A stretch of 64,000 bases of DNA from Tubulanus polymorphus (taxonomy: Eukaryota; Nemertea; Palaeonemertea; Tubulaniformes; Tubulanidae). The stretch spans positions 1 through 64,000 of the forward strand of contig NW_027437451.1 in the NCBI RefSeq assembly GCF_964204645.1, written 5' to 3'. Numbering within the stretch: the first letter of the stretch is position 1; each line of letters begins with the position of its first letter. Positions 1-64,000 of this stretch are shown here, one piece after another. The notes under the pieces are model-generated. The model ran no database searches and was not told where the DNA came from. It saw only the letters and a program-made list of their open reading frames with translations. The translations under genes and the position numbers were made by a program.

Positions 1-1
1 T

Positions 2-1846
2 CTCGAGTATTATCAGCCGCTGCAGCAACCGATCTTCGAACAGACCGGGGAAGAAATTCGCGAAATCATCGAAAATATGGCTCGACGAAAAATCATCCCG
101 CTAAAAACCGCCGAATATCTATTACCGCCCGATAATCCGAAACAGAGGCAGTTCTATCTGCTTCCCAAAATCCATAAAGAACGCGAGAAGTGGACGGTAC
201 CCGATCGCGTACCGCCGGGGAGACCGATCGTCTCCGACTGCGGCTCCGAAACCTACGAAATTTCGGAATGGATCGACTACTATTTGCAGCCGATCGCCCG
301 CGGTCACCCGTCGTACGTCAAAGATACCAACCACTTTCTAGATATTTTGGCCGGTAAACAATTTAGCGCCGATGCGTTACTCGTCACCATGGACATCGAT
401 TCGCTCTACACCAACATCCCCCACGAAGAGGGTATCGCCAGCATCCGACAAGCTCTCCGAGATAACCCAAACCCGGGACGCCCGGATGCCGAGCTGCTGA
501 AACTACTCGAAATCAGCCTGAAGAAAAATGACTTTAACTTTAACGAAAACACATATTTACAGGTAAAAGGTACCGCAATGGGTAAGCGTTTTGCTCCTTC
601 TTATGCCAATATCTTTGTAGCCGAATGGGAAAAAGAGGGTCTGTCCAGAAGCGAACTCCAACCATCGCTATACGCTCGGTTCATCGACGACATCTACATA
701 GTTTGGGAACACGGCCGCGAAACGTTGATGCAATTCATCGACGTCCTACAAACAGTGAGCCGATCCATCAAACTCAAGTTCGAAATCAGCGACACCAGCG
801 TCAACTTCCTGGACGTAACCACTTTCAAAGGCCCGCGATTCGAGACAAGTGGCACAGTAGACACCAAAGTCTACTTCAAACCAACCGATTCGCATCAATT
901 ACTACATCGATCCTCGTTTCACCCTAAACACACATTTTCCGGTATAGTTAAAAGTCAAATTCTCCGGTTCCGGCGCATCTGCAATAACGATTCGGACTTA
1001 CACGCAGCGTCCGGAACCGTCCTTAAAGTACTCAGAGGTCGTGGCTACAAAGACCGCGAACTGCGACACATCAAAAGCCAAGCTCTACGGCACCACGCCG
1101 AACGAGATCTACGAGAACAACAACGGGCCGACGAACCGCCGAAAAAGCGTTTACCGCTTATCTTACCTCACTCCGAAGCCAACCGAACCCTAGCCCGTAA
1201 CATCCGAACCAGATTTACGGAACTGGCTACGGCCACCGGCCGGTCTGACGAGGTAACCACGGTCACCGCCTACACCAAGCACAAGAGTCTCAAAGATCTC
1301 CTAACTTCGTCGCAGCTCAAACCCACGGAGCCACCCCCTCCCCGAGTCCCCTCTTCACCGCATCGTAACAGAAATACTTCCGTTGTTTCCAATTCTTCTA
1401 TTTCCAGGTCTACTCAAAGAACTCCGTCAACCCGACGTCGAGGCACCGAGAAATGCAGAACACCGAGATGTCGTACGTGTCCACTCGTCCGAGAAACAAC
1501 CGTTTGCCGCAGCCACAACAAAATGCACGCGATCCGCAGCACAATTAATTGCGCGACCCGTGAAATTGTATACTGCATCGAATGCACCAAGTGCAACATG
1601 CTGTACGTCGGCCAAACCGGAATGTCTCTACGAGAACGCGTCACTCATCACGTCTCACGCATCAGAACGAAGAATTCGACTCCAGTCTCGGACCACTTCA
1701 ACCAAGTCGACCACACCCGCGAACACTTTCGGGTGTACGGTCTCCAACACCTACCAGGCTCCACGAGACCGATCCGCGAAGCAGCCGAACAAGACTGGAT
1801 ACGACGACTCGACACGAACACGCCCCGAGGCATGAACGTCCCGTAG
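2..1846 (+). CDS. PLE ORF2, reverse transcriptase/GIY-YIG endonuclease (partial, 5' end missing)
   Basis: This open frame runs from the window edge to the TAG stop at 1844-1846. It holds the RT core: FYLLPKIHK, GRPIVS, the MDID metal-binding motif, YTNIP, GTAMGKRFAPSYAN and the FIDDI box. After these come a basic linker, a Cys cluster and the GIY-YIG-type nuclease with LYVGQTG. It is not a pseudogene: no stop or frameshift is seen. The first ATG in this fragment (77) is internal to the protein and is not the real start, as units 2-4 show. The function and motif layout are described in full at the unit 2 copy. Confidence 0.93.
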   Translation, partial: LEYYQPLQQPIFEQTGEEIREIIENMARRKIIPLKTAEYLLPPDNPKQRQFYLLPKIHKEREKWTVPDRVPPGRPIVSDCGSETYEISEWIDYYLQPIARGHPSYVKDTNHFLDILAGKQFSADALLVTMDIDSLYTNIPHEEGIASIRQALRDNPNPGRPDAELLKLLEISLKKNDFNFNENTYLQVKGTAMGKRFAPSYANIFVAEWEKEGLSRSELQPSLYARFIDDIYIVWEHGRETLMQFIDVLQTVSRSIKLKFEISDTSVNFLDVTTFKGPRFETSGTVDTKVYFKPTDSHQLLHRSSFHPKHTFSGIVKSQILRFRRICNNDSDLHAASGTVLKVLRGRGYKDRELRHIKSQALRHHAERDLREQQRADEPPKKRLPLILPHSEANRTLARNIRTRFTELATATGRSDEVTTVTAYTKHKSLKDLLTSSQLKPTEPPPPRVPSSPHRNRNTSVVSNSSISRSTQRTPSTRRRGTEKCRTPRCRTCPLVRETTVCRSHNKMHAIRSTINCATREIVYCIECTKCNMLYVGQTGMSLRERVTHHVSRIRTKNSTPVSDHFNQVDHTREHFRVYGLQHLPGSTRPIREAAEQDWIRRLDTNTPRGMNVP

Positions 1847-1914
1847 ACCGCCTCACTACAACAATTAACTCTCACTACTTTTTTACAGGGATAACCCGCT
1901 GCCCGTGCACTAGT

Positions 1915-1943
1915 GGGGTCTCCAAACCTTCGGTTTGGTCCCC
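1915..1943 (+). other. 3'-UTR hairpin next to telomere tract (unit 1)
   Basis: CCAAACC and GGTTTGG form a 7-bp stem around a TTC loop. Outside it, GGGG (1915-1918) can pair with CCCC (1940-1943) across a small internal loop. It sits 17 nt before the CCTAAC repeats, where a PLE reverse transcriptase would be expected to recognise its RNA. The same structure is at 7008-7036, 12101-12129 and 17906-17934. Confidence 0.7.
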
Positions 1944-1960
1944 TAACCTCTATCTCTAAA

Positions 1961-1992
1961 CCTAACCCTAACCCTAACCCTAACCCTAACCC
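1961..1992 (+). repeat. Telomeric (CCTAAC)n tract between units 1 and 2
   Basis: These 32 bases of perfect CCTAAC repeat (about 5.3 units) are the C-strand of TTAGGG. They are preceded by a degenerate lead-in (CTCTATCTCTAAA) that belongs to the element 3' end, and followed directly by the next element at GGATTAAAG. Confidence 0.97.
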
Positions 1993-2227
1993 GGATTAAA
2001 GAAGAGATCATAGTGTTTTTGAACCACTCAAACTACGCAAGCTTAAACCGATTTACTGAATACCCGCGCTCCGGTCTGAATATATTTGTCACATGTTCAA
2101 GTTCACATAGCTTTACTCGATCCTAATAACTCTAAATAAGCGTAGTTTATCTAATAGAATTATATTTAAGAACTTAGAATTAAAACAGACGTATTAGTAA
2201 GACATTTCTATCAAAACTCGTCACCCA

Positions 2228-2243
2228 TAATTAGGGCTAATTA
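2228..2243. promoter_or_regulatory. Perfect inverted repeat with TAATTA cores and one TTAGGG
   Basis: TAATTAG and CTAATTA form a perfect inverted repeat around GG. The element contains two homeodomain-type TAATTA half sites, and its centre reads TTAGGG. It is conserved at 7321-7336 and 13129-13144. A protein-binding site is possible, but that is inference. Confidence 0.3.
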
Positions 2244-2710
2244 ACCACCCGCGCTCACTCAGTAATTTAGATCTTACGGGTTATAACTTCCTACTAAATC
2301 GCCGACGCCGCGCTGTCTAATTCATCCAATTTTCGGTAGAATACCGCGTAGATATTTCAAGATCCGCTCTTAAAATCTTTAGAATACGGAGAAAACTTGA
2401 TTAACTAGGAACCGGATTTCACCATTTACGACTATTTAGTAAACACGCGTATATCGGAATACGCCCCGGCCGCGCACCGCTAATTAACGCGTCTAAACTA
2501 ATTAGGAATTAAGCAATTTTGAAACTGAACTCGGACATATTTCGAACATTCCGGTTCACGTATATTAATAATACATATTCTAGATTTCTCTTTATAGAAA
2601 ACACTTTGAGTATTTATTAGGTTATATCGAAATAAACTTTTCAATTCTATATTAGACACGCCGTTCTTTAGATCTCTAGAACTATACATCAAAGCAAACT
2701 ATTCAACAGC

Positions 2711-2845
2711 TAGATCAAGGGCCATAATTAGTGCTGTTTTCTAGTCACTCTGGATCAAAGGCATAATTAGTCAGACCCCTAGTTTGTCTATTAGCTTGAT
2801 CACAGAAGTACAATTAGTCTAGATCACAAGGTCTCATATGGTCAC
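2711..2845 (+). repeat. Four degenerate GATCA...ATAATTAGT repeats upstream of the TATA box
   Basis: GATCA starts at 2713, 2753, 2798 and 2822. The first three are followed within about 15 nt by an ATAATTAGT- or ACAATTAGT-like word, and the fourth is more decayed. The spacing is 24-45 nt. An iterated motif this close to the TATA box could be an upstream promoter element. The same block is in units 3 and 4. Confidence 0.4.
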
Positions 2846-2889
2846 TTAACTTCTAACTCGAATACTGTTCACTTGTTGCGCGCTGCGTG

Positions 2890-2897
2890 TATAAAAA
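2890..2897 (+). promoter_or_regulatory. TATA box (TATAAAAA) of unit 2
   Basis: TATAAAAA is followed 28 nt later by a TTCAGC initiator-like sequence (A at 2918). The spacing suits a pol II core promoter, with transcription starting around 2918 and the ORF1 ATG at 2921. The messenger would then have almost no 5' UTR, and the 0.9-kb leader would lie upstream of the start site. The match is identical in units 3 and 4. Confidence 0.55.
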
Positions 2898-2920
2898 CCC
2901 GTGTCTAATCCTAGTTCAGC

Positions 2921-4483
2921 ATGATTCCTGCACTGACACTGACGAAGGCAACCTCGCCGAAATATCTGTCAATGGAGCGATCTACTCGAAAGAAGAAACG
3001 ACCACCAGCTGAGAAGACCAGCAAGGGCGGAGGACGCCCTGAGCGACACCAGCAACCCGGGATGTCGCCGAAAAATTACTATAGAGCTCTTCAAGTGGCG
3101 CACCACCTTGCCCAGTTGAGCTCTGGTCCGAAAGCGATTCGGAGGAAGAAGGACCATCTGAAGATGTTCCTGCGGCCGGCGGCTTGCACCGAAGCAGTAA
3201 CGGTGCAGCTGCACGCTGCCGCGGACGTCTGGATGGAGACAGTTTCGAAAGAGCTGACCATCCATTACGCTGCCACATTTGTTCAGCTAATGGGTGATCC
3301 TCTGCCGGACTGTCTATCAGCACAGGATGTCGCCCTGACATGGGCCCGGAGGAATTTCGGCTCCCGTCTGAGCCCCGGAACGATCCGGCTTTTCAACATC
3401 GCGCTGGATTTGCGGTCGAAATTCCGCGGTCAGGCTCTGTCTGACAAACTCAGAAATGTCCTATCTAACCCACCTTCTTCCCCTTCTCATTTCAGGTCAC
3501 ACCACCAGGAGGCACCCACGGAGCCGAAGATTCGTCCGCCGCCGAGACCGAGCCGGAAGATTCGAAAGCCCGCGACGCCGAGGACGCCTGCACCAACCGC
3601 AGCCGCGCCCGCCGCGCCCACAGCGCCTCCTTCTTTTTCTGATTCCAGGTCACCGAGAAGCTACGCGGATGTCACCAGGACGCCACCAACCAGAATGGCG
3701 CCACCACCGAGAAGCCCGATGCCGACGCCGCCGCCGCCGCCACCAAGAAGTCCGACGCCACCGAGAAGTCCGACGCCGCCGCCTCGAAACCCGACGCCGC
3801 CGCCGCCGCAGAGAACGCCGACCGCACCAACCAGCAGTCCGACGCCGTCTCTCTCTTCTTCTCTTTCCAGCTCTCCGTCTCATTACAGGTCACCAGGGCG
3901 CCTACTGCCAGCGCGAAGTCCGACGCCAACACCGAGACCGATGGCGCCCCAGGAAGTTCGCCGTCATCCGAAAACGGGTCGGAAGAAACAGGATTGGAGT
4001 CTGCCACCAACCCGGCGACCCATTCTGGTGATTGGTGACTCAAATCTGAGTAACATCACATCAAGCCGCCGTCCGGATGACGTCCAGATCGAGAGCTTCC
4101 CCGGCTGCAAGATAGCTCATCTCGCCGACCTGATCGATGCTGTACCGGAGCGCCGAGATCGCCCGGATACGGTGATCATCAGCGTCGGAATCAACAACCG
4201 CGACAACAACTTCGAAGCGACCGCCAAGAAGACCACACAGCGCCTGATCAACGCCGCAGTCAAGAAGTATCAGCACTCGTTCGTCCACTTCGTTCAACTC
4301 AACACGACCCGCGAACACCAGCAGTTCGCCCGGAAGTTCAACGAATTCCTCGAGAATCACGACGACGTCACCGCGATACCACCCATCGATGATCGACGCT
4401 TCAGAGTTGTTGGAGACGGGATCCACTGGAACCGTGGTACAGCTAACACCCTGCTGGACCACTGGCTCAGTGGTTTAAACTAA
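2921..4483 (+). CDS. PLE ORF1: basic/proline-rich protein with C-terminal SGNH (GDSL) hydrolase domain
   Basis: The protein has 520 residues. Residues 1-50 are strongly basic (RKKKRPP), residues about 50-185 look helical and match no family I know, and residues about 195-350 are a Pro/Ser/Thr/Arg linker of PRSPTPP type. Residues about 365-520 form an SGNH/GDSL hydrolase: block I VIGDSNLS with nucleophile S374, block III SVGINN (G423, N425/N426) and block V DGIHW with D499 and H502, so the catalytic triad is complete. SGNH esterase domains are known in ORF1 of some CR1-type LINEs, and from memory GDSL-like genes travel with telomeric rotifer PLE assemblies. The role may be RNP assembly or membrane/lipid interaction, but this is unproven. 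The start is the first ATG, just after the TATA box. A second in-frame ATG (M18, 2972) lies 5 nt after a possible ribozyme cleavage site. The stop overlaps a frameshift signal leading into ORF2. Confidence 0.88.
   Translation: MIPALTLTKATSPKYLSMERSTRKKKRPPAEKTSKGGGRPERHQQPGMSPKNYYRALQVAHHLAQLSSGPKAIRRKKDHLKMFLRPAACTEAVTVQLHAAADVWMETVSKELTIHYAATFVQLMGDPLPDCLSAQDVALTWARRNFGSRLSPGTIRLFNIALDLRSKFRGQALSDKLRNVLSNPPSSPSHFRSHHQEAPTEPKIRPPPRPSRKIRKPATPRTPAPTAAAPAAPTAPPSFSDSRSPRSYADVTRTPPTRMAPPPRSPMPTPPPPPPRSPTPPRSPTPPPRNPTPPPPQRTPTAPTSSPTPSLSSSLSSSPSHYRSPGRLLPARSPTPTPRPMAPQEVRRHPKTGRKKQDWSLPPTRRPILVIGDSNLSNITSSRRPDDVQIESFPGCKIAHLADLIDAVPERRDRPDTVIISVGINNRDNNFEATAKKTTQRLINAAVKKYQHSFVHFVQLNTTREHQQFARKFNEFLENHDDVTAIPPIDDRRFRVVGDGIHWNRGTANTLLDHWLSGLN
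2934..2971 (+). ncRNA. Hammerhead-ribozyme-like motif (unit 2)
   Basis: Stem I is TGACA (2934-2938) with TGTCA (2967-2971), 5 perfect pairs. Then come the core CTGACGA (CUGANGA), stem II GGC/GCC (2947-2949 with 2956-2958), GAAA (2959-2962), and TATC with predicted cleavage after C2966. Stem III would be one A-U pair with a palindromic AUAU, resembling the minimal type I hammerheads reported in PLEs, where stem III may form between two molecules. The weak point is an extra A (2946) between the core and stem II. The motif lies inside ORF1 codons 5-17, so coding constraint alone could explain its conservation in units 3 and 4. Confidence 0.42.
3471..3888 (+). other. Three pyrimidine-tract CAG|GTC acceptor look-alikes in ORF1
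   Basis: Pyrimidine runs ending in CAG are followed by GTCA at 3495/3496, 3648/3649 and 3888/3889. All three fall in the same codon phase (AG|G TC, encoding Arg-Ser). Two more with the same phase occur in ORF2 (AG ending at 4568 and 6500). They look like 3' splice sites, yet the frame stays open through them. They may be functional acceptors, relics, or a compositional habit of the Pro/Ser linker. PLEs are known to carry introns in some animals. Confidence 0.35.
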
Positions 4484-4510
4484 GTATTAGTGAGACCAAC
4501 GGGTCCACTA
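4474..4510 (+). promoter_or_regulatory. -1 programmed ribosomal frameshift signal joining ORF1 to ORF2 (unit 2)
   Basis: The last sense codons of ORF1 are GGT TTA AAC before TAA. They contain T TTA AAC, a classical X XXY YYZ slippery heptamer (4474-4480) in the correct phase. After a 7-nt spacer comes a hairpin: TAGTG (4488-4492), a bulged A, GACC (4494-4497), loop AACG, then GGTC (4502-4505) and CACTA (4506-4510). Slipping back one base puts the ribosome in the ORF2 frame from 4480, which is open to 6939. ACCAA (4495-4499) can also pair with TTGGT (4511-4515), an alternative fold. The signal is unchanged in units 3 and 4. Confidence 0.75.
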
Positions 4511-6939
4511 TTGGTGAGTTAAATCAACCGGAATTAACCAATGCTTCTCTGATTTCTTCCATTTCCAGGTCCGACGAACACGAAGAACCGGCACCAAACC
4601 AAGCGCGACGCGATCCGGTCACCGCTCTCGGGAGCCCGGTGGTCAACCTCACACGTTCACTCCGCCTAAGTCCGGCGCAACATCAGCTACTCCGAAAGGG
4701 CCTCACTTATTGCCCGACTCCAAAAATCGGTTCTGATGCCGCCGCGACCGAGCGCACCAAGGGAGTGTGCCGATTCAACCGGCTAGTGAAACTCGACCAT
4801 CACTTCCGAGACAAACCGGACCGCGAGGCTCCGCGTTTCCGTCTGCCCAGCAGTTGGGCTCCGGATGAAATAGAACCAGTAATCGCCGGGTTCTGCAACG
4901 ACGCGCACGAATTGGCTCAACAAACCAGGGATACGCGTCGCGTAAATGATAACCTCACTAAACAGGAACGCGAAGCCCTCCAGCAGCTGCGTGACAACAC
5001 TAATATTGTCATCAAAGCCGCCGATAAGGGTTCCGCTACGGTTATCATGGACCGCGACGACTACGTCCACGAAGCCATGCGCCAACTAGCCGATCTCGAG
5101 TATTATCAGCCGCTGCAGCAACCGATCTTCGAACAGACCGGGGAAGAAATTCGCGAAATCATCGAAAATATGGCTCGACGAAAAATCATCCCGCTAAAAA
5201 CCGCCGAATATCTATTACCGCCCGATAATCCGAAACAGAGGCAGTTCTATCTGCTTCCCAAAATCCATAAAGAACGCGAGAAGTGGACGGTACCCGATCG
5301 CGTACCGCCGGGGAGACCGATCGTCTCCGACTGCGGCTCCGAAACCTACGAAATTTCGGAATGGATCGACTACTATTTGCAGCCGATCGCCCGCGGTCAC
5401 CCGTCGTACGTCAAAGATACCAACCACTTTCTAGATATTTTGGCCGGTAAACAATTTAGCGCCGATGCGTTACTCGTCACCATGGACATCGATTCGCTCT
5501 ACACCAACATCCCCCACGAAGAGGGTATCGCCAGCATCCGACAAGCTCTCCGAGATAACCCAAACCCGGGACGCCCGGATGCCGAGCTGCTGAAACTACT
5601 CGAAATCAGCCTGAAGAAAAATGACTTTAACTTTAACGAAAACACATATTTACAGGTAAAAGGTACCGCAATGGGTAAGCGTTTTGCTCCTTCTTATGCC
5701 AATATCTTTGTAGCCGAATGGGAAAAAGAGGGTCTGTCCAGAAGCGAACTCCAACCATCGCTATACGCTCGGTTCATCGACGACATCTACATAGTTTGGG
5801 AACACGGCCGCGAAACGTTGATGCAATTCATCGACGTCCTACAAACAGTGAGCCGATCCATCAAACTCAAGTTCGAAATCAGCGACACCAGCGTCAACTT
5901 CCTGGACGTAACCACTTTCAAAGGCCCGCGATTCGAGACAAGTGGCACAGTAGACACCAAAGTCTACTTCAAACCAACCGATTCGCATCAATTACTACAT
6001 CGATCCTCGTTTCACCCTAAACACACATTTTCCGGTATAGTTAAAAGTCAAATTCTCCGGTTCCGGCGCATCTGCAATAACGATTCGGACTTACACGCAG
6101 CGTCCGGAACCGTCCTTAAAGTACTCAGAGGTCGTGGCTACAAAGACCGCGAACTGCGACACATCAAAAGCCAAGCTCTACGGCACCACGCCGAACGAGA
6201 TCTACGAGAACAACAACGGGCCGACGAACCGCCGAAAAAGCGTTTACCGCTTATCTTACCTCACTCCGAAGCCAACCGAACCCTAGCCCGTAACATCCGA
6301 ACCAGATTTACGGAACTGGCTACGGCCACCGGCCGGTCTGACGAGGTAACCACGGTCACCGCCTACACCAAGCACAAGAGTCTCAAAGATCTCCTAACTT
6401 CGTCGCAGCTCAAACCCACGGAGCCACCCCCTCCCCGAGTCCCCTCTTCACCGCATCGTAACAGAAATACTTCCGTTGTTTCCAATTCTTCTATTTCCAG
6501 GTCTACTCAAAGAACTCCGTCAACCCGACGTCGAGGCACCGAGAAATGCAGAACACCGAGATGTCGTACGTGTCCACTCGTCCGAGAAACAACCGTTTGC
6601 CGCAGCCACAACAAAATGCACGCGATCCGCAGCACAATTAATTGCGCGACCCGTGAAATTGTATACTGCATCGAATGCACCAAGTGCAACATGCTGTACG
6701 TCGGCCAAACCGGAATGTCTCTACGAGAACGCGTCACTCATCACGTCTCACGCATCAGAACGAAGAATTCGACTCCAGTCTCGGACCACTTCAACCAAGT
6801 CGACCACACCCGCGAACACTTTCGGGTGTACGGTCTCCAACACCTACCAGGCTCCACGAGACCGATCCGCGAAGCAGCCGAACAAGACTGGATACGACGA
6901 CTCGACACGAACACGCCCCGAGGCATGAACGTCCCGTAG
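4480..6939 (+). CDS. PLE ORF2: reverse transcriptase with C-terminal Cys-rich GIY-YIG endonuclease, read by -1 frameshift
   Basis: The frame is open for 819 codons from the frameshift point. No ATG occurs before the conserved N-terminal segment LSPAQHQLLRKGL. Possible initiators there are only non-ATG (GTG at 4639). Numbering residues from that GTG: AADKG near 127, FYLLPKIHK 203-211, GRPIVS 225-230, the motif A acids MDID 282-285, GTAMGKRFAPSYAN 342-355, FIDDI 379-383 (motif C, both Asp present) and NFLDV 420-424. A basic linker follows, then Cys 637, 642, 645 and 654, and a GIY-YIG nuclease: VYC near 675-677, LYVGQTG 686-692, SLRER 694-698, and a C-terminal Glu-Trp region (E748, W751) ending in PRGMN. 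This is the canonical PLE order with the nuclease C-terminal. It copies element RNA into DNA at a nicked or exposed chromosomal end in the nucleus. All catalytic residues I can place are intact. A fusion with ORF1 would be about 1340 residues. Confidence 0.9.
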   Translation, partial: LSISETNGSTIGELNQPELTNASLISSISRSDEHEEPAPNQARRDPVTALGSPVVNLTRSLRLSPAQHQLLRKGLTYCPTPKIGSDAAATERTKGVCRFNRLVKLDHHFRDKPDREAPRFRLPSSWAPDEIEPVIAGFCNDAHELAQQTRDTRRVNDNLTKQEREALQQLRDNTNIVIKAADKGSATVIMDRDDYVHEAMRQLADLEYYQPLQQPIFEQTGEEIREIIENMARRKIIPLKTAEYLLPPDNPKQRQFYLLPKIHKEREKWTVPDRVPPGRPIVSDCGSETYEISEWIDYYLQPIARGHPSYVKDTNHFLDILAGKQFSADALLVTMDIDSLYTNIPHEEGIASIRQALRDNPNPGRPDAELLKLLEISLKKNDFNFNENTYLQVKGTAMGKRFAPSYANIFVAEWEKEGLSRSELQPSLYARFIDDIYIVWEHGRETLMQFIDVLQTVSRSIKLKFEISDTSVNFLDVTTFKGPRFETSGTVDTKVYFKPTDSHQLLHRSSFHPKHTFSGIVKSQILRFRRICNNDSDLHAASGTVLKVLRGRGYKDRELRHIKSQALRHHAERDLREQQRADEPPKKRLPLILPHSEANRTLARNIRTRFTELATATGRSDEVTTVTAYTKHKSLKDLLTSSQLKPTEPPPPRVPSSPHRNRNTSVVSNSSISRSTQRTPSTRRRGTEKCRTPRCRTCPLVRETTVCRSHNKMHAIRSTINCATREIVYCIECTKCNMLYVGQTGMSLRERVTHHVSRIRTKNSTPVSDHFNQVDHTREHFRVYGLQHLPGSTRPIREAAEQDWIRRLDTNTPRGMNVP

Positions 6940-7007
6940 ACCGCCTCACTACAACAATTAACTCTCACTACTTTTTTACAGGGATAACCCGCTGCCCGTG
7001 CACTAGT

Positions 7008-7036
7008 GGGGTCTCCAAACCTTCGGTTTGGTCCCC
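7008..7036 (+). other. 3'-UTR hairpin next to telomere tract (unit 2)
   Basis: The sequence and position match 1915-1943: a CCAAACC/GGTTTGG stem inside GGGG/CCCC. The 3' UTR between the ORF2 stop (6939) and the tract is only about 114 nt, and I see no AATAAA polyadenylation signal in it. Confidence 0.7.
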
Positions 7037-7053
7037 TAACCTCTATCTCTAAA

Positions 7054-7085
7054 CCTAACCCTAACCCTAACCCTAACCCTAACCC
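7054..7085 (+). repeat. Telomeric (CCTAAC)n tract between units 2 and 3
   Basis: This 32-bp perfect tract has the same length and phase as 1961-1992. An equal length at two junctions fits copying or unequal exchange of a whole unit plus tract better than two independent telomere additions. Confidence 0.97.
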
Positions 7086-7982
7086 GGATTAAAGAAGAGA
7101 TCATAGTGTTTTTGAACCACTCAAACTACGCAAGCTTAAACCGATTTACTGAATACCCGCGCTCCGGTCTGAATATATTTGTCACATGTTCAAGTTCACA
7201 TAGCTTTACTCGATCCTAATAACTCTAAATAAGCGTAGTTTATCTAATAGAATTATATTTAAGAACTTAGAATTAAAACAGACGTATTAGTAAGACATTT
7301 CTATCAAAACTCGTCACCCATAATTAGGGCTAATTAACCACCCGCGCTCACTCAGTAATTTAGATCTTACGGGTTATAACTTCCTACTAAATCGCCGACG
7401 CCGCGCTGTCTAATTCATCCAATTTTCGGTAGAATACCGCGTAGATATTTCAAGATCCGCTCTTAAAATCTTTAGAATACGGAGAAAACTTGATTAACTA
7501 GGAACCGGATTTCACCATTTACGACTATTTAGTAAACACGCGTATATCGGAATACGCCCCGGCCGCGCACCGCTAATTAACGCGTCTAAACTAATTAGGA
7601 ATTAAGCAATTTTGAAACTGAACTCGGACATATTTCGAACATTCCGGTTCACGTATATTAATAATACATATTCTAGATTTCTCTTTATAGAAAACACTTT
7701 GAGTATTTATTAGGTTATATCGAAATAAACTTTTCAATTCTATATTAGACACGCCGTTCTTTAGATCTCTAGAACTATACATCAAAGCAAACTATTCAAC
7801 AGCTAGATCAAGGGCCATAATTAGTGCTGTTTTCTAGTCACTCTGGATCAAAGGCATAATTAGTCAGACCCCTAGTTTGTCTATTAGCTTGATCACAGAA
7901 GTACAATTAGTCTAGATCACAAGGTCTCATATGGTCACTTAACTTCTAACTCGAATACTGTTCACTTGTTGCGCGCTGCGTG
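7086..7982 (+). promoter_or_regulatory. PLE 5' leader region (unit 3)
   Basis: This is non-coding and the same as 1993-2889. It includes the inverted repeat at 7321-7336 and the iterated GATCA block at about 7804-7938. Nothing else is recognised in it. Confidence 0.58.
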
Positions 7983-7990
7983 TATAAAAA
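7983..7990 (+). promoter_or_regulatory. TATA box (unit 3)
   Basis: TATAAAAA lies 31 nt ahead of the ORF1 ATG at 8014, as in unit 2. Confidence 0.55.
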
Positions 7991-8013
7991 CCCGTGTCTA
8001 ATCCTAGTTCAGC

Positions 8014-9576
8014 ATGATTCCTGCACTGACACTGACGAAGGCAACCTCGCCGAAATATCTGTCAATGGAGCGATCTACTCGAAAGAAGAAACGACCACCA
8101 GCTGAGAAGACCAGCAAGGGCGGAGGACGCCCTGAGCGACACCAGCAACCCGGGATGTCGCCGAAAAATTACTATAGAGCTCTTCAAGTGGCGCACCACC
8201 TTGCCCAGTTGAGCTCTGGTCCGAAAGCGATTCGGAGGAAGAAGGACCATCTGAAGATGTTCCTGCGGCCGGCGGCTTGCACCGAAGCAGTAACGGTGCA
8301 GCTGCACGCTGCCGCGGACGTCTGGATGGAGACAGTTTCGAAAGAGCTGACCATCCATTACGCTGCCACATTTGTTCAGCTAATGGGTGATCCTCTGCCG
8401 GACTGTCTATCAGCACAGGATGTCGCCCTGACATGGGCCCGGAGGAATTTCGGCTCCCGTCTGAGCCCCGGAACGATCCGGCTTTTCAACATCGCGCTGG
8501 ATTTGCGGTCGAAATTCCGCGGTCAGGCTCTGTCTGACAAACTCAGAAATGTCCTATCTAACCCACCTTCTTCCCCTTCTCATTTCAGGTCACACCACCA
8601 GGAGGCACCCACGGAGCCGAAGATTCGTCCGCCGCCGAGACCGAGCCGGAAGATTCGAAAGCCCGCGACGCCGAGGACGCCTGCACCAACCGCAGCCGCG
8701 CCCGCCGCGCCCACAGCGCCTCCTTCTTTTTCTGATTCCAGGTCACCGAGAAGCTACGCGGATGTCACCAGGACGCCACCAACCAGAATGGCGCCACCAC
8801 CGAGAAGCCCGATGCCGACGCCGCCGCCGCCGCCACCAAGAAGTCCGACGCCACCGAGAAGTCCGACGCCGCCGCCTCGAAACCCGACGCCGCCGCCGCC
8901 GCAGAGAACGCCGACCGCACCAACCAGCAGTCCGACGCCGTCTCTCTCTTCTTCTCTTTCCAGCTCTCCGTCTCATTACAGGTCACCAGGGCGCCTACTG
9001 CCAGCGCGAAGTCCGACGCCAACACCGAGACCGATGGCGCCCCAGGAAGTTCGCCGTCATCCGAAAACGGGTCGGAAGAAACAGGATTGGAGTCTGCCAC
9101 CAACCCGGCGACCCATTCTGGTGATTGGTGACTCAAATCTGAGTAACATCACATCAAGCCGCCGTCCGGATGACGTCCAGATCGAGAGCTTCCCCGGCTG
9201 CAAGATAGCTCATCTCGCCGACCTGATCGATGCTGTACCGGAGCGCCGAGATCGCCCGGATACGGTGATCATCAGCGTCGGAATCAACAACCGCGACAAC
9301 AACTTCGAAGCGACCGCCAAGAAGACCACACAGCGCCTGATCAACGCCGCAGTCAAGAAGTATCAGCACTCGTTCGTCCACTTCGTTCAACTCAACACGA
9401 CCCGCGAACACCAGCAGTTCGCCCGGAAGTTCAACGAATTCCTCGAGAATCACGACGACGTCACCGCGATACCACCCATCGATGATCGACGCTTCAGAGT
9501 TGTTGGAGACGGGATCCACTGGAACCGTGGTACAGCTAACACCCTGCTGGACCACTGGCTCAGTGGTTTAAACTAA
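8014..9576 (+). CDS. PLE ORF1 with SGNH hydrolase domain (unit 3)
   Basis: The 520 residues are the same as the unit 2 protein, including the SGNH nucleophile in VIGDSNLS, the GINN block and the DGIHW Asp/His pair. The reading frame is intact and ends at the TAA that directly follows the slippery heptamer. The lack of change from unit 2 points to recent duplication or gene conversion, so it is not independent evidence of selection on the domain. Confidence 0.88.
   Translation: MIPALTLTKATSPKYLSMERSTRKKKRPPAEKTSKGGGRPERHQQPGMSPKNYYRALQVAHHLAQLSSGPKAIRRKKDHLKMFLRPAACTEAVTVQLHAAADVWMETVSKELTIHYAATFVQLMGDPLPDCLSAQDVALTWARRNFGSRLSPGTIRLFNIALDLRSKFRGQALSDKLRNVLSNPPSSPSHFRSHHQEAPTEPKIRPPPRPSRKIRKPATPRTPAPTAAAPAAPTAPPSFSDSRSPRSYADVTRTPPTRMAPPPRSPMPTPPPPPPRSPTPPRSPTPPPRNPTPPPPQRTPTAPTSSPTPSLSSSLSSSPSHYRSPGRLLPARSPTPTPRPMAPQEVRRHPKTGRKKQDWSLPPTRRPILVIGDSNLSNITSSRRPDDVQIESFPGCKIAHLADLIDAVPERRDRPDTVIISVGINNRDNNFEATAKKTTQRLINAAVKKYQHSFVHFVQLNTTREHQQFARKFNEFLENHDDVTAIPPIDDRRFRVVGDGIHWNRGTANTLLDHWLSGLN
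8027..8064 (+). ncRNA. Hammerhead-ribozyme-like motif (unit 3)
   Basis: It has the same stem I, CTGACGA core, GGC/GCC stem II with the extra A, and GAAA-TATC as at 2934-2971. Predicted cleavage is after C8059. In a read-through transcript, cleavage here and in unit 2 would release a 5093-nt RNA spanning one repeat period. Confidence 0.42.
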
Positions 9577-9603
9577 GTATTAGTGAGACCAACGGGTCCA
9601 CTA
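9567..9603 (+). promoter_or_regulatory. -1 frameshift signal (unit 3)
   Basis: TTTAAAC is at 9567-9573, stop TAA at 9574-9576, and the bulged 9-bp hairpin at 9581-9603 after a 7-nt spacer. Confidence 0.74.
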
Positions 9604-12032
9604 TTGGTGAGTTAAATCAACCGGAATTAACCAATGCTTCTCTGATTTCTTCCATTTCCAGGTCCGACGAACACGAAGAACCGGCACCAAACCAAGCGCG
9701 ACGCGATCCGGTCACCGCTCTCGGGAGCCCGGTGGTCAACCTCACACGTTCACTCCGCCTAAGTCCGGCGCAACATCAGCTACTCCGAAAGGGCCTCACT
9801 TATTGCCCGACTCCAAAAATCGGTTCTGATGCCGCCGCGACCGAGCGCACCAAGGGAGTGTGCCGATTCAACCGGCTAGTGAAACTCGACCATCACTTCC
9901 GAGACAAACCGGACCGCGAGGCTCCGCGTTTCCGTCTGCCCAGCAGTTGGGCTCCGGATGAAATAGAACCAGTAATCGCCGGGTTCTGCAACGACGCGCA
10001 CGAATTGGCTCAACAAACCAGGGATACGCGTCGCGTAAATGATAACCTCACTAAACAGGAACGCGAAGCCCTCCAGCAGCTGCGTGACAACACTAATATT
10101 GTCATCAAAGCCGCCGATAAGGGTTCCGCTACGGTTATCATGGACCGCGACGACTACGTCCACGAAGCCATGCGCCAACTAGCCGATCTCGAGTATTATC
10201 AGCCGCTGCAGCAACCGATCTTCGAACAGACCGGGGAAGAAATTCGCGAAATCATCGAAAATATGGCTCGACGAAAAATCATCCCGCTAAAAACCGCCGA
10301 ATATCTATTACCGCCCGATAATCCGAAACAGAGGCAGTTCTATCTGCTTCCCAAAATCCATAAAGAACGCGAGAAGTGGACGGTACCCGATCGCGTACCG
10401 CCGGGGAGACCGATCGTCTCCGACTGCGGCTCCGAAACCTACGAAATTTCGGAATGGATCGACTACTATTTGCAGCCGATCGCCCGCGGTCACCCGTCGT
10501 ACGTCAAAGATACCAACCACTTTCTAGATATTTTGGCCGGTAAACAATTTAGCGCCGATGCGTTACTCGTCACCATGGACATCGATTCGCTCTACACCAA
10601 CATCCCCCACGAAGAGGGTATCGCCAGCATCCGACAAGCTCTCCGAGATAACCCAAACCCGGGACGCCCGGATGCCGAGCTGCTGAAACTACTCGAAATC
10701 AGCCTGAAGAAAAATGACTTTAACTTTAACGAAAACACATATTTACAGGTAAAAGGTACCGCAATGGGTAAGCGTTTTGCTCCTTCTTATGCCAATATCT
10801 TTGTAGCCGAATGGGAAAAAGAGGGTCTGTCCAGAAGCGAACTCCAACCATCGCTATACGCTCGGTTCATCGACGACATCTACATAGTTTGGGAACACGG
10901 CCGCGAAACGTTGATGCAATTCATCGACGTCCTACAAACAGTGAGCCGATCCATCAAACTCAAGTTCGAAATCAGCGACACCAGCGTCAACTTCCTGGAC
11001 GTAACCACTTTCAAAGGCCCGCGATTCGAGACAAGTGGCACAGTAGACACCAAAGTCTACTTCAAACCAACCGATTCGCATCAATTACTACATCGATCCT
11101 CGTTTCACCCTAAACACACATTTTCCGGTATAGTTAAAAGTCAAATTCTCCGGTTCCGGCGCATCTGCAATAACGATTCGGACTTACACGCAGCGTCCGG
11201 AACCGTCCTTAAAGTACTCAGAGGTCGTGGCTACAAAGACCGCGAACTGCGACACATCAAAAGCCAAGCTCTACGGCACCACGCCGAACGAGATCTACGA
11301 GAACAACAACGGGCCGACGAACCGCCGAAAAAGCGTTTACCGCTTATCTTACCTCACTCCGAAGCCAACCGAACCCTAGCCCGTAACATCCGAACCAGAT
11401 TTACGGAACTGGCTACGGCCACCGGCCGGTCTGACGAGGTAACCACGGTCACCGCCTACACCAAGCACAAGAGTCTCAAAGATCTCCTAACTTCGTCGCA
11501 GCTCAAACCCACGGAGCCACCCCCTCCCCGAGTCCCCTCTTCACCGCATCGTAACAGAAATACTTCCGTTGTTTCCAATTCTTCTATTTCCAGGTCTACT
11601 CAAAGAACTCCGTCAACCCGACGTCGAGGCACCGAGAAATGCAGAACACCGAGATGTCGTACGTGTCCACTCGTCCGAGAAACAACCGTTTGCCGCAGCC
11701 ACAACAAAATGCACGCGATCCGCAGCACAATTAATTGCGCGACCCGTGAAATTGTATACTGCATCGAATGCACCAAGTGCAACATGCTGTACGTCGGCCA
11801 AACCGGAATGTCTCTACGAGAACGCGTCACTCATCACGTCTCACGCATCAGAACGAAGAATTCGACTCCAGTCTCGGACCACTTCAACCAAGTCGACCAC
11901 ACCCGCGAACACTTTCGGGTGTACGGTCTCCAACACCTACCAGGCTCCACGAGACCGATCCGCGAAGCAGCCGAACAAGACTGGATACGACGACTCGACA
12001 CGAACACGCCCCGAGGCATGAACGTCCCGTAG
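9573..12032 (+). CDS. PLE ORF2, reverse transcriptase/GIY-YIG endonuclease (unit 3)
   Basis: This intact copy has the same product as unit 2 ORF2, entered by frameshift at 9573. The RT motifs MDID and FIDDI, the Cys cluster and LYVGQTG are all present. No ATG lies between the frameshift site and the conserved N-terminal region. The first candidate non-ATG initiator is GTG at 9732. The stop is TAG at 12030-12032. Confidence 0.9.
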   Translation, partial: LSISETNGSTIGELNQPELTNASLISSISRSDEHEEPAPNQARRDPVTALGSPVVNLTRSLRLSPAQHQLLRKGLTYCPTPKIGSDAAATERTKGVCRFNRLVKLDHHFRDKPDREAPRFRLPSSWAPDEIEPVIAGFCNDAHELAQQTRDTRRVNDNLTKQEREALQQLRDNTNIVIKAADKGSATVIMDRDDYVHEAMRQLADLEYYQPLQQPIFEQTGEEIREIIENMARRKIIPLKTAEYLLPPDNPKQRQFYLLPKIHKEREKWTVPDRVPPGRPIVSDCGSETYEISEWIDYYLQPIARGHPSYVKDTNHFLDILAGKQFSADALLVTMDIDSLYTNIPHEEGIASIRQALRDNPNPGRPDAELLKLLEISLKKNDFNFNENTYLQVKGTAMGKRFAPSYANIFVAEWEKEGLSRSELQPSLYARFIDDIYIVWEHGRETLMQFIDVLQTVSRSIKLKFEISDTSVNFLDVTTFKGPRFETSGTVDTKVYFKPTDSHQLLHRSSFHPKHTFSGIVKSQILRFRRICNNDSDLHAASGTVLKVLRGRGYKDRELRHIKSQALRHHAERDLREQQRADEPPKKRLPLILPHSEANRTLARNIRTRFTELATATGRSDEVTTVTAYTKHKSLKDLLTSSQLKPTEPPPPRVPSSPHRNRNTSVVSNSSISRSTQRTPSTRRRGTEKCRTPRCRTCPLVRETTVCRSHNKMHAIRSTINCATREIVYCIECTKCNMLYVGQTGMSLRERVTHHVSRIRTKNSTPVSDHFNQVDHTREHFRVYGLQHLPGSTRPIREAAEQDWIRRLDTNTPRGMNVP

Positions 12033-12100
12033 ACCGCCTCACTACAACAATTAACTCTCACTACTTTTTTACAGGGATAACCCGCTGCCCGTGCACTAGT

Positions 12101-12129
12101 GGGGTCTCCAAACCTTCGGTTTGGTCCCC
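12101..12129 (+). other. 3'-UTR hairpin next to telomere tract (unit 3)
   Basis: This is the same stem as in the other units. The flanking words CCCGCTGCCCGTGC and CTAGTGGGG on its 5' side, and CCCCTAACCTCTATCTCTA on its 3' side, recur in the neighbouring SINEs. Confidence 0.7.
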
Positions 12130-12146
12130 TAACCTCTATCTCTAAA

Positions 12147-12166
12147 CCTAACCCTAACCCTAACCC
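12147..12166 (+). repeat. Telomeric (CCTAAC)n tract between unit 3 and SINE copy 1
   Basis: This is a 20-bp perfect tract. It separates the element lead-in CTCTAAA from GAGGTCACAGG of the SINE. Confidence 0.95.
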
Positions 12167-12491
12167 GAGGTCACAGGAAATGACAGTCGTCGGTCTGCCC
12201 AGGTAGCTCAACTGGTAGAGCAGTCGTCCGGCAAACGAAAGGTCCGTGGTTCGAGTCCCGGTCTAGGTGGTGGACTGTGCTTTTCCCGATGCCCCTAACT
12301 CTAATGCCTTCCGACAGGTGGGAGTTAGCCTGATTTCCCGCTGCCCGTGCTCTAGTGGGGAACTGAAAAAGAAATTAATTAATACATCTCGATTAACAGT
12401 CTCGGGGGTTAATCTGAAGAACACACTTGTCATATAATTAATATTCAAATTCAAAAATTGGTTCCCCTAACCTCTATCTCTATACCTAACC
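12167..12491 (+). mobile_element. tRNA-derived SINE with PLE-like 3' tail, copy 1
   Basis: A tRNA-like head (12197-12268) is followed by a unique body and a tail shared with the PLE 3' end: CCCGCTGCCCGTGC, CTAGTGGGG, then CCCCTAACCTCTATCTCTA and CCTAACC. The head folds as a 72-nt cloverleaf with a perfect D stem. It has mismatches in the acceptor, anticodon and T stems and C instead of U at position 33 (anticodon would be GGC), so it is not a working tRNA gene. Within the body, CTAACTC (12295-12301) pairs with GAGTTAG (12322-12328). In the tail, GGGGAAC (12357-12363) pairs with GTTCCCC (12461-12467), echoing the PLE terminal stem. The shared tail implies that the PLE reverse transcriptase mobilises it. 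The copy lacks 27 bp found at the start of copy 2. Confidence 0.82.
12204..12258 (+). promoter_or_regulatory. RNA polymerase III internal promoter (A and B boxes), SINE copy 1
   Basis: The A box TAGCTCAACTGG is at 12204-12215. The B box GGTTCGAGTCC at 12248-12258 is a perfect match to GGTTCGANTCC. The 32-nt gap is normal for tRNA-type promoters. Confidence 0.85.
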
Positions 12492-12837
12492 TCAGCCTGT
12501 GCCAGGAATGAAGGAATGCGAGGTCACAGGAAATGACAGTCGTCGGTCTGCCCAGGTAGCTCAACTGGTAGAGCAGTCGTCCGGCAAACGAAAGGTCCGT
12601 GGTTCGAGTCCCGGTCTAGGTGGTGGACTGTGCTTTTCCCGATGCCCCTAACTCTAATGCCTTCCGACAGGTGGGAGTTAGCCTGATTTCCCGCTGCCCG
12701 TGCTCTAGTGGGGAACTGAAAAAGAAATTAATTAATACATCTCGATTAACAGTCTCGGGGGTTAATCTGAAGAACACACTTGTCATATAATTAATATTCA
12801 AATTCAAAAATTGGTTCCCCTAACCTCTATCTCTATA
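12492..12837 (+). mobile_element. tRNA-derived SINE with PLE-like 3' tail, copy 2
   Basis: The sequence repeats copy 1 with a 353-bp offset. The tRNA-like head is at 12550-12621. The first 27 bp (12492-12518) have no partner in copy 1. Its tail enters a long CCCTAA tract. The 27-bp extra may be the true 5' end of the SINE or captured flanking DNA. Confidence 0.82.
12557..12611 (+). promoter_or_regulatory. RNA polymerase III internal promoter (A and B boxes), SINE copy 2
   Basis: The A box is at 12557-12568 and the B box at 12601-12611, unchanged from copy 1. Confidence 0.85.
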
Positions 12838-12893
12838 CCTAACCCTAACCCTAACCCTAACCCTAAACCTAACCCTAACCCTAACCCTAACCC
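12838..12893 (+). repeat. Telomeric tract between SINE copy 2 and PLE unit 4
   Basis: These 56 bp of CCTAAC repeat are the longest tract in the window. They contain one variant (CTAAACCTAACC) in the middle, the same AAACCTAACC phrase found where PLE 3' ends enter the repeats. The tract may therefore be two joined segments. Confidence 0.95.
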
Positions 12894-13790
12894 GGATTAA
12901 AGAAGAGATCATAGTGTTTTTGAACCACTCAAACTACGCAAGCTTAAACCGATTTACTGAATACCCGCGCTCCGGTCTGAATATATTTGTCACATGTTCA
13001 AGTTCACATAGCTTTACTCGATCCTAATAACTCTAAATAAGCGTAGTTTATCTAATAGAATTATATTTAAGAACTTAGAATTAAAACAGACGTATTAGTA
13101 AGACATTTCTATCAAAACTCGTCACCCATAATTAGGGCTAATTAACCACCCGCGCTCACTCAGTAATTTAGATCTTACGGGTTATAACTTCCTACTAAAT
13201 CGCCGACGCCGCGCTGTCTAATTCATCCAATTTTCGGTAGAATACCGCGTAGATATTTCAAGATCCGCTCTTAAAATCTTTAGAATACGGAGAAAACTTG
13301 ATTAACTAGGAACCGGATTTCACCATTTACGACTATTTAGTAAACACGCGTATATCGGAATACGCCCCGGCCGCGCACCGCTAATTAACGCGTCTAAACT
13401 AATTAGGAATTAAGCAATTTTGAAACTGAACTCGGACATATTTCGAACATTCCGGTTCACGTATATTAATAATACATATTCTAGATTTCTCTTTATAGAA
13501 AACACTTTGAGTATTTATTAGGTTATATCGAAATAAACTTTTCAATTCTATATTAGACACGCCGTTCTTTAGATCTCTAGAACTATACATCAAAGCAAAC
13601 TATTCAACAGCTAGATCAAGGGCCATAATTAGTGCTGTTTTCTAGTCACTCTGGATCAAAGGCATAATTAGTCAGACCCCTAGTTTGTCTATTAGCTTGA
13701 TCACAGAAGTACAATTAGTCTAGATCACAAGGTCTCATATGGTCACTTAACTTCTAACTCGAATACTGTTCACTTGTTGCGCGCTGCGTG
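12894..13790 (+). promoter_or_regulatory. PLE 5' leader region (unit 4)
   Basis: This is non-coding, and I found no differences from unit 2 by eye. It includes the inverted repeat at 13129-13144 and the iterated GATCA block at about 13612-13746. Confidence 0.58.
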
Positions 13791-13798
13791 TATAAAAA
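13791..13798 (+). promoter_or_regulatory. TATA box (unit 4)
   Basis: TATAAAAA lies 31 nt before the ORF1 ATG at 13822. It is retained in the oldest unit. Confidence 0.55.
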
Positions 13799-13821
13799 CC
13801 CGTGTCTAATCCTAGTTCAGC

Positions 13822-15381
13822 ATGATTCCTGCACTGACACTGACGAAGGCAACCTCGCCGAAATATCTGTCAATGGAGCGATCTACTCGAAAGAAGAAAC
13901 GACCACCAGCTGAGAAGACCAGCAAGGGCGGAGGACGCCCTGAGCGACACCAGCAACCCGGGATGTCGCCGAAAAATTACTATAGAGCTCTTCAAGTGGC
14001 GCACCACCTTGCCCAGTTGAGCTCTGGTCCGAAAGCGATTCGGAGGAAGAAGGACCATCTGAAGATGTTCCTGCGGCCGGCGGCTTGCACCGAAGCAGTA
14101 ACGGTGCAGCTGCACGCTGCCGCGGACGTCTGGATGGAGACAGTTTCGAAAGAGCTGACCATCCATTACGCTGCCACATTTGTTCAGCTAATGGGTGATC
14201 CTCTGCCGGACTGTCTATCAGCACAGGATGTCGCCCTGACATGGGCCCGGAGGAATTTCGGCTCCCGTCTGAGCCCCGGAACGATCCGGCTTTTCAACAT
14301 CGCGCTGGATTTGCGGTCGAAATTCCGCGGTCAGGCTCTGTCTGACAAACTCAGAAATGTCCTATCTAACCCACCTTCTTCCCCTTCTCATTTCAGGTCA
14401 CACCACCAGGAGGCACCCACGGAACCGAAGATTCGTCCGCCGCCGAGACCGAGCCGGAAGATTCGAAAGCCCGCGACGCCGAGGACGCCTGCACCAACCG
14501 CAGCCGCGCCCGCCGCGCCCACAGCGCCTCCATCTTTTTCTGATTCCAGGTCACCGAGAAGCTACGCGGATGTCACCAGGACGCCACCAACCAGAATGGC
14601 GCCACCACCGAGAAGTCCGATGCCGACGCCGCCGCCGCCACCAAGAAGTCCGACGCCACCGAGAAGTCCGACGCCGCCGCCTCGAAACCCGACGCCGCCG
14701 CCGCCGCAGAGAACGCCGACCGCACCAACCAGCAGTCCGACGCCGTCTCTCTCTTCTTCTCTTTCCAGCTCTCCGTCTCATTACAGGTCACCAGGGCGCC
14801 TACTGCCAGCGCGAAGTCCGACGCCAACACCGAGACCGATGGCGCCCCAGGAAGTTCGCCGTCATCCGAATACGGGTCGGAAGAAACAGGATTGGAGTCT
14901 GCCACCAACCCGGCGACCCATTCTGGTGATTGGTGACTCAAATCTGAGTAACATCACATCAAGCCGCCGTCCGGATGACGTCCAGATCGAGAGCTTCCCC
15001 GGCTGCAAGATAGCTCATCTCGCCGACCTGATCGATGCTGTACCGGAGCGCCGAGATCGCCCGGATACGGTGATCATCAGCGTCGGAATCAACAACCGCG
15101 ACAACAACTTCGAAGCGACCGCCAGGAAGACCACACAGCGCCTGATCAACGCCGCAGTCAAGAAGTATCAGCACTCGTTCGTCCACTTCGTTCAACTCAA
15201 CACGACCCGCGAACACCAGCAGTTCGCCCGGAAGTTCAACGAATACCTCGAGAATCACGACGACGTCACCGCGATACCACCCATCGATGATCGACGCTTC
15301 AGAGTTGTTGGAGACGGGATCCACTGGAACCGTGGTACAGCTAACACCCTGCTGGACCACTGGCTCAGTGGTTTAAACTAA
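13822..15381 (+). CDS. PLE ORF1 with SGNH hydrolase domain (unit 4)
   Basis: The protein has 519 residues, one fewer than in the other units because a proline codon is missing from the PPPPP run of the linker. Substitutions seen are K to N in the PKTGRKKQ segment, K to R in ATAKKT, and F to Y in NEFLEN. None touches the hydrolase motifs VIGDSNLS, SVGINN or DGIHW. The frame is intact to the stop, which abuts the slippery heptamer. Confidence 0.88.
   Translation: MIPALTLTKATSPKYLSMERSTRKKKRPPAEKTSKGGGRPERHQQPGMSPKNYYRALQVAHHLAQLSSGPKAIRRKKDHLKMFLRPAACTEAVTVQLHAAADVWMETVSKELTIHYAATFVQLMGDPLPDCLSAQDVALTWARRNFGSRLSPGTIRLFNIALDLRSKFRGQALSDKLRNVLSNPPSSPSHFRSHHQEAPTEPKIRPPPRPSRKIRKPATPRTPAPTAAAPAAPTAPPSFSDSRSPRSYADVTRTPPTRMAPPPRSPMPTPPPPPRSPTPPRSPTPPPRNPTPPPPQRTPTAPTSSPTPSLSSSLSSSPSHYRSPGRLLPARSPTPTPRPMAPQEVRRHPNTGRKKQDWSLPPTRRPILVIGDSNLSNITSSRRPDDVQIESFPGCKIAHLADLIDAVPERRDRPDTVIISVGINNRDNNFEATARKTTQRLINAAVKKYQHSFVHFVQLNTTREHQQFARKFNEYLENHDDVTAIPPIDDRRFRVVGDGIHWNRGTANTLLDHWLSGLN
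13835..13872 (+). ncRNA. Hammerhead-ribozyme-like motif (unit 4)
   Basis: The motif is unchanged from unit 2, including the extra A before stem II. Predicted cleavage is after C13867. Because so little has changed between units, the comparison offers no compensatory substitutions to test the fold. Confidence 0.42.
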
Positions 15382-15408
15382 GTATTAGTGAGACCAACGG
15401 GTCCACTA
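15372..15408 (+). promoter_or_regulatory. -1 frameshift signal (unit 4)
   Basis: TTTAAAC is at 15372-15378, TAA at 15379-15381, and the hairpin at 15386-15408. The signal is preserved although substitutions occur nearby, for example TTAACC to TTGACC at 15432. Confidence 0.75.
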
Positions 15409-17837
15409 TTGGTGAGTTAAATCAACCGGAATTGACCAATGCTTCTCTGATTTCTTCCATTTCCAGGTCCGACGAACACGAAGAACCGGCACCAAACCAA
15501 GCGCGACGCGATCCGGTCACCGCTCTCGGGAGCCCGGTGGTCAACCTCACACGTTCACTCCGCCTAAGTCCGGCGCAACATCAGCTACTCCGAAAGGGCC
15601 TCACTTATTGCCCGACTCCAAAAATCGGTTCTGATGCCGCCGCGACCGAGCGCACCAAGGGAGTGTGCCGATTCAACCGGCTAGTGAAACTCGACCATCA
15701 CTTCCGAGACAAACCGGACCGCGAGGCTCCGCGTTTCCGTCTGCCCAGCAGTTGGGCTCCGGATGAAATAGAACCAGTAATCGCCGGGTTCTGCAACGAC
15801 GCGCACGAATTGGCTCAACAAACCAGGGATACGCGTCGCGTAAATGATAACCTCACTAAACAGGAACGCGAAGCCCTCCAGCAGCTGCGTGACAACACTA
15901 ATATTGTCATCAAAGCCGCCGATAAGGGTTCCGCTACGGTTATCATGGACCGCGACGACTACGTCCACGAAGCCATGCGCCAACTAGCCGATCTCGAGTA
16001 TTATCAGCCGCTGCAGCAACCGATCTTCGAACAGACCGGGGAAGAAATTCGCGAAATCATCGAAAATATGGCTCGACGAAAAATCATCCCGCTAAAAACC
16101 GCCGAATATCTATTACCGCCCGATAATCCGAAACAGAGGCAGTTCTATCTGCTTCCCAAAATCCATAAAGAACGCGAGAAGTGGACGGTACCCGATCGCG
16201 TACCGCCGGGGAGACCGATCGTCTCCGACTGCGGCTCCGAAACCTACGAAATTTCGGAATGGATCGACTACTATTTGCAGCCGATCGCCCGCGGTCACCC
16301 GTCGTACGTCAAAGATACCAACCACTTTCTAGATATTTTGGCCGGTAAACAATTTAGCGCCGATGCGTTACTCGTCACCATGGACATCGATTCGCTCTAC
16401 ACCAACATCCCCCACGAAGAGGGTATCGCCAGCATCCGACAAGCTCTCCGAGATAACCCGAACCCGGGACGCCCGGATGCCGAGCTGCTGAAACTACTCG
16501 AAATCAGCCTGAAGAAAAATGACTTTAACTTTAACGAAAACACATATTTACAGGTAAAAGGTACCGCAATGGGTAAGCGTTTTGCTCCTTCTTATGCCAA
16601 TATCTTTGTAGCCGAATGGGAAAAAGAAGGTCTGTCCAGAAGCGAACTCCAACCATCGCTATACGCTCGGTTCATCGACGACATCTACATAGTTTGGGAA
16701 CACGGCCGCGAAACGTTGATGCAATTCATCGACGTCCTACAAACAGTGAGCCGATCCATCAAACTTAAATTCGAAATCAGCGACACCAGCGTCAACTTCC
16801 TGGACGTAACCACTTTCAAAGGCCCGCGATTCGAGACAAGTGGCACAGTAGACACCAAAGTCTACTTCAAACCAACCGATTCGCATCAATTACTACATCG
16901 ATCCTCGTTTCACCCTAAACACACATTTTCCGGTATAGTTAAAAGTCAAATTCTCCGGTTCCGGCGCATCTGCAATAACGATTCGGACTTACACGCAGCG
17001 TCCGGAACCGTCCTTAAAGTACTCAGAGGTCGTGGCTACAAAGACCGCGTACTGCGACACATCAAAAGCCAAGCTCTACGGCACCACGCCGAACGAGATC
17101 TACGAGAACAACAACGGGCCGACGAACCGCCGAAAAAGCGTTTACCGCTTATCTTACCTCACTCCGAAGCCAACCGAACCCTAGCCCGTAACATCCGAAC
17201 CAGATTTACGGAACTGGCTACGGCCACCGGCCGGTCTGACGAGGTAACCACGGTCACCGCCTACACCAAGCACAAGAGTCTCAAAGATCTCCTAACTTCG
17301 TCGCAGCTCAAACCCACGGAGCCACCCCCTCCCCGAGTCCCCTCTTCACCGCATCGTAACAGAAATACTTCCGTTGTTTCCAATTCTTCTATTTCCAGGT
17401 CTACTCAAAGAACTCCGTCAACCCGACGTCGAGGCACCGAGAAATGCAGAACACCGAGATGTCGTACGTGTCCACTCGTCCGAGAAACAACCGTTTGCCG
17501 CAGCCACAACAAAATGCACGCGATCCGCAGCACAATTAATTGCGCGACCCGTGAAATTGTATACTGCATCGAATGCACCAAGTGCAACATGCTGTACGTC
17601 GGCCAAACCGGAATGTCTCTACGAGAACGCGTCACTCATCACGTCTCACGCATCAGAACGAAGAATTCGACTCCAGTCTCGGACCACTTCAACCAAGTCG
17701 ACCACACCCGCGAACACTTTCGGGTGTACGGTCTCCAACACCTACCAGGCTCCACGAGACCGATCCGCGAAGCAGCCGAACAAGACTGGATACGACGACT
17801 CGACACGAACACGCCCCGAGGCATGAACGTCCCGTAG
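15378..17837 (+). CDS. PLE ORF2, reverse transcriptase/GIY-YIG endonuclease (unit 4)
   Basis: The frame of 819 codons from the frameshift site is intact to TAG at 17835-17837. One amino-acid change from units 1-3 is visible, E to V in the KDRELRH segment after the RT core, with several silent changes elsewhere. RT and nuclease motifs are complete. A TTG at 15432 is created by a substitution, but a eukaryotic ribosome is unlikely to use it, so frameshifting remains the better explanation for translation. Confidence 0.9.
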   Translation, partial: LSISETNGSTIGELNQPELTNASLISSISRSDEHEEPAPNQARRDPVTALGSPVVNLTRSLRLSPAQHQLLRKGLTYCPTPKIGSDAAATERTKGVCRFNRLVKLDHHFRDKPDREAPRFRLPSSWAPDEIEPVIAGFCNDAHELAQQTRDTRRVNDNLTKQEREALQQLRDNTNIVIKAADKGSATVIMDRDDYVHEAMRQLADLEYYQPLQQPIFEQTGEEIREIIENMARRKIIPLKTAEYLLPPDNPKQRQFYLLPKIHKEREKWTVPDRVPPGRPIVSDCGSETYEISEWIDYYLQPIARGHPSYVKDTNHFLDILAGKQFSADALLVTMDIDSLYTNIPHEEGIASIRQALRDNPNPGRPDAELLKLLEISLKKNDFNFNENTYLQVKGTAMGKRFAPSYANIFVAEWEKEGLSRSELQPSLYARFIDDIYIVWEHGRETLMQFIDVLQTVSRSIKLKFEISDTSVNFLDVTTFKGPRFETSGTVDTKVYFKPTDSHQLLHRSSFHPKHTFSGIVKSQILRFRRICNNDSDLHAASGTVLKVLRGRGYKDRVLRHIKSQALRHHAERDLREQQRADEPPKKRLPLILPHSEANRTLARNIRTRFTELATATGRSDEVTTVTAYTKHKSLKDLLTSSQLKPTEPPPPRVPSSPHRNRNTSVVSNSSISRSTQRTPSTRRRGTEKCRTPRCRTCPLVRETTVCRSHNKMHAIRSTINCATREIVYCIECTKCNMLYVGQTGMSLRERVTHHVSRIRTKNSTPVSDHFNQVDHTREHFRVYGLQHLPGSTRPIREAAEQDWIRRLDTNTPRGMNVP

Positions 17838-17905
17838 ACCGCCTCACTACAACAATTAACTCTCACTACTTTTTTACAGGGATAACCCGCTGCCCGTGCA
17901 CTAGT

Positions 17906-17934
17906 GGGGTCTCCAAACCTTCGGTTTGGTCCCC
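17906..17934 (+). other. 3'-UTR hairpin next to telomere tract (unit 4)
   Basis: GGGG is at 17906-17909, CCAAACC at 17913-17919, GGTTTGG at 17923-17929 and CCCC at 17931-17934. It is unchanged from the younger units. Confidence 0.7.
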
Positions 17935-17951
17935 TAACCTCTATCTCTAAA

Positions 17952-17971
17952 CCTAACCCTAACCCTAACCC
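17952..17971 (+). repeat. Telomeric (CCTAAC)n tract at the PLE-satellite junction
   Basis: These 20 bp of CCTAAC repeat pass straight into satellite sequence at CCCTAACCC|ATCATTTAAG. The satellite monomer itself has CACCCTAACCCATC at this point, so the joint is in register with the satellite's own telomere-like motif. Confidence 0.93.
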
Positions 17972-18679
17972 ATCATTTAAGATAAAATTCATCATCTTTA
18001 GGACCATATTTTGCAAGAAAAATCTGTATCTTTCAGTCCATCTACTCGAAATCAGTTCAGTTTACCTTAACCTATCATTTCAGATCGAGTCCATCATCTT
18101 CAGGAGCATAAGTACCCAGAAAATTCAGAATCTTTCCACCTATCTATTTGAAATCAGTTCAATACGCCTTAACCCATCTTTTCAGATAGAATCCATCATC
18201 TTCAGAACCAAAAGCAGCCAGAAAATTCTGATTCTTTCCACCTATCTATTTGAAATCAGTTCAGTACACCCTAACCCATCAATTAAGATAGAATTCGTCA
18301 TCTTTAGGACCATATTTTGCAAGAAAAATCTGTATCTTTTAGTCCATCTACTCGAAATCAGTTCAGTTTACCTTAACCTATCATTTCAGATCGAGTCCAT
18401 CATCTTCAGGAGCATAAATAGCCAGAAAATTCTTAATCTTTCCACCTATCTATTTGAAATCAGTTCAATACGCCTTAACCCATCTTTTCAGATTGAGTCC
18501 ATCATCTTCAGAACCAAAGGCAGCAAGAAAATTCTGATTCTGTCAACCTATCTATTTGAAATCAGTTCAGTACACCCCAACCCATCGATTAAGATTGAAT
18601 TCATCATCTTTAGTACCCTATTTTGCAAGAAAAATCTGTATCTTTCAGTCCATCTACTCGAAATCAGTTCAGTTTACCC

Positions 18680-21600
18680 TTAACCTATCATTTCAGATCG
18701 AGTCCATCATCTTCAGGAGCATAAATAGCCAGAAAATTTTTAATCTCTCCACCTATCTATATGAAATCAGTTCAATACGCCTTAGCCCATCTTTTCAGAT
18801 TGAGTCCATCATCTTTAGAACCAAAGGCAGCCAGAAAATTCTGATTCTTTCCACCTATCTATTTGAAATCAGTTCAGTTCACCCTTACCCATCAATTAAG
18901 ATAGAATTCATCATCTTTAGGACCCTATTTTGCAAGAAAAATCTGTATCTTTCAGTCCATCTACTCGAAATCAGTTCAGTTTACCTTAACCTATCATTTC
19001 AGATCGAGTCCATCATCTTCAGAACCAAAAGCAGCCAGAAAATTCTGATTCTTTCAACCTATCTATTTGAAATCAGTTCAGTACACCCTAACCCAAAAAT
19101 TAAGATAGAATTCATCATCTTTAGGACCCTATTTTGCAAGAAAAATGTGTATCTTTCAGTCCATCTACTCGAAATCAGTTCAGTTTACCTTAACCTATCA
19201 TTTCAGATCGAGTCCATCATCTTCAAGCGCATAAATAGCCAGAAAATTCTTAATCTTTCCACCTATCTATTTGAAATCAGTTCAATACGCCTTAACCCAT
19301 CTTTTCAGATTCAGTCCATCATCTTCAGAACCAAAGGCAGCCAGAAAATTCTGATTCTTTCCACCTATCTATTTGAAATCAGTTCAGTTCACCCTAACCC
19401 ATCAATTAAGATAGAATTCGTCATCTTTAGGACCCTATTTTGCAAGAAAAATCTGTATCTTTCAGTCCATCTACTCGAAATCAGTTCAGTTTACCTTACC
19501 CTATCATTTCAGATCGAGTCCATTATCTTCAGGCGCATAAATAGCCAGAAAATTCTTAATCTTTCCACCTATCTATTTGAAATCAGTTCAATACGCCTTA
19601 ACCCATCTTTTCAGATTCAGTCCATCATCTTCAGAACCAAAGGCAGCCAGAAAATTCTGATTCTTTCCACCTATCTATTTGAAATCAGTTCAGTTCACCC
19701 TAACCCATCAATTAAGATAGAATTCGTCATCTTTAGGACCCTATTTTGCAAGAAAAATCTGTATCTTTCAGTCCATGTACTCGAAATCAGTTCAGTTTAC
19801 CTTACCCTATCATTTCAGATCGAGTCCATCATCTTCAGGAGCATAAATAGCCAGAAAATTCTTAATCTTTCCACCTATCTATTTGAAATCAGTTCAATAC
19901 GCCTTAACCCATCTTTTCAGATTGAGTCCATCATCTTCAGAACCAAAGGCAGCCAGAAAATTCTGATTCTTTCCACCTATCTATTTGAAATCAGTTTAGT
20001 TCACCCTAACCCATCAATTAAGATAGAATTCGTCATCTTTAGGACCCTATTTTGCAAGAAAAATCTGTATCTTTCAGTCCATCTACTCGAAATCAGTTCA
20101 GTTTACCTTACCCTATCATTTCAGATCGAGTCCATCATCTTCAGGAGCATAAATAGCCAGAAAATTCTTAATCTTTCCACCTATCTATTTGAAATCAGTT
20201 CAGTACACCCCAACCCATCGATTAAGATTGAATTCATCATCTTTAGTACCCTATTTTGCAAGAAAAATCTGTATCTTTCAGTCCATCTACTCGAAATCAG
20301 TTCAGTTTACCTTAACCTATCATTTCAGATCGAGTCCATCATCTTCAGGAGCATAAATAGCCAGAAAATTCTTAATCTTTCCTCCTATCTATTTGAAATC
20401 AGTTCAATACGCCTTAACCCATCTTTTCAGATTGAGTCCATCATCTTCAGAACCAAAGGCAGCCAGAAAATTCTGATTCTTTCAACCTATCTATTTGAAA
20501 TCAGTTCAGTACACCCTAACCCATCATTTAAGATAGAATTCGTCATCTTTAGGACCATATTTTGCAAGATAAATCTGTATCTTTCAGTCCATCTACTCGA
20601 AATCAGTTCAGTTTACCCTTAACCTATCATTTCAGATCGAGTCCATCATCTTCAGGAGCATAAATAGCCAGAAAATTTTTAATCTCTCCACCTATCTATA
20701 TGAAATCAGTTCAATACGCCTTAGCCCATCTTTTCAGATTGAGTCCATCATCTTTAGAACCAAAGGCAGCCAGAAAATTCTGATTCTTTCCACCTATCTA
20801 TTTGAAATCAGTTCAGTTCACCCTTACCCATCAATTAAGATAGAATTCATCATCTTTAGGACCCTATTTTGCAAGAAAAATCTGTATCTTTCAGTCCATC
20901 TACTCGAAATCAGTTCAGTTTACCTTAACCTATCATTTCAGATCGAGTCCATCATCTTCAGAACCAAAAGCAGCCAGAAAATTCTGATTCTTTCAACCTA
21001 TCTATTTGAAATCAGTTCAGTACACCCTAACCCAAAAATTAAGATAGAATTCATCATCTTTAGGACCCTATTTTGCAAGAAAAATGTGTATCTTTCAGTC
21101 CATCTACTCGAAATCAGTTCAGTTTACCTTAACCTATCATTTCAGATCGAGTCCATTATCTTCAGGCGCATAAATAGCCAGAAAATTCTTAATCTTTCCA
21201 CCTATCTATTTGAAATCAGTTCAATACGCCTTAACCCATCTTTTCAGATTCAGTCCATCATCTTCAGAACCAAAGGCAGCCAGAAAATTCTGATTCTTTC
21301 CACCTATCTATTTGAAATCAGTTCAGTTCACCCTAACCCATCAATTAAGATAGAATTCGTCATCTTTAGGACCATATTTTGCAAGAAAAATCTGTATCTT
21401 TCAGTCCATGTACTCGAAATCAGTTCAGTTTACCTTACCCTATCATTTCAGATCGAGTCCATCATCTTCAGGAGCATAAATAGCCAGAAAATTCTTAATC
21501 TTTCCACCTATCTATTTGAAATCAGTTCAATACGCCTTAACCCATCTTTTCAGATTGAGTCCATCATCTTCAGAACCAAAGGCAGCCAGAAAATTCTGAT

Positions 21601-22246
21601 TCTTTCCACCTATCTATTTGAAATCAGTTTAGTTCACCCTAACCCATCAATTAAGATAGAATTCGTCATCTTTAGGACCCTATTTTGCAAGAAAAATCTG
21701 TATCTTTCAGTCCATCTACTCGAAATCAGTTCAGTTTACCTTACCCTATCATTTCAGATCGAGTCCATCATCTTCAGGAGCATAAATAGCCAGAAAATTC
21801 TTAATCTTTCCACCTATCTATTTGAAATCAGTTCAGTACACCCCAACCCATCGATTAAGATTGAATTCATCATCTTTAGTACCCTATTTTGCAAGAAAAA
21901 TCTGTATCTTTCAGTCCATCTACTCGAAATCAGTTCAGTTTACCTTAACCTATCATTTCAGATCGAGTCCATCATCTTCAGGAGCATAAATAGCCAGAAA
22001 ATTCTTAATCTTTCCTCCTATCTATTTGAAATCAGTTCAATACGCCTTAACCCATCTTTTCAGATTGAGTCCATCATCTTCAGAACCAAAGGCAGCCAGA
22101 AAATTCTGATTCTTTCAACCTATCTATTTGAAATCAGTTCAGTACACCCTAACCCATCATTTAAGATAGAATTCGTCATCTTTAGGACCATATTTTGCAA
22201 GATAAATCTGTATCTTTCAGTCCATCTACTCGAAATCAGTTCAGTT
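18680..22246 (+). repeat. Tandem segmental duplication inside the satellite (1939 bp, then 1633 bp)
   Basis: The stretch from about 18680 to 20618 (19 monomers plus 1 bp) is repeated from about 20619. Shared marks are an ATATGAAATCAG variant, an AAAAATGTGT variant and GTCCATGTAC. The second copy lacks one 306-bp trimer. From about 22247 the array restarts with sequence like 18063 on, an offset of 4184 bp. Confidence 0.75.
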
Positions 22247-24089
22247 TACCTTAACCTATCATTTCAGATCGAGTCCATCATCTTCAGGAGCATAAGTACC
22301 CAGAAAATTCAGAATCTTTCCACCTATCTATTTGAAATCAGTTCAATACGCCTTAACCCATCTTTTCAGATAGAATCCATCATCTTCAGAACCAAAAGCA
22401 GCCAGAAAATTCTGATTCTTTCCACCTATCTATTTGAAATCAGTTCAGTACACCCTAACCCATCAATTAAGATAGAATTCGTCATCTTTAGGACCATATT
22501 TTGCAAGAAAAATCTGTATCTTTTAGTCCATCTACTCGAAATCAGTTCAGTTTACCTTAACCTATCATTTCAGATCGAGTCCATCATCTTCAGGAGCATA
22601 AATAGCCAGAAAATTCTTAATCTTTCCACCTATCTATTTGAAATCAGTTCAATACGCCTTAACCCATCTTTTCAGATTGAGTCCATCATCTTCAGAACCA
22701 AAGGCAGCAAGAAAATTCTGATTCTGTCAACCTATCTATTTGAAATCAGTTCAGTACACCCCAACCCATCGATTAAGATTGAATTCATCATCTTTAGTAC
22801 CCTATTTTGCAAGAAAAATCTGTATCTTTCAGTCCATCTACTCGAAATCAGTTCAGTTTACCCTTAACCTATCATTTCAGATCGAGTCCATCATCTTCAG
22901 GAGCATAAATAGCCAGAAAATTCTTAATCTCTCCACCTATCTATTTGAAATCAGTTCAATACGCCTTAGCCCATCTTTTCAGATTGAGTCCATCATCTTT
23001 AGAACCAAAGGCAGCCAGAAAATTCTGATTCTTTCCACCTATCTATTTGAAATCAGTTCAGTTCACCCTTACCCATCAATTAAGATAGAATTCATCATCT
23101 TTAGGACCCTATTTTGCAAGAAAAATCTGTATCTTTCAGTCCATCTACTCGAAATCAGTTCAGTTTACCTTAACCTATCATTTCAGATCGAGTCCATCAT
23201 CTTCAGAACCAAAAGCAGCCAGAAAATTCTGATTCTTTCAACCTATCTATTTGAAATCAGTTCAGTACACCCTAACCCAAAAATTAAGATAGAATTCATC
23301 ATCTTTAGGACCCTATTTTGCAAGAAAAATTTGTATCTTTCAGTCCATCTACTCGAAATCAGTTCAGTTTACCTTAACCTATCATTTCAGATCGAGTCCA
23401 TCATCTTCAGGCGCATAAATAGCCAGAAAATTCTTAATCTTTCCACCTATCTATTTGAAATCAGTTCAATACGCCTTAACCCATCTTTTCAGATTCAGTC
23501 CATCATCTTCAGAACCAAAGGCAGCCAGAAAATTCTGATTCTTTCCACCTATCTATTTGAAATCAGTTCAGTTCACCCTAACCCATCAATTAAGATAGAA
23601 TTCGTCATCTTTAGGACCCTATTTTGCAAGAAAAATCTGTATCTTTCAGTCCATCTACTCGAAATCAGTTCAGTTTACCTTACCCTATCATTTCAGATCG
23701 AGTCCATCATCTTCAGGAGCATAAATAGCCAGAAAATTCTTAATCTTTCCACCTATCTATTTGAAATCAGTTCAATACGCCTTAACCCATCTTTTCAGAT
23801 TGAGTCCATCATCTTCAGAACCAAAGGCAGCCAGAAAATTCTGATTTTTTCCACCTATCTATTTGAAATCAGTTCAGTTCACCCTAACCCATCAATTAAG
23901 ATAGAATTCGTCATCTTTAGAACCCTATTTTGCAAGAAAAATCTGTATCTTTCAGTCCATCTACTCGAAATCAGTTCAGTTTTCCTTACCCTATCATTTC
24001 AGATCGAGTCCATCATCTTCAGGAGCATAAATAGCCAGAAAATTCTTAATCTTTCCACCTATCTATTTGAAATCAGTTCAATACGCCTC

Positions 24090-27000
24090 AACACATCTTT
24101 TCAGATTGAATCCATCATCTTCAGAACCAAAAGCAGCCAGAAAATTCTGATTCTTTCAACCTATCTATTTGAAATCAGTTCAATTCGCCTAAACGCATCA
24201 TTTCAGATTGAATCAATCAACTTCAGTAGTATAATTAGTCAGAAAATTCTGAATCTTTCAACCAATCTATTAAAAATCAGTTCAGTACACCCTAACCCAT
24301 CAATTAAGATAGAATTCATCATTTTTAGGACCTAATTAATCAAGAAAAATCTGTTTCTTTCATCCCATCTACTCGAAATCAGTTCAGTTTACCTTAACCT
24401 ATCATTTCAGATCGAGTCCATCATCTTCAGGAGCATAAATAGCCAAAAAATTCTTAATCTTTCCACCTATCTATTTGAAATCAGTTCAATACGCCTTAAC
24501 CCATCTTTTCAGATTGAATCAATCAACTTCAGAAGTATAAGTAGTCAGAAAATTCTGAATCTTTCAACCAATCTATTGAAAATCAGTTCAGTACACCCTA
24601 ACCCAACAATTAAGATAGAATTCATCATCTTTAGGACCCTATTTTGCAAGAAAAATCTGTATCTTTTAGTCCATCTACTCGAAATCAGTTCAGTTTACCT
24701 TAACCTATCATTTCAGATCGAGTCCATCATCTGCAGGAGCATAAATAGCCAGAAAATTCTTAATCTTTCCTCCTATCTATTTGAAATCAGTTCAATACGC
24801 CTTAACCCATCTTTTCAGATTGAGTCCATCATCTTCAGAACTAAAGGCAGCAAGAAAATTCTGATTCTTTCAACCTATCTATTTGAAATCAGTTCAGTAC
24901 ACCCTAACCCATCAATTAAGATAGAATTCATCATCTTTAGGACCATATTTTGCAAGAAAAATCTGTATCTTTCAGTCCATCTACTCGAAATCAGTTCAGT
25001 TTACCTTAACCTATCATTTCAGATCGAGTCCATCATCTTCAGGAGCATAAATAGCCAGAAAATTCTTAATCTTTCCTCCTATCTATTTGAAATCAGTTCA
25101 ATACGCCTTAACCCATCTTTTCAGATTGAGTCCATCATCTTCAGAACCAAAGGCAGCCAGAAAATTCTGATTCTTTCAACCTATCTATTTGAAATCAGTT
25201 CAGTACACCCTAACCCATCATTTAAGATAGAATTCATCATCTTTAGGACCCTATTTTGCAAGAAAAATCTGTATCTTTCAGTCCATCTACTCGAAATCAG
25301 TTCAGTTTACCTTAACCTATCATTTCAGATCGAGTCCATCATCTTCAGGAGCATAAGTACCCAGAAAATTCAGAATCTTTCCACCTATCTATTTGAAATC
25401 AGTTCAATACGCCTTAACCCATCTTTTCAGATAGAATCCATCATCTTCAGAACCAAAAGCAGCCAGAAAATTCTGATTCTTTCCACCTATCTATTTGAAA
25501 TCAGTTCAGTACACCCTAACCCATCAATTAAGATAGAATTCGTCATCTTTAGGACCATATTTTGCAAGAAAAATCTGTATCTTTTAGTCCATCTACTCGA
25601 AATCAGTTCAGTTTACCTTAACCTATCATTTCAGATCGAGTCCATCATCTTCAGGAGCATAAATAGCCAGAAAATTCTTAATCTTTCCACCTATCTATTT
25701 GAAATCAGTTCAATACGCCTTAACCCATCTTTTCAGATTGAGTCCATCCTCTTCAGAACCAAAGGGCCAGAAAATTCTGATTCTTTCAACCTATCTATTT
25801 GAAATCAGTTCAGTACACCCTAACCCATCAATTAAGATAGAATTCGTCATCTTTAGGACCCTATTTTGCAAGAAAAATCTGTATCTTTCAGTCCATCTAC
25901 TCGAAATCAGTTCAGTTTACCTTACCCTATCATTTCAGATCGAGTCCATCATCTTCAGGAGCATAAATAGCCAGAAAATTCTTAATCTTTCCACCTATCT
26001 ATTTGAAATCAGTTCAATACGCCTTAACACATCTTTTCAGATTGAATCCATCATCTTCAGAACCAAAAGCAGCCAGAAAATTCTGATTCTTTCAACCTAT
26101 CTATTTGAAATCAGTTCAATTCGCCTAAACGCATCATTTCAGATTGAATCAATCAACTTCAGTAGTATAATTAGTCAGAAAATTCTGAATCTTTCAACCA
26201 ATCTATTAAAAATCAGTTCAGTACACCCTAACCCATCAATTAAGATAGAATTCATCATTTTTAGGACCTAATTAATCAAGAAAAATCTGTTTCTTTCATC
26301 CCATCTACTCGAAATCAGTTCAGTTTACCTTAACCTATCATTTCAGATCGAGTCCATCATCTTCAGGAGCATAAATAGCCAAAAAATTCTTAATCTTTCC
26401 ACCTATCTATTTGAAATCAGTTCAATACGCCTTAACCCATCTTTTCAGATTGAATCAATCAACTTCAGAAGTATAAGTAGTCAGAAAATTCTGAATCTTT
26501 CAACCAATCTATTGAAAATCAGTTCAGTACACCCTAACCCAACAATTAAGATAGAATTCATCATCTTTAGGACCCTATTTTGCAAGAAAAATCTGTATCT
26601 TTTAGTCCATCTACTCGAAATCAGTTCAGTTTACCTTAACCTATCATTTCAGATCGAGTCCATCATCTTCAGGAGCATAAATAGCCAGAAAATTCTTAAT
26701 CTTTCCACCTATCTATTTGAAATCAGTTCAATACGCCTTAACCCATCTTTTCAGATTGAGTCCATCATCTTCAGAACAAAGGGCAGCCAGAAAATTCTGA
26801 TTCTTTCAACCTATCTATTGAAAATCAGTTCAGTACACCCTAACCCATCAATTAAGATAGAATTCATCATCTTTAGGACCCTATTATGCAAGAAAAATCT
26901 GTATCTTTCAGTCCATCTACTGGAAATCAGTTCAGTTTACCTTAACCTATCATTTCAGATCGAGTCCATCATCTTCAGGAGCATAAGTACCCAGAAAATT

Positions 27001-28340
27001 CAGAATCTTTCCACCTATCTATTTGAAATCAGTTCAATACGCCTTAACCCATCTTTTCAGATTGAGTCCATCATCTTCAGAACCAAAGGCAGCAAAAAAA
27101 TTCTGATTCTGTCAACCTATCTATTTGAAATCAGTTCAGTACACCCTAACCCATCAATTAAGATAGAATTCATCATCTTTAGGACCCTATTTTGCAAGAA
27201 AAATCTGTATCTTTCAGTCCATCTACTCGAAATCAGTTCAGTTTACCTTAACCTATCATTTCAGATCGAGTCCATCATCTTCAGGAGCATAAGTACCCAG
27301 AAAATTCAGAATCTTTCCACCTATCTATTTGAAATCAGTTCAATACGCCTTAACCCATCTTTTCAGATAGAATCCATCATCTTCAGAACCAAAAGCAGCC
27401 AGAAAATTCTGATTCTTTCCACCTATCTATTTGAAATCAGTTCAGTACACCCCAACCCATCGATTAAGATAGAATTCGTCATCTTTAGGACCCTATTTTG
27501 CAAGAAAAATCTGTATCTTTTAGTCCATCTACTCGAAATCAGTTCAGTTTACCTTAACCTATCATTTCAGATCGAGTCCATCATCTTCAGGAGCATAAAT
27601 AGCCAGAAAATTCTTAATCTTTCCACCTATCTATTTGAAATCAGTTCAATACGCCTTAACCCATCTTTTCAGATTGAGTCCATCATCTTCAGAGCCAAAG
27701 GCAGCCAGAAAATTCTGATTCTTTCAACCTATCTATTTGAAATCAGTTTAGTACACCCTAACCCATCATTTAAGATAGAATTCATCATCTTTAGGACCAT
27801 ATTTTGCAAGAAAAATCTGTATCTTTCAGTCCATCTACTCGAAATCAGTTCAGTTTACCTTAACCTATCATTTCAGATCGAGTCTATTTGAAATCAGTTC
27901 AATACGCCTTAACCCATTTTTTCAGATTGAGTCCCTCATCTTCAGAACCAAAGGCAGCAAGAAAATTCTGATTCTTTCAACCTATCTATTTGAAATCAGT
28001 TCAGTTCACCCTAACCCATCAATTAAGATAGAATTCATCATCTTTAGGACCCTATTTTGCAAGAAAAATCTGTATCTTTCAGTCCATCTACTCGAAATCA
28101 GTTCAGTTTACCTTAACCTATCATTTCAGATCGAGTCCATCATCTTCAGGAGCATAAATAGCCAGAAAATTCTTAATCTTTCCACCTATCTATTTGAAAT
28201 CAGTTCAATACGCCTTAACCCATCTTTTCAGATTGAGTCCATCATCTTCAGAACAAAGGGCATCCAGAAAATTCTGATTCTTTCAACCTAGCTATTGAAA
28301 ATCAGTTCAGTACACCCTAACCCATCAATTAAGATAGAAT
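24090..28340 (+). repeat. Satellite segmental duplication, copy 1 (partner 31277-35731)
   Basis: The region matches 31277-35731 with an offset of 7187 bp on the left and 7391 bp on the right. The partner holds two extra monomers near 33000-33200. Shared private marks include a CATCTGCAGG variant (24730 and 31917) and a truncated monomer joint GATCGAGTCTATTTG (27880 and 35271). Confidence 0.75.
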
Positions 28341-31276
28341 TCGTCATCTTTAGGACCCTATTTTGCAAGAAAAATCTGTATCTTTCAGTCCATCTACTCG
28401 AAATCAGTTCAGTTTACCTTACCCTATCATTTCAGATCGAGTCCATCATCTTCAGGAGCATAAATAGCCAGAAAATTCTTAATCTTTCCACCTATCTATT
28501 TGAAATCAGTTCAATACGCCTTAACCCATCTTTTCAGATTGAGTCCATCATCTTCAGAACCAAAGGCAGCCAGAAAATTCTGATTTTTTCCACCTATCTA
28601 TTTGAAATCAGTTCAGTTCACCCTTACCCATCAATTAAGATAGAATTCGTCATCTTTAGGACCCTATTTTGCAAGAAAAATCTGTATCTTTTAGTCCATC
28701 TACTCGAAATCAGTTCAGTTTACCTTAACCTATCATTTCAGATCGAGTCCATCATCTTCAGGAGCATAAATAGCCAGAAAATTCTTAATCTTTCCACCTA
28801 TCTATTTGAAATCAGTTCAATACGCCTTAACACATCTTTTCAGATTGAATCCATCATCTTCAGAACCAAAAGCAGCCAGAAAATTCTGATTCTTTCAACC
28901 TATCTATTTGAAATCAGTTCAATTCGCCTAAACGCATCATTTCAGATTGAATCAATCAACTTCAGTAGTATAATTAGTCAGAAAATTCTGAATCTTTCAA
29001 CCAATCTATTAAAAATCAGTTCAGTACACCCTAACCCATCAATTAAGATAGAATTCATCATTTTTAGGACCTAATTAATCAAGAAAAATCTGTTTCTTTC
29101 ATCCCATCTACTCGAAATCAGTTCAGTTTACCTTAACCTATCATTTCAGATCGAGTCCATCATCTTCAGGAGCATAAATAGCCAAAAAATTCTTAATCTT
29201 TCCACCTATCTATTTGAAATCAGTTCAATACGCCTTAACCCATCTTTTCAGATTGAATCAATCAACTTCAGAAGTATAAGTAGTCAGAAAATTCTGAATC
29301 TTTCAACCAATCTATTGAAAATCAGTTCAGTACACCCTAACCCAACAATTAAGATAGAATTCATCATCTTTAGGACCCTATTTTGCAAGAAAAATCTGTA
29401 TCTTTTAGTCCATCTACTCGAAATCAGTTCAGTTTACCTTAACCTATCATTTCAGATCGAGTCCATCATCTTCAGGAGCATAAATAGCCAGAAAATTCTT
29501 AATCTTTCCACCTATCTATTTGAAATCAGTTCAATACGCCTTAACCCATCTTTTCAGATTGAGTCCATCATCTTCAGAACAAAGGGCAGCCAGAAAATTC
29601 TGATTCTTTCAACCTATCTATTGAAAATCAGTTCAGTACACCCTAACCCATCAATTAAGATAGAATTCATCATCTTTAGGACCCTATTATGCAAGAAAAA
29701 TCTGTATCTTTCAGTCCATCTACTCGAAATCAGTTCAGTTTACCTTAACCTATCATTTCAGATCGAGTCCATCATCTTCAGGAGCATAAGTACCCAGAAA
29801 ATTCAGAATCTTTCCACCTATCTATTTGAAATCAGTTCAATACGCCTTAACCCATCTTTTCAGATTGAGTCCATCATCTTCAGAACCAAAGGCAGCAAAA
29901 AAATTCTGATTCTGTCAACCTATCTATTTGAAATCAGTTCAGTACACCCTAACCCATCAATTAAGATAGAATTCATCATCTTTAGGACCCTATTTTGCAA
30001 GAAAAATCTGTATCTTTCAGTCCATCTACTCGAAATCAGTTCAGTTTACCTTAACCTATCATTTCAGATCGAGTCCATCAGCTTCAGGAGCATAAGTACC
30101 CAGAAAATTCAGAATCTTTCCACCTATCTATTTGAAATCAGTTCAATACGCCTTAACCCATCTTTTCAGATAGAATCCATCATCTTCAGAACCAAAAGCA
30201 GCCAGAAAATTCTGATTCTTTCCACCTATCTATTTGAAATCAGTTCAGTACACCCCAACCCATCGATTAAGATAGAATTCGTCATCTTTAGGACCCTATT
30301 TTGCAAGAAAAATCTGTATCTTTTAGTCCATCTACTCGAAATCAGTTCAGTTTACCTTAACCTATCATTTCAGATCGAGTCCATCATCTTCAGGAGCATA
30401 AATAGCCAGAAAATTCTTAATCTTTCCACCTATCTATTTGAAATCAGTTCAATACGCCTTAACCCATCTTTTCAGATTGAGTCCATCATCTTTAGAACCA
30501 AAGGCAGCCAGAAAATTCTGATTCTTTCCACCTATCTATTTGAAATCAGTTCAGTTCACCCTTACCCATCAATTAAGATAGAATTCATCATCTTTAGGAC
30601 CCTATTTTGCAAGAAAAATCTGTATCTTTCAGTCCATCTACTCGAAATCAGTTCAGTTTACCTTAACCTATCATTTCAGATCGAGTCCATCATCTTCAGA
30701 ACCAAAAGCAGCCAGAAAATTCTGATTCTTTCAACCTATCTATTTGAAATCAGTTCAGTACACCCTAACCCAACAATTAAGATAGAATTCATCATCTTTA
30801 GGACCCTATTTTGCAAGAAAAATTTGTATCTTTCAGTCCATCTACTCGAAATCAGTTCAGTTTACCTTAACCTATCATTTCAGATCGAGTCCATCATCTT
30901 CAGGCGCATAAATAGCCAGAAAATTCTTAATCTTTCCACCTATCTATTTGAAATCAGTTCAATACGCCTTAACCCATCTTTTCAGATTCAGTCCATCATC
31001 TTCAGAACCAAAGGCAGCCAGAAAATTCTGATTCTTTCCACCTATCTATTTGAAATCAGTTCAGTTCACCCTAACCCATCAATTAAGATAGAATTCGTCA
31101 TCTTTAGGACCCTATTTTGCAAGAAAAATCTGTATCTTTCAGTCCATCTACTCGAAATCAGTTCAGTTTACCTTACCCTATCATTTCAGATCGAGTCCAT
31201 CATCTTCAGGAGCATAAATAGCCAGAAAATTCTTAATCTTTCCACCTATCTATTTGAAATCAGTTCAATACGCCTT

Positions 31277-34200
31277 AACACATCTTTTCAGATTGAATCC
31301 ATCATCTTCAGAACCAAAAGCAGCCAGAAAATTCTGATTCTTTCAACCTATCTATTTGAAATCACTTCAATTCGCCTAAACGCATCATTTCAGATTGAAT
31401 CAATCAACTTCAGTAGTATAATTAGTCAGAAAATTCTGAATCTTTCAACCAATCTATTAAAAATCAGTTCAGTACACCCTAACCCATCAATTAAGATAGA
31501 ATTCATCATTTTTAGGACCTAATTAATCAAGAAAAATCTGTTTCTTTCATCCCATCTACTCGAAATCAGTTCAGTTTACCTTAACCTATCATTTCAGATC
31601 GAGTCCATCATCTTCAGGAGCATAAATAGCCAAAAAATTCTCAATCTTTCCACCTATCTATTTGAGATCAGTTCAATACGCCTTAACCCATCTTTTCAGA
31701 TTGAATCAATCAACTTCAGAAGTATAAGTAGTCAGAAAATTCTGAATCTTTCAACCAATCTATTGAAAATCAGTTCAGTACACCCTAACCCAACAATTAA
31801 GATAGAATTCATCATCTTTAGGACCCTATTTTGCAAGAAAAATCTGTATCTTTTAGTCCATCTACTCGAAATCAGTTCAGTTTACCTTAACCTATCATTT
31901 CAGATCGAGTCCATCATCTGCAGGAGCATAAATAGCCAGAAAATTCTTAATCTTTCCTCCTATCTATTTGAAATCAGTTCAATACGCCTTAACCCATCTT
32001 TTCAGATTGAGTCCATCATCTTCAGAACTAAAGGCAGCAAGAAAATTCTGATTCTTTCAACCTATCTATTTGAAATCAGTTCAGTTCACCCTAACCCATC
32101 AATTAAGATAGAATTCATCATCTTTAGGACCATATTTTGCAAGAAAAATCTGTATCTTTCAGTCCATCTACTCGAAATCAGTTCAGTTTACCTTAACCTA
32201 TCATTTCAGATCGAGTCCATCATCTTCAGGAGCATAAATAGCCAGAAAATTCTTAATCTTTCCTCCTATCTATTTGAAATCAGTTCAATACGCCTTAACC
32301 CATCTTTTCAGATTGAGTCCATCATCTTCAGAACCAAAGGCAGCCAGAAAATTCTGATTCTTTCAACCTATCTATTTGAAATCAGTTCAGTACACCCTAA
32401 CCCATCATTTAAGATAGAATTCATCATCTTTAGGACCATATTTTGCAAGAAAAATCTGTATCTTTCAGTCCATCTACTCGAAATCAGTTCAGTTTACCTT
32501 AACCTATCATTTCAGATCGAGTCCATCATCTTCAGGAGCATAAGTACCCAGAAAATTCAGAATCTTTCCACCTATCTATTTGAAATCAGTTCAATACGCC
32601 TTAACCCATCTTTTCAGATAGAATCCATCATCTTCAGAACCAAAAGCAGCCAGAAAATTCTGATTCTTTCCACCTATCTATTTGAAATCAGTTCAGTACA
32701 CCCTAACCCATCAATTAAGATAGAATTCGTCATCTTTAGGACCATATTTTGCAAGAAAAATCTGTATCTTTTAGTCCATCTACTCGAAATCAGTTCAGTT
32801 TACCTTAACCTATCATTTCAGATCGAGTCCATCATCTTCAGGAGCATAAATAGCCAGAAAATTCTTAATCTTTCCACCTATCTATTTGAAATCAGTTCAA
32901 TACGCCTTAACCCATCTTTTCAGATTGAGTCCATCATCTTCAGAACCAAAGGCAGCAAGAAAATTCTGATTCTGTCAACCTATCTATATAATCAGTTCAG
33001 TACACCCCAACCCATCGATTAAGATTGAATTCATCATCTTTAGTACCCTATTTTGCAAGAAAAATCTGTATCTTTCAGTCCATCTACTCGAAATCAGTTC
33101 AGTTTACCTTAACCTATCATTTCAGATCGAGTCCATCATCTTCAGAACCAAAAGCAGCCAGAAAATTCTGATTCTTTCAACCTATCTATTTGAAATCAGT
33201 TCAGTACACCCTAACCCATCAATTAAGATAGAATTCGTCATCTTTAGGACCCTATTTTGCAAGAAAAATCTGTATCTTTCAGTCCATCTACTCGAAATCA
33301 GTTCAGTTTACCTTACCCTATCATTTCAGATCGAGTCCATCATCTTCAGGAGCATAAATAGCCAGAAAATTCTTAATCTTTCCACCTATCTATTTGAAAT
33401 CAGTTCAATACGCCTTAACACATCTTTTCAGATTGAATCCATCATCTTCAGAACCAAAAGCAGCCAGAAAATTCTGATTCTTTCAACCTATCTATTTGAA
33501 ATCAGTTCAATTCGCCTAAACGCATCATTTCAGATTGAATCAATCAACTTCAGTAGTATAATTAGTCAGAAAATTCTGAATCTTTCAACCAATCTATTAA
33601 AAATCAGTTCAGTACACCCTAACCCATCAATTAAGATAGAATTCATCATTTTTAGGACCTAATTAATCAAGAAAAATCTGTTTCTTTCATCCCATCTACT
33701 CGAAATCAGTTCAGTTTACCTTAACCTATCATTTCAGATCGAGTCCATCATCTTCAGGAGCATAAATAGCCAAAAAATTCTTAATCTTTCCACCTATCTA
33801 TTTGAAATCAGTTCAATACGCCTTAACCCATCTTTTCAGATTGAATCAATCAACTTCAGAAGTATAAGTAGTCAGAAAATTCTGAATCTTTCAACCAATC
33901 TATTGAAAATCAGTTCAGTACACCCTAACCCAACAATTAAGATAGAATTCATCATCTTTAGGACCCTATTTTGCAAGAAAAATCTGTATCTTTTAGTCCA
34001 TCTACTCGAAATCAGTTCAGTTTACCTTAACCTATCATTTCAGATCGAGTCCATCATCTTCAGGAGCATAAATAGCCAGAAAATTCTTAATCTTTCCACC
34101 TATCTATTTGAAATCAGTTCAATACGCCTTAACCCATCTTTTCAGATTGAGTCCATCATCTTCAGAACAAAGGGCAGCCAGAAAATTCTGATTCTTTCAA

Positions 34201-35731
34201 CCTATCTATTGAAAATCAGTTCAGTACACCCTAACCCATCAATTAAGATAGAATTCATCATCTTTAGGACCCTATTATGCAAGAAAAATCTGTATCTTTC
34301 AGTCCATCTACTGGAAATCAGTTCAGTTTACCTTAACCTATCATTTCAGATCGAGTCCATCATCTTCAGGAGCATAAGTACCCAGAAAATTCAGAATCTT
34401 TCCACCTATCTATTTGAAATCAGTTCAATACGCCTTAACCCATCTTTTCAGATTGAGTCCATCATCTTCAGAACCAAAGGCAGCAAAAAAATTCTGATTC
34501 TGTCAACCTATCTATTTGAAATCAGTTCAGTACACCCTAACCCATCAATTAAGATAGAATTCATCATCTTTAGGACCCTATTTTGCAAGAAAAATCTGTA
34601 TCTTTCAGTCCATCTACTCGAAATCAGTTCAGTTTACCTTAACCTATCATTTCAGATCGAGTCCATCATCTTCAGGAGCATAAGTACCCAGAAAATTCAG
34701 AATCTTTCCACCTATCTATTTGAAATCAGTTCAATACGCCTTAACCCATCTTTTCAGATAGAATCCATCATCTTCAGAACCAAAAGCAGCCAGAAAATTC
34801 TGATTCTTTCCACCTATCTATTTGAAATCAGTTCAGTACACCCCAACCCATCGATTAAGATAGAATTCGTCATCTTTAGGACCCTATTTTGCAAGAAAAA
34901 TCTGTATCTTTTAGTCCATCTACTCGAAATCAGTTCAGTTTACCTTAACCTATCATTTCAGATCGAGTCCATCATCTTCAGGAGCATAAATAGCCAGAAA
35001 ATTCTTAATCTTTCCACCTATCTATTTGAAATCAGTTCAATACGCCTTAACCCATCTTTTCAGATTGAGTCCATCATCTTCAGAGCCAAAGGCAGCCAGA
35101 AAATTCTGATTCTTTCAACCTATCTATTTGAAATCAGTTTAGTACACCCTAACCCATCATTTAAGATAGAATTCATCATCTTTAGGACCATATTTTGCAA
35201 GAAAAATCTGTATCTTTCAGTCCATCTACTCGAAATCAGTTCAGTTTACCTTAACCTATCATTTCAGATCGAGTCTATTTGAAATCAGTTCAATACGCCT
35301 TAACCCATTTTTTCAGATTGAGTCCCTCATCTTCAGAACCAAAGGCAGCAAGAAAATTCTGATTCTTTCAACCTATCTATTTGAAATCAGTTCAGTTCAC
35401 CCTAACCCATCAATTAAGATAGAATTCATCATCTTTAGGACCCTATTTTGCAAGAAAAATCTGTATCTTTCAGTCCATCTACTCGAAATCAGTTCAGTTT
35501 ACCTTAACCTATCATTTCAGATCGAGTCCATCATCTTCAGGAGCATAAATAGCCAGAAAATTCTTAATCTTTCCACCTATCTATTTGAAATCAGTTCAAT
35601 ACGCCTTAACCCATCTTTTCAGATTGAGTCCATCATCTTCAGAACAAAGGGCATCCAGAAAATTCTGATTCTTTCAACCTAGCTATTGAAAATCAGTTCA
35701 GTACACCCTAACCCATCAATTAAGATAGAAT
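31277..35731 (+). repeat. Satellite segmental duplication, copy 2 (partner 24090-28340)
   Basis: This is the partner of the block at 24090. It carries the same truncated-monomer joint and the same GCATCCAG variant near the right end. An additional deletion (CTATCTATATAATCAG) at about 32990 is private to this copy. Confidence 0.75.
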
Positions 35732-38700
35732 TCGTCATCTTTAGGACCATATTTTGCAAGAAAAATCTGTATCTTTTAATCCAACTACTCGAAATCAGTT
35801 CAGTTTACCTTAACCTATCATTTCAGATCGAGTCCATCATCTTCAGGAGCATAAATAGCCAAAAAATTCTTAATCTTTCCACCTATCTATTTGAAATCAG
35901 TTCAATACGCCTTAACCCATCTTTTCAGATTGAGTCCATCATCTTCAAAACCAAAGGCAGCCAGAAAATTCTGATTCTTTCAACCAATCTATTGAAAATC
36001 AGTTCAGTACACCCTAACCCATCAATTAAGATAGAATTCGTCATCTTTAGGACCCTATTTTGCAAGAAAAATCTGTATCTTTCAGTCCATCTACTCGAAA
36101 TCAGTTCAGTTTACCTTAACCTATCCTTTCAGATCGAGTCCATCATCTTCAGGAGCATAAATAGCCAGAAAATTCTTAATCTTTCCACCTATCTATTTGA
36201 AATCAGTTCAATACGCCTTAACACATCTTTTCAGATTGAATCCATCATCTTCAGAACCAAAAGCAGCCAGAAAATTCTGATTCTTTCAACCAATCTATTG
36301 AAAATCAGTTCAGTATACCCTAACCCATCAATTAAGATAGAATTCATCATCTTTAGGACCCTATTTTGCAAGAAAAATCTGTATCTTTCAATCCATCTAC
36401 TCGAAATCAGTTCAGTTTACCTTAACCTATCATTTCAGATCGAGTCCATCATCTTCAGGAGCATAAATAGCTAGGAAATTCTTAATCTTTCCACCTATCT
36501 ATTTGAAATCAGTTCAATACGCCTTAACCCATTTTTTCAGATTGAGTCCCTCATCTTCAGAACCAAAGGCAGCAAGAAAATTCTGATTCTTTCAACCTAT
36601 CTATTTGAAATCAGTTCAGTTCACCCTAACCCATCAATTAAGATAGAATTCGTCATCTTTAGGACCCTATTTTGCAAGAAAAATCTGTATCTTTCAGTCC
36701 ATCTACTCGAAATCAGTTCAGTTTACCTTAAACTATCATTTCAGATCGAGTCCATCATCTTCAGGAGCATAAATAGCCAGAAAATTCTTAATCTTTCCAC
36801 CTATCTATTTGAAATCAGTTCAATACGCCTTAACCCATCTTTTCAGATTGAGTCCATCATCTTCAGAACAAAGGGCATCCAGAAAATTCTGATTCTTTCA
36901 ACCTAGCTATTGAAAATCAGTTCAGTACACCCTAACCCATCAATTAAGATAGAATTCATCATCTTTAGGACCATATTTTGCAAGAAAAATCTGTATCTTT
37001 TAGTCCATCTACTCGAAATCAGTTCAGTTTACCTTAACCTATCATTTCAGATCGAGTCCATCATCTTCAGGAGCATAAATAGCCAGAAAATTCTTAATCT
37101 TTCCACCTATCTATTTGAAATAAGTTCAATACGCCTTAACCCATCTTTTCAGATTGAGTCCATCATCTTCAGAACCAAAGGCAGCAAGAAAATTCTGATT
37201 CTTTCAACCTATCTATTTGAAATCAGTTCAGTTCACCCTAACCCATCAATTAAGATAGAATTCATCATCTTTAGGACCCTATTTTGCAAGAAAAATCTGT
37301 ATCTTTCAGTCCATCTACTCGAAATCAGTTCAGTTTACCTTAACCTATCATTTCAGATCGATTCCATCATCTTCAGGAGCGTAAATAGCCAGAAAATTCT
37401 TAATCTTTCCACCTATCTATTTGAAATCAGTTCAATACGCCTTAACACATCTTTTCAGATTGAATCCATCATCTTCAGAACCAAAAGCAGCCAGAAAATT
37501 CTGATTCTTTCAACCAATCTATTGAAAATCAGTTCAGTATACCCTAACCCATCAATTAAGATAGAATTCATCATCTTTAGGACCCTATTTTGCAAGAAAA
37601 ATCTGTATCTTTCAATCCATCTACTCGAAATCAGTTCAGTTTACCTTAACCTATCATTTCAGATCGAGTCCATCATCTTCAGGAGCATAAATAGCTAGGA
37701 AATTCTTAATCTTTCCACCTATCTATTTGAAATCAGTTCAATACGCCTTAACCCATTTTTTCAGATTGAGTCCCTCATCTTCAGAACCAAAGGCAGCAAG
37801 AAAATTCTGATTCTTTCAACCTATCTATTTGAAATCAGTTCAGTTCACCCTAACCCATCAATTAAGATAGAATTCATCATCTTTAGGACCCTATTTTGCA
37901 AGAAAAATCTGTATCTTTCAGTCCATCTACTCGAAATCAGTTCAGTTTACCTTAACCTATCATTTCAGATCGAGTCCATCATCTTCAGGAGCATAAATAG
38001 CCAGAAAATTCTTAATCTTTCCTCCTATCTATTTGAAATCAGTTCAATACGCCTTAACCCATCTTTTCAGATTGAGTCCATCATCTTCAGAACCAAAGGC
38101 AGCCAGAAAATTCTGATTCTTTCAACCTATCTATTTGAAATCAGTTTAGTACACCCTAACCCATCATTTAAGATAGAATTCATCATCTTTAGGACCATAT
38201 TTTGCAAGAAAAATCTGTATCTTTCAGTCCATCTACTCGAAATCAGTTCAGTTTACCTTAACCTATCATTTCAGATCGAGTCCATCATCTTCAGGAGCAT
38301 AAATAGCCAGAAAATTCTTAATCTTTCCACCTATCTATTTGAAATCAGTTCAATACGCCTTAACCCATCTTTTCAGATTGAGTCCATCATCTTCAGAACA
38401 AAGGGCATCCAGAAAATTCTGATTCTTTCAACCTATCTATTGAAAATCAGTTCAGTACACCCTAACCCATCAATTAAGATAGAATTCATCATCTTAAGGA
38501 CCATATTTTGCAAGAAAAATCTGTTTCTTTTAGTCCATCTACTCGAAATCAGTTCAGTTTACCTTAACCTATCATTTCAGATCGAGTCCATCATCTTCAG
38601 GAGCATAAATAGCCAGAAAATTCTTAATCTTTCCACCTATCTATTTGAAATCAGTTCAATACGCCTTAACCCATCTTTTCAGATTCAGTCCATCATCTTC

Positions 38701-41700
38701 AGAACCAAAGGCAGCAAGAAAATTCTGATTCTTTCAACCTATCTATTTGAAATCAGTTCAGTTCACCCTAACCCATCAATTAAGATAGAATTCATCATCT
38801 TTAGGACCCTATTTTGCAAGAAAAATCTGTATCTTTTAGTCCATCTACTCGAAATCAGTTCAGTTTACCTTAACCTATCATTTCAGATCGAGTCCATCAT
38901 CTTCAGGAGCATAAATAGCCAGAAAATTCTTAATCTTTCCACCTATCTATTTGAAATCAGTTCAATACGCCTTAACACATCTTTTCAGATTGAATCCATC
39001 ATCTTCAGAACCAAAAGCAGCCAGAAAATTCTGATTCTTTCAACCAATCTATTGAAAATCAGTTCAGTACACCCTAACCCATCAATTAAGATAGAATTCA
39101 TCATCTTTAGGACCCTATTTTGCAAGAAAAATTTGTATCTTTCAGTCCATCTACTCGAAATCAGGTTAGTTTACCTTAACCTATCATTTCAGATCGAGTC
39201 CATCATCTTCAGGAGCATAAATAGCTAGGAAATTCTTAATCTATTCACCTATCTATTTGAAATCAGTTCAATACGCCTTAACCCATTTTTTCAGATTAAG
39301 TCCCTCATCTTCAGAACCAAAGGCAGCAAGAAAATTCTGATTCTTTCAACCTATCTATTTGAAATCAGTTCAGTTCACCCTAACCCATCAATTAAGATAG
39401 AATTCATCATCTTTAGGACCATATTTTGCAAGAAAAATCTGTATCTTTCAGTCCATCTACTCGAAATCAGTTCAGTTTACCTTAACCTATCATTTCAGAT
39501 CGAGTCCATCATCTTCAGGAGCATAAATAGCCAGAAAATTCTTAATCTTTCCACCTATCTATTTGAAATCAGTTCAATACGCCTTAACCCATCTTTTCAG
39601 ATTGAGTCCATCATCTTCAGAACCAAAGGCAGCAAGAAAATTCTGATTCTTTCAACCTATCTATTTGAAATCAGTTCAGTTCACCCTAACCCATCAATTA
39701 AGATAGAATTCATCATCTTTAGGACCCTATTTTGCAAGAAAAATCTGTATCTTTCAGTCCATCTACTCGAAATCAGTTCAGTTTACCTTAACCTATCATT
39801 TAAGATCGATTCCATCATCTTCAGGAGCATAAATAGCCAGAAAATTCTTAATCTTTCCACCTATCTATTTGAAATCAGTTCAATACGCCTTAACCCATCT
39901 TTTCAGATTGAGTCCATCATCTTCAGAACCAAAGGCAGCCAGAAAATTCTGATTCTTTCAACCTATCTATTTGAAATCAGTTCAGTTCACCCTAACCCAT
40001 CAATTAAGATAGAATTCATCATCTTTAGGACCCTATTTTGCAAGAAAAATCTGTATCTTTCAGTCCATCTACTCGAAATCCGTTCAGTTTACCTTAACCT
40101 ATCATTTCAGATCGAGTCCATCATCCTCAGGAGCATAAATAGCCAGAAAATTCTTAATCTTTCCACCTATCTATTTGAAATCAGTTCAATACGCCTTAAC
40201 CCACCTTTTCAGATTGAATCAATCAACTTCAGAAGTATAAGTAGTCAGAAAATTCTGAATCTTTCAACCAATCTATTGATAATTTGTTCAGTACACCCTA
40301 ACTCAACAATTAAGATAGAATTCATCATCTTTAGGACCCTATTTTGCAAGAAAAATCTCTATCTTTCAGTCCATCTACTCGAAATCAGTTCAGTTTACCT
40401 TAACCTATCATTTCAGATCGAGTCCATCATCTTCAGGAGCATAAAGAGCCAGAAAATTCTTAATCTTTCCTCATATCTATTTGAAATCAGTTCAATACGC
40501 CTTAACCCATCTTTTCAGATTGAGTCCATCATCTTCAGAACAAAGGGCAGCCAGAAAATTCTGATTCTTTCAACCTATCTATTGAAAATCAGTTCAGTAC
40601 ACCCTAACCCATCAATTAAGATAGAATTCATCATCTTTAGGACCCTATTTTGCAAGAAAAATTTGTATCTTTCAGTCCATCTACTCGAAATCAGTTCAGT
40701 TTACCTTAACCTATCATTTCAGATCGAGTCCATCATCTTCAGGCGCATAAATAGCCAGAAAATTCTTAATCTTTCCACCTATCTATTTGAAATCAGTTCA
40801 ATACGCCTTATCCCATCTTTTCAGATTGAGTCCATCATCTTCAGAACCAAAGGCAGCCAGAAAATTCTGATTCTTTCCACCTATCTATTTGAAATCAGTT
40901 CAGTTCACCCTAACCCATCAATTAAGATAGAATTCGTCATCTTTAGGACCCTATTTTGCAAGAAAAATCTGTATCTTTCAGTCCATCTACTCGAAATCAG
41001 TTCAGTTTACCTTACCCTATCATTTCAGATCGAGTCCATCATCTTCAGGAGCATAAATAGCCAGAAAATTCTTAATCTTTCCACCTATCTATTTGAAATC
41101 AGTTCAATACGCCTTAACCCATCTTTTCACGTTGAATCCATCATCTTCAGAACCAAAAGCAGCCAGAAAATTCTGATTCTTTCAACCTATCTATTTGAAA
41201 TCAGTTCAGTTCACCCTAACCCATCAATTAAGATAGAATTCATCATCTTTAGGACCCTATTTTGCAAGAAAAATCTGTATCTTTCAGTCCATCTACTCGA
41301 AATCCGTTCAGTTTACCTTAACCTATCATTTCAGATCGAGTCCATCATCTTCAGGAGCATAAATAGCCAGAAAATTCTTAATCTTTCCACCTATCTATTT
41401 GAAATCAGTTCAATACGCCTTAACCCATCTTTTCAGATTGAGTCCATCATCTTCAGAACAAAGGGCAGCCAGAAAATTCTGATTCTTTCAACCTATCTAT
41501 TGAAAATCAGTTCAGTACACCCTAACCCATCAATTAAGATAGAATTCATCATCTTTAGGACCCTATTTTGCAAGAAAAATTTGTATCTTTCAGTCCATCT
41601 ACTCGAAATCAGTTCAGTTTACCTTAACCTATCATTTCAGATCGAGTCCATCATCTTCAGGCGCATAAATAGCCAGAAAATTCTTAATCTTTCCACCTAT

Positions 41701-42519
41701 CTATTTGAAATCAGTTCAATACGCCTTAACCCATCTTTTCAGATTGAGTCCATCATCTTCAGAACCAAAGGCAGCCAGAAAATTCTGATTCTTTCCACCT
41801 ATCTATTTGAAATCAGTTCAGTTCACCCTAACCCATCAATTAAGATAGAATTCGTCATCTTTAGGACCCTATTTTGCAAGAAAAATCTGTATCTTTCAGT
41901 CCATCTACTCGAAATCAGTTCAGTTTACCTTACCCTATCATTTCAGATCGAGTCCATCATCTTCAGGAGCATAAATAGCCAGAAAATTCTTAATCTTTCC
42001 ACCTATCTATTTGAAATCAGTTCAATACGCCTTAACCCATCTTTTCACGTTGAATCCATCATCTTCAGAACCAAAAGCAGCCAGAAAATTCTGATTCTTT
42101 CAACCTATCTATTTGAAATCAGTTCAATTCGCCTAAACACATCATTTCAGATTGAATCAATCAACTTCAGTAGTATAATTAGTCAGAAAATTCTGAATCT
42201 TTCAACCAATCTATTGAAAATCAGTTCAGTACACCCTAACCCATCAATTTAGATAGAATTCATCATTTTTAGGACCTAATTAATCAAGAAAAATCTGTTT
42301 CTTTCATCCCATCTACTCGAAATCAGTTCAGTTTACCTTAAGCTATCATTTCAGATCGAGTCCATCATCTTCAGGAGCATAAATAGCCAGAAAATTCTTA
42401 ATCTTTCCACCTATCTATTTGAAATCAGTTCAATACGCCTTAACCCACCTTTTCAGATTGAATCAATCAACTTCAGAAGTATAAGTAGTCAGAAAATTCT
42501 GAATCTTTCAACCAATCTA

Positions 42520-45500
42520 TTGAAAATCAGTTCAGTACACCCTAACCCAACAATTAAGATAGAATTCATCATCTTTAGGACCCTATTTTGCAAAAAAAAT
42601 CTCTATCTTTCAGTCCATCTACTCGAAATCAGTTCAGTTTACCTTAACCTATCATTTCAGATCGAGTCCATCATCTTCAGGAGCATAAATAGCCAGAAAA
42701 TTCTTAATCTTTCCACCTATCTATTTGAAATCAGTTCAATACGCCTTAACCCATCTTTTCAGATTGAGTCCATCATCTTCAGAACAAAGGGCAGCCAGAA
42801 AATTCTGATTCTTTCAACCTATCTATTGAAAATCAGTTCAGTACACCCTAACCCATCAATTAAGATAGAATTCATCATCTTTAGGACCCTATTTTGCAAG
42901 AAAAATTTGTATCTTTCAGTCCATCTACTCGAAATCAGTTCAGTTTACCTTAACCTATCATTTCAGATCGAGTCCATCATCTTCAGGCGCATAAATAGCC
43001 AGAAAATTCTGATTCTTTCCACCTATCTATTTGAAATCAGTTCAGTTCACCCTAACCCATCAATTAAGATAGAATTCGTCATCTTTAGGACCCTGTTTTC
43101 CAAGAAAAATCTGTATCTTTCAGTCCATCTACTCGAAATCAGTACAGTTTACCTTACCCTATCATTTCAGATCGAGTCCATCATCTTCAGGAGCATAAAT
43201 AGCCAGAAAATTCTTAATCTTTCCACCTATCTATTTGAAATCAGTTCAATACGCCTTAACCCATCTTTTCACGTTGAATCCATCATCTTCAGAACCAAAA
43301 GCAGCCAGAAAATTCTGATTCTTTCAACCTATCTATTTGAAATCAGTTCAATTCGCCTAAACACATCATTTCAGATTGAATCAATCAACTTCAGTAGTAT
43401 AATTAGTCAGAAAATTCTGAATCTTTCAACCAATCTATTGAAAATCAGTTCAGTACACCCTAACCCATCAATTTAGATAGAATTCATCATTTTTAGAACC
43501 TAATTAAGCAAGAAAAATCTGTTTCTTTCATCCTATCTACTCGAAATCAGTTCAGTTTACCTTAAGCTATCATTTCAGATCGAGTCCATCATCTTCAGGA
43601 GCATAAATAGCCAGAAAATTCTTAATCTTTCCACCTATCTATTTGAAATCAGTTCAATACGCCTTAACCCATCTTTTCAGATTGAATCAATCAACTTCAG
43701 AAGTATAAGTAGTCAGAAAATTCTGATTCTTTCAACCTATCTATTTGAAATCAGTTCAATTCGCCTAAACGCATCATTTCAGATTGAATCAATCAACTTC
43801 AGTAGTATAATTAGTCAGAAAATTCTGAATCTTTCAACCAATCTATTGAAAATCAGTTCAGTACACCCTAACCCAACAATTAAGATAGAATTCATCATCT
43901 TTAGGACCCTATTTTGCAAGAAAAATCTCTATCTTTCAGTCCATCTACTCGAAATCAGTTCAGTTTACCTTAACATATCATTTCAGATCGAGTCCATCAT
44001 CTTCAGGAGCATAAATAGCCAGAAAATTCTTAATCTTTCCACCTATCTATTTGAAATCAGTTCAATACGCCTTAACCCATCTTTTCAGATTGAGTCCATC
44101 ATCTTCAGAACAAAGGGCAGCCAGAAAATTCTGATTCTTTCAACCTATCTATTGAAAATCAGTTCAGTTCACCCTAACCCATCAATTAAGATAGAATTCA
44201 TCATCTTTAGGACCCTATTTTGCAAGAAAAATCTGTATCTTTCAGTCCATCTACTCGAAATCAGTTCAGTTTACCTTAACCTATCATTTCAGATCGAGTC
44301 CATCATCTTCAGGAGCATAAATAGCCAGAAAATTCTTAATCTTTCCACCTATCTATTTGAAATCAGTTCAATACGCCTTAACCCACCTTTTCAGATTGAA
44401 TCAATCAACTTCAGAAGTATAAGTAGTCAGAAAATTCTGAATCTTTCAACCAATCTATTGAAAATCAGTTCAGTACACCCTAACCCAACAATTAAGATAG
44501 AATTCATCATCTTTAGGACCCTATTTTGCAAGAAAAATCTCTATCTTTCAGTCCATCTACTCGAAATCAGTTCAGTTTACCTTAACCTATCATTTCAGAT
44601 CGAGTCCATCATCTTCAGGAGCATAAATAGCCAGAAAATTCTTAATCTTTCCACCTATCTATTTGAAATCAGTTCAATACGCCTTAACCCATCTTTTCAG
44701 ATTGAGTCCATCATCTTCAGAACAAAGGGCAGCCAGAAAATTCTGATTCTTTCAACCTATCTATTGAAAATCAGTTCAGTACACCCTAACCCATCAATTA
44801 AGATAGAATTCATCATCTTTAGGACCCTATTTTGCAAGAAAAATTAGTATCTTTCAGTCCATCTACTCGAAATCAGTTCAGTTTACCTTAACCTATCATT
44901 TCAGATCGAGTCCATCATCTTCAGGAGCATAAATAGCCAGAAAATTCTTAATCTTTCCACCTATCTATTTGAAATCAGTTCAATACGCCTTAACCCATCT
45001 TTTCACGTTGAATCCATCATCTTCAGAACCAAAAGCAGCCAGAAAATTCTGATTCTTTCAACCTATCTATTTGAAATCAGTTCAGTTCACCCTAACCCAT
45101 CAATTAAGATAGAATTCATCATCTTTAGGACCCTATTTTGCAAGAAAAATCTGTATCTTTCAGTCCATCTACTCGAAATCCGTTCAGTTTACCTTAACCT
45201 ATCATTTCAGATCGAGTCCATCATCTTCAGGAGCATAAATAGCCAGAAAATTCTTAATCTTTCCACCTATCTATTTGAAATCAGTTCAATACGCCTTAAC
45301 CCATCTTTTCACGTTGAATCCATCATCTTCAGAACCAAAAGCAGCCAGAAAATTCTGATTCTTTCAACCTATCTATTTGAAATCAGTTCAATTCGCCTAA
45401 ACACATCATTTCAGATTGAATCAATCAACTTCAGTAGTATAATTAGTCAGAAAATTCTGAATCTTTCAACCAATCTATTGAAAATCAGTTCAGTACACCC

Positions 45501-45783
45501 TAACCCATCAATTTAGATAGAATTCATCATTTTTAGGACCTAATTAATCAAGAAAAATCTGTTTCTTTCATCCCATCTACTCGAAATCAGTTCAGTTTAC
45601 CTTAAGCTATCATTTCAGATCGAGTCCATCATCTTCAGGAGCATAAATAGCCAGAAAATTCTTAATCTTTCCACCTATCTATTTGAAATCAGTTCAATAC
45701 GCCTTAACCCACCTTTTCAGATTGAATCAATCAACTTCAGAAGTATAAGTAGTCAGAAAATTCTGAATCTTTCAACCAATCTA
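42520..45783 (+). repeat. Satellite higher-order block, 3264 bp, copy 1 (partner 48640-51903)
   Basis: The block of 32 monomers recurs exactly 6120 bp (60 monomers) downstream. Private marks include GACCCTGTTTTCCAAG at about 43090 and 49210 (also at 46350), and CTTAACATATCATT at about 43973 and 50093. The intervening 45784-48639 is a related 28-monomer block. Confidence 0.75.
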
Positions 45784-48639
45784 TTGAAAATCAGTTCAGT
45801 ACACCCTAACCCAACAATTAAGATAGAATTCATCATCTTTAGGACCCTATTTTGCAAAAAAAATCTCTATCTTTCAGTCCATCTACTCGAAATCAGTTCA
45901 GTTTACCTTAACCTATCATTTCAGATCGAGTCCATCATCTTCAGGAGCATAAATAGCCAGAAAATTCTTAATCTTTCCACCTATCTATTTGAAATCAGTT
46001 CAATACGCCTTAACCCATCTTTTCAGATTGAGTCCATCATCTTCAGAACAAAGGGCAGCCAGAAAATTCTGATTCTTTCAACCTATCTATTGAAAATCAG
46101 TTCAGTACACCCTAACCCATCAATTAAGATAGAATTCATCATCTTTAGGACCCTATTTTGCAAGAAAAATTTGTATCTTTCAGTCCATCTACTCGAAATC
46201 AGTTCAGTTTACCTTAACCTATCATTTCAGATCGAGTCCATCATCTTCAGGCGCATAAATAGCCAGAAAATTCTGATTCTTTCCACCTATCTATTTGAAA
46301 TCAGTTCAGTTCACCCTAACCCATCAATTAAGATAGAATTCGTCATCTTTAGGACCCTGTTTTCCAAGAAAAATCTGTATCTTTCAGTCCATCTACTCGA
46401 AATCAGTTCAGTTTACCTTACCCTATCATTTCAGATCGAGTCCATCATCTTCAGGAGCATAAATAGCCAGAAAATTCTTAATCTTTCCACCTATCTATTT
46501 GAAATCAGTTCAATACGCCTTAACCCATCTTTTCACGTTGAATCCATCATCTTCAGAACCAAAAGCAGCCAGAAAATTCTGATTCTTTCAACCTATCTAT
46601 TTGAAATCAGTTCAATTCGCCTAAACACATCATTTCAGATTGAATCAATCAACTTCAGTAGTATAATTAGTCAGAAAATTCTGAATCTTTCAACCAATCT
46701 ATTGAAAATCAGTTCAGTACACCCTAACCCATCAATTTAGATAGAATTCATCATTTTTAGAACCTAATTAAGCAAGAAAAATCTGTTTCTTTCATCCTAT
46801 CTACTCGAAATCAGTTCAGTTTACCTTAAGCTATCATTTCAGATCGAGTCCATCATCTTCAGGAGCATAAATAGCCAGAAAATTCTTAATCTTTCCACTT
46901 ATCTATTTGAAATCAGTTCAATACGCCTTAACCCATCTTTTCAGATAGAATCCATCATCTTCAGAACCAAAAGCAGCCAGAAAATTCTGATTCTTTCCAC
47001 CTATCTATTTGAAATCAGTTCAGTACACCCCAACCCATCGATTAAGATAGAATTCGTCATCTTTAGGACCCTATTTTGCAAGAAAAATCTGTATCTTTTA
47101 GTCCATCTACTCGAAATCAGTTCAGTTTACCTTAACCTATCATTTCAGATCGAGTCCATCATCTTCAGGAGCATAAATAGCCAGAAAATTCTTAATCTTT
47201 CCACCTATCTATTTGAAATCAGTTCAATACGCCTTAACCCACCTTTTCAGATTGAATCAATCAACTTCAGAAGTATAAGTAGTCAGAAAATTCTGAATCT
47301 TTCAACCAATCTATTGAAAATCAGTTCAGTACACCCTAACCCAACAATTAAGATAGAATTCATCATCTTTAGGACCCTATTTTGCAAGAAAAATCTCTAT
47401 CTTTCAGTCCATCTACTCGAAATCAGTTCAGTTTACCTTAACCTATCATTTCAGATCGAGTCCATCATCTTCAGGAGCATAAATAGCCAGAAAATTCTTA
47501 ATCTTTCCACCTATCTATTTGAAATCAGTTCAATACGCCTTAACCCATCTTTTCAGATTGAGTCCATCATCTTCAGAACAAAGGGCAGCCAGAAAATTCT
47601 GATTCTTTCAACCTATCTATTGAAAATCAGTTCAGTACACCCTAACCCATCAATTAAGATAGAATTCATCATCTTTAGGACCCTATTTTGCAAGAAAAAT
47701 TAGTATCTTTCAGTCCATCTACTCGAAATCAGTTCAGTTTACCTTAACCTATCATTTCAGATCGAGTCCATCATCTTCAGGAGCATAAATAGCCAGAAAA
47801 TTCTTAATCTTTCCACCTATCTATTTGAAATCAGTTCAATACGCCTTAACCCATCTTTTCACGTTGAATCCATCATCTTCAGAACCAAAAGCAGCCAGAA
47901 AATTCTGATTCTTTCAACCTATCTATTTGAAATCAGTTCAGTTCACCCTAACCCATCAATTAAGATAGAATTCATCATCTTTAGGACCCTATTTTGCAAG
48001 AAAAATCTGTATCTTTCAGTCCATCTACTCGAAATCCGTTCAGTTTACCTTAACCTATCATTTCAGATCGAGTCCATCATCTTCAGGAGCATAAATAGCC
48101 AGAAAATTCTTAATCTTTCCACCTATCTATTTGAAATCAGTTCAATACGCCTTAACCCATCTTTTCACGTTGAATCCATCATCTTCAGAACCAAAAGCAG
48201 CCAGAAAATTCTGATTCTTTCAACCTATCTATTTGAAATCAGTTCAATTCGCCTAAACACATCATTTCAGATTGAATCAATCAACTTCAGTAGTATAATT
48301 AGTCAGAAAATTCTGAATCTTTCAACCAATCTATTGAAAATCAGTTCAGTACACCCTAACCCATCAATTTAGATAGAATTCATCATTTTTAGGACCTAAT
48401 TAATCAAGAAAAATCTGTTTCTTTCATCCCATCTACTCGAAATCAGTTCAGTTTACCTTAAGCTATCATTTCAGATCGAGTCCATCATCTTCAGGAGCAT
48501 AAATAGCCAGAAAATTCTTAATCTTTCCACCTATCTATTTGAAATCAGTTCAATACGCCTTAACCCACCTTTTCAGATTGAATCAATCAACTTCAGAAGT
48601 ATAAGTAGTCAGAAAATTCTGAATCTTTCAACCAATCTA

Positions 48640-51600
48640 TTGAAAATCAGTTCAGTACACCCTAACCCAACAATTAAGATAGAATTCATCATCTTTAGGA
48701 CCCTATTTTGCAAAAAAAATCTCTATCTTTCAGTCCATCTACTCGAAATCAGTTCAGTTTACCTTAACCTATCATTTCAGATCGAGTCCATCATCTTCAG
48801 GAGCATAAATAGCCAGAAAATTCTTAATCTTTCCACCTATCTATTTGAAATCAGTTCAATACGCCTTAACCCATCTTTTCAGATTGAGTCCATCATCTTC
48901 AGAACAAAGGGCAGCCAGAAAATTCTGATTCTTTCAACCTATCTATTGAAAATCAGTTCAGTACACCCTAACCCATCAATTAAGATAGAATTCATCATCT
49001 TTAGGACCCTATTTTGCAAGAAAAATTTGTATCTTTCAGTCCATCTACTCGAAATCAGTTCAGTTTACCTTAACCTATCATTTCAGATCGAGTCCATCAT
49101 CTTCAGGCGCATAAATAGCCAGAAAATTCTGATTCTTTCCACCTATCTATTTGAAATCAGTTCAGTTCACCCTAACCCATCAATTAAGATAGAATTCGTC
49201 ATCTTTAGGACCCTGTTTTCCAAGAAAAATCTGTATCTTTCAGTCCATCTACTCGAAATCAGTTCAGTTTACCTTACCCTATCATTTCAGATCGAGTCCA
49301 TCATCTTCAGGAGCATAAATAGCCAGAAAATTCTTAATCTTTCCACCTATCTATTTGAAATCAGTTCAATACGCCTTAACCCATCTTTTCACGTTGAATC
49401 CATCATCTTCAGAACCAAAAGCAGCCAGAAAATTCTGATTCTTTCAACCTATCTATTTGAAATCAGTTCAATTCGCCTAAACACATCATTTCAGATTGAA
49501 TCAATCAACTTCAGTAGTATAATTAGTCAGAAAATTCTGAATCTTTCAACCAATCTATTGAAAATCAGTTCAGTACACCCTAACCCATCAATTTAGATAG
49601 AATTCATCATTTTTAGAACCTAATTAAGCAAGAAAAATCTGTTTCTTTCATCCTATCTACTCGAAATCAGTTCAGTTTACCTTAAGCTATCATTTCAGAT
49701 CGAGTCCATCATCTTCAGGAGCATAAATAGCCAGAAAATTCTTAATCTTTCCACCTATCTATTTGAAATCAGTTCAATACGCCTTAACCCATCTTTTCAG
49801 ATTGAATCAATCAACTTCAGAAGTATAAGTAGTCAGAAAATTCTGATTCTTTCAACCTATCTATTTGAAATCAGTTCAATTCGCCTAAACGCATCATTTC
49901 AGATTGAATCAATCAACTTCAGTAGTATAATTAGTCAGAAAATTCTGAATCTTTCAACCAATCTATTGAAAATCAGTTCAGTACACCCTAACCCAACAAT
50001 TAAGATAGAATTCATCATCTTTAGGACCCTATTTTGCAAGAAAAATCTCTATCTTTCAGTCCATCTACTCGAAATCAGTTCAGTTTACCTTAACATATCA
50101 TTTCAGATCGAGTCCATCATCTTCAGGAGCATAAATAGCCAGAAAATTCTTAATCTTTCCACCTATCTATTTGAAATCAGTTCAATACGCCTTAACCCAT
50201 CTTTTCAGATTGAGTCCATCATCTTCAGAACAAAGGGCAGCCAGAAAATTCTGATTCTTTCAACCTATCTATTGAAAATCAGTTCAGTTCACCCTAACCC
50301 ATCAATTAAGATAGAATTCATCATCTTTAGGACCCTATTTTGCAAGAAAAATCTGTATCTTTCAGTCCATCTACTCGAAATCAGTTCAGTTTACCTTAAC
50401 CTATCATTTCAGATCGAGTCCATCATCTTCAGGAGCATAAATAGCCAGAAAATTCTTAATCTTTCCACCTATCTATTTGAAATCAGTTCAATACGCCTTA
50501 ACCCACCTTTTCAGATTGAATCAATCAACTTCAGAAGTATAAGTAGTCAGAAAATTCTGAATCTTTCAACCAATCTATTGAAAATCAGTTCAGTACACCC
50601 TAACCCAACAATTAAGATAGAATTCATCATCTTTAGGACCCTATTTTGCAAGAAAAATCTCTATCTTTCAGTCCATCTACTCGAAATCAGTTCAGTTTAC
50701 CTTAACCTATCATTTCAGATCGAGTCCATCATCTTCAGGAGCATAAATAGCCAGAAAATTCTTAATCTTTCCACCTATCTATTTGAAATCAGTTCAATAC
50801 GCCTTAACCCATCTTTTCAGATTGAGTCCATCATCTTCAGAACAAAGGGCAGCCAGAAAATTCTGATTCTTTCAACCTATCTATTGAAAATCAGTTCAGT
50901 ACACCCTAACCCATCAATTAAGATAGAATTCATCATCTTTAGGACCCTATTATGCAAGAAAATTTTGTATCTTTCAGTCCATCTACTCGAAATCAGTTCA
51001 GTTTACCTTAACCTATCATTTCAGATCGAGTCCATCATCTTCAGGCGCATAAATAGCCAGAAAATTCTGATTCTTTCCACCTATCTATTTGAAATCAGTT
51101 CAGTTCACCCTAACCCATCAATTAAGATAGAATTCGTCATCTTTAGGACCCTATTTTGCAAGAAAAATCTGTATCTTTCAGTCCATCTACTCGAAATCAG
51201 TTCAGTTTACCTTACCCTATCATTTCAGATCGAGTCCATCATCTTCAGGAGCATAAATAGCCAGAAAATTCTTAATCTTTCCACCTATCTATTTGAAATC
51301 AGTTCAACACGCCTTAACCCATCTTTTCACGTTGAATCCATCATCTTCAGAACCAAAAGCAGCCAGAAAATTCTGATTCTTTCAACCTATCTATTTGAAA
51401 TCAGTTCAATTCGCCTAAACACATCATTTCAGATTGAATCAATCAACTTCAGTAGTATAATTAGTCAGAAAATTCTGAATCTTTCAACCAATCTATTGAA
51501 AATCAGTTCAGTACACCCTAACCCATCAATTTAGATAGAATTCATCATTTTTAGAACCTAATTAAGCAAGAAAAATCTGTTTCTTTCATCCTATCTACTC

Positions 51601-51903
51601 GAAATCAGTTCAGTTTACCTTAAGCTATCATTTCAGATCGAGTCCATCATCTTCAGGAGCATAAATAGCCAGAAAATTCTTAATCTTTCCACTTATCTAT
51701 TTGAAATCAGTTCAATACGCCTTAACCCATCTTTTCAGATTGAATCAATCAACTTCAGAAGTATAAGTAGTCAGAAAATTCTGATTCTTTCAACCTATCT
51801 ATTTGAAATCAGTTCAATTCGCCTAAACGCATCATTTCAGATTGAATCAATCAACTTCAGTAGTATAATTAGTCAGAAAATTCTGAATCTTTCAACCAAT
51901 CTA
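48640..51903 (+). repeat. Satellite higher-order block, 3264 bp, copy 2 (partner 42520-45783)
   Basis: This is the same 32-monomer arrangement as at 42520. It diverges in a few places, for example GCAAGAAAATTTTG near 50955 and CAACACGCC near 51305. Past 51904 the monomer order no longer follows the first copy. Confidence 0.75.
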
Positions 51904-54900
51904 TTGAAAATCAGTTCAGTACACCATAACCCAACAATTAAGATAGAATTCATCATCTTTAGGACCCTATTTTGCAAGAAAAATCTCTATCTTTCAGTCC
52001 ATCTACTCGAAATCAGTTCAGTTTACCTTAACCTATCATTTCAGATCGAGTCCATCATCTTCAGGAGCATAAATAGCCAGAAAATTCTTAATCTTTCCAC
52101 CTATCTATTTGAAATCAGTTCAATACGCCTTAACCCATCTTTTCAGATTGAGTCCATCATCTTCAGAACAAAGGGCAGCCAGAAAATTCTGATTCTTTCA
52201 ACCTATCTATTGAAAATCAGTTCAGTACACCCTAACCCATCAATTAAGATAGAATTCATCATCTTTAGGACCCTATTTTGCAAGAAAAATTAGTATCTTT
52301 CAGTCCATCTACTCGAAATCAGTTCAGTTTACCTTAACCTATCATTTCAGATCGAGTCCATCATCTTCAGGAGCATAAATAGCCAGAAAATTCTTAATCT
52401 TTCCACCTATCTATTTGAAATCAGTTCAATACGCCTTAACCCATCTTTTCACGTTGAATCCATCATCTTCAGAACCAAAAGCAGCCAGAAAATTCTGATT
52501 CTTTCAACCTATCTATTTGAAATCAGTTCAATTCGCCTAAACACATCATTTCAGATTGAATCAATCAACTTCAGTAGTATAATTAGTCAGAAAATTCTGA
52601 ATCTTTCAACCAATCTATTGAAAATCAGTTCAGTACACCCTAACCCATCAATTTAGATAGAATTCATCATTTTTAGGACCTAATTAATCAAGAAAAATCT
52701 GTTTCTTTCATCCCATCTACTCGAAATCAGTTCAGTTTACCTTAAGCTATCATTTCAGATCGAGTCCATCATCTTCAGGAGCATAAATAGCCAGAAAATT
52801 CTTAATCTTTCCACCTATCTATTTGAAATCAGTTCAATACGCCTTAACCCACCTTTTCAGATTGAATCAATCAACTTCAGAAGTATAAGTAGTCAGAAAA
52901 TTCTGAATCTTTCAACCAATCTATTGAAAATCAGTTCAGTACACCCTAACCCAACAATTAAGATAGAATTCATCATCTTTAGGACCCTATTTTGCAAAAA
53001 AAATCTCTATCTTTCAGTCCATCTACTCGAAATCAGTTCAGTTTACCTTAACCTATCATTTCAGATCGAGTCCATCATCTTCAGGAGCATAAATAGCCAG
53101 AAAATTCTTAATCTTTCCACCTATCTATTTGAAATCAGTTCAATACGCCTTAACCCATCTTTTCAGATTGAGTCCATCATCTTCAGGAGCATAAATAGCC
53201 AGAAAATTCTTAATCTTTCCACCTATCTATTTGAAATCAGTTCAATACGCCTTAACCCATCTTTTCAGATTGAGTCCATCATCTTCAGAACCAAAGGCAG
53301 CAAGAAAATTCTGATTCTTTCAACCTATCTATTTGAAATCAGTTCAGTTCACCCTAACCCATCAATTAAGATAGAATTCGTCATCTTTAGGACCCTATTT
53401 TGCAAGAAAAATCTGTATCTTTCAGTCCATCTACTCGAAATCAGTTCAGTTTACCTTAACCTATCATTTCAGATCGAGTCCATCATCTTCAGGAGCATAA
53501 ATAGCCAGAAAATTCTTAATCTTTCCTCCTATCAATTTGAAATCAGTTCAATACGCCTTAACCCATCTTTTCAGATTGAGTCCATCATCTTCAGAACCAA
53601 AGGCAGCCAGAAAATTCTGATTCTTTCAACCTATCTATTTGAAATCAGTTCAGTACACCCTAACCCATCATTTAAGATAGAATTCATCATCTTTAGGACC
53701 ATATTTTGCAAGAAAAATCTGTATCTTTCAGTCCATCTACTCGAAATCAGTTCAGTTTACCTTAACCTATCATTTCAGATCGAGTCCATCATCTTCAGGA
53801 GCATTAGTACCCAGAAAATTCAGAATCTTTCCACCTATCTATTTGAAATCAGTTCAATACGCCTTAACCCATCTTTTCAGATAGAATCCATCATCTTCAG
53901 AACCAAAAGCAGCCAGAAAATTCTGATTCTTTCCACCTATCTATTTGAAATCAGTTCAGTACACCCTAACCCATCAATTAAGATAGAATTCGTCATCTTT
54001 AGGACCATATTTTGCAAGAAAAATCTGTATCTTTTAGTCCATCTACTCGAAATCAGTTCAGTTTACCTTAACCTATCATTTCAGATCGAGTCCATCATCT
54101 TCAGGAGCATAAATAGCCAGAAAATTCTTAATCTTTCCACCTATCTATTTGAAATCAGTTCAATACGCCTTAACCCATCTTTTCAGATTGAGTCCATCAT
54201 CTTCAGAACCAAAGGCAGCAAGAAAATTCTGATTCTGTCAACCTATCTATTTGAAATCAGTTCAGTACACCCCAACCCATCGATTAAGATTGAATTCATC
54301 ATCTTTAGTACCCTATTTTGCAAGAAAAATCTGTATCTTTCAGTCCATCTACTCGAAATCAGTTCAGTTTACCCTTAACCTATCATTTCAGATCGAGTCC
54401 ATCATCTTCAGGAGCATAAATAGCCAGAAAATTCTTAATCTTTCCACCTATCTATTTGAAATCAGTTCAATACGCCTTAACCCATCTTTTCAGATTGAGT
54501 CCATCATCTTCAGAACAAAGGGCAGCCAGAAAATTCTGATTCTTTCAACCTATCTATTGAAAATCAGTTCAGTACACCCTAACCCATCAATTAAGATAGA
54601 ATTCATCATCTTTAGGACCCTATTTTGCAAGAAAAATTTGTATCTTTCAGTCCATCTACTCGAAATCAGTTCAGTTTACCTTAACCTATCATTTCAGATC
54701 GAGTCCATCATCTTCAGGCGCATAAATAGCCAGAAAATTCTGATTCTTTCCACCTATCTATTTGAAATCAGTTCAGTTCACCCTAACCCATCAATTAAGA
54801 TAGAATTCGTCATCTTTAGGACCCTATTTTCCAAGAAAAATCTGTATCTTTCAGTCCATCTACTCGAAATCAGTTCAGTTTACCTTACCCTATCATTTCA

Positions 54901-55201
54901 GATCGAGTCCATCATCTTCAGGAGCATAAATAGCCAGAAAATTCTTAATCTTTCCACCTATCTATTTGAAATCAGTTCAATACGCCTTAACCCATCTTTT
55001 CACGTTGAATCCATCATCTTCAGAACCAAAAGCAGCCAGAAAATTCTGATTCTTTCAACCTATCTATTTGAAATCAGTTCAATTCGCCTAAACACATCAT
55101 TTCAGATTGAATCAATCAACTTCAGTAGTATAATTAGTCAGAAAATTCTGAATCTTTCAACCAATCTATTGAAAATCAGTTCAGTACACCCTAACCCATC
55201 A

Positions 55202-56561
55202 ATTTAGATAGAATTCATCATTTTTAGAACCTAATTAAGCAAGAAAAATCTGTTTCTTTCATCCTATCTACTCGAAATCAGTTCAGTTTACCTTAAGCTA
55301 TCATTTCAGATCGAGTCCATCATCTTCAGGAGCATAAATAGCCAGAAAATTCTTAATCTTTCCACCTATCTATTTGAAATCAGTTCAATACGCCTTAACC
55401 CATCTTTTCAGATTGAATCAATCAACTTCAGAAGTATAAGTAGTCAGAAAATTCTGATTCTTTCAACCTATCTATTTGAAATCAGTTCAATTCGCCTAAA
55501 CGCATCATTTCAGATTGAATCAATCAACTTCAGTAGTATAATTAGTCAGAAAATTCTGAATCTTTCAACCAATCTATTGAAAATCAGTTCAGTACACCCT
55601 AACCCAACAATTAAGATAGAATTCATCATCTTTAGGACCCTATTTTGCAAGAAAAATCTCTATCTTTCAGTCCATCTACTCGAAATCAGTTCAGTTTACC
55701 TTAACATATCATTTCAGATCGAGTCCATCATCTTCAGGAGCATAAATAGCCAGAAAATTCTTAATCTTTCCACCTATCTATTTGAAATCAGTTCAATACG
55801 CCTTAACCCATCTTTTCAGATTGAGTCCATCATCTTCAGAACAAAGGGCAGCCAGAAAATTCTGATTCTTTCAACCTATCTATTGAAAATCAGTTCAGTT
55901 CACCCTAACCCATCAATTAAGATAGAATTCATCATCTTTAGGACCCTATTTTGCAAGAAAAATCTGTATCTTTCAGTCCATCTACTCGAAATCAGTTCAG
56001 TTTACCTTAACCTATCATTTCAGATCGAGTCCATCATCTTCAGGAGCATAAGTACCCAGAAAATTCAGAATCTTTCCACCTATCTATTTGAAATCAGTTC
56101 AATACGCCTTAACCCATCTTTTCAGATTGAGTCCATCATCTTCAGAACCAAAGGCAGCCAGAAAATTCTGATTCTTTCCACCTATCTATTTGAAATCAGT
56201 TCAGTTCACCCTAACCCATCAATTAAGATAGAATTCGTCATCTTTAGGACCCTATTTTGCAAGAAAAATCTCTATCTTTCAGTCCATCTACTCGAAATCA
56301 GTTCAGTTTACCTTAACCTATCATTTCAGATCGAGTCCATCATCTTCAGGAGCATAAATAGCCAGAAAATTCTTAATCTTTCCACCTATCTATTTGAAAT
56401 CAGTTCAATACGCCTTAACCCACCTTTTCAGATTGAATCAATCAACTTCAGAAGTATAAGTAGTCAGAAAATTCTGAATCTTTCAACCAATCTATTGAAA
56501 ATCAGTTCAGTACACCCTAACCCAACAATTAAGATAGAATTCATCATCTTTAGGACCCTAT
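55202..56561 (+). repeat. Satellite segmental duplication (partner 62641-64000)
   Basis: The block matches the last 1.36 kb of the window at a constant 7439-bp offset. Both start with the ATTTAGATAG stop-bearing variant and share CTTAACATATC and GCATAAGTACCC monomers. The offset is 73 monomers minus 7 bp, largely explained by an irregular joint near 61580. Confidence 0.72.
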
Positions 56562-59500
56562 TTTGCAAGAAAAATCTCTATCTTTCAGTCCATCTACTCG
56601 AAATCAGTTCAGTTTACCTTAACCTATCATTTCAGATCGAGTCCATCATCTTCAGGAGCATAAATAGCCAGAAAATTCTTAATCTTTCCACCTATCTATT
56701 TGAAATCAGTTCAATACGCCTTAACCCATCTTTTCAGATTGAGTCCATCATCTTCAGAACAAAGGGCAGCCAGAAAATTCTGATTCTTTCAACCTATCTA
56801 TTGAAAATCAGTTCAGTACACCCTAACCCATCAATTAAGATAGAATTCATCATCTTTAGGACCCTATTTTGCAAGAAAAATTTGTATCTTTCAGTCCATC
56901 TACTCGAAATCAGTTCAGTTTACCTTAACCTATCATTTCAGATCGAGTCCATCATCTTCAGGCGCATAAATAGCCAGAAAATTCTGATTCTTTCCACCTA
57001 TCTATTTGAAATCAGTTCAGTTCACCCTAACCCATCAATTAAGATAGAATTCGTCATCTTTAGGACCCTATTTTCCAAGAAAAATCTGTATCTTTCAGTC
57101 CATCTACTCGAAATCAGTTCAGTTTACCTTACCCTATCATTTCAGATCGAGTCCATCATCTTCAGGAGCATAAATAGCCAGAAAATTCTGATTCTTTCAA
57201 CCTATCTATTTGAAATCAGTTCAATTCGCCTAAACACATCATTTCAGATTGAATCAATCAACTTCAGTAGTATAATTAGTCAGAAAATTCTGAATCTTAC
57301 AACCAATCTATTGAAAATCAGTTCAGTACACCCTAACCCATCAATTTAGATAGAATTCATCATTTTTAGAACCTAATTAAGCAAGAAAAATCTGTTTCTT
57401 TCATCCTATCTACTCGAAATCAGTTCAGTTTACCTTAAGCTATCATTTCAGATCGAGTCCATCATCTTCAGGAGCATAAATAGCCAGAAAATTCTTAATC
57501 TTTCCACCTATCTATTTGAAATCAGTTCAATACGCCTTAACCCATCTTTTCAGATTGAATCAATCAACTTCAGAAGTATAAGTAGTCAGAAAATTCTGAT
57601 TCTTTCAACCTATCTATTTGAAATCAGTTCAATTCGCCTAAACGCATCATTTCAGATTGAATCAATCAACTTCAGTAGTATAATTAGTCAGAAAATTCTG
57701 AATCTTTCAACCAATCTATTAAAAATCAGTTCAGTACACCCTAACCCAACAATTAAGATAGAATTCATCATCTTTAGGACCCTATTTTGCAAGAAAAATC
57801 TCTATCTTTCAGTCCATCTACTCGAAATCAGTTCAGTTTACCTTAACATATCATTTCAGATCGAGTCCATCATCTTCAGGAGCATAAATAGCCAGAAAAT
57901 TCTTAATCTTTCCACCTATCTATTTGAAATCAGTTCAATACGCCTTAACCCATCTTTTCAGATTGAGTCCATCATCTTCAGAACAAAGGGCAGCCAGAAA
58001 ATTCTGATTCTTTCAACCTATCTATTGAAAATCAGTTCAGTACACCCTAACCCATCAATTAAGATAGAATTCATCATCTTTAGGACCCTATTTTGCAAGA
58101 AAAATCTGTATCTTTCAGTCCATCTACTCGAAATCAGTTCAGTTTACCTTAACCTATCATTTCAGATCGAGTCCATCATCTTCAGGAGCATAAATAGCCA
58201 AAAAATTCTTAATCGTTCCACCTATCTATTTGAAATCAGTTCAATACGCCTTAACCCATCTTTTCAGATTGAATCAATCAACTTCAGAAGTATAAGTAGT
58301 CAGAAAATTCTGAATCTTTCAACCAATCTATTGAAAATCAGTTCAGTACACCCTAACCCAACAATTAAGATAGAATTCATCATCTTTAGGACCCTATTTT
58401 GCAAGAAAAATCTGTATCTTTCAGTCCATCTACTCGAAATCAGTTCAGTTTACCTTAACCTATCATTTCAGATCGAGTCCATCATCTGCAGGAGCATAAA
58501 TAGCCAGAAAATTCTTAATCTTTCCACCTATCTATTTGAAATCAGTTCAATACGCCTTAACCCATCTTTTCAGATTGAATCCATCATCTTCAGAACCAAA
58601 AGCAGCCAGAAAATTCTGATTCTTTCCACCTATCTATTTGAAATCAGTTCAGTACACCCTAACCCATCAATTAAGATAGAATTCGTCATCTTTAGGACCC
58701 TATTTTGCAAGAAAAATCTGTATCTTTCAGTCCATCTACTCGAAATCAGTTCAGTTTACCTTAACCTATCATTTCAGATCGAGTCCATCATCTTCAGGAG
58801 CATAAATAGCCAGAAAATTCTTAATCTTTCCACCTATCTATTTGAAATCAGTTCAATACGCCTTATCCCATCTTTTCAGATTGAATCAATCAACTTCAGA
58901 AGTATAAGTAGTCAGAAAATTCTGAATCTTTCCACCTATCTATTTGAAATCAGTTCAATACGCCTTATCCCATCTTTTCAGATTGAATCAATCAACTTCA
59001 GAAGTATAAGTAGTCAGAAAATTCTGAATCTTTCCACCTATCTATTTGAAATCAGTTCAATACGCCTTAACACATCATTTCAGATCGAGTCCATCATCTT
59101 CAGGAGCATAAATAGCCAGAAAATTCTTAATCTTTCCACCTATCTACTCGAAATCAGTTCAGTTTACCTTAACCTATCATTTCAGATTGAGTCCATCATC
59201 TTCAGGAGAATAAGCACGCAGAAAATTCTGAATCTTTCCACCTATCTATTTGAAATCAGTTCAATACGCCTTAACACATCTTTTCAGATTGAGTCCATCA
59301 TCTTCAGAACCAAAGGCAGCCAGAAAATTCTGATTCTTTCCACCTATCTATTTGAAATCAGTTCAGTTCACCCTAACTCATCAATTAAGATAGAATTCGT
59401 CATCTTTAGGACCATATTTTGCAAGAAAAATCTGTATCTTTATGTCCATCTACTCGAAATCAGTTCAGTTTACCTTACCCTATCATTTCAGATCGAGTCC

Positions 59501-62500
59501 ATCATCTTCAGGAGCATAAATAGCCAGAAAATTCTTAATCTTTCCACCTATCTATTTGAAATCAGTTTAATACGCCTTAACCCATCTTTTCAGATTGAAT
59601 CAATCAACTTCAGAAGTATAAGTAGTCAGAAAATTCTGAATCTTTCAACCAATCTATTGAAAATCAGTTCAGTACACCCTAACCCAACAATTAAGATAGA
59701 ATTCATCATTTTTAGGACCTAATTAACCAAGAAAAATCTGTTTCTTTCATCCCATCTACTCGAAATGAGTTCAGTTTACCTTAACCTATCATTTCAGATC
59801 GAGACCATCATCTTCAGGAGCATAAATAGTCAGAAAATTCTTAATCTTTCCACCTATCCATTTGAAATCAGTTCAATACGCCTTAGCCCATCTTTTCAGA
59901 TTGAGTCCATCATCTTCAGAACCAAAGGCGGCCAGAAAATTCTGATTCTTTCAACCAATCTATTGAAAATCAGTTCAGTACACCCTAACCCATCATTTAA
60001 GATAGAATTCATCATCTTTAGGACCCTATTTTGCAAGAAAAATTTGTATCTTTCAGTCCATCTACTCGAAATCAGTTCAGTTTACCTTAACCTATCATTT
60101 CAGATCGAGTCCATCATCTTCAGGCGCATAAATAGCCAGAAAATTCTTAATCTTTCCACCTATCTATTTGAAATCAGTTCAATACGCCTTAACCCATCTT
60201 TTCAGATTGAGTCCATCATCTTCAGAACCAAAGGCAGCCAGAAAATTCTGATTCGTTCCACCTATCTATTTGAAATCAGTTCAATACGCCTTAACACATC
60301 TTTTCAGATTGAATCCATCATCTTCAGAACCAAAAGCAGCCAGAAAATTCTGATTCTTTCAACCAATCTATTGAAAATCAGTTCAGTACACCCTAACCCA
60401 TCAATTAAGATAGAATTCATCATCTTTAGGACCCTATTTTTCAAGAAAAATTTGTATCTTTCAGTCCATCTACTCGAAATCAGTTCAGTTTACCTTAACC
60501 TATCATTTCAGATCGAGTCCATCATCTTCAGGCGCATAAATAGCCAGAAAATTCTTAATCTTACCACCTATCTATTTGAAATCAGTTCAATACGCCTTAA
60601 CCCATCTTTTCAGATTGAGTCCATCATCTTCAGAACCAAAGGCAGCCAGAAAATTCTGATTCTTTCCACCTATCTATTTGAAATCAGTTCAGTTCACCCT
60701 AACCCATCAATTAAGATAGAATTCATCATCTTTAGGACCCTATTTTGCAAGAAAAATCTGTATCTTTTAGTCCATCTACTCGAAATCAGTTCAGTTTACC
60801 TTAACCTATCATTTCAGATCGAGTCCATCATCTTCAGGAGCATAAATAGCCAGAAAATTCTTAATCTTTCCACCTATCTATTTGAAATCAGTTCAATACG
60901 CCTTAACCCATCTTTTCAGATTGAGTCCATCATCTTCAGAACCAAAGGCAGCCAGAAAATTCTGATTCTGTCAACCTATCTATTTGAAATCAGTTCAGTA
61001 CACCCTAACCCATCAATTAAGATAGAATTCATCATCTTTAGGACCCTATTTTGCAAGAAAAATCTGTATCTTTCAGTCCATCTACTCGAAATCAGTTCAG
61101 TTTACCTTAACCTATCATTTCAGATCGAGTCCATCATCTTCAGGAGCATAAGTACCCAGAAAATTCAGAATCTTTCCACCTATCTATTTGAAATCAGTTC
61201 AATACGCCTTAACCCATCTTTTCAGATAGAATCCATCATCTTCAGAACCAAAAGCAGCCAGAAAATTCTGATTCTTTCCACCTATCTATTTGAAATCAGT
61301 TCAGTACACCCCAACCCATCGATTAAGATAGAATTCGTCATCTTTAGGACCCTATTTTGCAAGAAAAATCTGTATCTTTTAGTCCATCTACTCGAAATCA
61401 GTTCAGTTTACCTTAACCTATCATTTCAGATCGAGTCCATCATCTTCAGGAGCATAAATAGCCAGAAAATTCTTAATCTTTCCACCTATCTATTTGAAAT
61501 CAGTTCAATACGCCTTAACCCATCTTTTCAGATTGAGTCCATCATCTTCAGAACCAAAGGCAGCCAGAAAATTCTGATTCTTATCTATATGAAATCAGTT
61601 TAGTACACCCTAACCCATCATTTAAGATAGAATTCATCATCTTTAGGACCATATTTTGCAAGAAAAATCTGTATCTTTCAGTCCATCTACTCGAAATCAG
61701 TTCAGTTTACCTTACCCTATCATTTCAGATCGAGTCCATCATCTTCAGGAGCATAAATAGCCAGAAAATTCTTAATCTTTCCACCTATCTATTTGAAATC
61801 AGTTCAATACGCCTTAACACATCTTTTCAGATTGAATCCATCATCTTCAGAACCAAAAGCAGCCAGAAAATTCTGATTCTTTCAACCTATCTATTTGAAA
61901 TCAGTTCAATTCGCCTAAACGCATCATTTCAGATTGAATCAATCAACTTCAGTAGTATAATTAGTCAGAAAATTCTGAATCTTTCAACCAATCTATTGAA
62001 AATCAGTTCAGTACACCCTAACCCATCAATTAAGATAGAATTCATCATTTTTAGAACCTAATTAATCAAGAAAAATCTGTTTCTTTCTTCCCATCTACTC
62101 GAAATCAGTTCAGTTTACCTTAACCTATCATTTCAGATCGAGTCCATCATCTTCAGGAGCATAAATAGCCAAAAAATTCTTAATCGTTCCACCTATCTAT
62201 TTGAAATCAGTTCAATACGCCTTAACCCATCTTTTCAGATTGAATCAATCAACTTCAGAAGTATAAGTAGTCAGAAAATTCTGAATCTTTCAACCAATCT
62301 ATTGAAAATCAGTTCAGTACACCCTAACCCAACAATTAAGATAGAATTCATCATCTTTAGGACCCTATTTTGCAAGAAAAATCTGTATCTTTCAGTCCAT
62401 CTACTCGAAATCAGTTCAGTTTACCTTAACCTATCATTTCAGATCGAGTCCATCATCTGCAGGAGCATAAATAGCCAGAAAATTCTTAATCTTTCCACCT

Positions 62501-62640
62501 ATCTATTTGAAATCAGTTCAATACGCCTTAACCCATCTTTTCAGATTGAATCCATCATCTTCAGAACCAAAGGCAGCAAGAAAATTCTGATTCTTTCAAC
62601 CTATCTATTGAAAATCAGTTCAGTACACCCTAACCCATCA

Positions 62641-64000
62641 ATTTAGATAGAATTCATCATTTTTAGAACCTAATTAAGCAAGAAAAATCTGTTTCTTTCA
62701 TCCTATCTACTCGAAATCAGTTCAGTTTACCTTAAGCTATCATTTCAGATCGAGTCCATCATCTTCAGGAGCATAAATAGCCAGAAAATTCTTAATCTTT
62801 CCACCTATCTATTTGAAATCAGTTCAATACGCCTTAACCCATCTTTTCAGATTGAATCAATCAACTTCAGAAGTATAAGTAGTCAGAAAATTCTGATTCT
62901 TTCAACCTATCTATTTGAAATCAGTTCAATTCGCCTAAACGCATCATTTCAGATTGAATCAATCAACTTCAGTAGTATAATTAGTCAGAAAATTCTGAAT
63001 CTTTCAACCAATCTATTGAAAATCAGTTCAGTACACCCTAACCCAACAATTAAGATAGAATTCATCATCTTTAGGACCCTATTTTGCAAGAAAAATCTCT
63101 ATCTTTCAGTCCATCTACTCGAAATCAGTTCAGTTTACCTTAACATATCATTTCAGATCGAGTCCATCATCTTCAGGAGCATAAATAGCCAGAAAATTCT
63201 TAATCTTTCCACCTATCTATTTGAAATCAGTTCAATACGCCTTAACCCATCTTTTCAGATTGAGTCCATCATCTTCAGAACAAAGGGCAGCCAGAAAATT
63301 CTGATTCTTTCAACCTATCTATTGAAAATCAGTTCAGTTCACCCTAACCCATCAATTAAGATAGAATTCATCATCTTTAGGACCCTATTTTGCAAGAAAA
63401 ATCTGTATCTTTCAGTCCATCTACTCGAAATCAGTTCAGTTTACCTTAACCTATCATTTCAGATCGAGTCCATCATCTTCAGGAGCATAAGTACCCAGAA
63501 AATTCAGAATCTTTCCACCTATCTATTTGAAATCAGTTCAATACGCCTTAACCCATCTTTTCAGATTGAGTCCATCATCTTCAGAACCAAAGGCAGCCAG
63601 AAAATTCTGATTCTTTCCACCTATCTATTTGAAATCAGTTCAGTTCACCCTAACCCATCAATTAAGATAGAATTCGTCATCTTTAGGACCCTATTTTGCA
63701 AGAAAAATCTCTATCTTTCAGTCCATCTACTCGAAATCAGTTCAGTTTACCTTAACCTATCATTTCAGATCGAGTCCATCATCTTCAGGAGCATAAATAG
63801 CCAGAAAATTCTTAATCTTTCCACCTATCTATTTGAAATCAGTTCAATACGCCTTAACCCACCTTTTCAGATTGAATCAATCAACTTCAGAAGTATAAGT
63901 AGTCAGAAAATTCTGAATCTTTCAACCAATCTATTGAAAATCAGTTCAGTACACCCTAACCCAACAATTAAGATAGAATTCATCATCTTTAGGACCCTAT
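62641..64000 (+). repeat. Satellite segmental duplication (partner 55202-56561)
   Basis: This is the right-hand partner of 55202-56561 and it runs off the window edge. The real duplicated length is therefore at least 1.36 kb and not known. Confidence 0.72.

Follow-up and report, generated by a model that had tools for sequence, protein, structure and literature searches.

In the palaeonemertean ribbon worm Tubulanus polymorphus a tRNA-headed SINE very probably depends on an endonuclease-bearing Penelope-like element (PLE), both appear to be targeted to telomeric (CCCTAA)n, and the arrays they form were seemingly homogenised later by recombination. A PLE-dependent telomeric SINE had been proposed in a preliminary description of the same DNA and is now supported by a 3' module and a 5' end that SINE and PLE share, by a pLTR-like architecture and by common interstitial targets, the dependence itself being read from sequence. 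The window, the whole stretch of DNA analysed, comprises bases 1-64000 of the 106-kb contig C34 in an assembly of 267.8 Mb and 77 contigs. In order it holds PLE units, telomeric repeats, SINE copies 1 and 2, telomeric repeats, a PLE, a telomeric tract and a satellite, with these features:

1993..7060, + strand: 5'-truncated PLE unit, starting GGATTAAAG, which is position 1278 of the PLE 5' reference
7086..12153, + strand: 5'-truncated PLE unit, with 0 differences from the preceding unit in the 5039 bp compared
12081..12153, + strand: tail module of the PLE immediately upstream of the SINE copies (sequence comparison)
12154..12166, + strand: telomeric repeats between the PLE tail and SINE copy 1
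12167..12491, + strand: SINE-A copy 1, without the first 28 bp, equal to the 353-bp unit from position 29, with one ACCTAACC at its end directly joined to copy 2
12197..12269, + strand: tRNA-derived head of SINE copy 1 (Rfam RF00005, 47.3 bits, E 1.6e-7), box words TAGCTCAACTGG at 12204 and GGTTCGAGTCC at 12248
12337..12491, + strand: tail module of SINE copy 1, CCCGCTGCCCGTGC ... CCCCTAACCTCTATCTCTA ... CCTAACC
12492..12844, + strand: SINE-A copy 2, a complete 353-bp unit, TCAGCCTGTGCCAGG ... ACCTAACC, identical to the C10-array unit
12550..12622, + strand: tRNA-derived head of SINE copy 2 (Rfam RF00005, 47.3 bits, E 1.6e-7), box words at 12557 and 12601
12690..12844, + strand: tail module of SINE copy 2 (sequence comparison)
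12845..12893, + strand: telomeric repeats between SINE copy 2 and the next, 5'-truncated PLE
12894..17958, + strand: 5'-truncated PLE with intact ORFs, the putative helper
13822..15381, + strand: PLE ORF1, 519 aa, with a weak GDSL-lipase-like C-terminal match (Pfam PF13472, E 0.026, 15.5 bits, below the cut-off of 32.9)
15432..17837, + strand: PLE ORF2, 801 aa, reverse transcriptase (RVT_1, E 1.2e-7, over the cut-off) and C-terminal GIY-YIG endonuclease (21.2 bits, just below the cut-off of 22.6)
17886..17958, + strand: tail module of the downstream PLE (sequence comparison)
17959..17971, + strand: short telomeric tract leading from PLE to satellite
17972..64000, no strand assigned: satellite of 102 bp, showing higher-order periods of 306 and 408 and presumably lying on the inner side

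The SINE pair had earlier been placed at 12167 to 12837; its start stands, but the unit is 353 bp long and begins TCAGCC, so that the copies run from 12167 to 12491 and from 12492 to 12844. Both copies had also been said to end in telomeric repeats, which is true of copy 2 (tract 12845-12893) and not of copy 1, where a single ACCTAACC is fused to copy 2. The words thought to be common to PLE and SINE, CCCGCTGCCCGTGC, CTAGTGGGG and CCCCTAACCTCTATCTCTA, are each found at exactly six places in the 64 kb, in four PLE tails and two SINE copies and always on the + strand. The two SINE copies are identical across their overlap and so are probably amplified copies of one insertion rather than two insertions. 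The 102-bp satellite contains CCCTAACCC-like words, and in several spots (L042, L043 and L062) a short telomeric tract links it to a PLE tail.

Three related forms of the SINE can be told apart. The SINE-A unit, with a 353-bp period in arrays of C8, C10 and C66, starts TCAGCCTGTGCCAGG and runs from 58 nt of leader through a tRNA-like domain (Rfam RF00005, E 1.6e-7) and a body to the tail. SINE-B (337 bp) forms arrays on C65, C32, C7 and C10, and shows 79-82% identity in its near-complete copies; the leader 5' of the tRNA domain in the SINE units is 58-60 nt. SINE-C is a third and older family, with 35 matches to one of its tails, and those tails (L105, L106) have the same tail module with a different loop. 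The Rfam tRNA model exceeds its gathering score at five further loci besides the window copies, ARAGORN run with the bacterial code reported no tRNA in the SINE heads, and the TAGCTCAACTGG and GGTTCGAGTCC words in the head are taken here to be the pol III A and B boxes. Many PLEs, if not all, carry a hammerhead motif; a hammerhead or other ribozyme at the SINE unit junction was rejected, since tRNA was the sole Rfam match up to E=1 in the stretches searched (window 1-18500 and ten loci). The octamer GCCNGTGC, or a close variant of it, recurs at either end, 5' head as well as 3' tail, in the PLE and in SINE-A, SINE-B and SINE-C.

The tail module is the first link between SINE and PLE. Its 19-mer occurs 129 times in the 268-Mb genome as against 0 times for a reversed control, and the local alignment of PLE and SINE tails scores 16.5 where 1000 dinucleotide-preserving shuffles average 7.2 and reach 12 at most. 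A gapped tail pattern, blind by design to the long loops of SINE-A and SINE-B, matches 88 places genome-wide and 0 for the control, 54 of them by hand count in chromosome-end arrays or array scaffolds and 34 interstitial. Among the 55 matches listed with their letters the PLE loop is found in 53 and the SINE-C loop in 2, and the other 33 lie on C30, C32, C34, C43, C54, C63, C65 and C66, contigs with this PLE's tail. No LINE with the module was found among the tail matches whose letters or flanks were read, and a LINE origin of the tail was rejected because every tail match read by its letters is PLE or SINE. Patterns for the 3' half, allowing up to 2 mismatches, gave 89 places in one search and 140 in another (first 100 examined). 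All 89 rows of the former read either as SINE-B, with 0 mismatches, or as SINE-A, with 2 mismatches, so that no PLE with a SINE-B tail was found there and the expectation that SINE tails would track PLE subfamilies is not borne out.

Six tails were also folded. The minimum-energy folds of the PLE tail, the SINE-B tail and one SINE-C tail (L105) contain a hairpin closed by GGGG/CCCC, its inner arms varying from one to the next; the SINE-A minimum-energy fold has instead an alternative hairpin CCCGCU/AGUGGG with a GGG/CCC-type stem in the centroid only, and the hairpin is absent from the folds of the L106 tail and of the divergent PLE tail of L003. An RNA structure common to PLE and SINE tails is therefore only suggested by these predicted folds. 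The L003 tail (C2:3.728 Mb) is PLE-like with the same 19-mer and a diverged 5' half, and perhaps belongs to an older PLE lineage. At the right end of C32 the outermost element (L095) is another sort of tail, truncated and reading GCACCGGGGGTGCAAACCCCCAACCTCTATCCCTAAAACCTAACCC, beside 1.3 kb of telomere.

The second link is at the 5' end. On C4, PLE tails lie about 6354 bp apart and the unit after a tail begins TTAGCCCGTGCCAGG, which is the full-length PLE start; the window PLE units, spaced at 5093 bp, begin at position 1278 of this C4-type 5' sequence and are thus 5'-truncated. The SINE-A start TCAGCCTGTGCCAGG matches the PLE start TTAGCCCGTGCCAGG at 13 of 15 positions, a value equalled by 1 of 200,000 random 15-mers, and the SINE-B start matches it at 10 of 15. 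The same 5' words are seen at SINE-C junctions, as TTGCCTGTGCCAG in L130 and TAGCCTGTGCCAGG in L137, and an old SINE copy on C8 (L103) starts TTAGCCAGTGCCAGG, again with PLE-type 5' words.

SINE units moreover stand head to tail as PLE pLTRs do, in the 353-bp arrays and in interstitial dimers (L099, L100, L130, L137). The SINE-B copy L100, at C4:9.66 Mb, reads from 5' to 3' as repeat target, inverted tail fragment (SINE-B positions 315 to 247), direct partial tail (298 to end), complete SINE-B (99.1% identical over 337 bp to the array unit) and target again. The outermost PLE on C10 (L078), behind the telomere, shows the same succession of an inverted fragment (92 bp), a direct partial tail (66 bp) and a full-length 5' end; the BLAST test for inverted partial copies covers this one PLE and the one SINE, L100. 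Direct and inverted partial copies are known for PLEs (PMC3846280, as far as its available text goes), and in the available portions of PMC3846280 and PMC11167929 pLTR-like units and 5' copies in inverted orientation are counted among the features of PLEs. As judged from these alignments, the SINE has PLE-like terminal sequences at both ends and pLTR-like units.

The putative helper PLE itself is by its predicted coding capacity intact, with reverse transcriptase and GIY-YIG in one ORF. ORF2 encodes 801 aa within 830 open codons, and residues invariant in nine aligned proteins include RT Asp416/417 and the GIY-YIG-type Tyr711, Tyr722, Gly724, Thr726, Arg733, His737, Glu783 and Asn799. Of the 56 copies scored, out of 931 candidates, 48 run through the entire query without interruption at 99-100% identity, 45 of these being in end arrays or array scaffolds and 3 interstitial. 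A protein search returned a Tubulanus polymorphus PLE protein 97% identical over 73% of the query, and a PDB sequence search with ORF2 returned no match. For ORF1 the protein search gave six distant homologues without names, one carrying a precomputed PF13472.

SINE-A and SINE-B are short, dispersed and multicopy, with 83 units in ten clusters, which lie on array scaffolds or at, or close to, the ends of chromosomes, and ten interstitial loci, among the matches listed. The units were grouped by hand from genome-wide matches, and matches to the tRNA part only were set aside; those of the latter that were read are SINE-C, with C10:1484436 left unread. The clusters are on C34 (2 units), C66 (15), C10-left (16 plus 2), C10 at 35.8 kb (1), C8 (7), C7 near the right end (4), C10 near the right end (4), C32 (5), C65 (26) and C9 (1), the terminal position being unproven for C34, C65 and C66, which are unplaced scaffolds, and for the C7 and right-hand C10 clusters. 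CCCTAA tracts were found at 3 of 24 chromosome ends (terminal 2.5-3.5 kb), C8-left, C9-left and C10-left, and SINEs are on all three. The telomeric tracts measure about 1.3 kb at the C10 start, about 1.3 kb at the C32 end and 438 bp behind an N gap on C8, where the SINE array is flanked by this tract and another of about 1.4 kb. Arrays of SINE-B with telomeric repeats also lie beside N gaps at C7:21572509-21573957 (L094) and C10:14064315-14065773 (L093), some 50 kb and 236 kb short of the respective contig ends, and are possible scaffold misjoins of true telomeres.

CCCTAA repeats follow nine of the ten SINE clusters and precede all six whose 5' side is visible; a location of SINE copies at telomeric repeats above chance, as had been anticipated, is in line with this and with the ratio of end clusters to interstitial loci. 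The exception is on C65 (L097, C65:8200-9400), where a SINE-B array is cut short within its tRNA part and continues directly, with neither tail nor telomeric repeats, into an internal position of the PLE, by template switch or recombination. The 5' end points outward in 7/7 SINE clusters with the chromosome end known or inferred from the arm and in 22/22 PLE tails with a known or arm-inferred end (not independent within arrays), the counter-case being one short inverted PLE fragment beside the C10 telomere. Such an orientation would be expected if the G-strand 3' end pairs with CCUAACC of the RNA.

The DNA examined contains 39 distinct junctions from telomeric repeats to downstream sequence, 6 entering SINE, 11 PLE and 22 other DNA (one of these last being an inverted PLE fragment). 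At the 17 SINE and PLE truncation junctions microhomology averages 1.65 bases as against 0.74 in simulation (p 0.001), and 12 of them have at least 1 base (p 0.046). At L104 (C10:9800-10800) an internal PLE stretch ending CCTAA is followed by CCCTAACCCT and then by a truncated SINE, and it looks as if a telomeric overhang had primed inside the PLE RNA.

Away from the ends, SINE-A/B-like sequence is at ten interstitial loci (two on C2, one on C4, three on C5, two on C6, one on C8 and one on C10). The 3' tail is kept at four (C4, C10 and twice on C2) and missing at six, the tailless loci being either old or 3'-truncated. The repeat that holds the C4 SINE (L100) also holds PLEs L004 and L115, and a second target repeat holds PLEs L118, L119 and L129 together with a SINE-A-type tail (L110), each at a telomere-like stretch; matches between target repeats were judged by eye, apart from L100 against L102, compared by BLAST. 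Set against L102, a related unoccupied repeat, L100 shows no clear target-site duplication, the target being repetitive.

How the two elements enter telomeric DNA allows a variant that is compatible with a PLE-dependent SINE and has a little less than an even chance of being right, namely that both insert by endonuclease cutting inside double-stranded telomeric arrays in the style of TRAS and SART. The conserved residues of the GIY-YIG domain that the PLE keeps would fit this, as would interstitial copies in telomere-like stretches and the position of the C8 SINE array, with 438 bp of telomeric repeats on one side and about 1.4 kb on the other. However the truncated 5' ends meet telomeric repeats in five different registers, and in this they resemble healed ends more than the product of a fixed cut.

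A different view is that the SINE arrays are subtelomeric satellites, derived from few ancestral insertions that unequal exchange, break-induced replication or rolling-circle copying carried from one chromosome end to another, while recent retrotransposition contributed little or nothing. Part of the amplification of the SINE/PLE arrays clearly does look recombinational: array units show 100% identity among the genome-wide matches as well as in the window, the two window PLE units agree at every one of 5039 bp, tail spacings indicate that the same truncated units come back within arrays, and on C10 one PLE truncation point comes after both the SINE-B tail and PLE tails. Array units being so uniform, independent transpositions would be few and an exact count is precluded. 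Yet as a complete account the satellite view is distinctly improbable, because it explains array growth but not the distinct SINE truncation points each beside telomeric repeats (six, plus one in L104), nor the interstitial copies with complete tails in telomere-like targets, nor the interstitial SINE-B of L100, which has the inverted structure of a PLE and is 99.1% identical to the array unit. Mobilisation of the SINE by a LINE, with the PLE having got the same tail independently or from the SINE, follows the rule for SINEs with known helpers (PMC6685494, in the part available) but is hardly credible here, given that no LINE was among the tail matches read by letters or flanks (one with a diverged tail would escape) and that the 5' end, the pLTR-like units and the inverted copies at the 5' side are all traits of PLEs (PMC3846280 and PMC11167929, in their available portions).

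Dependence of the SINE on the PLE thus remains the preferred reading, against which count the loss of the tail at 6/10 interstitial loci, the SINE-B tail without a PLE match, the 5' end agreeing at only 13/15 positions in SINE-A and 10/15 in SINE-B, the lack of a clear target-site duplication, the small number of independent transpositions, the leader before the tRNA domain and the C65 join. The cycle it suggests would begin with RNA polymerase III transcribing the SINE from its tRNA-type boxes, often through head-to-tail units; read-through from an upstream unit is assumed since the 58-60 nt leader would not be copied from a start at the tRNA itself. The PLE protein would then bind this RNA by the shared 3' module, and perhaps also by the GCCNGUGC motif that recurs at the 5' end. 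From the orientation and the tail, the CCUAACC end of the RNA could pair with the G-strand 3' end (TTAGGG) and so prime reverse transcription, either where a telomere is exposed or nicked or at an interstitial site that resembles one. The products seen are copies with the 5' end outward, some 5'-truncated and capped by CCCTAA repeats with short microhomology, and others complete and joined directly to a partial or complete neighbour. Telomerase may heal the truncated ends, and recombination or break-induced copying would amplify units into the identical tandem arrays that are observed.

Telomeric retroelements have replaced telomerase in Drosophila. In Tubulanus two telomerase RNA-binding-domain matches above cut-off (C5:22802328-22803024) mark TERT, loss of telomerase was rejected on these exons and the long CCCTAA tracts, and with TERT present in the genome telomerase has not been replaced by retroelements. 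A bolder proposal, to be held only tentatively and rather unlikely, is that PLE and SINEs constitute a second, retroelement-based extension of chromosome ends beside telomerase, the SINE being a mobile, multicopy analogue of the telomere RNA. A telomerase-related reverse transcriptase would there use pol III SINE RNA supplied in trans, the 3' CCUAACC would pair with the G-overhang as the telomerase RNA template does, and units would be added to exposed ends and then capped by telomerase.

SINEs are taken to depend on LINEs, and the reverse transcriptase of PLEs is related to telomerase. If the dependence proposed here is true, such parasitism arose also with the retroelement class of the telomerase-related RT. 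The SINE being short and in three related forms, it points to candidate requirements of the PLE RT in its RNA, namely the tail module, CCUAACC and perhaps GCCNGUGC at both ends, and PLE substrate recognition and telomere priming become directly testable in vitro.

In the literature surveyed, in which subscription papers are covered only in small part, no PLE-partnered SINE was found. The Chlamydomonas element MRC1 may be a non-autonomous PLE. Classical LINE-dependent tRNA SINEs likewise have a tRNA head, a body, a helper-derived 3' tail and no noted ORF; the Tubulanus SINE differs in its helper, apparently a PLE, in its helper-like 5' end and head-to-tail units, in the 58-60 nt before the tRNA domain and in its telomeric location. 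The endonuclease-deficient telomeric PLEs of rotifers and others are also at chromosome ends with telomeric repeats on the truncated 5' end (PMC3846280, available text), whereas the Tubulanus PLE keeps GIY-YIG, is found interstitially at telomere-like sites as well and has SINE partners. Host genes captured between pLTRs in Adineta vaga similarly suggest that PLE termini in cis let a PLE mobilise other sequence in trans, and have direct and inverted partial copies too, but as described in the accessible part of PMC3846280 they are single capture events and not a multicopy tRNA-headed family in three related forms. Metazoan non-LTR retrozymes are again short non-coding tandem units with a proposed PLE helper; in contrast to the Tubulanus SINE, in which no hammerhead was found and which has a tRNA head and both ends matching the PLE, they have hammerhead ribozymes and, according to the accessible part of that review (PMC7761336), no motif that identifies the helper.

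The closest analogue is the pair MoTeR1 and MoTeR2 of Magnaporthe oryzae, for which the following is taken from the available portions of PMC7367193. There too a short element shares both termini with a long RT-encoding one, the two reside in telomeric repeats, head to tail and with their 5' ends facing outward, the truncated copies have caps, 17/23 of them with in-frame seeds, and the arrays change by break-induced events. The differences are that MoTeR1 has a REL-type endonuclease and is likened to TRAS and SART, while the Tubulanus helper would be a PLE, and that MoTeR2, with 860 bp and 77 bp in common with MoTeR1, has an unrelated 786-bp middle, while the Tubulanus SINE has a tRNA head and shares some 15 bp and the tail module with its PLE. 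By analogy, then, MoTeR2 is a precedent close in architecture with another enzyme class, and the retrozymes are a looser one.
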